Origin: a virus
Virus record (IMG/VR): IMGVR_UViG_3300048839_000484
Location: 1-47,727 of that record
Reading direction: 5' to 3' (one strand)
DNA length: 47,727 bases
Below are positions 1 through 47,727 of this stretch, in pieces. A model generated the notes under the pieces. That model worked only from the letters and a program-made list of their open reading frames with translations. It did not search any database and was not told where the DNA came from. Positions within the stretch are counted from its first letter, which is position 1; each line of letters opens with the position of its first letter. The translations under genes were made by a program, and so were the position numbers.

Positions 1-127
1 AGCCCTCGACCATCTGGCTTTCCAAGAACGGCATCCTTGACGACTTCGGCGTTTCGACCCCGGAGGTGGAAACCGACCCGCTGCAATTCGACATTTCGGC
101 CGTGTCCGCGATCGCGTGGCTGGCCGA
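1..127. repeat. Terminal direct repeat, copy 1 (circular-contig overlap)
   Basis: These 127 bases are identical to 47601-47727. The gene crossing the ends stays in frame when the copies are merged, so the contig closes into a 47,600-bp circle. An overlap of exactly 127, a common de Bruijn k-mer size, suggests an assembly overlap rather than a true terminal repeat. The physical ends and packaging type cannot be read from it. Confidence 0.95.
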
Positions 128-1211
128 GCTTGACGACCTCATGTATGGCACTGCGCAGCTTGCGCGCGCCATCGGCCCGGCCGAGCGCGGCGCCGTGCTG
201 TCCTCAACCAACGTGACCCACCGCAAGGGCCGCCGCATCGGCGCCAAGGCCATCCGCCCGGTCAATGTCGGCACCGCCATCCTGTACGCCAACAGTTACG
301 GGACCGCGGTGCGGGAAATGACCTACAACTACGACCAGGACGCCTATTTTGCGCCCGAGGCATCGGTGCTGTCCGACCATCTTTTGATGGACGGGATCGA
401 GGAAATGACGCTGGCGCTGGAGCCGGAAACCACGGTTTGGCTGCGCATCGGGGACGGCTCGATCGTGTCCATGATCTACGAGGCCGATCAATCCATGATC
501 GCCCTTATGCCGCACGGCATCGCCAAGGCCGCCGCCGATCCGGGCGACCACGCGCTGGTCAAGAGCCTCGCCTGCATTCCAGGGCAGCACCAATATGACA
601 TTTGGGTCATCGTGGAGCGCACGATCGACGGCGTGACGGATCGCTATATCGAGGTGATGCACCCGACATTCGACCACGAGGAAAGCATCGAGGCCTTTTT
701 TGTTGACAGCGGACTGGAATATAGCGGGTCGCCGGCCACCGTGCTGGCCGGTTTCGACCATCTGATCGGGGAAACGCTGGCGGTGCTGGCCGACGGCGCC
801 GCGCATCCGACCGTCGTGGTGGACAACTTGGGCCAGATCGAGCTTGATCGCGAAGCCTCGCACGTCGTTGCCGGGCTGCCCATGCCCGCCTTTGTGCATA
901 CCCTCGAGGTGCCGCAGCAGGAAGATGGTTCGCTGCGGGGCCGCAAGCGCAAGCTGTTCTCCGTCATCATCGACTTGCTGAAATCCGGCCCGGTCGACAT
1001 CGCCCAGGACGGGCTCGAGGCCGAGCGCGCGGTTTTGCGCAAGGCCGACGATTTGATGGATACCCCCGTCCCGCTGCATACCGGTCCGATTGTCGTGACC
1101 CCCGAGGGATCATGGGACAAAGGGGCGGAAATCATTGTAAGCGTCGATCCGAATGTTCCCCTGCCGGCGCTGATCCGCTCGATCACGCCGGTCTATGACG
1201 CGGAGCCTTGA
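1..1211 (+). CDS. Tail tubular/nozzle-type protein, 3' part
   Basis: This is the C-terminal part of the gene starting at 46772; the first full codon is at position 3. Joined across the origin the protein has 679 residues. It probably forms the distal tail tube of a short-tailed virion, the place taken by T7 gp12. It follows the tail tubular A gene directly and precedes the ejection-protein genes, as in podovirus tail modules. This part has no recognisable enzymatic motif and reads as a beta-rich structural protein. The assignment rests on the N-terminal motif (see 46772) and on position. Confidence 0.75.
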   Translation, partial: PSTIWLSKNGILDDFGVSTPEVETDPLQFDISAVSAIAWLAELDDLMYGTAQLARAIGPAERGAVLSSTNVTHRKGRRIGAKAIRPVNVGTAILYANSYGTAVREMTYNYDQDAYFAPEASVLSDHLLMDGIEEMTLALEPETTVWLRIGDGSIVSMIYEADQSMIALMPHGIAKAAADPGDHALVKSLACIPGQHQYDIWVIVERTIDGVTDRYIEVMHPTFDHEESIEAFFVDSGLEYSGSPATVLAGFDHLIGETLAVLADGAAHPTVVVDNLGQIELDREASHVVAGLPMPAFVHTLEVPQQEDGSLRGRKRKLFSVIIDLLKSGPVDIAQDGLEAERAVLRKADDLMDTPVPLHTGPIVVTPEGSWDKGAEIIVSVDPNVPLPALIRSITPVYDAEP

Positions 1212-1214
1212 CCC

Positions 1215-1739
1215 ATGTTCGACCTGTTTTTGATGGCAGCGGGCGCCGGGCTGAAAGCATCGGCGGCAGAGCAGCGCGGCGAGGCCACCGCCAATTCGTA
1301 CAACGCATCCGCGTGGTTCAACAAGCGCCAGGGGCAACTCGAGGAAATCAAGGCGGACTACGACGTCGCGCGCCACCGCGATGCCACGACGCGGGTGATC
1401 GGGGCGCAGCGCAACCGTTACTTGGGCATGGGCTTCCAGTTGACCGGCACCCCGTCGGACCTCGCCTATGACACGATTTCCGAGAGCGAGAAGGACGTCT
1501 ATGCCATCCGGTTCGGCGCGCGCGTGCGATCGGAAAACTACAAGGCGCAGAAGCACGCCGACCGCTACCAGGCAGTGGCCGCGCGCCATGCGGCGGACCT
1601 CGAGGCCACCGCGGCGTGGGTCGAATTCGGCACCAAGCTGGCCGGCAGCTTCAAGATGCCCGGGCTGCCGAGCCCAGGCGGCGGTGGCGGTGGCGGGCTG
1701 CCGACCACGCCGTCCGGCTTTGTCGCCGGGGGCGTGTAA
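1215..1739 (+). CDS. Small internal virion (ejection-type) protein
   Basis: This 174-residue protein starts three bases after the tail protein. It opens with a short hydrophobic, alanine/glycine-rich segment (residues 3-16), followed by a long charged, probably helical region, and ends in a run of seven glycines and a Thr/Pro tail. Size, composition and position just ahead of the transglycosylase-bearing virion protein match the small internal virion protein of T7-like phages (the gp14 position), which is ejected and inserts in the outer membrane. That role is inferred from synteny. The stop overlaps the next start (TAATG). Confidence 0.6.
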   Translation: MFDLFLMAAGAGLKASAAEQRGEATANSYNASAWFNKRQGQLEEIKADYDVARHRDATTRVIGAQRNRYLGMGFQLTGTPSDLAYDTISESEKDVYAIRFGARVRSENYKAQKHADRYQAVAARHAADLEATAAWVEFGTKLAGSFKMPGLPSPGGGGGGGLPTTPSGFVAGGV

Positions 1740-4129
1740 TGGCCCGCATCCCCCGCGTCATTGCGGAGCGCAGTCTGGACACTGCGCCGCAGACCATGCC
1801 GCGCTACCGGGCGGCTACCGGCGCTGCCGCGGCCACGGCGGCGATCGGCAACAGCCTGCTCAATGCCGGCGCCGACATGATGGCCCGCGAGCAGCGCGCG
1901 CGAGAGAACCTCGAGGACTTTGTTGCCGACCAGGAATTCCAGAAGCACGCCGCGCGGCTGGACGGCCGGCTGGACGAGGAGCGCCGCAAGGCCCCGCCCG
2001 GCGCCATGGGTCTGACCGAGGGCTTTGTGCCCGTGATCGAGGACGAAAACCGCAAATGGCTGAATGAGAGCGGGCGCGTCCCCGAGCGGCTTAAACCGAA
2101 ATATGAGGCGCGCGCCGGCCTTCTGACCGAGCGGCTGCGCAACCGGGCGGCCGACGTCGAGTATGCCGACCGGACGACGTTCTTTCGCGATGCTGTCACC
2201 GCGCGCGCGGGCGAGCTTGGCGTCATGGTGGCCGGCGACCCGGACACGTTCACGGGCGCGCGCGAGAAGCTGTTTGCGGACATCGACAAGACCAATCTGC
2301 CGGCGGCCGAGAAAAACGCGCTGAAATCCCGGCATGGCTTTGTGCTGGCCGGCGCCACCGTGGACGGGCTGATCAAGTCGCAACGCTACGACGAGGCCCG
2401 TTCGCTGGCCGCGACCTTTGCCGGCTATGGCAAGGGCACCGCCGTCGCCATGACGGACGAGAAGCGCGCCGCGCGCGACGAAATCACCCGCGTTGCGACC
2501 GAGGCGGGCGTGGACGCGAACAGCGTGGTGGCTTTCGCCATTCTGGAAAGCGGGCTCGATCCCAACGCGAAGAACCCGAACAGCACCGCGGCCGGGCTGT
2601 TCCAATTCCGCGAGAAGGAGCGCAAGCGGTTTGGCCTCGAGCCCGGCGCCCCGCCCGAGCAGCAAGCCCGCGTGGCCGTGGAATGGCTGCGGGAGAAGGG
2701 CGCCGAGCTTGACCGCGCCGGCATCCCGATCACCCCGGCGACCCTGTATCTTGCGCACTATCAGGGCACGGCCGGCGCCAAGGCGATCCTTGCAAACCCG
2801 GACAAGAAGCTGTCCGACGTGCTGGACCATGTGGGCGAGGGCGCAGGCCACGGCGCGCGCGTGATCGAGGCCAACAAGCTGGACCCGAATATCACCGCCG
2901 GCCAGTTTGCCGGGCAGGTGACGAACAAGGTGAATGCGGCCATGATCGCGGCCGGCGCCACGGATTTGGGCTTTACCGAGCGCGCGGCCATGGTGGACCG
3001 CACCGAGACGGCGATCCGCGCCGACGAATACCGGCGCCAGCACGCCGATCGCGAGGAAACCCGCAAGGTCAAGGACCTCGTTGAAAACGACATCGCCTCG
3101 ATCCGCGCCACCGGCAAGGAAATCGGGGAGCTTTCCGAAGCGCAGGTATCCGACAGGCTAGGCGCCGACACCGCCAGGCAGTGGGTGATCAAGCGCGAGC
3201 AGGCCCGCCGGTACTTTGAAAGCACCAAGGACTTCGACGTGCTGCCGGGCCAGGACATCAGCGCCCGGGTGACGCAGCTTGCCGACGACGCCAAGAAAGC
3301 GGCCGGCACCGCCGGCTATGTCGGCGCGCAGGAGCTTTACGAGACGGCGCGCAAGAAGGGGGACGCGATCCTGAAATTGCGCGAGGACGATCCCGCGCGC
3401 GCCGTGGAGCAGGACCCGGACGTCGGCACCGCCCTGTCCGCGCTCGACATGGGCAAGCCGTCGACGGTGCAGGCCCTCGTCGGCGCCCGCATGGCGGCAC
3501 AGAAGCGCATCGGCATCCCGCCGAACAGCCTTATGCCGGTCACCAACCGCGAGGCCCGGGAAATCGCCGGCACGCTGGACGCGGCGCTGCCGAGCGAGCG
3601 CGTCAAGACCATGCGCCGCGTGGTGACCGAAATTCAGATGCTTTATGGCGATTGGGCGGACGAGGTGTTCACGGCCGTCGCCGGGCAATTCATCAAGGAC
3701 CGCGAGACGCGCGAGCTTGCCGGCGGCGTGCTGAAAAAGATGGGGCTTGGGCAGCCCGTCACCCCGGCCGACGCGCGCAAGCTGGACGTGGGCGAGGACG
3801 CCGAGCGCACCCGCCGCGCGCTGGCCGGACAGCAGCCAGGCAGCGGCGCCCCCGGCCCGGACCCGAACAAGCAGCCGGCCGAGAAGCGTGACCCCTCGAG
3901 CGTGGCCGAAGTCGAGAAGCACCGGCTTTCCTTCAAGCCGGCGAAGCCGATTGACCGCGAGAGCTTCCGGCGCATCGTCGCCAACCCGGAAACCGCCGCG
4001 GCCTTTGACGAGGAGTTTGGCGCAGGCGCGGCGCAATGGGTGCTGAAAGGCGTGGAGCTTGTGACGCAGCAGGGCGGCAAGAAGCCCGGCGCCGAGAAGA
4101 AGCCGGCAACGGAGGGTGCCGGTGGCTAA
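1739..4129 (+). CDS. Virion-associated lytic transglycosylase / internal virion protein
   Basis: This 796-residue protein begins at the ATG that overlaps the preceding stop. Residues 1-240 are helical and Ala/Arg-rich. Residues about 250-370 form an SLT-type lytic transglycosylase domain: the putative catalytic glutamate is E270 in an ILESGLDP context, followed by the typical NSTAAGLFQF stretch. The rest is helical with a Pro/Gly/Lys-rich tail. The expected role is local peptidoglycan cleavage during genome delivery, as for the transglycosylase internal proteins of T7-like phages. It lies between the small ejection protein and the giant ejection protein and overlaps the latter by 8 bp, consistent with a common ejection complex. 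Confidence 0.82.
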   Translation: MARIPRVIAERSLDTAPQTMPRYRAATGAAAATAAIGNSLLNAGADMMAREQRARENLEDFVADQEFQKHAARLDGRLDEERRKAPPGAMGLTEGFVPVIEDENRKWLNESGRVPERLKPKYEARAGLLTERLRNRAADVEYADRTTFFRDAVTARAGELGVMVAGDPDTFTGAREKLFADIDKTNLPAAEKNALKSRHGFVLAGATVDGLIKSQRYDEARSLAATFAGYGKGTAVAMTDEKRAARDEITRVATEAGVDANSVVAFAILESGLDPNAKNPNSTAAGLFQFREKERKRFGLEPGAPPEQQARVAVEWLREKGAELDRAGIPITPATLYLAHYQGTAGAKAILANPDKKLSDVLDHVGEGAGHGARVIEANKLDPNITAGQFAGQVTNKVNAAMIAAGATDLGFTERAAMVDRTETAIRADEYRRQHADREETRKVKDLVENDIASIRATGKEIGELSEAQVSDRLGADTARQWVIKREQARRYFESTKDFDVLPGQDISARVTQLADDAKKAAGTAGYVGAQELYETARKKGDAILKLREDDPARAVEQDPDVGTALSALDMGKPSTVQALVGARMAAQKRIGIPPNSLMPVTNREAREIAGTLDAALPSERVKTMRRVVTEIQMLYGDWADEVFTAVAGQFIKDRETRELAGGVLKKMGLGQPVTPADARKLDVGEDAERTRRALAGQQPGSGAPGPDPNKQPAEKRDPSSVAEVEKHRLSFKPAKPIDRESFRRIVANPETAAAFDEEFGAGAAQWVLKGVELVTQQGGKKPGAEKKPATEGAGG

Positions 4130-7100
4130 ATTCCCCCAGGGCGGCGGCGAGCAGCAGCAGGCCCGCACCGTCGGCCCGGACGCACCGCACTGGCAATCCC
4201 TGCAGAGCCAGCCCATGCCGACGATCCTGCCGGGCGGCGACGGCGAGGAAATGGAGACGGTCGGGCTGGCATCGCCCGCGCCGGTCCCGACCACGACCAA
4301 GGCCGAGCCGACCCCGGGCGAAATCGCCCAGGACGGCGAGGTGGCGCCCAAGCAGGCCGAGCCGCGGCCGGGCATGTGGGAGCGTTTCGTCGCGAACTAC
4401 GATGACATGCAGTACAAGGGCACGCTTGGCGGCAGCGGCATGTTGGCGAACATGCGCGAGCTTGCCGAGCGCGGCCCGCCGGCACCGGACGCGCCGGACT
4501 TCGAGCGCGAGGCCTATGACCGCGCCACCAAATGGTGGACCAGCGCCAAGGCAGACATCGCCTACAGCGAATTGATCCCGCCGGCCGAGGGGCCGCTGGA
4601 ATACACCGTGGCCGGGCTAGGACAGCTTGCCGGCGGCATCATGACCCCGGAGAGCGCGCTTGGCATCCCGTACCGCGCCGCGAGCGTGGGCGGCCGGTTG
4701 CTCACCGCGGGCGTCGAGGGCGCCGTGATCAACACCATCACCGACCCGCTTGTGCAGATGACCAACAAGCGCGCCGGCATCCGCGACGAATTCGACGTGT
4801 GGCAGACCGCTTTCGCGCCCGTGACGGGCTTCATTGGCGGCGTGGCGATCCAGGGCGGTTTCGACCTTGTGCGCGCCGGCTACCGGCAGACGATCGGCCG
4901 CATCACTGGCAAGCTGCGGGAGCCTGCCGAGCCCGCGGCCGCACCGGAGCCGAGTGCGGCCGCACCCACCCGGGCCGGCGCCGTGGACGCGGCCTTGACC
5001 GAAACGGCGCCCGTCGGCCAGGCGCGGCCGGGTGCTTCGTTGGAGAGTGAGCAGACCTATCGCGTGCGCGTGCGCGACCTGCAGACCGATCCGCAATCGT
5101 TTCAGTACAAGAGCGGCGGCGACACCGAGGGCGTGACGACGGCGCTGAAAGGGATCGAGGCCTTCGACGAGGCCAAGGCCGGCCGCATCATCGTGTTCCA
5201 GCGCAACGACGGCGAACTGATCGTGGCCGACGGCCATCAGCGCACCGGGCTCGCGCGCCGGCTGATCGCCGCGGGCAAGGAGCCCGAGGACTTGGAAATC
5301 ACCGCGCTGGTCTATCGCGAGGCCGACGGCTACCGGCCCGAGGACGTGCGCGCGATCGCGGCGGCGGCCAACCTCGCCACCGGCACCGGCAGCGCGACCG
5401 ACGCGGCCAAGGTGCTGCGGGTCCGCCCCGACCTTGTGGACGGCACCCTGCCGCCGAACAGCCAGCTTGTGCGGGACGCCAAGGGGCTGGCGAAGCTGTC
5501 GGATGACGCTTTCGGCATGGTGGTTAACGACGTTGTTCCAGAGCGTTACGGCGCATTGGTCGGAAACAACTTCAACGAGCCCGACATGCAGACCGTCGCC
5601 ATGCGGGCGATCGCCAAGCTGGAGCCGCAGAACGCCGACGAGGCGGCCATCCTGATCGAGCGCATCAAGAGCGCCGCCGTCGAGAAGGCGGCGAGCAAGG
5701 CCCAGGGCAGCCTCTTCGACGACATGTTCAACGAGGCGGAAAGCACCGTTGGCGAGGAAATGCGCATCGTCGGGCGCGCGCTGCGGCGCCTGAAATCCGA
5801 CGCCACCCTGTTCCGCGGCGCCGTGCGCAAGGCCGAAAGGCTGGAAGAGACGGGCAGCAAAATCGAGCGCCAGGCGAGCCAGCAGGCAGCCGATGAAGCA
5901 GCAAAAGCGGCCTTTCTTGCGGAGAAGAGCTTTGACACGGCCGGCCCGATCCGCGCCACGCTGACCGAGCTTGCGCGCCAGGTGAAGCGCGGCGAGGTGA
6001 CAATGGCCGACGCCGCGCAGAAATTCGCTGCCGCGGTCAAGGGCGCCGAGGGCGAGGCGCCGGCAACGGAAAAGCCAGCCCTTGTTGTCGCGCGCCGCGC
6101 GCCGGACGGCACGGTCCATTACGGGAAGCCCGGCCAAATTCACGCGGATTTGCTGATCGACGAAGGCATTTCGACCGACCCGAAGGTGGCCGGCGAAATG
6201 GGGTTTGCGATCCCCGGCGGCCCATTCCTGACCCGGAAAGAAGCTGCAGACTACGCCGGCACCAAGGGAAACGTGGTCAATCAGTTGGCCGGCGGCCTCG
6301 AGGCGGCGCAGTATTTCCGCAAACCGGCGCCTGATCTGTTCGGGGAACCGCAGGCCAAGGTGGCCGCGCTCGAAACCCCGAAGCCCGGCAGCCGCCAGCA
6401 GCTTGAGGCCCTGATCGCCAACAAGGCGCCGGCCGACGATATTCTGGCGCACCCGATCGTGCGGGAAGCCGACCGGCTACAGCGCGAGCAATCGCCCGGG
6501 CCGGACATTGCGGCGATCGAGGCCGACGCCACCTATCGCGCCAACCGAGTGTTCCGGTTCGACGGCGAGGAGGTGATCGGCTACGACGCGGCCCTGCCCC
6601 GTCTTGTCGAGATTGCCCGCGCCTTTGCCGAGGGTCCGGTTGCCAACGAGCGCCGCGCCGTGATCGTGACCGGCCCGCCGGCTGCCGGCAAGTCGACGCT
6701 GGCCGAGGGGCTTGCCCGCGCGCGCAAGGCCGCGATCGTGGACAGCGACGAGGCCAAGAAGGTGCTGCCGGAATTCGGCGGCGGGCTTGGGTCCGGCGTG
6801 GTGCATGAGGAAAGCAGCTACCTTAACCGCCTCGTGATGGCCGAAATGATCGCGGACGGCGGCAACGTGGTCATCCCCGTGGTGGGCGCCGAGCCGGCCA
6901 AGGTGCGAGCGCACGCGCTGGTATTGCAGGAAGCGGGCTACACCGTCGACCTTGTGAACCTGCAGGTGGACCCGGACGAGGCATTCCGCCGCATGGTCGC
7001 GCGCTACCTCAAAACCGGCCGTTTCATCACGCTGGACTATTTCAACAGCATTGGCGAGAAGCCGCTTAACGGCTACCGCCAGCACGCCAAAGAGGGCATT

Positions 7101-10100
7101 TTCCGTGAAACAGCCAACATCGACAACACCGTCCGCTACACCTTCACAGACGGCAGCGAAAAACTTGCCGGCGAAGCCCTCGCAAGCCGACCCGGACGCG
7201 ATCGTGCTGGACCAGTTGACGATCGGGGTGCGGGAGGGGCTGGCGAAGCGCAAGGCGCGCGAGCAGGGGACTCCGACGGCGTAGCCGACGACTTCGGCGC
7301 CCCGAAGGACAGGCCGCAGCCCCTTGTCACCGGGCTTCAAGGGCAGCAGGGGCGCCCCGCCGCCGGCCAGCCGCAGCAACAGGGCCAGCCCGCCGTCGAC
7401 GTCGTGGCCTTGCGCGGCTTGGTCGACAGGCTATCGACCGCGCTGGACCTCCCCGCGTTGCGCCAGGGCCATCTTATGCGCGGGCGCGAAGGCCGCACGG
7501 TGCAGGGCCAGTATGACACCCGATCGGGCGTCACACGCTTGCGCGAAATCGACGACTTTGTGGCGCTGGCACACGAAACCGGCCACCATATCGAGCAGAA
7601 ATGGGGCGCCGACATTCGGCCGATCCTGCGCCAGAACGTCAACCGGCGCGAGGTGGCGGCGCTCGACTATGACCCGGCGCGCGGCAACCTGTCCGAAGGC
7701 TTTGCCGAGTTTTTCCGGCTGTATGTGACGGCGCCGCAATTCGCGCAGACCCAGGCGCCGAGCTTTTTCCCGGCCTTCGACAATTGGCTGCGCACCACGC
7801 ACCCGAATGTGTGGATCGACCTGCGGGCGGCGCGAGACGCCTATAACACCTATTTGACCGCCCCGTCCGGCGCCGTGATCGAGGCCGGGCTGGCAACGAG
7901 CTTCGAGCCCACCGGCATCCGCGGCGTGTTCCGCCGGATCAAGACCGACGGGCTGCGCAACACCATCGCGGCGACCATGTCGAATTTCTATACCGCCTCG
8001 ATCGACGAGCGGAACCCGCTGCACAAGGCGGTGCGGCAGCTTGCGGCGATCCACAAGGCCAACACCGGCAAGGTCATCAACCTGCGGGCGGTGGACGATC
8101 CCTACAAGCTGGCGCGGCTTTCGGTCGACGCCTACAACGCCGGCCACCTCGATTTGATGCACGGCGTTCATGGCTACCGCTCGACCGATCCCGAGGGGCC
8201 GAGCTTGCGCGAGGCCATCATCGAGGCCACCGGCAAAGCCGACATGTTCGGCAAGTGGGACAAGGAGCTTCTGTCCAAATTCAACGCCTACCTTGTGAGC
8301 CGGCGCGCGCTGTTCGAGTACGGCCGCTATGAGCGCGGCGAGATTGCCAACCCGCCGACGGCCGAGACGAAGGGCGACCACGAAATCAACGTGGCAGAAC
8401 TCGAGGCGCAATTCCCGGCTTTCGCGACCGCCGCCGGCAAGGTGCATGAGTGGACCCGGAACCTGTTGCGCAAGGAATTCGACGCCGGGCTGATTAGCAA
8501 GACGCAGTACGACGCCGCGCTGGCGATCACGGATTACGTCCCGTTCATGCGCGACATGAGCGACCGCGATCCGGGCGCCGGCACGGGCGGCGACAAGAAC
8601 CTGCGGCAGAACATCATCCGCCGGTTCAACGGCTCGAGCCGCCCCATCATCGCCCCGCTGGAAAGCCTTATGAAGCGGGCTTATGACACGAATATCCTGA
8701 TCGTGCAGAACGACGTGGTGAAGGCGCTCGACCGGCTGGCGCTGGCGGCCGGCAACGGTGGCGGCAAGATCGCGGAGCGCATCCCCAACAGCAAGATGAC
8801 CCGCACCCAAGTCGACCCGGTTGAGGCGTTCCGCAACGCCGCGCGCGACCAGGGCATCGACCCCGTGGACGCCGATCAAATGGTGAAGGCGATCACGGAC
8901 CTGTTGGGCGACGACGCGCGCGCCAGCATTTTCCGGCTTGGCGAAATCAACGACAGCGGCGAGCCGATCGTGTTCTTTTGGGAGGGCGGCAAGCGCCAGG
9001 CGCTGCGGCTGGCCGATGGCGACTTTGGCCGCGACATATACCAGGTTTTGACCGGAATGCCGCAATTGCAGCGGGATATGTGGATCAACACCGTGGCGAA
9101 GCCGGCGGCCGTGCTGCGGGCCGGGATCACGACCAGCCCGGACTTTCTGATCGCCAACTATCTGCGGGATCAAATGTCCGCTTTCGTGCTGACCGAGGGC
9201 TATGTGCCATTTTGGTCCGGCGCGCGCGGCATGGTCGACGAGGTGGCGCAGCGGCAGATGGGGCGCATCTATTCGCTGGTGGGCGGCATTGCCGGCGGAT
9301 CGAACGTCGCGGCCTTGCGCGAGGCCCGCATCGACCACGACCTTAATGCGCTGGCGCGCTCCGGGTGGCTTTCCACCAAGCTGACCTCGTTTTCCGGCAT
9401 CTTCAAGGTGGCCGAGGCGTCCGAAACCGGCACCCGCTTGGGCGTGTTCCGTACCGCATTCAACCGATCGAAGCGCGACGGGCTGGACGATTGGGAGGCC
9501 GCGATCGAGGCGGCGTTTTATGCGCGCGACCTGATCGACTTCGGCCGCCACGGCAGCCGGGCGTTGGCCGCCATGCGCATGGTGCCATTCTTCAACGCCG
9601 CCCTGCAGGGGCTCGACAAGGCCAACCGCAAGCTGTTCGCGCCGGCCGCCAAGCACCTCACCGATCGCGTGCTGACCGTCGAGGATCAAAAGGAACTCGG
9701 GGATAGCATGAAGGCGTGGGCGAAACTGTCCGCGCTGGCGATCCTGTCCATGGGGCTGCGGGCGCTCTATTGGGATGACCCGGACTTTGACGAGGGCAAC
9801 GAGTATATCCGTGCCACGCACTGGCTTTTGAAGGTGCCGGGCCACGACAAGATCATCCGCATTCCCAAGCCGTTCGAGCTTGCGATCCCGATGAATTTTG
9901 CCGAGCGCATGTTCGAGTATTTCGCGCTCAATGACCCCACCGCGATCGCCAAATTCGCGCGCAGCGTAACCGAGGTGACGAGCCCGCCGAACCCCCTGAT
10001 GACGCCGCTGATCAAGGTGCCGATCGAGGTGGTGACCAACCGAAACCTGCAGAATGTGAGCCTGCCGGGCATGTTGACCGGCACCGCCGAGACGCGGCCG

Positions 10101-11048
10101 ATCGTCCCCGAGCATATGAAGGGGCTGGAGCCGTGGTTGCAATACACCCACTACACCAGCGAGCTTTCCCGCCGCATGGGCGAAGCCGTGAACGTGTCGC
10201 CGGCCATCCTCGACCATGCGATTTTCGGCTTCACCGGATCGTGGGGCCGCGGCCTTGCCGCGCTGTTTGACCAGGCGAGCGATGCCAAGGGCGAGCGCGG
10301 ATGGGAAGATACGTTCATCACCCGCCGGTTCCTTTACGACGTGACCCGCGGATCGTCCTCGACCACCCGGTTTTGGGAGCAGGTCGGCAAGCAGACCGGC
10401 GAGCTTGAGCGCAAAAGCCTGTCCTACAAGGCCATGATCGACCAGGGCCGGCTGGCCGAGGCCGCCGACCACCTTTCCAAGCTGTCCGACGAGGAGCGGG
10501 TCTATGTGGCCTTGAACCGTTCCGACTTCGACGCCGACACCAAGCGATTGCATCCGCTGCGGCGCGCGCGGGACGCGGCCGAGGTGCTGTCCGCCATGCG
10601 CCGCGATATTGCGTTCGGCAACCTGCGGGGCATTTCCGACAATGAGCCGATCGACGTCACCCGCAGCCAGCGCCGCACGCTGGACAACGCGCTGGCGCAT
10701 ATCGGCATGGTGGAGGCCCGCAATGCCCTGATTGCGACCGGCGAGAAGGGCTGGAAACAGCGGCCGATCATGGACGTGGGGCCGAGCTACGACGTCGTGG
10801 AGGCGATCAATCCCGCCGTCGCGGCCGAGCTTCGCAGCCGCTACGCCACCGCGCGCGTGCATACCTTTGCGGCCGTGCAGCGCAATTGGGCCGAGGTGCA
10901 GAAGCGCGTCTTGTCCGACGGTTCCGAGGCGGAACTTTCCGACTTAAAGGCCGATGTGAAAACAGACGGCTATGAGCTTGGCGAAACTCGCCAAAGGCGA
11001 GCGAAGCAGGTATATCCCGTTCCCGGCCGCGCAGGAGCCGCCCGATGA
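4122..11048 (+). CDS. Giant polyvalent ejection protein (ParB-like, zeta kinase, zincin)
   Basis: This protein has 2308 residues. GTG at 4122 is preferred because GGAGG at 4111-4115 lies six bases upstream; an in-frame GTG at 4116 is less likely. Residues about 130-260 hold hydrophobic Gly/Ala segments typical of ejected proteins. Residues about 310-400 resemble a ParB/sulfiredoxin-type (DdrB-like) domain with GHQR at 371-374. Residues about 840-1010 form a zeta-toxin-like P-loop kinase: Walker A GPPAAGKST at 851-859, D874/D876, HEESS at 895-899. Residues about 1100-1230 form a zincin metallopeptidase: HETGHH at 1151-1156 with E1196 as likely third ligand. The last 1000 residues are virion-like and unassigned. 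The architecture fits the 'polyvalent proteins' described for phages, which carry effector domains into the host with the DNA. Position at the end of the ejection module supports this. Activities are inferred from motifs. Confidence 0.8.
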   Translation: MAKFPQGGGEQQQARTVGPDAPHWQSLQSQPMPTILPGGDGEEMETVGLASPAPVPTTTKAEPTPGEIAQDGEVAPKQAEPRPGMWERFVANYDDMQYKGTLGGSGMLANMRELAERGPPAPDAPDFEREAYDRATKWWTSAKADIAYSELIPPAEGPLEYTVAGLGQLAGGIMTPESALGIPYRAASVGGRLLTAGVEGAVINTITDPLVQMTNKRAGIRDEFDVWQTAFAPVTGFIGGVAIQGGFDLVRAGYRQTIGRITGKLREPAEPAAAPEPSAAAPTRAGAVDAALTETAPVGQARPGASLESEQTYRVRVRDLQTDPQSFQYKSGGDTEGVTTALKGIEAFDEAKAGRIIVFQRNDGELIVADGHQRTGLARRLIAAGKEPEDLEITALVYREADGYRPEDVRAIAAAANLATGTGSATDAAKVLRVRPDLVDGTLPPNSQLVRDAKGLAKLSDDAFGMVVNDVVPERYGALVGNNFNEPDMQTVAMRAIAKLEPQNADEAAILIERIKSAAVEKAASKAQGSLFDDMFNEAESTVGEEMRIVGRALRRLKSDATLFRGAVRKAERLEETGSKIERQASQQAADEAAKAAFLAEKSFDTAGPIRATLTELARQVKRGEVTMADAAQKFAAAVKGAEGEAPATEKPALVVARRAPDGTVHYGKPGQIHADLLIDEGISTDPKVAGEMGFAIPGGPFLTRKEAADYAGTKGNVVNQLAGGLEAAQYFRKPAPDLFGEPQAKVAALETPKPGSRQQLEALIANKAPADDILAHPIVREADRLQREQSPGPDIAAIEADATYRANRVFRFDGEEVIGYDAALPRLVEIARAFAEGPVANERRAVIVTGPPAAGKSTLAEGLARARKAAIVDSDEAKKVLPEFGGGLGSGVVHEESSYLNRLVMAEMIADGGNVVIPVVGAEPAKVRAHALVLQEAGYTVDLVNLQVDPDEAFRRMVARYLKTGRFITLDYFNSIGEKPLNGYRQHAKEGIFRETANIDNTVRYTFTDGSEKLAGEALASRPGRDRAGPVDDRGAGGAGEAQGARAGDSDGVADDFGAPKDRPQPLVTGLQGQQGRPAAGQPQQQGQPAVDVVALRGLVDRLSTALDLPALRQGHLMRGREGRTVQGQYDTRSGVTRLREIDDFVALAHETGHHIEQKWGADIRPILRQNVNRREVAALDYDPARGNLSEGFAEFFRLYVTAPQFAQTQAPSFFPAFDNWLRTTHPNVWIDLRAARDAYNTYLTAPSGAVIEAGLATSFEPTGIRGVFRRIKTDGLRNTIAATMSNFYTASIDERNPLHKAVRQLAAIHKANTGKVINLRAVDDPYKLARLSVDAYNAGHLDLMHGVHGYRSTDPEGPSLREAIIEATGKADMFGKWDKELLSKFNAYLVSRRALFEYGRYERGEIANPPTAETKGDHEINVAELEAQFPAFATAAGKVHEWTRNLLRKEFDAGLISKTQYDAALAITDYVPFMRDMSDRDPGAGTGGDKNLRQNIIRRFNGSSRPIIAPLESLMKRAYDTNILIVQNDVVKALDRLALAAGNGGGKIAERIPNSKMTRTQVDPVEAFRNAARDQGIDPVDADQMVKAITDLLGDDARASIFRLGEINDSGEPIVFFWEGGKRQALRLADGDFGRDIYQVLTGMPQLQRDMWINTVAKPAAVLRAGITTSPDFLIANYLRDQMSAFVLTEGYVPFWSGARGMVDEVAQRQMGRIYSLVGGIAGGSNVAALREARIDHDLNALARSGWLSTKLTSFSGIFKVAEASETGTRLGVFRTAFNRSKRDGLDDWEAAIEAAFYARDLIDFGRHGSRALAAMRMVPFFNAALQGLDKANRKLFAPAAKHLTDRVLTVEDQKELGDSMKAWAKLSALAILSMGLRALYWDDPDFDEGNEYIRATHWLLKVPGHDKIIRIPKPFELAIPMNFAERMFEYFALNDPTAIAKFARSVTEVTSPPNPLMTPLIKVPIEVVTNRNLQNVSLPGMLTGTAETRPIVPEHMKGLEPWLQYTHYTSELSRRMGEAVNVSPAILDHAIFGFTGSWGRGLAALFDQASDAKGERGWEDTFITRRFLYDVTRGSSSTTRFWEQVGKQTGELERKSLSYKAMIDQGRLAEAADHLSKLSDEERVYVALNRSDFDADTKRLHPLRRARDAAEVLSAMRRDIAFGNLRGISDNEPIDVTRSQRRTLDNALAHIGMVEARNALIATGEKGWKQRPIMDVGPSYDVVEAINPAVAAELRSRYATARVHTFAAVQRNWAEVQKRVLSDGSEAELSDLKADVKTDGYELGETRQRRAKQVYPVPGRAGAAR

Positions 11049-12436
11049 CTATTTCGAGCATCAGCATTGCCCGCAAATCCTACACCGGCAACGGCGCCAC
11101 CACGGTCTTTGCCGGGCCGCCGGCCGTCGAGGCCGCCCATCTGATCGTCAAACTGTTCAACACCACCACCGGGATCATGGGCGACCCGCTGGACATCAAC
11201 GTCGATTACACCGTGACCGGCGCGGGCACGATCGCCACCGGCCAGGCGCGGCCCGATACCAGCATCACCATGGCGGTGGCGCCCACCGCATCGCAGGTGC
11301 TTTACATCGACTTGTCCCCGCCGTTGCTGCAGGAGCAGCAATATCCCGAGGCCGGATCGTTCCCGGCCTTGGCACACGCCGAGGCGCTGGACTTGGTAGC
11401 CATGCGGCTGCAGGCGATCCAGCTATTGCTGCGCCGCGCGATCCTGTTGCCGGACGGCAATGCCTTCCTCGATTTTGTCGTGGACGCCGACCCGGCCGAG
11501 CGCCGCGGCAAGACCATCGCTTTCGACGACGACACCGCGGCGCTGCCATCGCTGGCCGAGCTTTCCGTTTCCAGCTTCCATTTCGTGACCGGGGCGCCAT
11601 CGTCCGGGCTTGGAAAGAACGGCGACGTCGCGATCGATGATGCAAGCTGGAACGTCTATTACAAGGTTTCCGGGGCGTGGACCTTGCGCGGGCAGATTGA
11701 AGGCCCGACCGGTGATCCCGGCAATCAATGGTACAGCGGCGCGGGCGTGCCGAGCGATGCAACCGGCATCGACGGCGATATGTATTTCCGCACGTCCAAC
11801 AGCGACATTTACCAGAAGGCGGCCGGGACGTGGGGATCACCGATCGCCAATATCCAGGGCGCGAGCGGCGCAGGCACGGGCGACGTGGTGGGGCCGGCCG
11901 GCGTGACGGACGGGCGCATTGCCCTGTTCGACGGCGCCACCGGCAAGCTGATCAAGCAGCACACGGGCGCCCCGGGCGCGCTGGCGGTGCTGAATACCGT
12001 CGACACCGCGCAGATCGACGACGAGGCGATCACGCTGGCGAAGATCGCCGCGGCTGCGCTGGCGACCGCGGCCGAGATTGCCGACAACACCGCCGACAAG
12101 ATCATCACGACGGACGAGGCGTGGACCGCGGCCGAGCCCGAGGCAGTGGCCTATGCGGGATCGTGGGCGCCGGACCTTGACGACGGCAATTTCCAGACCA
12201 TGACGCTGACCGGCGCGCTCAATATGGGCAGCCCGACCAATGCCAAGGCCGGCCAGCCCGTCGTCATCGTGCTGGAGCAGGACGGCACGGGCGGGCGGGC
12301 CATCACCCTGCCGTCGGAATTCGAGCTTGGCAGTTTCACCCCCTCGACTGCGGCCAACGCCGTGGACGTGATCGCCGGCATCGTGCTGGACACCTCCCCG
12401 CTGCGGATCGTCGGCAGCTACAAGGCGGGCGTCTAA
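11045..12436 (+). CDS. Tail fibre protein
   Basis: This 463-residue protein starts in an ATGA overlap with the giant ejection protein. The first 160 residues look like the T7 gp17-type adaptor that attaches a fibre to the tail: a YTGNGATTVF-like start, DINVDYTV, and a helix with LVAMRLQAIQLLLRRA. It is followed by a short collagen-like stretch (GPTGDPG near residue 220), repeated beta-type segments and an Ala/Asp-rich region before a C-terminal beta domain. The likely role is host recognition. The C-terminal fold is not recognised. Confidence 0.75.
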   Translation: MTISSISIARKSYTGNGATTVFAGPPAVEAAHLIVKLFNTTTGIMGDPLDINVDYTVTGAGTIATGQARPDTSITMAVAPTASQVLYIDLSPPLLQEQQYPEAGSFPALAHAEALDLVAMRLQAIQLLLRRAILLPDGNAFLDFVVDADPAERRGKTIAFDDDTAALPSLAELSVSSFHFVTGAPSSGLGKNGDVAIDDASWNVYYKVSGAWTLRGQIEGPTGDPGNQWYSGAGVPSDATGIDGDMYFRTSNSDIYQKAAGTWGSPIANIQGASGAGTGDVVGPAGVTDGRIALFDGATGKLIKQHTGAPGALAVLNTVDTAQIDDEAITLAKIAAAALATAAEIADNTADKIITTDEAWTAAEPEAVAYAGSWAPDLDDGNFQTMTLTGALNMGSPTNAKAGQPVVIVLEQDGTGGRAITLPSEFELGSFTPSTAANAVDVIAGIVLDTSPLRIVGSYKAGV

Positions 12437-14742
12437 TGGGGGCTATCCCGCCTTTCGCGCAGCTTATGGCCATGATCGCCAGCGGCGAGCAGGCCGGCTA
12501 TCAGATTTCGCGTTCGCTGCGCTTCAACGCGCCAGACAGTGCCTACCTCACCCGCACGCCAGGGGGCGCAGGCAATCGCAAAATTCTGGCCTACCGCGTC
12601 CGCATCAAGCGGGCCGCCCTTGGGGCTTTGCAGGTGCTTGCGTCCGCCGGCACATCGAGCATCGACCGCTTCTATTTCGACGCCAGCGACCGGCTTTGCC
12701 TTGACGTGTTGGGCTCGAGCCGGCTTGTGACGACGCGGGTTTTCCGCGATCCCACGGCATGGCTGGACGTTGGTTTCGAGCTTGACGTGGCAAACGGCAC
12801 CGCAGCCTTGCGCGCCAAAATCCTGATCAACGAGACAGAGGCCACGGCCTATTCGACCGACGGCCGCAGCAGCATTGCCAATTCGGACACCAACTGGTGC
12901 AATACCGTCATTCAGTATATCGGCCGGGACAACGGCGGAAATTATTTCAGCGGCTACATGGCCGAGCCCGCGCTGGTCAATGGCGCAAAGACGATCACCT
13001 ATTCGGCGGTTGACGCGCTCAGTGGCGTCAGGCTTCCGACACTTCCGGCTGCGACGTGGGGGACAAACGGTTTCTACCTAGACTTTTCCGACAATTCAAA
13101 TACAACCGCCGCAACGCTCGGGGCAGACCGCAGCGGCGGTGGCGGCAATTGGACGCCAACCAGCTTTAGCGTCACGGCCGGCGCCGGCAATGACAGTCTG
13201 ACCGACACGCCGACAAATTACGGAACCGACACCGGCTTGGGAGGCGAGGTGCGCGGCAGCTTTTGCACGATCAACCCCCTGCGGTCAGGGGGCTCCACAG
13301 TCACAGACGGAAACCTGCGAACCGTTGCCAACGTCGGGGCATGGCAGGGCACCGTGGGCACGCTCGGGATGGCGTCGGGAAAATGGTATTGGGAGGTGAC
13401 GCAGGTTGCGGGCGGGAGCGTTTTTGTTGGCATTTGCGACAGCACGGCGGCCCTCAATGCGTGGATCGGCGTGGCATCGGTATGGGGGATTTACAACGGC
13501 ACCGGGCAAAAGACCATTGCCGGCGCCGCCTTGGCAGCTTACGGAGCAACCTTCACCACCAACGACGTCATCGGCGTGGCGCTGGACATGGGGGCCGGCA
13601 CGCTTGTCATTTACAAGAACGGCGTAAGCCAGGGCACGCTCGCATCCTCGCTCGCTGGTACGCTTTTTCCTTGGGGGCTCGTCGATACGACGTCGGGCCT
13701 TGCCTACAATTTCGGGCAAAGGCCGTTTGCCCATACACCGCCAGTTGATCACAAGGCGCTTTGCACGCACAACCTTTCGGCGCCCGAAATCCCAAACCCC
13801 AAAAGCGCATTTGAAGCCAAGTTGCGCACCGGCACAGGCGGCGCCGCCAGTGTCACGGGGCTTCTGTTCCAGCCGGACCTCTATATCGGCAAGAGCCGCA
13901 CCGCGACCACGGATTGGGCGGTTTACGACAGTGTGCGCGGCGTGCAAAAGCAGGTCGAAACCAACACAACCGACGCCGAGACGACGCAAGCCCAGGGGGT
14001 GACGGCTTTCAATTCCGACGGCATCAGCATCGGCACGCTGGCGCAGATCAATACCAGCGCGGAAGCCTATCTTGACCTGTTTTTCAAGAAGGGCGCCGCG
14101 CCGGGGCTCGACATCGTGGCCTATACCGGCAACGGGTCCAACCGCACCATTGCCCACGCGCTCGGAGCCGTGCCCCGGCTGATCATCGTGTTTGACCTCA
14201 CGACGGGCGGCAGCCATCGCACCTATCACGCCAACATGGCGGCATCGCCGCAGAATGGCGTGATTTACCTTGACGGCACGGCCGGCTATGCCGCGGCCTC
14301 GACTGTCTGGAACAGCGGCGCCCCAACGTCCGCCGTCTTTTCGGTCGGAACCGACGTGCGCGTGAACACCATCGGATCAAGCTATGTGGCCATGCTTTTT
14401 GCGGAGGTGCCGCAATTCTCCAGGTTCGGATCGTGGATTGGCAACGGGCTAAACGATGGCCCGTATGTGTTCACCGGCTTTCGCCCGGCAATGGTGTTCC
14501 ACAAGCGGGTCGACGACGTTGCCAACTGGAACATGCTCGACAACCTGCGGGACGGCTTCAACCCGAACAACGACCCTCTATTCCCGAACCTGACCGCGAT
14601 CGAGGGCAGCCCGCCGACGGTCGATTTTCTGGCGCACGGCTTCAAGCTTCGAGAGAACGGCGCAGCCCGCAACGCCAGCGGCGCCACCTATGTCTATGCG
14701 GCCTTCGCAGCGCAGGCCGGCAAATACGCGCGCGCAGCATAG
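12436..14742 (+). CDS. Tail adhesin with SPRY and DUF7483-like domains
   Basis: This 768-residue protein has an ATG overlapping the fibre stop (TAATG). Residues about 20-230 look like a concanavalin/LamG-type beta sandwich. Residues about 300-430 match a SPRY domain, with the GKWYWEV signature at 315-321 and a later VIYKNG strand. Residues about 520-720 resemble the phage DUF7483 module (GNGSNRTIAHALG, then SYVAMLFAEV, then GFRPAMVFHK). SPRY and LamG-like folds are binding modules, so a receptor- or glycan-binding tail role is likely. Placement after the fibre gene supports this. No catalytic residues were seen. Confidence 0.72.
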   Translation: MGAIPPFAQLMAMIASGEQAGYQISRSLRFNAPDSAYLTRTPGGAGNRKILAYRVRIKRAALGALQVLASAGTSSIDRFYFDASDRLCLDVLGSSRLVTTRVFRDPTAWLDVGFELDVANGTAALRAKILINETEATAYSTDGRSSIANSDTNWCNTVIQYIGRDNGGNYFSGYMAEPALVNGAKTITYSAVDALSGVRLPTLPAATWGTNGFYLDFSDNSNTTAATLGADRSGGGGNWTPTSFSVTAGAGNDSLTDTPTNYGTDTGLGGEVRGSFCTINPLRSGGSTVTDGNLRTVANVGAWQGTVGTLGMASGKWYWEVTQVAGGSVFVGICDSTAALNAWIGVASVWGIYNGTGQKTIAGAALAAYGATFTTNDVIGVALDMGAGTLVIYKNGVSQGTLASSLAGTLFPWGLVDTTSGLAYNFGQRPFAHTPPVDHKALCTHNLSAPEIPNPKSAFEAKLRTGTGGAASVTGLLFQPDLYIGKSRTATTDWAVYDSVRGVQKQVETNTTDAETTQAQGVTAFNSDGISIGTLAQINTSAEAYLDLFFKKGAAPGLDIVAYTGNGSNRTIAHALGAVPRLIIVFDLTTGGSHRTYHANMAASPQNGVIYLDGTAGYAAASTVWNSGAPTSAVFSVGTDVRVNTIGSSYVAMLFAEVPQFSRFGSWIGNGLNDGPYVFTGFRPAMVFHKRVDDVANWNMLDNLRDGFNPNNDPLFPNLTAIEGSPPTVDFLAHGFKLRENGAARNASGATYVYAAFAAQAGKYARAA

Positions 14743-14754
14743 GAGAGCGCAACC

Positions 14755-15435
14755 ATGAGCGACCTTTTCCAGCTTCCCGACGGCCGCCTTGTCCGGCGCG
14801 GCCAGGCGTTCACGCTCGAGCAAACGCTGGACGTCGTGATCCCGGCGGCCGTCACCACCTTGCCGGACGGCAACCAAACCATTCTCGAGCCCGCGCGCGT
14901 GGAGCCGAGCAAGCGGGTCCGGCAGTTTCCGGCGAACTGGCTTGGCATGGCCGACGCCGCGGCGCTCGAGGGTTTTGGCATCGTGCCGATCGAGGAGGCG
15001 CCCGACCCCGATCCGCAGTTTTTCGCGGTATCCCCGAACGAGCCGCGTGACGGCAAGCTGACCAAGACGGTGAAGGACCGGCCGATCGAGGGCTTGCGGG
15101 ACTGGCTGGCCCGCGAAACCAAGGCCCAGGCCGGCGCCCTGATCCGCGAGCATTACCCGCTCGAGGACCAGCAAAACGATACCGTGTTCGACCTCGAGCG
15201 GGTGGGCGAGCAGCCGAATTCTGCGGACGAGATCGAACTGACCGCGATCCGCACCCGCCGGAAATGGCTGCGGGCGGTGCTGTCCTACAAGGACGACCTG
15301 ATCGTGGACATCGAGAAGCTGAAAACGGCGGCCGACGCCAAGGCATGGCGCGAGGCGCCGGCCGAGTGGCCGGTCTTTCCGGGCACCGAGGAGCCCGGCA
15401 AGGTGAAGGCGCCCAAGACGACGAGGGTGCGATGA
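14755..15435 (+). CDS. Hypothetical protein between tail adhesin and endolysin
   Basis: This 226-residue soluble protein is preceded by an AGGAGAG Shine-Dalgarno. The N-terminal 90 residues are beta-like with several prolines. Residues 95-220 are charged and helical, ending in a Lys/Thr/Arg tail. No family was recognised. Its place after the fibre and adhesin genes would suit a tail-fibre chaperone or accessory factor, but nothing in the sequence proves it. Its stop overlaps the endolysin start (ATGA). Confidence 0.6.
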   Translation: MSDLFQLPDGRLVRRGQAFTLEQTLDVVIPAAVTTLPDGNQTILEPARVEPSKRVRQFPANWLGMADAAALEGFGIVPIEEAPDPDPQFFAVSPNEPRDGKLTKTVKDRPIEGLRDWLARETKAQAGALIREHYPLEDQQNDTVFDLERVGEQPNSADEIELTAIRTRRKWLRAVLSYKDDLIVDIEKLKTAADAKAWREAPAEWPVFPGTEEPGKVKAPKTTRVR

Positions 15436-16244
15436 CGGCCGCAAACGCACCGCGCTGTGTCGCCAACACGCTGATTTACGAAGGCGGTTTCACCAAGACC
15501 CCGCACGATCCCGGCAACTGGACCGGCGGCAAGGTCGGCAAGGGCGTGCTGCTCGGAACCAATTTCGGCATCGCGGCCAACACCTATCCGCACCTCGACA
15601 TTCCGAACCTGAAAAAGTCGGAGGCGATCGCCATTTTCGTGCGCGACTACTGGCCGAAGGCGCAGGGCGATATGTGGCCCAAGGGCATCGACCAGGTGAC
15701 CTATGACGCCGTGGTGAATTCAGGCCCGGGCCGGTTGTCGTGGACGCTGCAGGCGATCGGGGACAAGAGCCTGATCGGCGCCGTCACCAAGGCGCGCGCG
15801 GCCAACGAGAACGGCCGCATCGCCATCGTCAAGAAGCAGGTCGCGATCCGCGTGGCCTTCCTGCGGGGATTGTCGACGTTTGGCCGGTTCGGTCCCGGCT
15901 GGATCAAGCGATGTGTCGGCATGGAGGCGATCGGCGTGCGCATGGTCCTCGAGGACTTCCGCACCGATCCGGGTCCGGTCCTGAAAAAAGAGGCCGAGAA
16001 GGCCAAGACCAAGGAGGTGGCGACCGGCGGGACCGCGACCGGCACGGCTGCAGGCGGTGGCGGTGGCGCCACGCAGCTTCCCGAGCCGTCGACGTGGGAT
16101 TGGACCGCATGGCTTTTTGTCGGCTGCCTGACCGTGGCGGCCGTCGGTATCGTGGCGTTCTTTGCGTGGCAATGGTGGAAAAACCGCTCGCGATGGCAGG
16201 CGTATATCGACGTCGCCCGCGGCACGCTCGGAGAATGGCTATGA
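15432..16244 (+). CDS. GH108-type endolysin with C-terminal transmembrane segment
   Basis: This 270-residue protein starts at the ATG overlapping the preceding stop. Residues 10-180 match glycoside hydrolase family 108 N-acetylmuramidases: the putative catalytic E17 lies in IYEGGF, followed by the conserved DPGNWTGG region, and residues 90-175 resemble the associated peptidoglycan-binding part. A Thr/Gly linker (about 195-213) leads to one strong transmembrane helix (about 225-249) followed by a basic patch (KNRSR). No N-terminal signal or SAR helix is visible, so export is unexplained. It forms a lysis cassette with the two following membrane proteins. Confidence 0.82.
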   Translation: MTAANAPRCVANTLIYEGGFTKTPHDPGNWTGGKVGKGVLLGTNFGIAANTYPHLDIPNLKKSEAIAIFVRDYWPKAQGDMWPKGIDQVTYDAVVNSGPGRLSWTLQAIGDKSLIGAVTKARAANENGRIAIVKKQVAIRVAFLRGLSTFGRFGPGWIKRCVGMEAIGVRMVLEDFRTDPGPVLKKEAEKAKTKEVATGGTATGTAAGGGGGATQLPEPSTWDWTAWLFVGCLTVAAVGIVAFFAWQWWKNRSRWQAYIDVARGTLGEWL

Positions 16245-16882
16245 ACTGGAAAGACCTTGCCGGCCCGCTGATCGCGGCCGGTTTCCCCGCGCTCGGGCGC
16301 GTGATCGGCAGCACCCTGCCATTCCCAGGCGGCGAGACGATCGGCGCATCACTCGGAACGTGGGCGGGCAACCGCATCGCGATCGCGCTTGGCGTTGAGC
16401 CCACCCCGGAGGCGGTGGCCGAGGCGATCGAGCGATCCACGCCGGGCCAGCTTCAAGAGAACCTTGCCGGCCCGGAAAGCGAAGCCGTCGCCAAATACAA
16501 GGCCGCGGCGGCGATTGCCGAGGCCCAGGCCGAGGTGGGCAAGGCCCAGGTGGAAGCGGTCAACGAGGCCATCATCGCGGAGAAGCGCGAGGACGCGGCC
16601 GGCGGCGACGGCTGGCTTGGCAAATGGCGCGGCATCCATGCGTGGGAACTCACGATCGAATGCCCGTTTTTCGCAGGCGCCTTCCTGTATTGCGTCGTGA
16701 CCGGCAAGAGCGAGAGCATCAACGCGCTGATCACCTTGCAAGGGCTGATCATGGCCTACTTTGCCGCCCGGTTCGGGGTGTTGGGCGTGCATGTGTGGCA
16801 GGGCTCGAATGAGCGCCAGGTCGCACTGACCGGCGTGCCGGCGACGGTGGCGAAGGCGGTGGCAAAAGCGGTGAAGCGGTGA
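16241..16882 (+). CDS. Holin-like membrane protein (GTA-holin style)
   Basis: This 213-residue protein is coupled to the endolysin by an ATGA overlap. It has a weakly hydrophobic N-terminal region, an Ala/Glu/Lys-rich helical middle (about 55-120) and two clear transmembrane helices (about 136-155 and 160-186). The WLGKWRG motif just before the first helix resembles the 3TM holin family named for gene-transfer-agent release. The expected role is membrane permeabilisation that times lysis. The family call is from general resemblance; position in the lysis cassette is the stronger argument. Confidence 0.65.
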   Translation: MNWKDLAGPLIAAGFPALGRVIGSTLPFPGGETIGASLGTWAGNRIAIALGVEPTPEAVAEAIERSTPGQLQENLAGPESEAVAKYKAAAAIAEAQAEVGKAQVEAVNEAIIAEKREDAAGGDGWLGKWRGIHAWELTIECPFFAGAFLYCVVTGKSESINALITLQGLIMAYFAARFGVLGVHVWQGSNERQVALTGVPATVAKAVAKAVKR

Positions 16883-17277
16883 CCATGGAGCCCTATCACT
16901 GGCTCATGATCGGGCTCGGGGCGGCCGGCTTTCTTGTCAACATGCTTGTGTTGGCAGCCGTCGTGACGTGGAAGCTATCCCGCGTCGAGAAGTCCATCCG
17001 CGACGACTTCGCGCTGGAGCGCAAGAGCATCGACGTCGAACTGGACAACATGGGGCGCGCGGCCGGCGAGAGCGTGGCGGCCGTGCGCGAGAAGATCGTT
17101 CAGGTTGAACTGTTCTGCCGCGACACGTTCCTGCGGCGGGAAACCTTTTTCGAGGTGAACCGCAAGAACGACCTGCTTATCAGCGAAATGATGCAGGAAA
17201 TCCGCAAGCGGCTGGAGCGGATCGAGGATCACCTGATCGCCGTCGTGGCAAACCGAAAGCCGGCGCAGGTTCAGTGA
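16879..17277 (+). CDS. Spanin-like membrane-anchored coiled-coil protein
   Basis: The protein has 132 residues from GTG 16879, which overlaps the previous stop, or 130 from ATG 16885. One N-terminal transmembrane helix (about residues 8-30) is followed by a charged helical region with coiled-coil character to about residue 125. This N-in topology with a long helical domain matches an inner-membrane spanin (Rz type), and it is the last gene of the lysis cassette. No separate or embedded outer-membrane spanin lipoprotein was found, so the role is provisional. Confidence 0.5.
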   Translation: MTMEPYHWLMIGLGAAGFLVNMLVLAAVVTWKLSRVEKSIRDDFALERKSIDVELDNMGRAAGESVAAVREKIVQVELFCRDTFLRRETFFEVNRKNDLLISEMMQEIRKRLERIEDHLIAVVANRKPAQVQ

Positions 17278-17289
17278 CCCGCGCCGGCT
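17258..17289. terminator. Hairpin at convergent junction
   Basis: AGCCGGCGC (17258-17266) pairs perfectly with GCGCCGGCT (17281-17289) across a 14-base loop that contains the stop of the lysis operon. It lies where rightward lysis transcripts meet the end of the leftward recombination operon. There is no T-run on either side, so it could be a factor-assisted bidirectional terminator or just a stabilising 3' hairpin. Confidence 0.45.
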
Positions 17290-17294
17290 GATCG

Positions 17295-17435
17295 TCACCG
17301 CTTGCGGGTGCCGCCGCCCCGCTGCTTTTTCGAGCGGCCACCCGTGACCGGCGCCGTTGCCGGCCGGATCACGCGGCTGCCGAGCCGCGTCTTTCCGATC
17401 CCCTTGGTGCTGAAATTACGATCCTTCCGCGGCAT
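17295..17435 (-). CDS. Small basic hypothetical protein
   Basis: This 46-residue reading frame overlaps the last 20 bases of the recombination gene upstream of it. GGAG lies eight to nine bases before its ATG. The product is extremely basic (Lys/Arg/Thr/Gly with a KKQRGGGTRKR-like end), as expected for a small nucleic-acid-binding protein. It would be the third gene of the leftward operon. The evidence is limited to spacing and composition. Confidence 0.4.
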   Translation of the reverse strand: MPRKDRNFSTKGIGKTRLGSRVIRPATAPVTGGRSKKQRGGGTRKR

Positions 17436-18738
17436 CGTCCAACTCCATATCGCGGGCGTCATATCCGGCCCGCCAGTGGCGCACTTGCATCGGCTCGAGC
17501 TTGACCGGGGCGACACCACTTAACCCCTTGTCGCGCGCAAGATACCCCTCGATCCAGAACTTGGACATGGTGGGGTGCTTGGCCTTGGCCTCCTCCTCTG
17601 TCAAATGCGGCGGCTCGGGCTTTTTGTCGCCCGTTCGCCGCAGGAAGGCCGGCACTTCAAGCTGATCGTCCTCTTTCTCGACCCCATCCGCATCGTGTTC
17701 GATCGGCTTGCCGTCGCCATCGACCGGGCCTTGTGCCGGATCGACCCGTTCCTCCCCGGTGCTGATCGACTGGCCGGTGGTCGGCGGGGGTGTTTCATCC
17801 TTCGGGACCGGCGCCGGCTTTGGTTTTGTGGCCTTCGGCTTGTCCGTCTTTGGCGCAGCGCCGCCCGTGGGCGCGCTGGTTTCCTTTTCAGGCCCCGGCG
17901 TAGCCGCCGCGAAGGATTGGAGCGATGCAGGCCCGGCTGTGGCCGCCGTGGTCGCCTGTTCCGGCTGGTCCGGGTCCGGGTATAGCTCCTCTGGCGTGGT
18001 CATGCCGTCATTGAGCGCCTGAATTTGGGCGATCACCCGGGCAATCAGCTTGGCGTCCCAATCCTTGGCCGCGATCCCGTGCGCGCGCTCGACCCGGGCC
18101 AGCGGTATCCCGTAGGTTTCCAGCCGCTCGACCGCCTTGGCGCGGTAGTGTTCCAGCTTTTCGCCCACATGCTGGACGAGGCTGGCCTTGGCCGCTTCCA
18201 GCGCAATGTCGGAGAAGATACCGAGCGAGTTGACGATGCAATTGCGCAGCGCCTTGGAGGCGCCAATCTGAAAGGCAATGTCGCGCTGGCGCTCGGCTTG
18301 CGTCCCCTGCCCCTGCCCCTGTGATTTGCGTTGCTGGAACGGCCGCACATATTCGTAGCCGGTTTCAAAATCGACGAACCGGGCAAAGAGCGTCCAATGT
18401 GAGGGCGTTTCCTCGACCCGGGTGATTTCAGCGGCGCAATTGCCATAGAGCCGGGCCAGATCGTTCGTCATCTTGACGCTTGGCCCCTCGATCGTGGTTT
18501 TGCCGTCCTTCCGCTTCGAGTGCTTGTCGTTGACGTCCCACGAGTAGAACCAGCTATCGCCGGCTGCCGCCGCATATTGCCGGATTTTGGCGATCACCTG
18601 TCCCTCGACCCGCTTGACGGCGACGGCGAGCGCGCCGGCAGGGCGGATCGAGACTTGTTGCGGGAGGCCGGGCGGGATGATGCTGCCTTCATCCTCGATC
18701 CGGCTGGCGAATGCTTCCAGGGCGCGTTCGGTATCCAT
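17416..18738 (-). CDS. Putative single-strand-annealing recombination protein
   Basis: This 440-residue protein begins three bases after the exonuclease stop. The N-terminal 260 residues match a phage family recognised by IEGPS (83-87), YGN (98-100), a DxETG segment (about 123-127), RPFQQR and a final IGASKALRN helix. The C-terminal 180 residues are low-complexity Pro/Ala/Lys with a charged tail. Pairing with a YqaJ/lambda-type exonuclease strongly suggests it is the annealing partner (RecT/Red-beta/Erf-like function). A clear RecT signature is absent, so the fold is unproven. A GQGQGQ run comes from three tandem 6-bp units at about 18304-18321. Confidence 0.55.
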   Translation of the reverse strand: MDTERALEAFASRIEDEGSIIPPGLPQQVSIRPAGALAVAVKRVEGQVIAKIRQYAAAAGDSWFYSWDVNDKHSKRKDGKTTIEGPSVKMTNDLARLYGNCAAEITRVEETPSHWTLFARFVDFETGYEYVRPFQQRKSQGQGQGTQAERQRDIAFQIGASKALRNCIVNSLGIFSDIALEAAKASLVQHVGEKLEHYRAKAVERLETYGIPLARVERAHGIAAKDWDAKLIARVIAQIQALNDGMTTPEELYPDPDQPEQATTAATAGPASLQSFAAATPGPEKETSAPTGGAAPKTDKPKATKPKPAPVPKDETPPPTTGQSISTGEERVDPAQGPVDGDGKPIEHDADGVEKEDDQLEVPAFLRRTGDKKPEPPHLTEEEAKAKHPTMSKFWIEGYLARDKGLSGVAPVKLEPMQVRHWRAGYDARDMELDDAAEGS

Positions 18739-18741
18739 GGC

Positions 18742-19656
18742 CTATTTCTTTCCCTTCGGAATTGAGACTGTGAGCATGTCATAGGACTGTGCCTTGACGA
18801 TGTATTCCTCCTTGTCGACCGGGGTGTTCTTGATCGTGTAGGGTGCGCAGATCACGCGGCTGGCGCCGCCGGTCAACTCGATAATTTCAGCCTTGGCGGC
18901 CTTTTCTTCGGCTTCGGCGGCCTTGCGCGCCGCCGCCGCCTCTGTCTTGCGATCGCACGCGGCGGCCAGCGCCATGTTGCCCGACATATCCACGGGCTCG
19001 AATACCGGCCGGGATTTGTAGAGCTTGGCGATGATTTCGCCGTCCTTTGTGTAATCGGAGCGTGGCCGGCGGCCGGCGGCAATGTCGGTCCAGAATTCCG
19101 CCACCTGCCGGACGCAGCGATCCCAGGCGTCATCGACAATCGGCACCTCGTATTCGTACAGATCGGCCGAGAAGGTATCGAGGACGAGCGCCGCGACCAT
19201 CGCCCCGCCGCAGCCGGCCAGCTTGGCCTCTTGCAAGGCTTGAAGCTGGTAGTGCAGGGGCACCCCGGCCGCCCAATCCTCCTCGAATACCGGCCGCGAG
19301 ACGATCTTGCATTGCAGCACCCACGTCGTTTCCGGGTCCGCTTTCAGATAGGCGTCCGGCGTGGCGCCCATGCGCAGGGCCGGCGCGCGGAAATAGGCGC
19401 CGTTGCCTTTGCCGACCTGCCATGTCGGGTGCTGGTCGCGGATCGCGGACAGAACCGCATCCTCCATCCAGCGCCCACGCCGCATGATGTTCGTTTCCTC
19501 GACCGTCGAAAGCCCGGCCTTGTCGGCATAGACCTGCAGGGCCGAGCGGTACGGATGCACGCCACAGACGGCGCCGACGTCTGACGCCGTGACGTCATTG
19601 CGGCGCAATTCCAGCCAGTGTTCGCGGCTGGCCGGCGTGAAAGACTGGACCTCCAT
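18742..19656 (-). CDS. YqaJ-type (lambda exo-like) exonuclease
   Basis: The protein has 304 residues from ATG 19656, which has an AAGGGGG Shine-Dalgarno seven bases upstream; the in-frame ATG at 19692 lacks one. YqaJ family features are seen in order: REHWLELRRNDVTASD (11-26), GRWMED with E65, GATPDAYL with D101, and LQCK with K117. A Gln (Q115) stands where the family usually has the metal-binding Glu of the E-x-K motif. The enzyme should resect double-stranded ends 5'-3' for the annealing protein encoded just downstream. The C-terminal 90 residues contain an Ala/Glu/Lys helix. Confidence 0.8.
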   Translation of the reverse strand: MEVQSFTPASREHWLELRRNDVTASDVGAVCGVHPYRSALQVYADKAGLSTVEETNIMRRGRWMEDAVLSAIRDQHPTWQVGKGNGAYFRAPALRMGATPDAYLKADPETTWVLQCKIVSRPVFEEDWAAGVPLHYQLQALQEAKLAGCGGAMVAALVLDTFSADLYEYEVPIVDDAWDRCVRQVAEFWTDIAAGRRPRSDYTKDGEIIAKLYKSRPVFEPVDMSGNMALAAACDRKTEAAAARKAAEAEEKAAKAEIIELTGGASRVICAPYTIKNTPVDKEEYIVKAQSYDMLTVSIPKGKK

Positions 19657-19759
19657 TGAGTGCCCCCTTGTGCTGTTGGAAAGGTTTGGCATAGATGCTT
19701 CGCGCTTGTCTCACAAGTGAGACTTGACAGCCAATGGGCAAATCAGATCGGGATTTCAC
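19657..19759. promoter_or_regulatory. Divergent regulatory region with palindromic operator
   Basis: This 103-bp gap lies between the leftward exonuclease and the rightward Cro-like gene. It contains the 16-bp palindrome GTCTCACAAGTGAGAC (19708-19723). On the minus strand, TTGTGA inside the palindrome is followed after 17 bp by TATGCC, a weak leftward promoter. On the plus strand, a consensus -35 TTGACA (19724-19729) abuts the palindrome, although no good -10 follows. The half-sites TCTCA/TGAGA with a 4-bp spacer recur at 22787 and 25749, so this is probably the phage's switch operator. Confidence 0.65.
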
Positions 19760-20065
19760 ATGCGCAAGGTCAACACAGTGGACGAACTGATCGACGCTTT
19801 CGGAGGCCCAAAAGCCTTTGCCAAAGCGGTTTATCCGACGTCGCCGGCCCCGACCGCGCGTGGCGGCACGGTGCGGCTGCGCAAGTGCATACCGTTCCCG
19901 CGATGGGGTGCGACAATTCAGCGCGCCGCCGAGCGGGGCATCGAGGTGACGCACGCGCAGCTTGCCGAATGGCACGCGGCGCAGCGCGGCCGGCAATACC
20001 AGGGGAGGAAACATGGCCCAAAGCGAGCGCAACGGCATCATCCGCAAGGGCGTGCGCAGGATTGA
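19760..20065 (+). CDS. Cro-like helix-turn-helix regulator
   Basis: This 101-residue basic protein is divergent from the exonuclease across the operator region. Residues 1-75 have the layout of small Cro/YdaS-type regulators: ELIDAFGGPKAFAKAV as first helices, then RGGTVRLRKC and a WGATIQRAAERGI helix followed by HAQLAEW. The tail is Arg/Gln/His-rich and overlaps the next gene. It is the best candidate to bind the adjacent GTCTCAC/GTGAGAC palindrome and autoregulate. The start is the ATG at 19760; a longer frame upstream would run into the -35/operator sequence. Confidence 0.6.
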   Translation: MRKVNTVDELIDAFGGPKAFAKAVYPTSPAPTARGGTVRLRKCIPFPRWGATIQRAAERGIEVTHAQLAEWHAAQRGRQYQGRKHGPKRAQRHHPQGRAQD

Positions 20066-20246
20066 ATGGATCGACCGGGAAATCCGCCGGCTGGCCGGCA
20101 ACCGGCGGGCCGAATACCGGCACTTGAAGCAGATCGGCGTGGACCCGGGCGCCCTGCATGACTTGATCCGCGAGCGGCGGGACGGGAAGGAAACCGCCGG
20201 GCGACGGCGCCGGGCGCTATCGGGATTGCGCCGCATCGTCCGATGA
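20013..20246 (+). CDS. Small basic hypothetical protein
   Basis: This 77-residue protein starts at an ATG with a strong AGGGGAGGAA Shine-Dalgarno, inside the 3' end of the Cro-like gene. It is Arg-rich and helical. The arrangement RIEWIDREIRRLAGNR, EYRHLKQIGVD, ALHDLIRERR loosely recalls the DUF2312 layout of the GapR-like protein three genes later, but without clear identity. A DNA-binding role is plausible from charge only. Its stop overlaps the HNH start. Confidence 0.55.
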   Translation: MAQSERNGIIRKGVRRIEWIDREIRRLAGNRRAEYRHLKQIGVDPGALHDLIRERRDGKETAGRRRRALSGLRRIVR

Positions 20247-20701
20247 AGCGCGAGCGGCGCCGCCAGCCGCGCACGATCGAGGAATTGCTGGAGAGCGATC
20301 GGGTATGGGTGACGCCTTGCGGGTGCTGGCTTTGGCTTGGGGGCGACGACGGCTATGGCGATGAATTCGGGCGCGGCGCCTACGGCCGCATCCTGCGGCC
20401 CGGCACCCGGCTGGTCATGCCGGTGCATCGCTATGTGTGGGAGACGTTCCGCGGCCCGATCCCCGCGGGCCACGACCTCGATCATCTGTGCGCAGCATGG
20501 GCGCCCGACCCGCTTGTCATCCGCAAATGTGTCAATCTCGACCACCTCGAGCCCGTGATCCCCAAGCTTAACCAGCAGCGCAAGCTGCTACGCAGGCTTG
20601 GCTATCTGACCGAGGAAATGGACTTTGAGCCCCTGCCGGATCGACCGCATGAGCGGCCGTTGCTGGCGCCGGGCGAAACGGAGGAGGACTGGCGACTATG
20701 A
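20243..20701 (+). CDS. HNH endonuclease
   Basis: This 152-residue protein is coupled by an ATGA overlap. It shows the HNH_3 pattern common in phage homing-type nucleases: GCWLWLGG near residue 28, [24 protein letters not shown], the DHLC motif and [10 protein letters not shown]. It should nick or cut DNA at a specific site using the beta-beta-alpha-metal fold. It may be a free-standing homing nuclease; no interrupted gene was seen next to it. It lies between small early genes and the GapR homologue. Confidence 0.8.
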
Positions 20702-20949
20702 GCGACCAACAGGCTACCCGGTTTGCGAAGGACCAATTGAAGGCGATCGTGGAGCGGGTCGAAAAGCTCGAGGAGGAAAAGAAGGCCATCGCAGACGACA
20801 TCAGGGACGTCTTTGCCGAGGCCAGGGTCAACGGCTACGACGTCAAGGCGCTGCGGCAGGTGATCAAGCTGCGGCGCCTCGACAAGAACGAGCGGCAGGA
20901 GCAGGAGGCGATCCTAGAAACCTACCTCACGGCCTTGGGGATGGCATGA
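20698..20949 (+). CDS. GapR-like (DUF2312) nucleoid-associated protein
   Basis: This 83-residue protein is full length for the family. It shows the DUF2312 core: [50 protein letters not shown], and an EEAILETYL-type end ([14 protein letters not shown] here). Alphaproteobacterial GapR binds overtwisted AT-rich DNA ahead of replication forks and affects topology. Here it is encoded immediately before the replication gene containing the iterons and coupled to it (ATGA), so a role in phage replication or in capturing host nucleoid functions is likely. Confidence 0.85.
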
Positions 20950-21719
20950 TCGAGGAGCGGGGGTTTATCGCGATCCAGCGCGACCTGTTTGAACACCCGT
21001 TGTTTGCCGGCGATGCTTTCAGCCGGCGCGAGGCGTGGATTTGGCTGGTCGCCGCCGCGGCCTACAAGCCCAAGGGGCGCCGGTTCCGGTTCGGCGCGGT
21101 CAACCTCGAGCGCGGCCAGCTTGCCGTCACGATCCGCGAACTGTGCGACCTCTGGCTTTGGCCGATCGGCGCGGTGCATCGCTATCTTGCGGTTTTGTCG
21201 GCCGAGGCCATGATCGCGCTCGACCATGGAACGCAGACTGGAACGCACATTGGAACGCAACTAAAGCGTAAAGTCACCGTCATAACCATTTGTAATTACG
21301 ACAAATTCCAAGTCACGTCGAAAAACAATCCACAGGACTTGGAACGCAAACTGGAACGCAATGTGGAACACAAAGGGGAAGAAACCCCAATGTTTCCAAT
21401 GCTCGACGGCAACCTAACAAGTAAACCAAAGGAACAAATATCTAGAAAGGAAAAGGATGCCGGGAAGGGGAAGCGGCCTACGGCAGCGCAATCACCCATG
21501 CCGGGCGACGGCTTTGTGAGCGAGCGCCGGAAGCTGCGGTTTTGCCACTACCAAAGCCCAAGCTGGCGCATCTATGCGGCCAATTTCCGCGACGTGCATG
21601 GCGTTGAGCCCATGCCCGTGACCTACGCCGACGGCCGCGGCCGGTGGTTCAAGCTGTACGGCGAGACGGGGAACGCAGCGCACCTCTGGCGCGCGGACCG
21701 GATCGAGGAGGCGGGATGA
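20946..21719 (+). CDS. Replication initiation-like protein (lambda O style)
   Basis: This 257-residue protein is coupled to the GapR-like gene. Residues 1-125 read as a winged-helix replisome-organiser domain: [47 protein letters not shown], and [11 protein letters not shown]. The middle (about 130-190) is polar and linker-like and is encoded by markedly AT-richer DNA. The C-terminal part is a small basic/aromatic domain. Two groups of three 12-bp iterons lie inside the gene (21227-21259 and 21340-21372), as the lambda origin lies inside gene O. It probably binds them and recruits the host helicase. Confidence 0.7.
21227..21259 (+). repeat. Iteron group 1 (three 9-bp units, 12-bp period)
   Basis: TGGAACGCA occurs exactly at 21227, 21239 and 21251, spaced by 12 bp (just over one helical turn). 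This group is read by the host gene as a Gly-Thr-Gln/His repeat. The same DNA unit recurs at 21340 in a different reading frame, so the conservation is at DNA level. Confidence 0.85.
21340..21372 (+). repeat. Iteron group 2 (three units) next to AT-rich DNA; probable origin
   Basis: TGGAACGCA lies at 21340 and 21352, with TGGAACACA (one change) at 21364, again with a 12-bp period. Here the gene reads the units as Leu-Glu-Arg/His, a different frame from group 1. About 80 bp of AT-rich DNA separates the groups, and more AT-rich, A-loaded sequence follows to about 21460. The arrangement resembles an iteron origin with an unwinding region. Confidence 0.8.
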
Positions 21720-22729
21720 AACAGCGCGGCGCCTACTATAACGAACACGACCCGAAGGCAGCCGCGTGGCTGCGGGAACTGATACGGTCGGGCTGGATCG
21801 CGCCCGGCGACGTGGACGAGCGCAGCATCGAGGACGTAAAACCGGATGACCTCAAACCCTATATCCAATGCCATTTCTTTGCCGGGATCGGCGTGTGGAG
21901 CTACGCGCTCGGCCGTGCCGGATGGAGCGACGACCGGCCGGTCTGGACCGGATCGTGCCCCTGCCAACCTTTCAGCGCGTCAGGCAAAAGCCTTGGGTTT
22001 GCTGACGAGCGGCACCTGTGGCCCGCTTGGCTTCACCTCGTCCGAGAGTGCCGCCCTGTCCGAATTTTTGGCGAGCAGGTTGCGTCAACGAACGGCCTAC
22101 TCTGGCGCGACCTTGTTCACGCTGACATGGAAGCGGAGGACTACACCGTCGGGTGGCTGGATTTATGCGCTGCGGGCTTCGGCGCCCCGCACATCAGGCA
22201 GCGACTTTGCTTCGTGGGTTTCCCCCGCAGCGCGGGACTGGAAAGATACGCCAGGCATGGCGACCGAGGGGCCAGATGGCCGGACACGGCTCGACCAATT
22301 GCCGCGCCAGGCGCAACTTGCGGGCTGGCCGACGGTGACGGCAACCGACGCAATCAAGCAAGGGAGAATTTCGCCACGGAAGGGAATGATGGGTCTATCG
22401 GAAACCGCGCCGTTGGCACACTGGCCGACCCCCAAGGCATCGAGCGGCAACCAGGACTTTGCGCAAAAGGATCGATCGGAGAAGGGCGGATATTCCCTGC
22501 CGACGGTCGCGCAAATGGTCGGACCAGCCCGCTTGACGGCTTCTGGCGAAATGCGGATTGGCTCCTCTGCCGGGATGGAAAATGGCGGCCAGTTGAGGCC
22601 GGAACATCCCCGCTGGCTCATGGGGCTCCCGCCCGAGTGGGACGACTGCGGGGTTACGGCAATGCAATCGTTGCCGACCAGGCGATCGCGTTCATCGAAG
22701 CGGCCGAAGAATACTTCCTGACCGCCTGA
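21716..22729 (+). CDS. DNA (cytosine-5-)-methyltransferase
   Basis: This 337-residue protein is coupled to the replication gene by an ATGA overlap. C5-methyltransferase motifs in order: I, FAGIG at 55-59; [12 protein letters not shown] with catalytic C83; VI, GEQV at 119-122; [14 protein letters not shown] at 159-168; [13 protein letters not shown] near the C-terminus. Residues about 170-280 form the variable target-recognition region. No partner restriction enzyme was seen, so it is probably an orphan methylase protecting phage DNA or affecting regulation. A second long reading frame covers most of the gene in the +1 frame. Confidence 0.9.
21846..22721 (+). CDS. Overlapping +1-frame protein inside the methyltransferase gene
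   Basis: This 291-codon frame starts at ATG 21846 and lies wholly inside the cytosine methyltransferase gene, shifted by one base. Its translation contains phrases I recall from many phage-encoded proteins found at methylase loci: [75 protein letters not shown] and [14 protein letters not shown]. The recollection is unverified, but such wording is not expected from a random shadow frame. Its function is unknown. The end of the frame lies exactly over methylase motif X, so both products would be constrained together. A weak GAGG-like site precedes the start. Confidence 0.5.
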
Positions 22730-22732
22730 CCC

Positions 22733-22800
22733 TGCGACACCCTGCCGCAGTTTGACCCCTTGCATTTGGTATCCGTGCGGATACTGTCTCAATTGTGAGA
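22733..22800 (+). promoter_or_regulatory. Regulatory promoter module A
   Basis: Three elements in order: TGCGACACCCTGCCGCA (22733-22749, an imperfect palindrome), TTGCAT (-35, 22760-22765), a 16-bp spacer, and TACTGT (-10, 22782-22787). The perfect palindrome GTATCC-GTGC-GGATAC (22769-22784) overlies spacer and -10. The operator TCTCAATTGTGAGA (22787-22800) overlies the start region. The same order and spacing recur at 25694-25762. It should drive the small-gene cluster beginning at 22816. Confidence 0.8.
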
Positions 22801-22815
22801 GGCAAGGGAGACAAG

Positions 22816-22962
22816 ATGGAATTGATCCTGAAAGACGGCCCGGTCGAAATCTGGCGGATCGGCGCCGAATTCGCCGTGTACGGCGTGACGGTCGGAGGTG
22901 ACCCGATTTGGTGCCCCTCGATCGGCATGGCGCATGAGGTGGCAGCGCGAGGTGCCGAATGA
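22816..22962 (+). CDS. Small hypothetical protein, first gene after promoter module A
   Basis: This 48-residue acidic protein starts 15 bases after operator TCTCAATTGTGAGA, with an AAGGGAG Shine-Dalgarno. The residue pattern suggests a compact beta fold (IWRIGAEFAVYGVTVGG). No family was recognised. It is the first gene under module A and overlaps the next start (ATGA), so it should be expressed early in that operon. Confidence 0.6.
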   Translation: MELILKDGPVEIWRIGAEFAVYGVTVGGDPIWCPSIGMAHEVAARGAE

Positions 22963-23381
22963 GAACCGTCACCGTCACAATCCCGATCGAGGAGGCCGAG
23001 GGCATCTTGCGCAAGGCCGCCACGGACGCGGCGCGCTACGACGCCATGATCGACCATGTAACCCGCGCCACCTTGAACCCGGACTATTGCGGGCAGCGAT
23101 CTTTCGACGAGGCCCGCGCCGAGTGGCGCCGCCGGCTGGCAAAGGCCAAGGCCACCGTCGAGTGTTTCGGGGTGAGCTTCGAGCCGACCAGCGAGGCCGA
23201 GACAATCGGCACCGGCCACCTGACCAAGCCCGCCGGCACGATCGAGGCGGCCGGGCTGACATTCCGCCGGGTCGAGGCGGACCTGACCAAGCCCCGGCCG
23301 CAATACCGCGGATCGGTTCACCGCGCAGCCTGCGAAGCCGCGGCCGAGCGCGTCATCCTCAAATGGAAGGAGAGCCAATGA
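22959..23381 (+). CDS. Hypothetical protein
   Basis: This 140-residue protein is coupled to the previous gene. It begins with a short beta-like strand (MRTVTVTIPI) followed by charged helices and a possible second beta segment near residues 85-110 (AGTIEAAGLTFRRVEADL). No known motif, signal peptide or membrane segment is present. Confidence 0.6.
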   Translation: MRTVTVTIPIEEAEGILRKAATDAARYDAMIDHVTRATLNPDYCGQRSFDEARAEWRRRLAKAKATVECFGVSFEPTSEAETIGTGHLTKPAGTIEAAGLTFRRVEADLTKPRPQYRGSVHRAACEAAAERVILKWKESQ

Positions 23382-23713
23382 CACCCTACGGAGAACACAC
23401 ACACGAGGAATTCACCATCGCCTTGGAGGCGTTCATCGCGGGCGCGCAGAAGATCAAGGACGACCACCGCGAGCAATTTTTCTCCGACACGCCGCGGGTC
23501 ATGCTCGAGCCCATGCCGGGCGACAAGCGGGTGCGGATTGTCGAGGTGGCGCCAGGGCAGCGGTCCTGCTTCTGTTTCGTCGACATGGCGACCGGCGACG
23601 TCCTGAAATCGGCCGGTTGGGCGAAGCCCGCCAAGCACGCGCGCGGCAACATCTACGCCGAGGACAAGGGGCTTTCCAAAATGGGGCCATACGGCCCGGC
23701 CTACCTGCGATAA
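23378..23713 (+). CDS. Conserved phage hypothetical protein
   Basis: This 111-residue protein has a GGAGAG Shine-Dalgarno and an ATGA overlap. The C-terminal half has a pattern I recognise from uncharacterised phage proteins: SCFCFVDMATGDVLKSAGWAKPAKHARGNIY followed by GPYGPAYLR. Function is unknown. The many aromatic and Gly residues suggest a compact beta domain. Confidence 0.65.
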   Translation: MTPYGEHTHEEFTIALEAFIAGAQKIKDDHREQFFSDTPRVMLEPMPGDKRVRIVEVAPGQRSCFCFVDMATGDVLKSAGWAKPAKHARGNIYAEDKGLSKMGPYGPAYLR

Positions 23714-23724
23714 CCGGAGGACCA

Positions 23725-23919
23725 ATGAGCAAGACGCCAACAGACTTCGAGAATTCCGACGTCACGATCACCATGAAGGGCGCCGAGTGGTTTGCTTTGG
23801 TCGCGAAGGCGGCCGGCAAGAGCCTTTCCCCGCAGGGGCGAGTGATCGCCAATTCCGCCGGCCAAAAGCTGTGCGACCAGCTTTCCGCGGCCAGCAACAA
23901 GATCGGCGCGGGCACATGA
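23725..23919 (+). CDS. Small hypothetical protein
   Basis: This 64-residue protein has a strong CCGGAGG Shine-Dalgarno eleven bases after the previous stop. It is mostly helical (EWFALVAKAAGK, ANSAGQKLCDQL) with no recognisable motif. Confidence 0.6.
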   Translation: MSKTPTDFENSDVTITMKGAEWFALVAKAAGKSLSPQGRVIANSAGQKLCDQLSAASNKIGAGT

Positions 23920-24218
23920 GACTGCGCGCCCGCTACTCGATCGTGAAGATCGAGCGCACCAAACGGAACTGGACCATCATCGCCATCAGCGACGACGGCG
24001 GCAACGCCGGCCACATGAGCGTGACCAACGACGCCGAGGCGGTGGTGGCCGACATGCACCGGCAGCGCCCATTGAGGCCCAACGACCGGATTGTCTATTG
24101 CGACACGGACGGGCGGTGGGATGAATTGCGGCACAGCCATGGCCGCTTCACCGAAATTGCACCAGGCGGCGCCACGCTGGCGCAGGCCATCGAGAGGATC
24201 GAAAGGCAGGGATCATGA
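23916..24218 (+). CDS. Hypothetical protein
   Basis: This 100-residue protein is coupled to the previous gene. Alternating beta strands (ARYSIVKIERTKRNWTIIAISDD) precede a helix and a C-terminal ALAQAIERIE helix, suggesting a small alpha/beta domain. No family was recognised. Confidence 0.6.
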   Translation: MRLRARYSIVKIERTKRNWTIIAISDDGGNAGHMSVTNDAEAVVADMHRQRPLRPNDRIVYCDTDGRWDELRHSHGRFTEIAPGGATLAQAIERIERQGS

Positions 24219-24526
24219 GGTTATTCGGCACGACCATCGACCACATGCGCGACGACTTCCGCCGCGCCGAGGAGCGGGTGCAGCGGGCCCAGGCCACCCT
24301 CGATCGCGCCCGCGAGGTGCTGTCGGCCGAGGTGGCCCGGGCGCGCGGCGTTGTCGTGGGCGACCGGGTAACGGACGCCTATGGCAAGGAACACGACGTC
24401 ACCCGGATCGAGGTGATGGCGCCGGCATCGGATTATCCGTTTGTCATTCTGCACGGGCTCGCGATCGAAAACGGCAGCGCGGCGCAGGAAACTCAAATCC
24501 CCGGACCATGGAGCAAGGTGCAATGA
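24215..24526 (+). CDS. Hypothetical protein with N-terminal coiled coil
   Basis: The protein has 103 residues. Residues 8-45 form an Ala/Arg/Glu-rich helix likely to coil (DDFRRAEERVQRAQATLDRA). Residues 45-95 are beta-like, containing GDRVTDAYGKEHDVTRIEV, which recalls small SH3-like or KOW-like barrels. It is coupled to both neighbours by ATGA overlaps. Function is unknown. Confidence 0.6.
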   Translation: MRLFGTTIDHMRDDFRRAEERVQRAQATLDRAREVLSAEVARARGVVVGDRVTDAYGKEHDVTRIEVMAPASDYPFVILHGLAIENGSAAQETQIPGPWSKVQ

Positions 24527-25296
24527 CGGCCGACAACACCCCCAACCCGCGCGCCGTGATCGGCGGCAACGCGGCGCCCATTCCCGACCAGCTTGCACTG
24601 GCCTATGAGCAACTGGAAACCGAGGTGGCCGAGGCGCTGACCTATGCCCGCGAGCAGCTTCCGCCGAGTGTCGAGAGCGACGACGACGTGGCGCTGATCG
24701 CGACCTTTGTGAAAGACCGGGTGAAGCCGACCAAGAGCCGGATCGACGCGGCCGAGGAACTGGAAAAGCGGCCGTTGATGAACGCGACCGACGCCGTGCG
24801 CGGATTTTTCCGGGCCAAGGTCGGCCGGCTCGACAAGGCCATGGAGGTGATCAACAAGCGCGTCACCGCCTACAACGACAAGAAGCGCGCCGCCGCCGCA
24901 GCGGCAGCCGCCGCCGAGGCACAGAAGCGCCGCGAGGAGGAGGCCCAGGCCCGGGCCGCGGCCGAGGAGGCCCGCTTGAATGCCGATCGAGCCCGCGCGT
25001 CCGAACTGGCCGCACAGGCCCAGGTGGCAGCCATCAAGGCGCGGGACGCCGAGAAGCTGGCCGACGCCAAGCCCGCCGTTCATACCCGCGTCAAGGCGGC
25101 CGGCGGCGCCACCGCGACCACCACGACCTTTTGGGATCATGAGGTGCTGGACCTGCAGGCGATCCCGCCCGCGATCCTGTGGCCGTTCATTTCCGACGAG
25201 GCCAAGCGCGTGGCGATCGGCGCCTTTGTCCGGGCCGGCAATCGCGAGCTTGCCGGCGTGCGCATCTTCGAGAACACGAGGCCAAATTACCGATGA
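24523..25296 (+). CDS. Coiled-coil phage protein of unknown function
   Basis: The protein has 257 residues. Residues 1-125 are helical; residues 125-195 form a long Ala/Glu/Arg coiled coil with a nine-alanine run. Residues 195-257 are a compact domain (THTRV-like strand, FWDHEVLDL, FVRAGNRELAGVRIFE). The closing pattern is one I associate with uncharacterised proteins in early regions of alphaproteobacterial phages. A role alongside recombination or replication is possible but unsupported by any catalytic motif. Confidence 0.6.
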   Translation: MTADNTPNPRAVIGGNAAPIPDQLALAYEQLETEVAEALTYAREQLPPSVESDDDVALIATFVKDRVKPTKSRIDAAEELEKRPLMNATDAVRGFFRAKVGRLDKAMEVINKRVTAYNDKKRAAAAAAAAAEAQKRREEEAQARAAAEEARLNADRARASELAAQAQVAAIKARDAEKLADAKPAVHTRVKAAGGATATTTTFWDHEVLDLQAIPPAILWPFISDEAKRVAIGAFVRAGNRELAGVRIFENTRPNYR

Positions 25297-25595
25297 TCGT
25301 TGACGGGGAACGCCTCACGGTGGCGCGGCTGGCCAACATGGTGAATGCCAACCACCTCAAAACCAAAGCGCGCGCGCTGTATCTGCGGATCGCGCGCGAG
25401 CAGGAGCGCATAACTTGTGGCGCGCACCTGCAGGACATCATCGCGCCGCGGATCGCGGCCGACATTGCCGAGCTTCACCGCATCCTGACCAGGCTTGCCG
25501 AAATCGACCCGGCAGCCCGGGCCATGATCGACAAGAACGGGCTGCCATTCACGGGAGGAAACCATGGACGAACAGGAATTCATGAGCAATCTTGA
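25293..25595 (+). CDS. Hypothetical protein
   Basis: This 100-residue, mostly helical protein is coupled to the coiled-coil gene and ends inside the next small membrane gene. No motif was recognised. The last 15 residues are polar and are encoded by the stretch that carries the next gene's Shine-Dalgarno. Confidence 0.55.
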   Translation: MIVDGERLTVARLANMVNANHLKTKARALYLRIAREQERITCGAHLQDIIAPRIAADIAELHRILTRLAEIDPAARAMIDKNGLPFTGGNHGRTGIHEQS

Positions 25596-25686
25596 GCCGG
25601 CTCCGCCGATGGCGCTGTTGCTGATCGGCGCCCTGTCCGGCGCGCTGGTCGGTTTCATCGCCGGCTTTTTGTTGGGGATGGGCTGA
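25564..25686 (+). CDS. Small single-pass membrane protein
   Basis: This 40-residue protein has a GGGAGGAAACC leader giving a strong Shine-Dalgarno. An acidic N-terminus (MDEQEF) is followed by one transmembrane helix from about residue 16 to 37, rich in small residues (GALSGALVGFIAGFLLG, GxxxG-type spacing). Such helices often dimerise. It overlaps the end of the previous gene by 32 bp and is the last gene before promoter module B. Confidence 0.6.
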   Translation: MDEQEFMSNLEPAPPMALLLIGALSGALVGFIAGFLLGMG

Positions 25687-25693
25687 TCCAGGC

Positions 25694-25762
25694 TGCGACA
25701 CCCTGCCGCACCGCAAGCCTCTTGCGTTTGGTAGCCGCATGGCTACTGTCTCAATTGTGAGA
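25694..25762 (+). promoter_or_regulatory. Regulatory promoter module B
   Basis: This repeats module A: TGCGACACCCTGCCGCA (25694-25710), TTGCGT (-35, 25722-25727), a 16-bp spacer, TACTGT (-10, 25744-25749), palindrome GTAGCC-GCAT-GGCTAC (25731-25746) and operator TCTCAATTGTGAGA (25749-25762). Compared with module A, the palindrome has changed T to G on one arm and A to C on the other, keeping symmetry. It should drive the genes from 25892. About 130 bases of leader follow, in which no gene was seen. Confidence 0.8.
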
Positions 25763-25891
25763 AAGGCAGACCGCGAAACCGAGGCAGTAGGGCAAATGAA
25801 GCAGGCAAGCCGCAAGCAGCCTGCGAACGGCCTAGACCTGATCGGGCTTGCGAAGCGCGGTCTTGCCCCACGCAACGGAGAAGGAGAACGC

Positions 25892-26215
25892 ATGAAGATT
25901 GGTGACGCGACCCCTTGGGGGCCGGCGCAGAACGTGGACGAGGTGGCACCCGGTATCGTGTTTGTCTCGACCGCCAGCCATGGCGGCTTCAAGCTGGACG
26001 CCGAGAAGCTGGCCGCGGTGCCGCCGGCTTGGCTGGCGGCAAGCTTCAACCTCCAAGGCAAGGCCGGATGGTTCGAGGAGGATTGCGATTGGTGCATGGT
26101 CGGACTGACCTTCCCCGACGAGGTGGCCGCATACTTCGGCTCGATCGACGTCAAGAAGGCCGCGGCCGAAACCTTCCGCTACTTCATCGCCAAGAAGCTC
26201 GGGGAGGCCGCATGA
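25892..26215 (+). CDS. DUF7007-like phage protein
   Basis: This 107-residue protein uses the ATG after a strong GGAGAAGGAGAA Shine-Dalgarno. A longer in-frame version from 25739 would begin inside promoter module B and is rejected. The pattern ATPWGPAQNVDEVAPGIVFVSTASHGGFKL, then GWFEEDCDWCMV and TFPDEV, matches my memory of the DUF7007 family of phage and plasmid proteins. Biochemical function is unknown. Confidence 0.65.
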   Translation: MKIGDATPWGPAQNVDEVAPGIVFVSTASHGGFKLDAEKLAAVPPAWLAASFNLQGKAGWFEEDCDWCMVGLTFPDEVAAYFGSIDVKKAAAETFRYFIAKKLGEAA

Positions 26216-26667
26216 GCCACGCAGAACGCAACCGGGAAATCAAAAAGGTGCTGTCCGCCGCCTTCGGCGCCGGCAAGGTCCGGGTCCATGGCAGCCGCGG
26301 GACGGCTTCGGGATGGGTGACCATCAACATCGACTATCGGCCGCGCAACGAGGACGAGGCGCGGACGCTAAAGGCCAAGGTTTGGGAATTGTTCGCCGCC
26401 GCCGGCATCAGGATCGGCACTTACGGGTACGACGATCCGGGCAGCGACTACGGCCACGGCCACAAGATGCACCTGAATTTCGGACGCTGCCGGGACGCCT
26501 TCGAGCCCGGCGAGCGCGTGGTTTGGGAGAGTGGCAGCAAGGTCGGCACCGTCAAGGAGCCGAACTACCGGGCGCCCGGCTGGTACATGGTGCAGTGGGA
26601 TGACGAGCCCGCGCCCCAGGAATTCCACAAGCGCGACCTTATCAGCATGGAGGGACAACAGCTTTGA
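26212..26667 (+). CDS. LPD29-like phage protein
   Basis: This 151-residue protein is coupled by ATGA overlap. Residues 5-90 resemble the LPD29 domain of polyvalent proteins (IKKVLSAAFGAGKVRVHGSRGT, WVTINIDY, then YDDPGSDYGHGHKMHLNF). Residues 95-150 resemble a small beta barrel (FEPGERVVWESGSKVGTV, GWYMVQWDD). The family link is from memory and is provisional. Confidence 0.5.
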   Translation: MSHAERNREIKKVLSAAFGAGKVRVHGSRGTASGWVTINIDYRPRNEDEARTLKAKVWELFAAAGIRIGTYGYDDPGSDYGHGHKMHLNFGRCRDAFEPGERVVWESGSKVGTVKEPNYRAPGWYMVQWDDEPAPQEFHKRDLISMEGQQL

Positions 26668-26894
26668 ACGCAAAGCTTGACATGACCCGAACCGGCGCGG
26701 GCGTCATCGACGCCTGCCGGGAAATCGTGACCGAGCGACGGGCCGGCATGATCAACGGACACCCCGTCGACATCTACACCGCGGCGGCCATCGTCGTGGC
26801 GCACAAGCGCGAGAATGCGCACAACCGGGCCATCATGGAACGGCAGACCGTGCCGCAGCTTGCGGCGCTGGCCTTCCGCCTCTGTGACGCCTGA
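26664..26894 (+). CDS. Small hypothetical protein (TTG start)
   Basis: The protein has 76 residues. TTG at 26664 overlaps the previous stop and has GGAGGG nine bases upstream, whereas the first ATG (26682) has no Shine-Dalgarno, so TTG was chosen. The protein is helical with no known motif. Confidence 0.55.
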   Translation: MNAKLDMTRTGAGVIDACREIVTERRAGMINGHPVDIYTAAAIVVAHKRENAHNRAIMERQTVPQLAALAFRLCDA

Positions 26895-26905
26895 TCGGAG
26901 AGGGC

Positions 26906-27442
26906 ATGAAGATCGAATTGGAATTGGTCAAGAGGGGCGGCTTTCCCGTCGGCTACGACGTCATGGTGGAGGACGTCCGTTGGGCGTTTGCCGCTCGCGA
27001 GCATCACGGGATGCACGGGACGAGCTACGACATTCACCAGGTTTCGGCCGACGGCTCGACCAGCGCGCTGCAAATCCCCTTCAATCCGCCGAGCCCGCGG
27101 GGAAATCTCCATCAGGCCCGGGTCCGCGGCGCCACCAAGAGCAGCCGGCGGGACGGCGACCTGCGCAGCACCGAGCAGCGCATCATCGACTATGCGGCCA
27201 GCCTGATAGAAGCCGGGCAATTGCTCGATCCGGTCGAGGTGAAGCGCCGCGCCGAGGCCGAACTGGACGCCTACAAGGTGAAGATCGCCTTGGCCGACGC
27301 CGAGCGCGACAAGGCATTCCGCAACCGCGCGCTGGCCTGCCTCGATTTCTTGCCAGACCTGCCGGACAGCGAAATCGGCGAGGACGGCCGCCGGCAGGTG
27401 GCCGCGATCATCGAGGCGATGAAATGGGCGCAAAGCCAATGA
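26906..27442 (+). CDS. Hypothetical protein
   Basis: This 178-residue protein has a GGAGAGGGC Shine-Dalgarno. The first 90 residues are beta-like with several His residues near positions 33-46. The last 90 are charged helices (TEQRIIDYAASLI, VKRRAEAELDAYKVKIALADAERDKAFR). No family was recognised. It is coupled to the next gene by ATGA. Confidence 0.6.
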   Translation: MKIELELVKRGGFPVGYDVMVEDVRWAFAAREHHGMHGTSYDIHQVSADGSTSALQIPFNPPSPRGNLHQARVRGATKSSRRDGDLRSTEQRIIDYAASLIEAGQLLDPVEVKRRAEAELDAYKVKIALADAERDKAFRNRALACLDFLPDLPDSEIGEDGRRQVAAIIEAMKWAQSQ

Positions 27443-27660
27443 GCAAGCGCGGCATCGTTTACGCCTACAATTTCGTGCCGCTCGGGACCGACGGCACGCT
27501 GGTCAAGTGCGCGGCCAGCAACGACACGATTGGCGTCCTGCGGCTCGATCCGATCAAGCCCGAATGGCTGGCCTTCTATCGCAACGGGGTGCGGGTGATC
27601 CGCACGAAAAGCTGGACCGCGCTGTTTCGCGCGATCCACAAGACCGACCGCGCATCATGA
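27439..27660 (+). CDS. Small hypothetical protein
   Basis: This 73-residue basic protein is coupled to the preceding gene. It has a beta-rich N-terminal part (IVYAYNFVPLG) and a C-terminal helix (SWTALFRAIHK). No motif was recognised. Confidence 0.55.
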   Translation: MSKRGIVYAYNFVPLGTDGTLVKCAASNDTIGVLRLDPIKPEWLAFYRNGVRVIRTKSWTALFRAIHKTDRAS

Positions 27661-27725
27661 CCGCCCTGCCCGGCGCCACCGGCTACAGCCCGACGCCGGG
27701 CGCAATTTTCAGATGGAGGAATTCA

Positions 27726-28112
27726 ATGCCCAAGACCCTAAACCCCGTGGACAAGGCGATCGGCGCCAAGGTCCGAATGCGCCGGATGATGCTTGGCATG
27801 AGCCAGGAAAAACTCGGGGACGCGCTCGGGCTCACGTTCCAGCAGGTGCAGAAATACGAGAAGGGCACCAACCGGATCGGCGGCAGCCGCATGGTGCAGA
27901 TCGCGCACGCGCTGGACGTGTCGCCAGGCTGGTTTTACGAGGGCATGACGCCTGTAATCGGTGGCCCGCCCTATGGTGATCCGATTGCCGAGCTTGCGCT
28001 GACCCGCGAGGGGCTGGCGCTGGCCGTGGCCTATGGCAAGCTGCCGCCGCCGCTGCGCTCGATCGTGGCGAAGGTGGCCGAGCTATTCGTGGAGGCCGCG
28101 GCCGGCAAATGA
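27726..28112 (+). CDS. XRE-family helix-turn-helix regulator
   Basis: The protein has 128 residues. ATG 27726 has a perfect GGAGGAATTCA leader, so it is preferred to the in-frame ATG at 27657. Residues 8-68 are a classical XRE domain (AIGAKVRMRRMMLGMSQEKLG, LTFQQVQKYEKGTNRIG, MVQIAHALDVSPGWFY) of a style very common in Alphaproteobacteria. The C-terminal 50 residues are helical and may dimerise. No peptidase domain is present, so it is not a LexA/CI-type cleavable repressor. It may bind one of the two palindromes in promoter modules A and B. Confidence 0.85.
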   Translation: MPKTLNPVDKAIGAKVRMRRMMLGMSQEKLGDALGLTFQQVQKYEKGTNRIGGSRMVQIAHALDVSPGWFYEGMTPVIGGPPYGDPIAELALTREGLALAVAYGKLPPPLRSIVAKVAELFVEAAAGK

Positions 28113-28321
28113 TGACGCTGGAGGACTGTCGCCGGCTTCGAGCCGCGGCCGAGCGGATCAACCGGGCGCGGGCGCGGCTGGACGAGTTGAAAGAGGCCGC
28201 GGCGACCGACAACACGATCGCCGCCGCGCGCGCCCGCCACGCCATCAGGAAATGCCGCGAGAGCTACGACGAGGGCGTCGCGATCGTGCATTACATCGCA
28301 ACCAGGAGGCCGCCGGCATGA
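28109..28321 (+). CDS. Small helical hypothetical protein
   Basis: This 70-residue, Ala/Arg-rich, fully helical protein (possibly a helical hairpin) is coupled to the XRE gene and the following gene by ATGA overlaps. No motif was recognised. Confidence 0.55.
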   Translation: MMTLEDCRRLRAAAERINRARARLDELKEAAATDNTIAAARARHAIRKCRESYDEGVAIVHYIATRRPPA

Positions 28322-28911
28322 CCACCCGACCCTGCCAGGTTTGCGGCGCCGAGCTACCGCCGCACACGCGCAGCCAGAGTTTTCTCGACCCCAAGACCGG
28401 CCGCCTCGAATACCACACCGAGGCCATGGCGCGCTGGTTTGCCAACAAGGACGGCCGCCTCGAGGAAATCGAGCAATGGCAGGTTTCCGACCGCGGATCG
28501 AAGAAAGGGCTTGTGACCGGCTACACCTACCGGACAGGCCATTGGGGGCACAAGGGCGCCGGGCTGCATTGCAGCGCGATGTGCGCGGCCCGCGCGGCAA
28601 AGAAGGACGAGGGGGGAGCGCGGGCCGCGCTTCCATCAGGGGGCAGCAAGGCGCCGGATATAGGCGCCCCGCAGCCGACCGGCAAGGTGTTTTCCAGCGA
28701 CATGACCGGCCGGCGCTTCCAGCAAATCCGCGAGGGCTGCGGCGCCACGGCCACGGCGTTCGCCAAGGCGCTCGGATATGTCGGCAGCGCCAAGGCCCTG
28801 TATGTGATCGTGCAGCGGTTCGAGACGGAGCGCCGCAAGGTGCCGCCGACCGTGGCCCGGCTGGCCTACATGTTCGAGCGCCACGGCATACCCAGGGGGA
28901 CCAAGACATGA
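28318..28911 (+). CDS. Zinc-ribbon plus helix-turn-helix-like protein
   Basis: The protein has 197 residues. The N-terminus has CQVCGAELPPHTRSQSF, with a second Cys cluster near 84-89 (HCSAMC), so one zinc site is likely. After a Gly/Pro linker, residues about 128-192 form a helix-turn-helix-like region (RRFQQIREGCGATATAFAKALGY, RFETERRKVPPTVARLAYMFE). This suggests a sequence-specific DNA-binding protein, perhaps a transcriptional regulator. It is coupled to both neighbours. Confidence 0.6.
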   Translation: MTTRPCQVCGAELPPHTRSQSFLDPKTGRLEYHTEAMARWFANKDGRLEEIEQWQVSDRGSKKGLVTGYTYRTGHWGHKGAGLHCSAMCAARAAKKDEGGARAALPSGGSKAPDIGAPQPTGKVFSSDMTGRRFQQIREGCGATATAFAKALGYVGSAKALYVIVQRFETERRKVPPTVARLAYMFERHGIPRGTKT

Positions 28912-29099
28912 TGGACCGCGGCAAGGGCGGGCTGATTTCCTTCGAGTGCGAGGGGTGCGGCGAAGTGCTGGATACCAACACGAAGGATTTTGAGGTAGCC
29001 AACGGGATACGCCAGCGCGAGGGCTGGCAGGCCAAGTCTTTCAGCGGGTCCGTCGGCACGGTTTGGAGCCATTTCTGCAAGGATTGCGCACATGACTGA
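28908..29099 (+). CDS. Small zinc-ribbon protein
   Basis: This 63-residue protein starts at the first of two consecutive ATG codons, overlapping the upstream stop. A CEGC pair near the N-terminus and a CKDC pair at the C-terminus would bind one zinc ion. Similar ribbons are frequent in phage early regions. The partner is unknown. Confidence 0.6.
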   Translation: MMDRGKGGLISFECEGCGEVLDTNTKDFEVANGIRQREGWQAKSFSGSVGTVWSHFCKDCAHD

Positions 29100-29220
29100 C
29101 CTTGAACAATGGGCGTGGATTGCCGTCGGGATCGCCGCGTCAACGTGGCTTGGCATCATGGTATTCGCTTTCTGTGTTGGGGTAGCCAGATGGCTACGGT
29201 GGCGGAGGCAAAAACCATGA
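29092..29220 (+). CDS. Small single-pass membrane protein
   Basis: This 42-residue protein overlaps its neighbours by 8 bp (upstream) and 4 bp (ATGA, downstream). One transmembrane helix (about residues 7-31) is followed by a strongly basic tail (RWLRWRRQKP), predicting an N-out, C-in topology. Its coding sequence carries the palindrome GTAGCC-AGAT-GGCTAC seen also in promoter module B. Confidence 0.55.
   Translation: MTDLEQWAWIAVGIAASTWLGIMVFAFCVGVARWLRWRRQKP
29182..29197 (+). promoter_or_regulatory. Third copy of the GTAGCC-N4-GGCTAC palindrome
   Basis: GTAGCC-AGAT-GGCTAC has exactly the arms of the module B palindrome (25731-25746), but lies inside a coding sequence. It lacks the neighbouring -35/-10 and TCTCA-N4-TGAGA operator. 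It could be an extra repressor site or coincidence. Confidence 0.35.
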
Positions 29221-29534
29221 CCCGCCCCCTGTTCCACATCACCGAAATCCTTGGGGAGCTACGCCGCGAGCTTGCCATGCGGCGCCGGCTTTATCCGGGC
29301 TGGATTGCCAAGGGCACCCTGAAACAGCGAGACGCCGATCGGCAGACCCAAATTCTGGAGCAGGTGATCGACGAGTATTCGGCCAGGTCCGGCAGGGATG
29401 ACCTGTTCGCGGCGCGGCTGGCGGCTGCGGCGGTAGCGGCCGAGGTGATCGGCATTCTTGAAACCGGGCCATCGGACGCGGCGCGCGACCGGGCCACCGA
29501 GCGGATTGCACGCGCCATGCGGGAGGGACGATGA
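29217..29534 (+). CDS. Hypothetical protein
   Basis: This 105-residue helical protein has LGELRRELAMRRRLYPGWIAKGTLKQRDADRQTQILEQVI, a pattern common to small uncharacterised phage and prophage proteins encoded near replication or recombination genes. Coupled by ATGA on both sides. Function is unknown. Confidence 0.6.
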   Translation: MTRPLFHITEILGELRRELAMRRRLYPGWIAKGTLKQRDADRQTQILEQVIDEYSARSGRDDLFAARLAAAAVAAEVIGILETGPSDAARDRATERIARAMREGR

Positions 29535-29764
29535 TTACAGGACTGGCAGAGGCGGTGGCGCATTTGCAGGCCAACGGCGCCGAGTTTGACGACGTGGAAT
29601 TCCATATCGTGGCGAGGACCGCGCGCGGGGAACGTGCCGTCAGGCTTTCGGTGCGCGACGGCCTTGCGCATCGTTTGCCGTTCACCTCGATCGACATTCG
29701 CCAGCAGACCTACATCGCCGGGCTGGTCCGGGTGAGGTTCCTGCGGGACATGGAGTGGCTATGA
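29531..29764 (+). CDS. Small hypothetical protein
   Basis: This 77-residue alpha/beta-looking protein (a helix, then strands around DVEFHIVARTA and GLVRVRFLRD) is coupled to both neighbours. No motif was recognised. Confidence 0.55.
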   Translation: MITGLAEAVAHLQANGAEFDDVEFHIVARTARGERAVRLSVRDGLAHRLPFTSIDIRQQTYIAGLVRVRFLRDMEWL

Positions 29765-29934
29765 AGCGCATAGCAGGCACCCGGATGATCGTCGAGGCCC
29801 CGGCGCCCGTCGTGGCGATGCTCGAATTCAAGGGTAAAATTTTCGTCGCAACGCAGAAGGCCGTCTATGTCCTGCGGCGCAACAAGCTTGTGCCGATCGA
29901 ATGGCTGCCGGCGCCGACGGAGGAGGAACGATGA
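29761..29934 (+). CDS. Small hypothetical protein
   Basis: This 57-residue, beta-rich protein (VVAMLEFKGKIFVATQKAVYVLR, then PIEWLPAP) is coupled by ATGA overlaps. The pattern is that of a short phage protein of unknown function with one repeated-blade-like hairpin. Confidence 0.55.
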   Translation: MKRIAGTRMIVEAPAPVVAMLEFKGKIFVATQKAVYVLRRNKLVPIEWLPAPTEEER

Positions 29935-30062
29935 AGGCCAAGCGCACAGTGATCGGCCGGGCGAAGCAGCGGGACGAGCGCCTTGCAAGACGGTGGCGCC
30001 AGCGCGAGGAGGCCGCCAAGGGCCGCCGCCAGGCGAAGGCGCAGCCCAAGGAGCGGCAATGA
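29931..30062 (+). CDS. Very small basic protein
   Basis: This 43-residue protein has about 40 percent Lys/Arg and is all helical. It has a GGAGGAAC Shine-Dalgarno and ATGA overlaps on both sides, which support it being real. It may bind nucleic acid, judged only by charge. Confidence 0.45.
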   Translation: MKAKRTVIGRAKQRDERLARRWRQREEAAKGRRQAKAQPKERQ

Positions 30063-30241
30063 CCGCCCAGGTGCATCGCTACATCTGCGATCCGACGCCG
30101 ATCCGGGGGCGGTATGGCTTCGAATGCCGGGCCGAGGGCTGCGGCCACACGGCGACCGTTGTGGCGCCGGCCGGCGAGCCCGCGCCGTATTTCACACCAT
30201 GCCGCTGCGGGAAGATCATGCGGCCGGCGAGGACATCATGA
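30059..30241 (+). CDS. Small zinc-ribbon-like protein
   Basis: This 60-residue protein has Cys pairs CRAEGC and CRCG spaced about 25 residues apart, likely binding one zinc ion. Coupled to both neighbours. No further assignment is possible. Confidence 0.5.
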   Translation: MTAQVHRYICDPTPIRGRYGFECRAEGCGHTATVVAPAGEPAPYFTPCRCGKIMRPARTS

Positions 30242-30759
30242 CCCGCCGGCCGAACCTTTCGCAGCAGGTGGCGATCCTGCAGGAGCAGGCCCTATGCGGC
30301 TGCGGGTGCGGCCGTAGCTTGAAGGGCCGCAAGATCGCGTTTCACCATTGGGACGAATACGCGCTCGGGGGCGCGACGGCGGTGCGCAACATCAGCGCGC
30401 TGATCGACGAGGACGTGGACGGCTATCAGGGCTGCCACGATCGCCACACGAACGGCCCCAGGGGCGCCACGAGCGCCGGCAGCAGCAAGAACAAGGTCGC
30501 CAAGGTCCGCAGGAAGGCGAAGAAGCTGGAGCGCGCCGTCGCGGCGCTGATCGAGGCCGAACGCCGGATGGACGTCGAAACCGTCATGCGCATCACGATC
30601 GACCCACCGCCACCAATGGGGACGACGATCGGCTTTCAGCACGTCGTCACGCCGCAGACCGGCGAGGGCCGGGACATGCTCGACAGGTTGAAGCGGAGCC
30701 GCTGGCCGAAGGGCCGGAAGCTGCGCAGCAGGAAGTTTCACAGGAGGGAGAAACCATGA
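30238..30759 (+). CDS. HNH-like nuclease
   Basis: The protein has 173 residues. The N-terminal half has the order expected of an HNH domain: a Cys cluster (CGCGCGRSL, about 20-28), FHHWDEYALGG (about 35-45), then GYQGCHDRHTNGPRG (about 62-76). The C-terminal half is basic and helical, then Pro-rich, ending in a strongly basic tail that could hold DNA. The role may be homing or processing of phage DNA. It is coupled to its neighbours. Confidence 0.6.
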   Translation: MTRRPNLSQQVAILQEQALCGCGCGRSLKGRKIAFHHWDEYALGGATAVRNISALIDEDVDGYQGCHDRHTNGPRGATSAGSSKNKVAKVRRKAKKLERAVAALIEAERRMDVETVMRITIDPPPPMGTTIGFQHVVTPQTGEGRDMLDRLKRSRWPKGRKLRSRKFHRREKP

Positions 30760-31310
30760 GCTTGCAGGGAACGACGGAACACAAGGCGCCGCTGGTTTGC
30801 GTCTATTGCGGGGCGCAGCAGACAGCCAGCACGGGCGTCGGCTCGACCGAGGGGCCGAAGGATGGCGACCTCACGATTTGCATGGATTGCTGCCACCTCC
30901 AAGTGTTCTGCGAGGGGGTGACCAAGCTGCGCAATCTGACGGACGACGAGGTGGTGGAGGCGGCCGGCAGGCCGGAAATCAGGATGGCGGTGGAGGCGGT
31001 AGCCGCAGCGAAGCGGGCGTCCAAGACATCGTTACCGTTCAACCCGCTCGAGGACTGTATGCACTGCCTGATATGGGAGGCCATCACGGCGCGCGCGGAG
31101 GCTGCGGCGCCATTTTCACCACCCGATGACGCGCTTGCCATCACCAAGGCGCTGGCGCAGATGCTTGTGCATTTCCGCAACGACGACATGACTGAGGATC
31201 GAATGGTCAAGATCGGGACCGAGGCGCTGGAGCGGCAAATCCGCCGGCAGTGGGCGAGGCACGCAGCCCTTAGCGGACAAAAAGGTTCAACAGGCGCCGT
31301 CAAGCACTAG
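30756..31310 (+). CDS. Zinc-ribbon protein of unknown function
   Basis: This 184-residue protein has a strong CAGGAGGGAG Shine-Dalgarno. CVYCG near residue 15 and CMDC near 42 form a treble-clef-like zinc ribbon in the first 50 residues. The rest is helical with an additional CMHC near residue 101. Function is unknown. Confidence 0.55.
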   Translation: MSLQGTTEHKAPLVCVYCGAQQTASTGVGSTEGPKDGDLTICMDCCHLQVFCEGVTKLRNLTDDEVVEAAGRPEIRMAVEAVAAAKRASKTSLPFNPLEDCMHCLIWEAITARAEAAAPFSPPDDALAITKALAQMLVHFRNDDMTEDRMVKIGTEALERQIRRQWARHAALSGQKGSTGAVKH

Positions 31311-31312
31311 AA

Positions 31313-31843
31313 ATGGCAAGCCTTTTGACGAAGCATTACCGCAAGCAGCACGGGCTATGCTGCTATTGCGAGCAGCCCGCATGGATACCGGGGCACAAGG
31401 AAAGCCGCCGGCAGAGGCTCAAGCGGCTGCAGGTGACCGAGGACGATCCGGCGTTCATGGAGCGGACAAATTTCATGCGCGCCAGCCGCGAACACCTCGT
31501 TCGGCGCGCAGAGGGCGGAGGGGACGGGGAAAACGTCGTGATGGCGTGCGTGTTCTGCAATTCGTGGCGCGACCGGACGGCGCCGGAAATCCACAAGCGG
31601 ATCATGCTGGCGCTGGTCGCGATGATGCTGCACCCGGCCGCGTGGCCTCCAGGTGGCGGCAAGATCGGGCCTCGAAAGCGGTTGAAGATGGCCCGCCGAC
31701 AGGTTGAAGTCATGCGGCAATCGTTGACGCAAGGGCGCGAAGCAGCGATAGAGGGCGCGGACGTCGCGCATACCAGCCTTACGGCGGACCCTTCCGTCCC
31801 GGCGGGGAATGTCGAGGGCGAGGGCGTGGCGTCCAACCCATAG
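31313..31843 (+). CDS. HNH endonuclease next to terminase
   Basis: The protein has 176 residues. CCYCEQP (about 16-22), REHLVRRAEGGGDGENVVMACVFCN (about 59-83) give the Cys4-HNH layout of phage HNH nucleases, with the RxHLxxR core and N-x-V-x-AC-x-x-CN. It lies immediately upstream of the terminase small subunit. In several phages an HNH protein encoded beside terminase assists packaging cleavage, so a packaging role is likely. The C-terminal 70 residues are basic, then polar and low complexity. Confidence 0.78.
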   Translation: MASLLTKHYRKQHGLCCYCEQPAWIPGHKESRRQRLKRLQVTEDDPAFMERTNFMRASREHLVRRAEGGGDGENVVMACVFCNSWRDRTAPEIHKRIMLALVAMMLHPAAWPPGGGKIGPRKRLKMARRQVEVMRQSLTQGREAAIEGADVAHTSLTADPSVPAGNVEGEGVASNP

Positions 31844-31877
31844 GGGTCCGAGAGGGCAACCCCGGAGGATCGAAAAG

Positions 31878-32609
31878 GTGGCGAGAAAGCCCAAGCCGGG
31901 CGTCGACTGGAAGGCCATCGAGGCCGAATACCGCGCCGGCAAGCTGTCCATCCGACAGATCGCAGCAAATCATGGTGTTGACGAGAAGGCGATCCGCAAG
32001 CGGGCGGACAAGGGCGGCTGGACGCGCGACCTTGAGCCCGAGGTGGACCGCAGGGTCCGCAATGCCCTCGTCCCCGTGATCGGTCCGCAGCCCGGTCCGC
32101 AAGACGAGAAGGCCCAGGCCGAGGCGAAGGCGGCCGAGGAGGAAACGATCGACCACGCGGCCCGGCGCTCGATCGAGGTGGTGCTGACCCATCGCAAGGA
32201 CATTGCAGAGGCGCGCGACCTTGTGGAGCGGATGCTGGCCGAATTGAACGATCAAACGCTGTACCGCGGGGCGATCGAGCAACTGATCGAGCATGTGATG
32301 GCCGGGGGCGGCATGGCTGGCGCGATGGAGCGCGCGATGCTGAAACAGGCGTTGACCCTGCCGAACCGCGTCAAGACTTTGGTTAATCTTTCCGGGGCCT
32401 TGGGCAACGTCGTTAAACTGGAACGGCAGGTGTTCGGGCTGGAGGAAAAGGCGATCGTCGATCCCGTCGAGAAGGACCGCGCGGAAAAGACCCGCACCGG
32501 CTCGAGGAGCGCCGAGGAGCTTGCCAAGGCCATGCTTGGCATCGTGGAGCGAGCAGCGCGGGAAAAGGCCGAGGCCGCCCGTGCCAAACAGGAGGAGACG
32601 CGGCATTGA
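31878..32609 (+). CDS. Terminase small subunit
   Basis: The protein has 243 residues, starting at GTG with GGAGGAT seven bases upstream. Residues 9-50 form a helix-turn-helix (WKAIEAEYRAGKLSIRQIAANHGVDEKAIRKRADKGGW) of the type that recognises the packaging site. The remainder is a long helical, probably oligomeric domain with an Ala/Glu/Lys tail. It precedes the large terminase by 1.5 kb of small genes. The role is to bind phage DNA and present it to the large subunit. Confidence 0.8.
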   Translation: MARKPKPGVDWKAIEAEYRAGKLSIRQIAANHGVDEKAIRKRADKGGWTRDLEPEVDRRVRNALVPVIGPQPGPQDEKAQAEAKAAEEETIDHAARRSIEVVLTHRKDIAEARDLVERMLAELNDQTLYRGAIEQLIEHVMAGGGMAGAMERAMLKQALTLPNRVKTLVNLSGALGNVVKLERQVFGLEEKAIVDPVEKDRAEKTRTGSRSAEELAKAMLGIVERAAREKAEAARAKQEETRH

Positions 32610-32812
32610 AGATCAAGGTGGAAGTCGAAATTGAAGTGGCCGAGGGCCAGAAGGGGATCGACGCTTTGATGCAGCAGACCGCGCTGGCGCAGCAGATGAC
32701 CGAGAAGCTGGCCTTTCATGCGGTTGATCAAGCAATGGAGCTTGGCACCCCGATCAACGTGGGCGCGAAGGTGACGGAAAATATCGCCGTCGTGATAACC
32801 GTGACGCCGTGA
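32606..32812 (+). CDS. Small hypothetical protein (TTG start)
   Basis: The protein has 68 residues. TTG overlaps the terminase small subunit stop and has GGAGGAG eight bases upstream. Alternating strand-like ends (KIKVEVEIEVAEG and NIAVVITVTP) flank a helix. No motif was recognised. Confidence 0.55.
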   Translation: MKIKVEVEIEVAEGQKGIDALMQQTALAQQMTEKLAFHAVDQAMELGTPINVGAKVTENIAVVITVTP

Positions 32813-33030
32813 AATTCGTCGCGACCAGGCGCAACCCGACATCGGCGCAGCTTGTCGTGGTGAAGGACAGCGAAGGCGCGACGGTGGCGCAAATCGCCGC
32901 CGGCTTCTATGGTGCCACCGATTTGCGGCGCCAGGAGGCGCTGATCGGCTGGATTGTGAAGGCGTGCGAGCAATTCGAGGCCGTCAATCCCGACGAGCCA
33001 TTTCCAAAGGGGACTTCCGATGCTGGCTGA
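32809..33030 (+). CDS. Small hypothetical protein (GTG start)
   Basis: This 73-residue protein is coupled by a GTGA overlap. It has two or three strands followed by a helix (ALIGWIVKACEQFEAV). No family was recognised. The end overlaps the start of the following membrane protein gene. Confidence 0.5.
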   Translation: MKFVATRRNPTSAQLVVVKDSEGATVAQIAAGFYGATDLRRQEALIGWIVKACEQFEAVNPDEPFPKGTSDAG

Positions 33031-33565
33031 ATTCCTGCAGGTTTCAGGGCTGATATTCTGGCTTGTGGCCGGCGTAGCCGCCGGGCTGGTCGCGATCGCG
33101 ACGTCAAAGGACAACGAGGTGGGGGCACTCGTTATCGCCGGCATTGCTTTGCTGGCGATGTTCCTGTTCACCGACGCGCCTGCGCATGTGTCACCATGGG
33201 CGCTGTTGCTGATCCCGCTCTATTTCGCGATCGGCGTGGCCTATGCGATCCGCAAATGGCGGGGGCTAATCAGGCAGCGCAAGACGGAGGCGGCCGAAAC
33301 CTACAAAATCTATACGGCGAACCCGCGTCCGGTCGCAGGTCCCAATCAGCTTTCCCCGGCGCATGAAAGCTTCGCGGAATGGGCCAAGACCAAGCGGCCG
33401 GCGTGGAACGAGAACAAGGAGCGCATTGCCGGCTGGATCGGCCTTTGGCCGTGGTCGCTGGCGTGGCAAGTCCTGAAATTCCCGTGGCGCCTTGTCGTCT
33501 GGATCGGAGAGCGGTTCCGCGGCATGTTCGAGCGCATGAGCGAGCGCCTTTGGAACGAGGCGTGA
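33020..33565 (+). CDS. Three-helix membrane protein
   Basis: This 181-residue protein has transmembrane helices at about 10-28, 35-51 and 59-77, then a basic, Trp-rich cytoplasmic tail of 100 residues with possible amphipathic helices (WPWSLAWQVLKFPWRLVVWIGERF). It lies between the two terminase genes, away from the lysis cassette. An additional holin or a superinfection-exclusion membrane protein are both possible, and neither is proven. Confidence 0.6.
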   Translation: MLAEFLQVSGLIFWLVAGVAAGLVAIATSKDNEVGALVIAGIALLAMFLFTDAPAHVSPWALLLIPLYFAIGVAYAIRKWRGLIRQRKTEAAETYKIYTANPRPVAGPNQLSPAHESFAEWAKTKRPAWNENKERIAGWIGLWPWSLAWQVLKFPWRLVVWIGERFRGMFERMSERLWNEA

Positions 33566-33747
33566 AGGACACCGTAAAGTGCCCGCGGTGCGGCGTTTCC
33601 GTGCCGCGGGAGCAGATCAACGCCAAGAACAGGTGCCATGACCGATGCCCGCTGACCACCGATCCGACGGCCGCCAGGGTATCGACGAGGTGCAGCCCCT
33701 CCCCGTCGACGCGCACTACCTCGAAATCGCACATATCCGCGAATTGA
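33562..33747 (+). CDS. Small zinc-ribbon protein overlapping the next gene
   Basis: This 61-residue protein has a GTG start overlapping the preceding stop. CPRCG (7-11) and CHDRC (25-29) form a compact zinc ribbon. The C-terminal half is Ser/Thr-rich and shares 103 bp with the following gene in another frame, so only the ribbon may be functionally constrained. Confidence 0.45.
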   Translation: MKDTVKCPRCGVSVPREQINAKNRCHDRCPLTTDPTAARVSTRCSPSPSTRTTSKSHISAN

Positions 33748-33899
33748 TGGACGCCATGGCCGCGGACGTCGGCCGGGTGCTGGCCGGCCGCGAGGTCCTT
33801 ACTTTCTTTGCAGCCAACGAAGCCGAGGCGCAGCGCGCGCGCGAGCAGTTTGACCCGAATATCCGGGTGGTGGTGATCGGGAGGATACCGCCGGCATGA
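33645..33899 (+). CDS. Small hypothetical protein
   Basis: This 84-residue protein has a central helix (LEIAHIRELMDAMAADVGRVL) and a C-terminal alpha/beta unit (FAANEAEAQRAREQFDPNIRVVVIG). No clear Shine-Dalgarno precedes the ATG, and translation may be coupled to the overlapping zinc-ribbon gene. Function is unknown. Confidence 0.5.
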   Translation: MPADHRSDGRQGIDEVQPLPVDAHYLEIAHIRELMDAMAADVGRVLAGREVLTFFAANEAEAQRAREQFDPNIRVVVIGRIPPA

Positions 33900-34102
33900 T
33901 CCGCGAGGAGGACTTGAAGGTCGAGGCATTGACCAGACCGCCCGGCGGCCAGCATGTAGGCTCAGAAACCGGCGTGCGCGTGACGCATATTCCATCCGGG
34001 CTTGTGGCCGAGTGCAAGACTGACCGCTCGCAGCAGCGCAATCGCCAGATCGCGCTCGATATGATCGCTGGCGGACTGACATCGCCGCACTATCGCCCAT
34101 GA
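33896..34102 (+). CDS. Mini class-I release-factor-like (GGQ) protein
   Basis: This 68-residue protein has PPGGQHVGSETGVRVTHIPSGLVAE (residues 15-39) followed by DRSQQRNRQIALDMI (43-57), which is the RF-1 catalytic domain signature: GGQ at 17-19, then the IxHxPTG strand and the RSQxxNxxxA helix. Stand-alone GGQ proteins act in peptidyl-tRNA hydrolysis on ribosomes (ArfB/PrfH type), but those are longer and have a basic ribosome-binding tail that is not evident here. Small versions are seen in phage packaging modules. It is coupled to the large terminase (ATGA). Molecular role is uncertain. Confidence 0.75.
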   Translation: MIREEDLKVEALTRPPGGQHVGSETGVRVTHIPSGLVAECKTDRSQQRNRQIALDMIAGGLTSPHYRP

Positions 34103-35691
34103 ACGAGGACCGCGACATCGTGGCAGAGCTTGCCGCGAAGATTGCGGCCATGCCGGCCGAGAAGCAGGCCGAGCTTGAGGACGGGCTGGCCGAGGAGCTT
34201 GCCGCCAAGTGGCGCCCGGACCCGCGCAACAAGCCCCAGGTGGAAGCATTCTATTCCCCGGCGCAGATCATGCTGTTCGGCGGCGCCGCGGGCGGTGGCA
34301 AGACGGACCTGATCATCGGGCTGGCGCTCGAGAGCCACGAAAAGAGCGTGATATTCCGCCGGCAGAGCATGGACCTGCGGGACATCGAGAACCGCCTGTT
34401 GCACCTCAATCGCAGCCGCGCCGGCTGGAACGGCCAGAAAAGCTATTTGAAGCAGGGCGAACAGGTTATCGAGCTAGGCCACCTTGGCCGCCCGGGCGAC
34501 GAGCAGGACTGGCAGGGCCGGCCCCATGACCTGATCGCCTTCGACGAGGGCGCGCAGATTGAGGAACACAAGGTCCGCTTTGTGATCGGATGGCTGCGAT
34601 CCGCGCGCAAGCAGGACGGCAGCGTGGTGCGGCGCCGGGTGATCATCGGCAGCAATCCACCGGTCGGTGGCGAGGGCGAGTGGTTGATCGACTGGTTTGC
34701 CCCATGGCTCAATCCGTTGCATCCGAAATATGGAACCGTGAAGCCGGGCGAGCTTCTATGGGCGATCATCAGCGAGCAGGGCGAGACGATATGGGTTGAG
34801 GGTCCGGGCTGGTACCAGGTCGAGGGCGAGCCCCGGCCGATCATGGCCATGTCGCGGACGTTCATTCCCTCGTTCCTGAAAAACAACCCGTATCTGGCCG
34901 GCACCGGCTACGAAGCGCAGATCATGCAGCTTCAAGAGCCGTGGCGGACCGCCATGCTGACCGGCAATTTCATGACCGGCCGGCGCGACCATGCGCAGCA
35001 GATCATCCCGGGGGCATGGGTCGACGCGGCCAATGAGCGATGGAAGCGCGGCAAGCCCAAGGTTTCCATGACCGCGATCGCGTGCGACGTCGCCCAGGGC
35101 GGGCTGGCGAACACCTCGATCGCCCGGCTTTGGGGCACATGGTTTGACGAAATGATCCGCGAGCCCGGCCGCAACACCCCGAACGGGCCGAGCATCGCGG
35201 CCCTGATCATCCAGCACCGCCGCGGCATGGCCGAGGTGACGCTGGATTTGACCGGCGGATGGGGCATCAGCGCGCGCGACCACCTCCAGGCCATGGACAT
35301 CGACGTGGCGCCATGCGTGTTTTCGGCCAAGTCCGGCAAGACGACGAAGGACCACAAATTCAAATTCGGCAACCTGCGGGCGCAAATGTACTGGCAATTC
35401 CGCGAGGGGCTGGACCCGGAGAGCAAGGAGGACATCGCCCTGCCGCCGGACCCCAAGGTGAAGGCGCAGCTTTGCACCCCGCGCTTTGAAATCAAGGGCA
35501 ATGAGCTTTACGTCGAGGACAAAGAGGACATCGAAAAGCGGCTCGGAACCACGGTGGACGAGGCCGACGCGATCGTGATGGCATGGTGGCGGCGCGGCTT
35601 CTATGGTATCGCGCAGGCCATGCGGAAGGGCGACCGCAACAAGATGGGGACGACAGCGGAACCCGCCGATCCGCTCAATTGGGAGGATTGA
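34099..35691 (+). CDS. Terminase large subunit
   Basis: This 530-residue protein has the usual length. The ATPase domain carries Walker A GGAAGGGKT (61-69) and Walker B LIAFDE (145-150), with a coupling-type SNPP segment following. The nuclease domain has ACDVAQGG with D330, a DLTGGWG segment and a final DEADAIVMAWW, giving the acidic triad for metal-dependent DNA cleavage. It powers genome packaging into the prohead with the small subunit encoded upstream. It is translationally coupled to the GGQ protein. Confidence 0.93.
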   Translation: MNEDRDIVAELAAKIAAMPAEKQAELEDGLAEELAAKWRPDPRNKPQVEAFYSPAQIMLFGGAAGGGKTDLIIGLALESHEKSVIFRRQSMDLRDIENRLLHLNRSRAGWNGQKSYLKQGEQVIELGHLGRPGDEQDWQGRPHDLIAFDEGAQIEEHKVRFVIGWLRSARKQDGSVVRRRVIIGSNPPVGGEGEWLIDWFAPWLNPLHPKYGTVKPGELLWAIISEQGETIWVEGPGWYQVEGEPRPIMAMSRTFIPSFLKNNPYLAGTGYEAQIMQLQEPWRTAMLTGNFMTGRRDHAQQIIPGAWVDAANERWKRGKPKVSMTAIACDVAQGGLANTSIARLWGTWFDEMIREPGRNTPNGPSIAALIIQHRRGMAEVTLDLTGGWGISARDHLQAMDIDVAPCVFSAKSGKTTKDHKFKFGNLRAQMYWQFREGLDPESKEDIALPPDPKVKAQLCTPRFEIKGNELYVEDKEDIEKRLGTTVDEADAIVMAWWRRGFYGIAQAMRKGDRNKMGTTAEPADPLNWED

Positions 35692-35693
35692 GG

Positions 35694-36464
35694 ATGACGG
35701 TTCGACGCTGGTTTCTGGCCTTTTTCCTGATCCCGGCCATATGGCTGGCCGCGCTCACCCTGCCGGCGCCAGGGCAGAAGGTGACGGGCGGTGGCGTCCC
35801 GATCATCACGACGCAGGCCGAGCCGCCACCCGCCGTCGAGGTGCGCATGTACGGCATGACCGGGCTGGCCGGCAAGCTGTTGGGCTTTTCGCTCGGGGTT
35901 TACGACGTCATGCGCGAGGTGGCGGCCAAGCACCCGACCGTCAGGACTTACGAGCGCACGCACTGGCAATGGCGCGCGGTGCTGGCGACCGCGGAGGCAA
36001 ACTACAAGATCGACGGCAAGCCGATCATCCTGATAGGCCACAGCCTTGGCGCCAACGCCGCGGTGCGCATAGCCACCCGGCTACTCGACAAGGGCATCCC
36101 CGTGGCCGCGGTCTTTGCCTACGATCCGACGCCGCTGGTCTTGTGCGTCCCGCGCAACGTGCAGGCGGCGATCGGCTGGCAGCGGACATGGTGGTTCCAG
36201 CTTGGCGGCGGCAACCTCGAGCCGTGCAACGACTTTGCCGGCGCGATCGAGAAGCACAACACCGATCGGCAGGTGGAAAACGTCGACGTCCCGGGCGGCC
36301 ATGTATGGGTCGACGACGCGCCGCAGGTCCATCGGCTGACCATGAAGCACGTCGGAGAGGTGCTGCACATGCTTGCAGAAATTCGTAAGGGAAAACAGGC
36401 AGATAACGATAACCATGATCCCATGTCGATTTTTTCGACCAAGATAGCGGTGGGATTTCAATAA
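35694..36464 (+). CDS. Secreted alpha/beta hydrolase (lipase/esterase-like)
   Basis: This 256-residue protein starts two bases after the terminase. A basic N-terminus and hydrophobic stretch (about 4-24) form a signal peptide or anchor. IILIGHSLGANAA (111-123) is the nucleophile elbow with S117; D144 in AYDPTP and a C-terminal His (H203 or H213) could complete a triad. The fold resembles lipases/thioesterases. Export suggests a target in the envelope, for example acylated surface lipids, during lysis or adsorption. The packaging-module location is unusual. Substrate is unknown. Confidence 0.72.
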   Translation: MTVRRWFLAFFLIPAIWLAALTLPAPGQKVTGGGVPIITTQAEPPPAVEVRMYGMTGLAGKLLGFSLGVYDVMREVAAKHPTVRTYERTHWQWRAVLATAEANYKIDGKPIILIGHSLGANAAVRIATRLLDKGIPVAAVFAYDPTPLVLCVPRNVQAAIGWQRTWWFQLGGGNLEPCNDFAGAIEKHNTDRQVENVDVPGGHVWVDDAPQVHRLTMKHVGEVLHMLAEIRKGKQADNDNHDPMSIFSTKIAVGFQ

Positions 36465-36516
36465 CTTAGCTTCTGGAATATAGTCATAAGATCACAGGGC
36501 CCATAGGACTATAAGC
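36465..36516 (+). promoter_or_regulatory. AT-rich intergenic promoter candidate with inverted repeat
   Basis: This gap holds TATAGT (36479-36484), one base from the sigma-70 -10 consensus, but without a good -35. TATAGTC (36479-36485) pairs with GACTATA (36507-36513); the second arm lies beside the AGGA Shine-Dalgarno (36505-36508) of the next gene. It could be a promoter, an operator or an RNA hairpin that masks the ribosome site. Confidence 0.4.
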
Positions 36517-36822
36517 ATGGCAAAGCTGGAAAGCGGCAGGCTTCAAGCGCATACCCCGGTCTATTCCAAGGGCGAGCTTGCGCAGAGCTTCACGTTCCGC
36601 TGCGGCGTGGTGATCGGCAAGCGGTCCCTGCCGCAAATCCTCGAGAGCGTGGTGGCGCAATTCCACCGCACGATCGAGCTAAACAAGCTCGAGGCCCGTT
36701 GGCCGCCCACCCGGGTCGAAATGACCCCGCACGCCGATTTCATGGGCTTCGAGGCCACGATCGGCACGCCGGTCCGCGAGGCCGGGGCGCCCGTGATCAA
36801 GCTTGTTCCGGCGCTGCATTAG
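36517..36822 (+). CDS. Hypothetical protein
   Basis: This 101-residue protein has AGGA eight bases upstream of its ATG. It has a beta-rich start (FTFRCGVVIG), a central helix (LPQILESVVAQFHRTIEL) and beta-type C-terminus. No family was recognised. Position between terminase and portal suggests a virion-assembly role, unproven. Confidence 0.55.
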   Translation: MAKLESGRLQAHTPVYSKGELAQSFTFRCGVVIGKRSLPQILESVVAQFHRTIELNKLEARWPPTRVEMTPHADFMGFEATIGTPVREAGAPVIKLVPALH

Positions 36823-36839
36823 CATCCACAGCCAAGCAT

Positions 36840-36869
36840 TTGACGACGCAGCCCGAACGGGGCTATTCA
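36840..36869 (+). promoter_or_regulatory. Candidate promoter before the GNAT-like gene
   Basis: TTGACG (36840-36845) and TATTCA (36864-36869) are separated by 18 bp, giving a plausible sigma-70 promoter in the gap after the 36517-36822 gene. It would place the parS-like site at 36919-36934 in the leader. Confidence 0.4.
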
Positions 36870-36918
36870 TTGCGCCGGCAACGGAAGGCCGCGCCATAGG
36901 CGAGGGCGAGCCCGTGCA

Positions 36919-36934
36919 TGTTTCACATGAAACG
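36919..36934 (+). promoter_or_regulatory. parS-like sequence
   Basis: TGTTTCACATGAAACG differs from the universal chromosomal parS site (TGTTTCACGTGAAACA) at two positions. The 14-bp core GTTTCACATGAAAC has one change in the centre. Only one such site was noticed. Host ParB binding is possible, but the altered central CG step may prevent it. Confidence 0.35.
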
Positions 36935-36937
36935 GGG

Positions 36938-37405
36938 GTGCAATTGAGCCCTTTCCTTGCCACGCGCGAAGCCACGATCGACGACATTGCCGACGTGATC
37001 GCCAATGCCGGCGGGATCACGCGCGCCGAAATCGGCGCCAGCACCTTGGCCGAGGACGAGTGGATCGAAGGCTTCACCGAAAGCCTGATCGCCGGCTACG
37101 GCATCGCCATCACCGCCAACGGCCGGCCGATCGCGGTGCTGGTCCATAGCCCGGGGCCGAAGGGCGTCCGGCATACCGACTTCGCTGCCAAGGATGACTT
37201 TTTCGCGCTCGGGGCGCGCGCCGCGCTATTCATGCGCCAGGCCGTCGCGGCCATTTTCAACGAGTATCCCGAACACGCTTTCCTCGCCTCGACCCTATCG
37301 CCGCATCCCGAGGTGGAGCGGTGGTTCCGCGTGCTTGGCCTTGCGCCGGCCGGCGGGCGCCCAGGCGGGCCACAGCACTACAAAGGAGGCTTGCATGTGC
37401 TTTAA
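36938..37405 (+). CDS. GNAT-like (DUF2833-type) virion-module protein
   Basis: The protein has 155 residues from GTG 36938. The frame stays open back to 36803 and a TTG at 36944 is also possible, so the start is uncertain. FLATREATIDDIADVIANAGG, then GYGIAITANGRPIAVLVHSPGP, and FNEYPEHAFLASTLSPHPEVERWFRVLG follow the layout of GNAT-fold proteins found in podovirus structural modules (T7 gp13 region, DUF2833). Whether it has acetyltransferase activity is unclear. Position before the portal gene agrees with the family. Confidence 0.6.
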   Translation: MQLSPFLATREATIDDIADVIANAGGITRAEIGASTLAEDEWIEGFTESLIAGYGIAITANGRPIAVLVHSPGPKGVRHTDFAAKDDFFALGARAALFMRQAVAAIFNEYPEHAFLASTLSPHPEVERWFRVLGLAPAGGRPGGPQHYKGGLHVL

Positions 37406-37724
37406 CGCGCTTTCCGACCTCTACAACAAGAAGGTGCGCAAGATTTGGGGGCAGGGCTCGGAAGCCGAGAGCGGCGCCGTCAATGAAGGCCCGCCGAAGG
37501 GACCGAGCGCCGCCGAAATCCAGCGCCAGGAGGAGCAGCGCCGCGCCGATGCCGCCCAGGAGCGGCTGGTAGCCAACGCCAAGGAGGAGGAGCGGCGCCG
37601 CGGTCGCCGCGCCACCGTGATTTCCGGCGTGTTCGGCGATCCCGCATTCGGGTCCAACGTGGTGCAATCGAGCGCCTACAGCTTGGGCGGCGGATCGGGC
37701 GGCCGGACCAGGCTCGGGGGGTAA
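37395..37724 (+). CDS. Small virion-module protein
   Basis: This 109-residue protein has a GGAGG Shine-Dalgarno and starts inside the end of the GNAT-like gene. The protein begins MCF and has a Gln/Glu/Arg-rich central helix (about 40-78) and a Gly/Ser-rich tail with a SGGRTRLGG end. Small proteins of this kind are frequent just before the portal in podoviruses. Role is unknown. Confidence 0.55.
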   Translation: MCFNALSDLYNKKVRKIWGQGSEAESGAVNEGPPKGPSAAEIQRQEEQRRADAAQERLVANAKEEERRRGRRATVISGVFGDPAFGSNVVQSSAYSLGGGSGGRTRLGG

Positions 37725-37731
37725 CGAGCCC

Positions 37732-39489
37732 ATGGGGCACGCTGACGATTGCATCAAGGCGCACGAAGGCAAGCGCGTCAAGCGCACGCTGGTCGAGCCG
37801 GTCTGGCTCGATTGCATCAAGCTGGCGCTGCCCCTGCACGAAGAATTCACGCCGGGCGACTATCTGAATTCGGCCGAGCGGATGATGCAGGCGCCGCGCG
37901 CCGATGCCAGGGGCCGCAAGCTGTATGACAGCACGGCCGTCATGGGCGTGGACCGCCTATCCAGCGGCATGGAAAGCCTCACGACGCCGCAGTCCGACAA
38001 GTGGCACGGGCTGGCGGCCGATGACACCTTTGCGATCGACCCGACGGACGAGGAAAAGGAATATTTCGAGAAATACCGGGATTACCTGTTTACCGTTCGC
38101 TACGATCCGCGATCCGGCTTTGTGAACATGCACCAGCGCGCGCTGCGGGCGACCGTGGCGCTCGGAAATGGCGTCGGCTTTATCGAGGACGCCATGGGCG
38201 CCGGGGGCATCGAGGTGCCCTATACCTATCGCTATTTGCCGATCACCAAATGCTGGATCGAGCAGAACAAGCAGGGCAACACGGACAGCCTCGATTTCCT
38301 CGAGAACATCAGCGCCCGCGTCATGATGCAGCGGTGGGGCGAGGCTGTGTCGGCCAAGGTGAAGGAATACGCGGCCGACCCGGCCAAGCAATATCAGACC
38401 TTTCCGGTGCTGCATTCCGTCTATCCGCAGACCGATCGGCGCCCCGGCGCCATGGGCATCGCGGCCGGCGAGTGCGCGTCGGCCTACATCGAAATGGAAA
38501 CCCGGCACGTCATCCGGGCCGGTGGTTTCCACGAATTCCCGTTTGTCGTCTATGCGTGGAACCAAAGCGACATCGCGTATAGCGAAAGCGCGTTGATGTT
38601 CGCGCTGGCCGAGGTGAAGGCCCTGCAGGCCATGGGCAAGACCGGGCTGCGGGTCCATCAGATGATGGCCGACCCGCCGCTGGCGGTGGCCCACGACGGC
38701 ATCAAGCAGCGGATGAATTTCAATCCGCGCGCCGTGAACTTCAACATGATGACCGCGGAGGGCAAGCCGCTGGTCGCGCCGATCCACACGGCGCAATTGC
38801 CCCAGGTGTTCAACGAATTCGTGCAGGGCAAGCGCGAAATGGTGGAAAACGCGCTGTATTTGCGGCTGTTCGCCATCCTCGTCCAGAACCCGCAGATGAC
38901 CGCCACCGAGGCCATGATCCGGGCGAACGAGAAGGGCGAATTGCTTGGGCCGGCCGGGTCGCGCATCCAGGCGACCATGGGCCAGATGGTGGACCGCGAA
39001 ACGGCGATCCTTGGCCGCTATGGCGTTTACGAGGAAGGCACCGCGCTGACGCCACCGCGCAGCTTGGGCGGCCGATCGTTCGGCGCCAAGATGACCAGCC
39101 CGCTCGATCGCATCCGCCGCGCCAGCGAGCTTATCGGCATCCGGCAGAGCCTCGACATCGTGTTGCCGCTGGCACAGACCAAGCCCGAAGTGATGGACAA
39201 TTTCGACGGCGACGAGATTGCGCGCATCAGCGTCGAGGTGACCGGGGCGCCGCAGCGCATCCTGTTGCGCCGCGAGGAGGTGGCCGCCACCCGCGAGCAG
39301 CGCGCGGCCGAGCAGGCCCGCCAGGTCGAGGCCGAGGCATTGCGCGCCGAGGGCGAAGCGGCGCAGCAGGCGGCCGTCGGCGCCGAGGCCGTGGCCGGCG
39401 TGGCGCAGAGGCTTGGCCCGGGCATGGTCGACGCCGGCAGCGAGGAACCGCCGCCGCAGCGCGTGGCGCCGCCGCGTAGGGCCGCGTGA
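37732..39489 (+). CDS. Portal (head-tail connector) protein
   Basis: This 585-residue protein matches the T7-type Head-tail_con family: an early LHEEFTPGDY segment, GRKLYDSTAVMGVDRLSSGMES, then KYRDYLFTVRYDPRSGF, and RATVALGNGVGFIED. The C-terminal 80 residues are an Ala/Glu/Gln helix (barrel or crown) followed by a Pro/Arg-rich end. It forms the dodecameric channel for DNA entry and the platform for the tail. It is followed by scaffold and capsid genes in the usual order. Confidence 0.9.
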   Translation: MGHADDCIKAHEGKRVKRTLVEPVWLDCIKLALPLHEEFTPGDYLNSAERMMQAPRADARGRKLYDSTAVMGVDRLSSGMESLTTPQSDKWHGLAADDTFAIDPTDEEKEYFEKYRDYLFTVRYDPRSGFVNMHQRALRATVALGNGVGFIEDAMGAGGIEVPYTYRYLPITKCWIEQNKQGNTDSLDFLENISARVMMQRWGEAVSAKVKEYAADPAKQYQTFPVLHSVYPQTDRRPGAMGIAAGECASAYIEMETRHVIRAGGFHEFPFVVYAWNQSDIAYSESALMFALAEVKALQAMGKTGLRVHQMMADPPLAVAHDGIKQRMNFNPRAVNFNMMTAEGKPLVAPIHTAQLPQVFNEFVQGKREMVENALYLRLFAILVQNPQMTATEAMIRANEKGELLGPAGSRIQATMGQMVDRETAILGRYGVYEEGTALTPPRSLGGRSFGAKMTSPLDRIRRASELIGIRQSLDIVLPLAQTKPEVMDNFDGDEIARISVEVTGAPQRILLRREEVAATREQRAAEQARQVEAEALRAEGEAAQQAAVGAEAVAGVAQRLGPGMVDAGSEEPPPQRVAPPRRAA

Positions 39490-39836
39490 TGGCATGGTTC
39501 AACTCGATCGCGCAGATGTTCAAGCCGGGCACCCGTCGCGGGGCCGCGGCCGAGCTACGGCTGGCGCAAGCCTACAAAGCCGTGTTCACAGGCCATCCGA
39601 CCAGGGCGGACCAAGAGATTGTGCTTTCCGACTTGGCGAGTTATACGGGCTTCTTCAAGTTTTACCCGAGGGACGTTCCCGCGGATGTGTTGCGTTACAG
39701 TGAGGGAATGCGGGCCGCGTTCGGCCACATTCACGGTCAACTGACGCTGACAGCCGAGCAGGAGAGCGGTCTGCAAATGGCCGCCCGCCGCGAAGGCGCA
39801 GCCGACAACGCAGAAGGTAGTTTTGACGATGATTAA
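39489..39836 (+). CDS. Bbp19-like small phage protein
   Basis: This 115-residue protein has ATG overlapping the portal stop (TGATG); GTG 39486 would add one residue. The order RADQEIVLSDLASYTGFF, DVLRYSEGMRAAFGHIHGQLTL resembles the short domain named after Bordetella phage BPP-1 Bbp19, found between portal and scaffold genes. It is probably a minor head or assembly protein. The tail is acidic. Confidence 0.6.
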   Translation: MAWFNSIAQMFKPGTRRGAAAELRLAQAYKAVFTGHPTRADQEIVLSDLASYTGFFKFYPRDVPADVLRYSEGMRAAFGHIHGQLTLTAEQESGLQMAARREGAADNAEGSFDDD

Positions 39837-40734
39837 CCGTCCATTGGGTCCGCGCATCGCCTATGCCCCGGAAAACGGGGCTGGCGCTGGCACGGGCAAC
39901 CCGGGTGACGGCGCAAATGGCGCCGGCTTGGGAAACGGGTCCTCGAGCAACAACGGTGCCGGAACTTCCCCGTGGACTGGTCTGGCATTGCCAGAGAACC
40001 AGGAACTGGTGAAAACCAAAAATTGGGCCAATCCTGACGCCGCGCTGCGAAGCTATGCCGAGCTTGAGCGGAAGATGGGGGGCGCAATTTTCTTGCCCGA
40101 GCCGACCGCCGATCCCACCGCATGGGATGGCATTTTCGATCGCATGGGGCGTCCGAAATCCGCTGCAGAATACAAGCTGGAGCGGCCGAAAGACCTCCCC
40201 GAAACAGCCTATGACGCCGATACCGCCGAGCAGATGAAGGGGGTCTTTCACAAGGCCGGCCTTACGCCACGGCAGGCGGCGATCATCCATGACGAGGTAT
40301 TCACGGGCAGCCACAAGGCGAAAGAGGCCCTCCAGGCCGCGAACGCCGAGAAGGTGGCAAAGGCCCATGAACAGATCGTCAAGGAGTATGGCGGCGACGA
40401 GAACAGCGAAGCCTACAAGCGCAACCTTGAACTAGCCAATCGGGCCGTCCGCCAATTCGGCGGGGACGCGCTGCTTTCCGAATTGAAGGAAATCGGCGCC
40501 ATGGACCCCAACGGCTATGTGAAGGCGCCGCTTGTGGCGAAGATGCTGGCACAGGTCGGGAAGCAGCTTTTCCAGGAGGACGCGGTTTACGGCGGCGCCG
40601 GGGACTACAAGAACCCGTTTGCCGACGCGACCATGGACATGGAGAAGCAGGGCGAGATTATCAAAAAGGACCCGGATCGAGCGCGTGCCCTGATCCGAGC
40701 GGCCGGCCACAACCCGGCAGAATGGCAGCTTTAA
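39829..40734 (+). CDS. Scaffolding (capsid assembly) protein
   Basis: This 301-residue protein starts at ATG 39829, with TTG 39823 as the alternative. A disordered Gly/Asn/Ala/Ser N-terminus (about 1-45) is followed by a helical, acidic body (DPTAWDGIFDRMGRP, EALQAANAEKVAKAHEQIVKEYGG) and an Ala/Asp/Arg C-terminus. Composition, size and place between portal and capsid genes fit a scaffolding protein that guides prohead assembly and leaves before packaging. Recognition is by context more than by motif. Confidence 0.72.
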   Translation: MINRPLGPRIAYAPENGAGAGTGNPGDGANGAGLGNGSSSNNGAGTSPWTGLALPENQELVKTKNWANPDAALRSYAELERKMGGAIFLPEPTADPTAWDGIFDRMGRPKSAAEYKLERPKDLPETAYDADTAEQMKGVFHKAGLTPRQAAIIHDEVFTGSHKAKEALQAANAEKVAKAHEQIVKEYGGDENSEAYKRNLELANRAVRQFGGDALLSELKEIGAMDPNGYVKAPLVAKMLAQVGKQLFQEDAVYGGAGDYKNPFADATMDMEKQGEIIKKDPDRARALIRAAGHNPAEWQL

Positions 40735-40784
40735 GGAGGCTGCAGCAAGGAACAGGAGCGCGCACAGTCTGACGGGGAAATCCG

Positions 40785-41792
40785 ATGACTACGCGCCTTT
40801 CCGACGTGATCGTGCCTTCGGTGTTCAACCGCTATCTTTCGGTTGAAACCACGACCAAGAGCGCCATTTTCGAGAGTGGCATTCTGCGACCCGACCCGAT
40901 GTTGAGCCAGTTTCTGGCCGGCGGTGGTCTGACGACCAACGTGCCGTTCTGGAATGACCTCGACGACAGCGAGCCGGACATCGCATCCGACGATCCCGAG
41001 CAGCACGGCACGCCGTCCAAGGTGGACGCAAACCGGGCGCTCGCGATCCGCAACATTCGGACCAAGGGGTGGGCGGCTGCCAAGCTGACCGCCGAACTGG
41101 CCGGGTCGGACCCGATGCAGCGCATCCTGCAGCGTGTTTCGGCTTACTGGACGCGCGCCTACCAGCGCCACCTGACCGCGATCCTGACCGGCATTTTCGC
41201 GGACAACGCTGACAACGACAGCAGCGACATGATCTATGACATCGGCACCGACAGCGGTTCCGCCGTGACTGCGGCCGAGCTTGTGTCCGCCGATGCCATC
41301 CTCGAGGCCGCACAGACCATGGGCGATGCCTCTGACGCGCTCGAGGTGATCATCATGCACAGCCGGGTTTACAAGAACTTGGCCGAGCAGAACCTGATCG
41401 ACTTCATCCCGAACAGCGACGGCAAGGTCAAATTCCCGACCTACCTTGGCTACAAGGTGATCAAGGACGACGGCGTGCGCAAAGTGCAGGGCGCAAACCG
41501 CATCGAGTATTGGACCTATCTGCTTGGGCGCGGCTCGATCGCATGGGGCGAAAGCCCGGTGGACAAGCCCGTCGAGACGGACAGCGACCCGTCGGCCGGC
41601 AACGGCATGGGCGTCGAGGAACTCTGGACCCGGCGCCAGTACATCATGCACCCCTACGGCTTCAAGTGGACGGACACCAATCGCGGTGCCGACTTCCCGA
41701 CCAACAGCGAATGCCAGTTGGCCGCGAATTGGGATCGCGTCTATCCCGAGCGCAAGCAGATCATGCTTGCGGCCCTTGTCACCAACGGCTGA
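40785..41792 (+). CDS. Major capsid protein
   Basis: This 335-residue protein has features shared with podovirus coat proteins of the HK97 fold: FNRYLSVETTTKSAIFESGI, GLTTNVPFWND, WAAAKLTAELAGSDPMQRILQRVSAYW (spine helix) and IIMHSRVYKNLAEQNLIDFIP. The C-terminal part contains the WTRRQYIMHPYGFKW segment typical of the family. It follows the scaffold gene after a 50-bp gap and is followed by a strong hairpin. It forms the icosahedral shell. Confidence 0.88.
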   Translation: MTTRLSDVIVPSVFNRYLSVETTTKSAIFESGILRPDPMLSQFLAGGGLTTNVPFWNDLDDSEPDIASDDPEQHGTPSKVDANRALAIRNIRTKGWAAAKLTAELAGSDPMQRILQRVSAYWTRAYQRHLTAILTGIFADNADNDSSDMIYDIGTDSGSAVTAAELVSADAILEAAQTMGDASDALEVIIMHSRVYKNLAEQNLIDFIPNSDGKVKFPTYLGYKVIKDDGVRKVQGANRIEYWTYLLGRGSIAWGESPVDKPVETDSDPSAGNGMGVEELWTRRQYIMHPYGFKWTDTNRGADFPTNSECQLAANWDRVYPERKQIMLAALVTNG

Positions 41793-41810
41793 TCGCAGCC
41801 CGGATCAACG

Positions 41811-41832
41811 GCCGGCGGGGAAGCCCGCCGGC
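41811..41832 (+). terminator. GC hairpin after the capsid gene
   Basis: GCCGGCGGG and CCCGCCGGC pair perfectly (9 bp) around a GAAG loop, 18 bases after the capsid stop. No T-run follows, so it may partly attenuate transcription or protect the capsid mRNA end rather than terminate fully. Confidence 0.45.
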
Positions 41833-41859
41833 TACCGCAACAGCCAAAGGAACGAAGCC

Positions 41860-42315
41860 ATGGCAAAGAACGTGACCAAGGTGCCGAACCCGGACAAGGC
41901 GCCGACCGAGGAGCAGAAGGCCCAGGCGGCCAACCTGCCCGAGACGCAAGACCTCAATCCGGCCGACGAGGACGAGGCGACGGCCGCCCCGAAGAACGTC
42001 AAGACGGTGCAGGCGCCCAGGCGCAAGACCGTCGACGAAACCAAGGTGCAGGCCGCGGCCGACGCTGCGGCCAATTCCGAGCCCGTGAAGGCTGGCGCCC
42101 CCAAGGGCGGCACGCCGAGCTTGCTGGAGTGCAACCGGCTGGCGATCGAGCAGAAGAAGATCATGCGCGAGAACGAGCCGCTGGCCGGCTTGGAGCGCCT
42201 GATCGGCTTGCACGGCAAGAAGAAGCTTTTGCGCGCCCTGCCGGTGGACCTCGCCAAGGCCAACCAGGACCGCATGATCGCGCAGCCCCCGAGCCCGAAC
42301 CGGGTGCTGCGGTAA
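41860..42315 (+). CDS. Hypothetical capsid-module protein
   Basis: The protein has 151 residues. The first 85 are low-complexity, Lys/Ala/Glu/Thr-rich and likely disordered; the last 65 contain a Leu-rich helix (NEPLAGLERLIGLHGKKKLLRAL). The gene has its own Shine-Dalgarno (AAAGGAAC) and is framed by two hairpins. Not recognised; a head-completion or minor capsid role is suggested by position only. Confidence 0.6.
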   Translation: MAKNVTKVPNPDKAPTEEQKAQAANLPETQDLNPADEDEATAAPKNVKTVQAPRRKTVDETKVQAAADAAANSEPVKAGAPKGGTPSLLECNRLAIEQKKIMRENEPLAGLERLIGLHGKKKLLRALPVDLAKANQDRMIAQPPSPNRVLR

Positions 42316-42328
42316 ACCTTGCGTGCGA

Positions 42329-42352
42329 CCCGGCCGCAATCCCGCGGCCGGG
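42329..42352 (+). terminator. GC hairpin before the decoration-like gene
   Basis: CCCGGCCGC pairs with GCGGCCGGG (9 bp, six-base loop) 13 bases after a stop codon. No T-run follows. It is the second of three hairpins that separate capsid-block genes. Confidence 0.4.
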
Positions 42353-42373
42353 GCCATCCAATAGGAGGCCACT

Positions 42374-43003
42374 ATGCGCTTTGCCTATGATCCGACCCTC
42401 TACCACATTTTTTTCGACGACTTCGACAAGTACACCGCAGGCGACTGGACCCTCACGACGGTCGAGGCCGGCGCTGGCAGTGCCACCGAGGCGATCGGAA
42501 ATGCCGACGGCGGCGTGCTGGTCATCACCAACGACGCGGCCGACGACGACAGCGATTTCTACCAGCACGCGAAGGAAAGCTTCAAATACGTCGCGGGCAA
42601 ACGGCTGCACTTCAAAATCCGCTTCAAGGTGAGCGATGCCGCACAGTGCGACCTCGTTGCCGGGCTGCAGATCACGGACACGACCCCGCTGGCCGTGTCG
42701 GATGGCATTTTCTTCCGCAAGTCGGACGGGGATAACACCCTGCAGCTTGTGGTCTGCAAGAACGGCACGGAAACCGTGGTCGACTGCCACGAAATGGTGA
42801 CCGATACCTATGTCGTGGCGGAATTCGTCTATGACGGCGACGATCATATCAAGGCGTTCATCGACGGCGTTTCCGTCGCGCGGGCGGCCCTGACCAACGT
42901 GCCGGACGACGAGGAGCTTGCCATCAGCTTCGGCATCCAGAACGGCGAAGCCGTCGCCAAGATCATGAGCGTGGATTACGTTTTCGCGCTCAAGGAACGC
43001 TGA
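42374..43003 (+). CDS. Beta-sandwich capsid decoration/fibre-like protein
   Basis: This 209-residue protein has an AGGAGG Shine-Dalgarno. Almost the whole protein reads as alternating strands in a concanavalin/LamG-like order: FFDDFDKYTAGDWTLTTVEAG, RLHFKIRFKVSDA, IFFRKSDGDNTLQLVV and VAEFVYDGDDHIKAFIDG. The location immediately after the capsid gene block suggests a decoration protein or head fibre that binds the shell or environmental glycans. No enzymatic site was seen. A strong terminator follows. Confidence 0.6.
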   Translation: MRFAYDPTLYHIFFDDFDKYTAGDWTLTTVEAGAGSATEAIGNADGGVLVITNDAADDDSDFYQHAKESFKYVAGKRLHFKIRFKVSDAAQCDLVAGLQITDTTPLAVSDGIFFRKSDGDNTLQLVVCKNGTETVVDCHEMVTDTYVVAEFVYDGDDHIKAFIDGVSVARAALTNVPDDEELAISFGIQNGEAVAKIMSVDYVFALKER

Positions 43004-43012
43004 TCGACAACC

Positions 43013-43046
43013 AGGAGGGGCGGGGCTTCGGTCCCGCCTTTTTCAC
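43013..43046 (+). terminator. Rho-independent terminator lying between an SD and its start codon
   Basis: GGCGGGGC-TTCG-GTCCCGCC (43019-43038) forms an 8-bp stem with a cUUCGg tetraloop, followed by five T (43039-43043): a textbook intrinsic terminator. AGGAGG (43013-43018) directly abuts its 5' side. The next gene's ATG (43047) lies eight bases after its 3' side, so folding would bring SD and AUG to ideal spacing. Confidence 0.85.
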
Positions 43047-43865
43047 ATGGGATTGACCGGCCAGCAGCAGGCGGCCCTGTATTTCGCGCGCAAGCGACGG
43101 CGCAGGCTGCGGCTTGCCGCCGACACCATCGACTATTCGGAATTCCCGCCCGAGGACTTCTATGGCGCCGCGCTTGTCGGGCTGTTCAAGGCCGATGGCG
43201 CTGGCCTCGTTCATGCCGGCGGGATCGCATCGTCATGGGCCTGCGAAATTACCGGCCGCACCCTGACCGCCGCCGGGTCGCCTACCGTTGTCACAGGCTT
43301 AAACGGCAAGCCTTGCGTCCGCTTCAACGGCACGGACCAGCGATTTTTTGCAACCGCGGCCTTGCCGGGCACATGGCCCGTCGGCACCGCGGAGGGCGGC
43401 ATCTTCGCCTTTGCCAGCCAGGACGGCGGTGCCGGCGCGCTCGACACCGCAACGCGGGCGCTGTTCAGCTATGGCACCTCGACCGCTGGCGCGGCGCGCG
43501 AACTTGACAAAGTGACGATCGGCGGGTCCGCGAGCCGTTTCCGCACTTGCCGCACATCGGCAGGCGCCGGCCTTACGGACACGTCCGTTCTGTTCGACGG
43601 CCCTCATATTGTCGGCGCGCGCTACGAGGAGGGCGGGACAAACTTCTATGGCCGCATCGACGGCGCCGACGCCAATCCGGCATCGGCTGCGACCGGCTTC
43701 AACACGTCCGGCTCGCGCTCGGGCATCGGCTGCGACGTATCCAGCGGCACTACGCCAGGGTCGCACTGGAAAGGCGACATCTACGAAATTCACGTTCTGG
43801 CGGCCGTCACCGAGGACCAGCGGGAGCTTGGCGAAGGCTATTTCGCTTGGAAATTTGGGGTTTGA
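43047..43865 (+). CDS. LamG/concanavalin-like virion protein
   Basis: This 272-residue protein has a basic helical start (FARKRRRRLRLA, about 13-25) followed by a lectin-like beta sandwich: LTAAGSPTVVTGLNGKPCVRFNGTDQRFF, then GIFAFASQ, RALFSYG and SRSGIGCDV, ending in the WKGDIYEIHVL and EGYFAWKFG strands typical of LamG-type domains. It is probably a virion adhesin. It is the first gene after the terminator, with only a hairpin-bridged Shine-Dalgarno. Confidence 0.65.
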   Translation: MGLTGQQQAALYFARKRRRRLRLAADTIDYSEFPPEDFYGAALVGLFKADGAGLVHAGGIASSWACEITGRTLTAAGSPTVVTGLNGKPCVRFNGTDQRFFATAALPGTWPVGTAEGGIFAFASQDGGAGALDTATRALFSYGTSTAGAARELDKVTIGGSASRFRTCRTSAGAGLTDTSVLFDGPHIVGARYEEGGTNFYGRIDGADANPASAATGFNTSGSRSGIGCDVSSGTTPGSHWKGDIYEIHVLAAVTEDQRELGEGYFAWKFGV

Positions 43866-43867
43866 TC

Positions 43868-46120
43868 GTGGCATCCGCATTGCTTGCAGAGGGGCATCCT
43901 TACAAGACGATCCCGCCAAATGACCCGGGGTTCCGCCCCGAATTTCTTGGCGGCCCGGTCATTGACCCCTACGATTTTGCCACCATCACCGCGTCCGGTT
44001 CGGCGCCGGACGAGAGCGTGTCGCGCGCAACCGAGCGCACCGTGGCCTCCGTGGCCGACAAATATCTGTCCGGCACGGTCAACGTCGCCGGCACGGTGAC
44101 GCACAAACGCGCCCCGGAGGACCCTATCCGGGCGATCGACGACAGCCGCGGACGGCGCACGCTATCGTTCCAGGGCGGCGGCTATATCTCGATCCCGCGC
44201 AAGCAAAAGCGCGGTATCAGTTTCTCGACCTCGACCGCCGCGCGCCCGCTGGACGGGCTTCTTGCGATCAAGCTGACCGCCGACGCCACGCGCACGGGCG
44301 ACGGGACCATTTTCGATTGCGGCGGCTACCGGCTTGCCGTCGGAGCCGACTTGCGCGACCTCACATGGACGGCGCCGCGCGCATCCGTGGCCTACAGCAA
44401 GACCTTTGCCGACGCGCTGCCGACCCCGGTTGAGGGGCAGCATCGTTGCTGGCTGCAGGTCATTTGGGATGCAGCAACCCCGTCCCTGACGCTCAAAATC
44501 GACGGCGACACGATCGAGGGAAGCGAGACGGCGGGCTCGGGGGCATTCACCGCAGTCGGCGCATCCGACCTCACGATCGGCGGACGCAGCGGCGGCAACG
44601 GGCTTGATTTCGAGCTTGACGGGGCGTGCTTTTACATGGGCGCCGACAAGACCGAGGACATCGCGGATTGGTGGTGCCAGCGCAATCCCCTTGGCTACGG
44701 TTCGGCCGCGCGCGTAACCCTGCCGGGGCTCGATACGATTTCCGATCGCCTGTATAATACCTTGCTCGGGGAAGGAAACGCCGGGCTCACGATCAGCGAA
44801 ATTACCGCCACGTCCGACCTCGCATCGCCAGAGCCCGGGAGTTGGGGGGCTATTTCAGGAAGCAAGAATATCCTCGCCTTGTGGCGTACAAGCGGGATCA
44901 TTCAGCGGCGCGCTGGCGCATCGGCGTGGAACCGGCGCCAGCCGTGGATGTTCATGACCGGCCTTGCGGCGCCCGGTCCCGTCGGCTTCGAGCGCGCGGA
45001 ATTCCGCATCACGTTCGAGGACAATCCCCCGACCAATGCCGCAAAATTCAATTGGGTCGAACACGCTTATTTTGCATGGGGCGCTGGCGATTTTTCGGTG
45101 GAGGCCGGCAACGAGGGCACGCCGCTTTGGTGGCTTGGGCCGACGGGCGTAGCCCTTGCCGACAACGACTTTCCGCTGTTCGGCGGGACCGGGCGCCATA
45201 TCACCTCGATTTTTTCCGGCGACAACGCATTGTCGATTTATAGGCAGGTGTTCCAGATTGGGCTCGAGGACGTGTTGATGCTCGCGCCGATTGTCAAAAA
45301 CAACCATTCCGAGAGCCCCAACCACAATTTCGGTCTGCAGACCGGCAACTCATCCGATCGCACCGGGGTCTGCCGGTTGACGTCCCTTGGGCATAACCAG
45401 CGTATGCCGATCGCCACCGGCTCGCAGGGGGGCGAAGCCGAGCAGACCCACAACCGGATTGAAAGCATCTGTTCGTGGATCATCCCGGCGAATATCGGCC
45501 AGAATTTTGGAGGCGTCGTCGTCGGCCAGCCAAACAACAACCCGGGCGCCAATACGGGGTCCGGCAAGATCACGATTTCGCGCGTCGTGATGGAGCCAGG
45601 CGGCCGGGCTTTGGGGCTTTTGAGTTTCAACGTGTCGCAGGAGCCGAACGGGGCCGACCCCGACGAAAGCAGCTATTACGGGTCATGCAACCATATCGAC
45701 GCGCCGGCCACGCTGGAGCAGGCGAGCGCATCCGGCAAGGCGCGATCATACCCCGAATATGGCACCGGACAGGGACCGCACCCGATCCGGCGCGACACCA
45801 TCAAGGCGCTTAACAAGGATTGGGCCGGCGCAAATCCGCGCAACCGGCCGGCCTTTATCAGAAACCTGATCGCGCGCTACGAGGCCCAGGAGGCCGTGCG
45901 GTTCGACCGGCTAGAGGTGGTCGAGGATACCGACACCGAGAAAAGCCCGGACAATTTCAGCTTGGCAGGAGCGACGGCCGGCGATCCCGAATGGACGCCG
46001 ACGGTCCGATCATGGGCAGACATTCCGAACGGCTCTGAGTGGGAAGCCGCGCTCGGGACCAAGAAAACGATCGACTGGACTTGGCCGCGCTATATGGCGC
46101 TTCGGGACGCCTACGAATGA
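43868..46120 (+). CDS. Large virion protein with concanavalin-like domain
   Basis: This 750-residue protein starts at GTG three bases after the previous stop. Residues about 90-270 read as a LamG/concanavalin beta sandwich (RTLSFQGGGYISIPRK, GLLAIKLTADATRTGDGTIFDCGG, WLQVIWDAATPSLTLKIDG, SDLTIGGRSGG). The remaining 480 residues are Trp/Asn/Gly-rich with many beta-type stretches and no recognised family. A tail-associated adhesin or glycan-active protein is likely. It is followed by the tail tubular genes. No catalytic motif could be assigned. Confidence 0.6.
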   Translation: MASALLAEGHPYKTIPPNDPGFRPEFLGGPVIDPYDFATITASGSAPDESVSRATERTVASVADKYLSGTVNVAGTVTHKRAPEDPIRAIDDSRGRRTLSFQGGGYISIPRKQKRGISFSTSTAARPLDGLLAIKLTADATRTGDGTIFDCGGYRLAVGADLRDLTWTAPRASVAYSKTFADALPTPVEGQHRCWLQVIWDAATPSLTLKIDGDTIEGSETAGSGAFTAVGASDLTIGGRSGGNGLDFELDGACFYMGADKTEDIADWWCQRNPLGYGSAARVTLPGLDTISDRLYNTLLGEGNAGLTISEITATSDLASPEPGSWGAISGSKNILALWRTSGIIQRRAGASAWNRRQPWMFMTGLAAPGPVGFERAEFRITFEDNPPTNAAKFNWVEHAYFAWGAGDFSVEAGNEGTPLWWLGPTGVALADNDFPLFGGTGRHITSIFSGDNALSIYRQVFQIGLEDVLMLAPIVKNNHSESPNHNFGLQTGNSSDRTGVCRLTSLGHNQRMPIATGSQGGEAEQTHNRIESICSWIIPANIGQNFGGVVVGQPNNNPGANTGSGKITISRVVMEPGGRALGLLSFNVSQEPNGADPDESSYYGSCNHIDAPATLEQASASGKARSYPEYGTGQGPHPIRRDTIKALNKDWAGANPRNRPAFIRNLIARYEAQEAVRFDRLEVVEDTDTEKSPDNFSLAGATAGDPEWTPTVRSWADIPNGSEWEAALGTKKTIDWTWPRYMALRDAYE

Positions 46121-46139
46121 GCGCGGCGGGAGGAGTGAC

Positions 46140-46769
46140 ATGAGCGGCGGCGCAGGGCTTGGGCGGCTGGAAATCATGAACATCGCGGTGGACCTCTTGC
46201 TTGAGGCGCCGCTGGCGAGCCCGACGCAGCCGGGCAAGATCGGCAATTCGCTGCGGCGCAATTTCGGCTTGGCGCTCGACACCGAACTGCAGGGCCACCC
46301 GTGGAATTGCGCCACGGTGCGCACCAAGCTGGCGACCACCACCACGGCGCCGGTATTCGGTTGGACCTATGCTTTCCCGCTGCCGGCGCAAACCCTGCGG
46401 GTCTATGACCTGTCCTATAACGGCGCCTTCGAGGGGCCGAGCGTGCCCTATGCCGTGGAAAACGACGGCGCCGATAACATCGTGATCATGACCAACCAGG
46501 CGGCGCCGCTCTACCTGAAAACGATCCGCCGCGTGCAGAGCTTGGGCATCCTGCCGCCGCTGCTTTGCGACCTGATCGGCGCCAACCTCGCGCGCCGCGT
46601 GTGCCATTCCATCACCGGCAAGGCCAGCCTGCTCGATCGGATCAACGAATTTTACAAGGAAACCGAGCGCAAGGCCAAGGTGGCCGACGCGCAGGAGGGC
46701 ACCCCGGAGCGGCCGATCGGAGACGATTGGGATAACGCGCGCAGCCAGCCGGCGGACGGGAGCGCCTGA
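46140..46769 (+). CDS. Tail tubular protein A-like protein
   Basis: This 209-residue protein has a GGGAGGAG Shine-Dalgarno. It follows the T7 gp11-type layout: helical start (IMNIAVDLLLEAPLASPTQPG), FGLALDTELQGHPWNCATVRTKL, a central beta segment (FGWTYAFPLPAQTLRVYDL) and LPPLLCDLIGANLARRVCHSIT. Tail tubular A connects the portal to the tail nozzle. The next gene, its usual partner, begins two bases after the stop. Confidence 0.8.
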   Translation: MSGGAGLGRLEIMNIAVDLLLEAPLASPTQPGKIGNSLRRNFGLALDTELQGHPWNCATVRTKLATTTTAPVFGWTYAFPLPAQTLRVYDLSYNGAFEGPSVPYAVENDGADNIVIMTNQAAPLYLKTIRRVQSLGILPPLLCDLIGANLARRVCHSITGKASLLDRINEFYKETERKAKVADAQEGTPERPIGDDWDNARSQPADGSA

Positions 46770-46771
46770 TC

Positions 46772-47727
46772 ATGGCGCTTCGCTATCCGCAGCAGCCGAA
46801 TTTCTCGCGCGGTGTTTTGACCCCCCGCCTGCACGGGCGCACGGACCTCGACCAATTCCGGCTGGCCTTGAAGGACGCCAAGAACTTTCTTGTGCTGCGC
46901 CACGGCGCGCTGGCGCGGCGATCCGGCACGCAATTCGTGAACTGGACCAAGGCCGAGAACGCCGATGCGCGCCTGATCGAATTCATCTTCGACACCACGC
47001 AAGCCTATGCCATTGAAATGGGCTACCAGGGCGCGGGCTACTTCCGGTTTTTCGCCAACGGGGGCTTTGTCGAGGACCCCATGAGCCCCGGCGTTGCCTA
47101 CGAAATTGCGCATATCTACACGCAACAGCAGATAAAGGAACTCACCTACGCGCAGAGCTATGACGCCATCTACATCGCGCACAAGGACGTGCCGCCGCAG
47201 GTGTTGCGCCGGGCCAGCGAGACGTCGTGGAGCATCGCGGCCTTCCCGTTCGTCGACGGACCCTATGACGCGCTGAACACCACCGCGACCACCCTGCAGC
47301 CGTCGGCCACCACCGGCACCATCACGATCGGCGCATCCTCGACAACCGGGATCAACGGCGGCGCCGGCTTCACCACGGCCGACGTCGGGCGATGGGTGCG
47401 CATCGCCCATGGCGGCGCATGGGGCGCGGCCAAGATCACCGGCATCAACAGCACCACCAACGTCGACGCCGAGGTGCATACGGCGTTCGGCGCCACCACC
47501 GCGCAATCGGCGTGGCGGCTCGGATCGTGGTACACGGGCAATTATCCGTCATTGGTCGGATTTTACCTCGAGCGCAGCGCATGGGCGAATTCGCCGGCCA
47601 AGCCCTCGACCATCTGGCTTTCCAAGAACGGCATCCTTGACGACTTCGGCGTTTCGACCCCGGAGGTGGAAACCGACCCGCTGCAATTCGACATTTCGGC
47701 CGTGTCCGCGATCGCGTGGCTGGCCGA
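46772..47727 (+). CDS. Tail tubular/nozzle-type protein, 5' part
   Basis: This is the N-terminal portion of the 679-residue protein completed by 1-1211. It opens with the motif common to this family of phage tail proteins: NFSRGVLTPRLHGRTDLDQF, NFLVLRHGALARRSGTQFV (residues 9-57). A long beta-rich region follows (FIFDTTQAYAIEMG, ELTYAQSYDAIYIAH), the place occupied by T7 gp12 or equivalent tail-stem proteins. The gene is interrupted only by linearisation of the circular contig. Confidence 0.78.
   Translation, partial: MALRYPQQPNFSRGVLTPRLHGRTDLDQFRLALKDAKNFLVLRHGALARRSGTQFVNWTKAENADARLIEFIFDTTQAYAIEMGYQGAGYFRFFANGGFVEDPMSPGVAYEIAHIYTQQQIKELTYAQSYDAIYIAHKDVPPQVLRRASETSWSIAAFPFVDGPYDALNTTATTLQPSATTGTITIGASSTTGINGGAGFTTADVGRWVRIAHGGAWGAAKITGINSTTNVDAEVHTAFGATTAQSAWRLGSWYTGNYPSLVGFYLERSAWANSPAKPSTIWLSKNGILDDFGVSTPEVETDPLQFDISAVSAIAWLA
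47601..47727. repeat. Terminal direct repeat, copy 2 (circular-contig overlap)
   Basis: Identical to bases 1-127. Merging the copies gives a 47,600-bp circle and an uninterrupted tail protein gene. Confidence 0.95.

Follow-up and report, generated by a model that had tools for sequence, protein, structure and literature searches.

Candidate composite promoters with three kinds of dyad, one of them dispersed genome-wide, in an environmental phage genome

How should a promoter-like module be read when it occurs twice in a virus genome and its two copies differ by a matched change in both arms of a palindrome? The window analyzed here is the whole of the IMG/VR record IMGVR_UViG_3300048839_000484 (47,727 nucleotides), a 47.7-kb virus genome with a terminal 127-bp direct repeat (1 to 127 and 47601 to 47727). 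Its structural genes are podovirus-like (head-tail adaptor phrog_332 and head protein phrog_247), and a YqaJ/RecE-like nuclease, a DnaD-like replication protein, and a C5 methyltransferase are also encoded. A search of the genome for tyrosine or serine integrases found none. The plus-strand gene at 27726 to 28112 encodes an XRE regulator (Pfam HTH_3), which we take to resemble PraR in its HTH, and the gene at 20013 to 20246, beside a divergent control region, matches the GapR DNA-binding domain weakly, just under the Pfam cut-off. Together these two genes suggest an alphaproteobacterial host. Within the DnaD-like gene, adjoining a stretch of 42 to 44% GC, TGGAACRCA occurs six times (21227 to 21372) as two sets of three copies that repeat at exactly 12 bp (21227, 21239, and 21251; 21340, 21352, and 21364), an arrangement resembling that of a lambda-type replication origin located within an initiator gene.

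The phage is nearly an orphan. A single 100% identical fragment (L016) was found, and since its identity spans 40289 to 46789 only, outside both modules, it is uninformative on them. A search of IMG/VR for the exact modules found no match, and relatives sought through the neighboring genes were either distant DUF7007 loci with nothing in common upstream or absent.

The duplication itself was confirmed. Module 1 (22733 to 22800) follows the methyltransferase gene (stop at 22729) and precedes a 48-amino-acid ORF (22816), and module 2 (25694 to 25762) is flanked by an ORF that ends at 25686 and by a DUF7007 gene (25892). Both begin with the exact 17-mer TGCGACACCCTGCCGCA on the plus strand (dyad A; 22733 to 22749 and 25694 to 25710), centered at about −53 in module 1 and −54 in module 2. 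The proposal that the modules share their elements and spacing stood for the elements but not for the spacing, as the −35 follows the 17-mer after 10 nt in module 1 and after 11 nt in module 2. The TTGC-type −35, 16-bp spacer, and TACTGT −10 were also as described. The arrangement TTGCRT-16 bp-TACTGT is found at 22760 to 22787 (−35 TTGCAT; predicted start, ∼22794) and at 25722 to 25749 (−35 TTGCGT; predicted start, ∼25756), both on the plus strand, and did not occur in shuffled sequence. Likewise, the core TTGC-N2-TTGGTANCC-N4-GGNTACTGT was present twice in the genome and never in shuffles, and the 45-nt cores of the two modules share 84% identity. A strict consensus promoter scan reported neither predicted σ70-type promoter, and both hexamers are poor matches; the pairs were recognized by eye and from their conservation between modules, their 16-bp distance being compared with the 16 to 18 bp expected of σ70-type promoters. 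A further perfect dyad, CGCAAG-CCT-CTTGCG (25712 to 25726), overlaps the −35 of module 2 and is missing from module 1.

Over the spacer and −10 lies a second dyad, GTATCCGTGCGGATAC in module 1 (22769 to 22784) and GTAGCCGCATGGCTAC in module 2 (25731 to 25746), here called dyad B. Both belong to a family, GTAKCC-N4-GGMTAC, that is dispersed along the genome. The pattern GTANCC-N4-GGNTAC, allowing at most one mismatch, identified 10 sites (3146 to 41820), four of them exact, of which about one would be expected by chance. The other two exact copies are at 28995 to 29010, with mixed arms (GTAGCC/GGATAC), inside the ORF at 28908 to 29099, and at 29182 to 29197 (GTAGCCAGATGGCTAC), inside the ORF at 29092 to 29220; the latter has arms as in module 2 and first surfaced in a 7-bp dyad scan. 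The copies with one mismatch are GTATCCGACAGGCTAG (3146 to 3161), GAAGCCGACCGGCTAC (6465 to 6480), GTAGCCATGCGGCTGC (11396 to 11411), GTATCCCGTAGGTTTC (18105 to 18120, within a minus-strand gene), ATAGCCACCCGGCTAC (36069 to 36084, in the frame of 35583 to 36464), and a possible copy, GAAGCCCGCCGGCTAC (41820 to 41835), which overlaps a GC-rich hairpin 3′ of the head gene and may be a chance match.

A blind scan of all hexamer dyads was swamped by GC-rich hexamers, and controls on spacing and on synonymous codons were therefore chosen instead. With identical half-sites placed at all other spacings from 0 to 40, no exact copy was found, and near matches averaged 0.38 (maximum, 2). Seven dyad B sites lie inside genes, whereas 300 synonymous-codon shuffles gave ∼1.0 on average and never more than 4; coding constraint is thus not the cause of the recurrence. 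The dyad is specific in its spacing and selected at the level of DNA. The codons used at these sites are among the rarest of the genome (GTA, 3%; CTA, 4%; ATA, 2%; AGG, 4%), namely GTA, AGG, and CTA at 3146, CTA at 6465, GTA at 11396, ATA at 18105, GTA and ATA at 28995, GTA and CTA at 29182, and ATA and CTA at 36069. A G immediately precedes the dyad on the plus strand in 9 of the 10 sites, which may reflect a weak asymmetry of the site. In other phage loci (L200 to L279), the arrangement GTAKC-N7-GMTAC occurred 13 times, against 0 to 4 at other spacings, and is possibly another operator or a set of copies of one locus.

These additional copies bear directly on the matched change. The two modules do differ by an arm pair, T:A in one and G:C in the other, from which the sequence-only reading concluded that symmetry was under selection. 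That conclusion did not survive the comparison with the remaining copies, where the arms are not always complementary at the changed position. Across the 10 copies, the left half-site carries T or G at its fourth base, the mirror base on the right being C, A, or T, and three copies have nonmatching arms (GTATCC/GGCTAG at 3146, GTATCC/GGTTTC at 18105, and GTAGCC/GGATAC at 28995), the last of which is nonetheless an exact match to the dyad B pattern. Since the arms vary independently, the changed position looks like a degenerate base of the half-site. By our estimate, two stem substitutions would be complementary by chance about once in 33 (partner position, 1/11; base, 1/3), and the paired change on its own is thus weak evidence. 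The difference between the modules is probably variation that a DNA-binding dimer tolerates in a degenerate half-site. Likewise, of the suggestion that each promoter combines a shared operator with a variant operator, the shared operators held up, and the supposed variant is better taken as a member of a dispersed, degenerate family.

Several known operator systems resemble dyad B in part. As with the stoperators of cluster A mycobacteriophages (L5 and relatives), one site is scattered many times over a phage genome, promoters included; however, the title of the published work describes the stoperator as asymmetric DNA to which a monomer binds (PMC9283540, PMC6550527), whereas dyad B is 2-fold symmetric. 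Stoperator arrays belong to temperate phages whose immunity repressor binds the sites; in this genome, the search for tyrosine or serine integrases found none, and an XRE regulator gene is present. Owing to this symmetry and the integrase result, dyad B was not classed as a stoperator array. The RebR operator of Azorhizobium, GT(A/G)(A/C)C-N4-G(T/G)(T/C)AC (PMC5527310), shares with dyad B a GT..C/G..AC dyad and a 4-bp spacer, but its half-sites are 5 bp rather than 6 bp and its span is 14 bp rather than 16 bp. Regulators of the XRE type, such as TgrL of phiCbK and the host PraR/CdxA group, occur in alphaproteobacterial phages (PMC10688885), and the XRE protein of this phage, with its HTH_3 domain, is taken to resemble this group in its HTH. 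However, in 80 loci of other phages with such regulators, dyad B was at chance level (0.35 per 47.7 kb), and it is thus not tied to the XRE group in general. The PraR-type operator CAAC-N5-GTTG gave 15 matches at one mismatch or fewer, compared with 15.6 expected, none of them in the modules, and was rejected, as was the PhaR motif.

The third dyad, TCTCA-N4-TGAGA (dyad C), lies over the predicted start in both modules (TCTCAATTGTGAGA; 22787 to 22800 and 25749 to 25762). Its only other occurrence in the genome, TCTCACAAGTGAGA at 19709 to 19722, is situated between yqaJ on the minus strand and a small HTH-like gene on the plus strand (19763 to 20065). The proposal of a promoter bearing operator-like dyads is supported, dyad C being common to the modules and another control region of the phage. 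The product of the adjoining HTH-like gene has a weak match, below cut-off, to the NCBIfam entry carph-isopro and, from this match and its position, is a candidate regulator of dyad C. The simplest reading would be a small regulator that controls its own divergent region and both modules.

Dyad A differs from the other two in that it extends beyond this genome. The exact 17-mer was identified in 17 IMG/VR stretches, representing approximately 13 independent viral contigs, and was intergenic in 9 of these 13, small overlapping ORFs deciding a few of the calls (the L022 group, the L027 group with 37 to 41% GC, L026, L029, L030, L031, L033, L034, and L035). If ∼10% of phage DNA is intergenic, we estimate the probability of this outcome at ∼1e−6. 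In five of the nine, the intergenic 17-mer is followed by a TTGC or TTGA hexamer, at a distance of 10 to 11 nt in four cases and of 9 nt in the other. Perfect dyads, TGCGACANNNTGTCGCA, were present in two of the phages bearing the 17-mer. An all-against-all protein comparison of the phages carrying dyad A revealed no common gene or regulator, a search of the isolate phage collection for the exact 17-mer returned none, and nothing relevant to the 17-mer itself was found in the literature.

Three bacterial lineages have perfect dyads in the tldD-coxB interval, the genes being judged from translated neighbors. Among 30 alphaproteobacterial loci (L293 to L322), 9 carried GCGNC-N5-GNCGC within ∼420 bp upstream of coxB, whereas other spacings gave 0 to 6 (median, 1); one of the copies before coxB reads TGCGACAAGCTGCCGCA. 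Across 190 alphaproteobacterial genomes, the perfect dyad A was not clearly enriched (9 sites versus 5 for the control), and exact 17-mers in bacterial genomes were mostly in coding sequence. Plasmid matches were mixed, one of them intergenic and upstream of mqo. In Desulfovibrio cuneatus (L069; 5556 to 5600), the 17-mer is contained in a longer stem (AGAGAG...CTCTCT) with a T-rich tract behind it, and the whole resembles an intrinsic terminator. In many species of the Pseudomonas fluorescens group (L080, L071, and others), it lies 5′ of the promoter-like sequence of an amino acid ABC transporter gene. The DriD site (ATACGAC-N7-GTCGTAT) was considered for dyad A and rejected.

The nearly identical dyad upstream of coxB led us to read dyad A as a box of the RegA type, as did the half-sites GCGNC-N5-GNCGC, which match those of GCGACAGGACGCCGC, one of the Rhodobacter capsulatus RegA ChIP sites (PMC5359404); the boxes of the RegA/PrrA/RegR/ActR (RoxR) group in alphaproteobacteria are the closest known. 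In Acidithiobacillus, RegA sites are generally upstream of the −35 (PMC5506826), and dyad A likewise lies upstream of the predicted −35 in the modules and, at similar distances, in five of the nine other phages; unlike the known boxes, it sits in a phage promoter. Dyad A fits the Bradyrhizobium japonicum RegR consensus GNGRCRTTNNGNCGC at 13 of 15 positions, as do 116 windows of the phage, and the R. capsulatus RegA consensus SSGNVRDNHYSNCSS at 14 of 15 positions, a very degenerate consensus that 1,579 phage windows fit equally well. On these comparisons, dyad A may be the box of a host redox response regulator of the RegA/PrrA/RegR type, an identification that we hold tentatively and at a little under even odds. 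A phage-borne regulator, or a host regulator from outside the RegA family, is a serious competitor whose chances we also place somewhat short of even: the degeneracy of the RegA consensus favors it, as does the position of the Pseudomonas 17-mer before an amino acid transporter gene, but the phages with dyad A have no gene in common, and the dyad precedes coxB in several alphaproteobacteria with the half-sites of a RegA site.

Taken as a whole, we consider it fairly probable (about 0.6) that each module is a composite, protein-regulated σ70-type phage promoter with three different dyad sites, in which protein binding, the pairing of proteins with sites, activation or repression, and the start sites are all predicted from sequence. 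Several operators at one promoter are common in phages, and the sites of P2 Ogr lie near −55. From dyad A, ∼54 bp upstream of the start, a putative regulator of the RegA/PrrA/ActR/RegR type would act from just upstream of the −35. A dimer bound to dyad B, over the spacer and −10, would block the promoter, and dyad C, over the start and common to the divergent yqaJ/HTH control region, could provide a second point of phage repression. The host-regulator site would thus lie upstream, and the two downstream sites for phage regulators would hinder polymerase. The XRE protein is a candidate regulator of dyad B or C, the product of the gene at 28318 to 28911 is another candidate phage regulator, and as module 2 leads into the run of genes holding the XRE gene, feedback would be possible.

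The palindromes could instead work as RNA, the modules lying within longer transcripts in which the three arms form hairpins and, in module 1, a junction covers the Shine-Dalgarno sequence of the 48-amino-acid ORF. Module 1 does fold better than its shuffles (z of −3.1 over 86 nt and −3.5 over 64 nt as RNA; −4.5 as DNA), a possible three-way junction at 22756 to 22808, present in this module only, pairs CCCTTGC with GCAAGGG at the ribosome-binding site of the ORF, and the double change between the modules falls on one stem pair. Module 2, however, gave a nonsignificant z of −1.1 with a different fold, and the ribosome-binding site of its gene is ∼120 nt away; genic copies of dyad B have noncomplementary arms, and an Rfam search at both modules returned no match. 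The structural role offered as an alternative in the sequence-only reading is therefore disfavored, only module 1 folding unusually well, and we regard an RNA hairpin as the function of the modules as very unlikely.

The dispersal of dyad B invites another explanation, in which it serves a different phage process, such as genome organization, packaging, or a nuclease or modification site, and merely overlaps two −10 boxes. Its copies are genome-wide and mostly inside genes, and the lack of an integrase among the genes found makes a lysogenic repressor with dispersed sites uncertain. Against this, two of the four exact copies cover the −10 boxes of two promoters in identical register, and we judge this explanation unlikely. 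The modules might also descend from a recent duplication of one phage promoter, their elements being kept by descent and having little regulatory meaning, as the 84% identity of the cores and the exact 17-mer would allow. The identity is limited to the dyads and promoter boxes, however, the stretch separating the 17-mer and the −35 varies in both length and sequence, and every dyad recurs elsewhere separately; simple descent therefore has little to recommend it. The composite promoter remains our preferred reading.

A wider proposal would be that unrelated environmental phages have each placed a host redox box of the RegA/PrrA/ActR type at a similar distance 5′ of their own promoters, so that phage expression tracks the respiratory state of the host, and that this phage has, in addition, an array of operators dispersed over its whole genome. 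We offer it as a speculative extension with the odds against it. For the reading of phage control regions, the locus carries the lesson that a “compensatory change” seen when just two copies are compared may be misleading, the degeneracy being exposed here by further copies in the same genome. Stoperator-like arrays are known mainly from mycobacteriophages, and dispersed dyad B would extend such arrays to a phage probably infecting an alphaproteobacterium. If the wider proposal is true, phage promoters would sense host respiration through a borrowed host site, and this would be a way in which phage genes are timed to host physiology.
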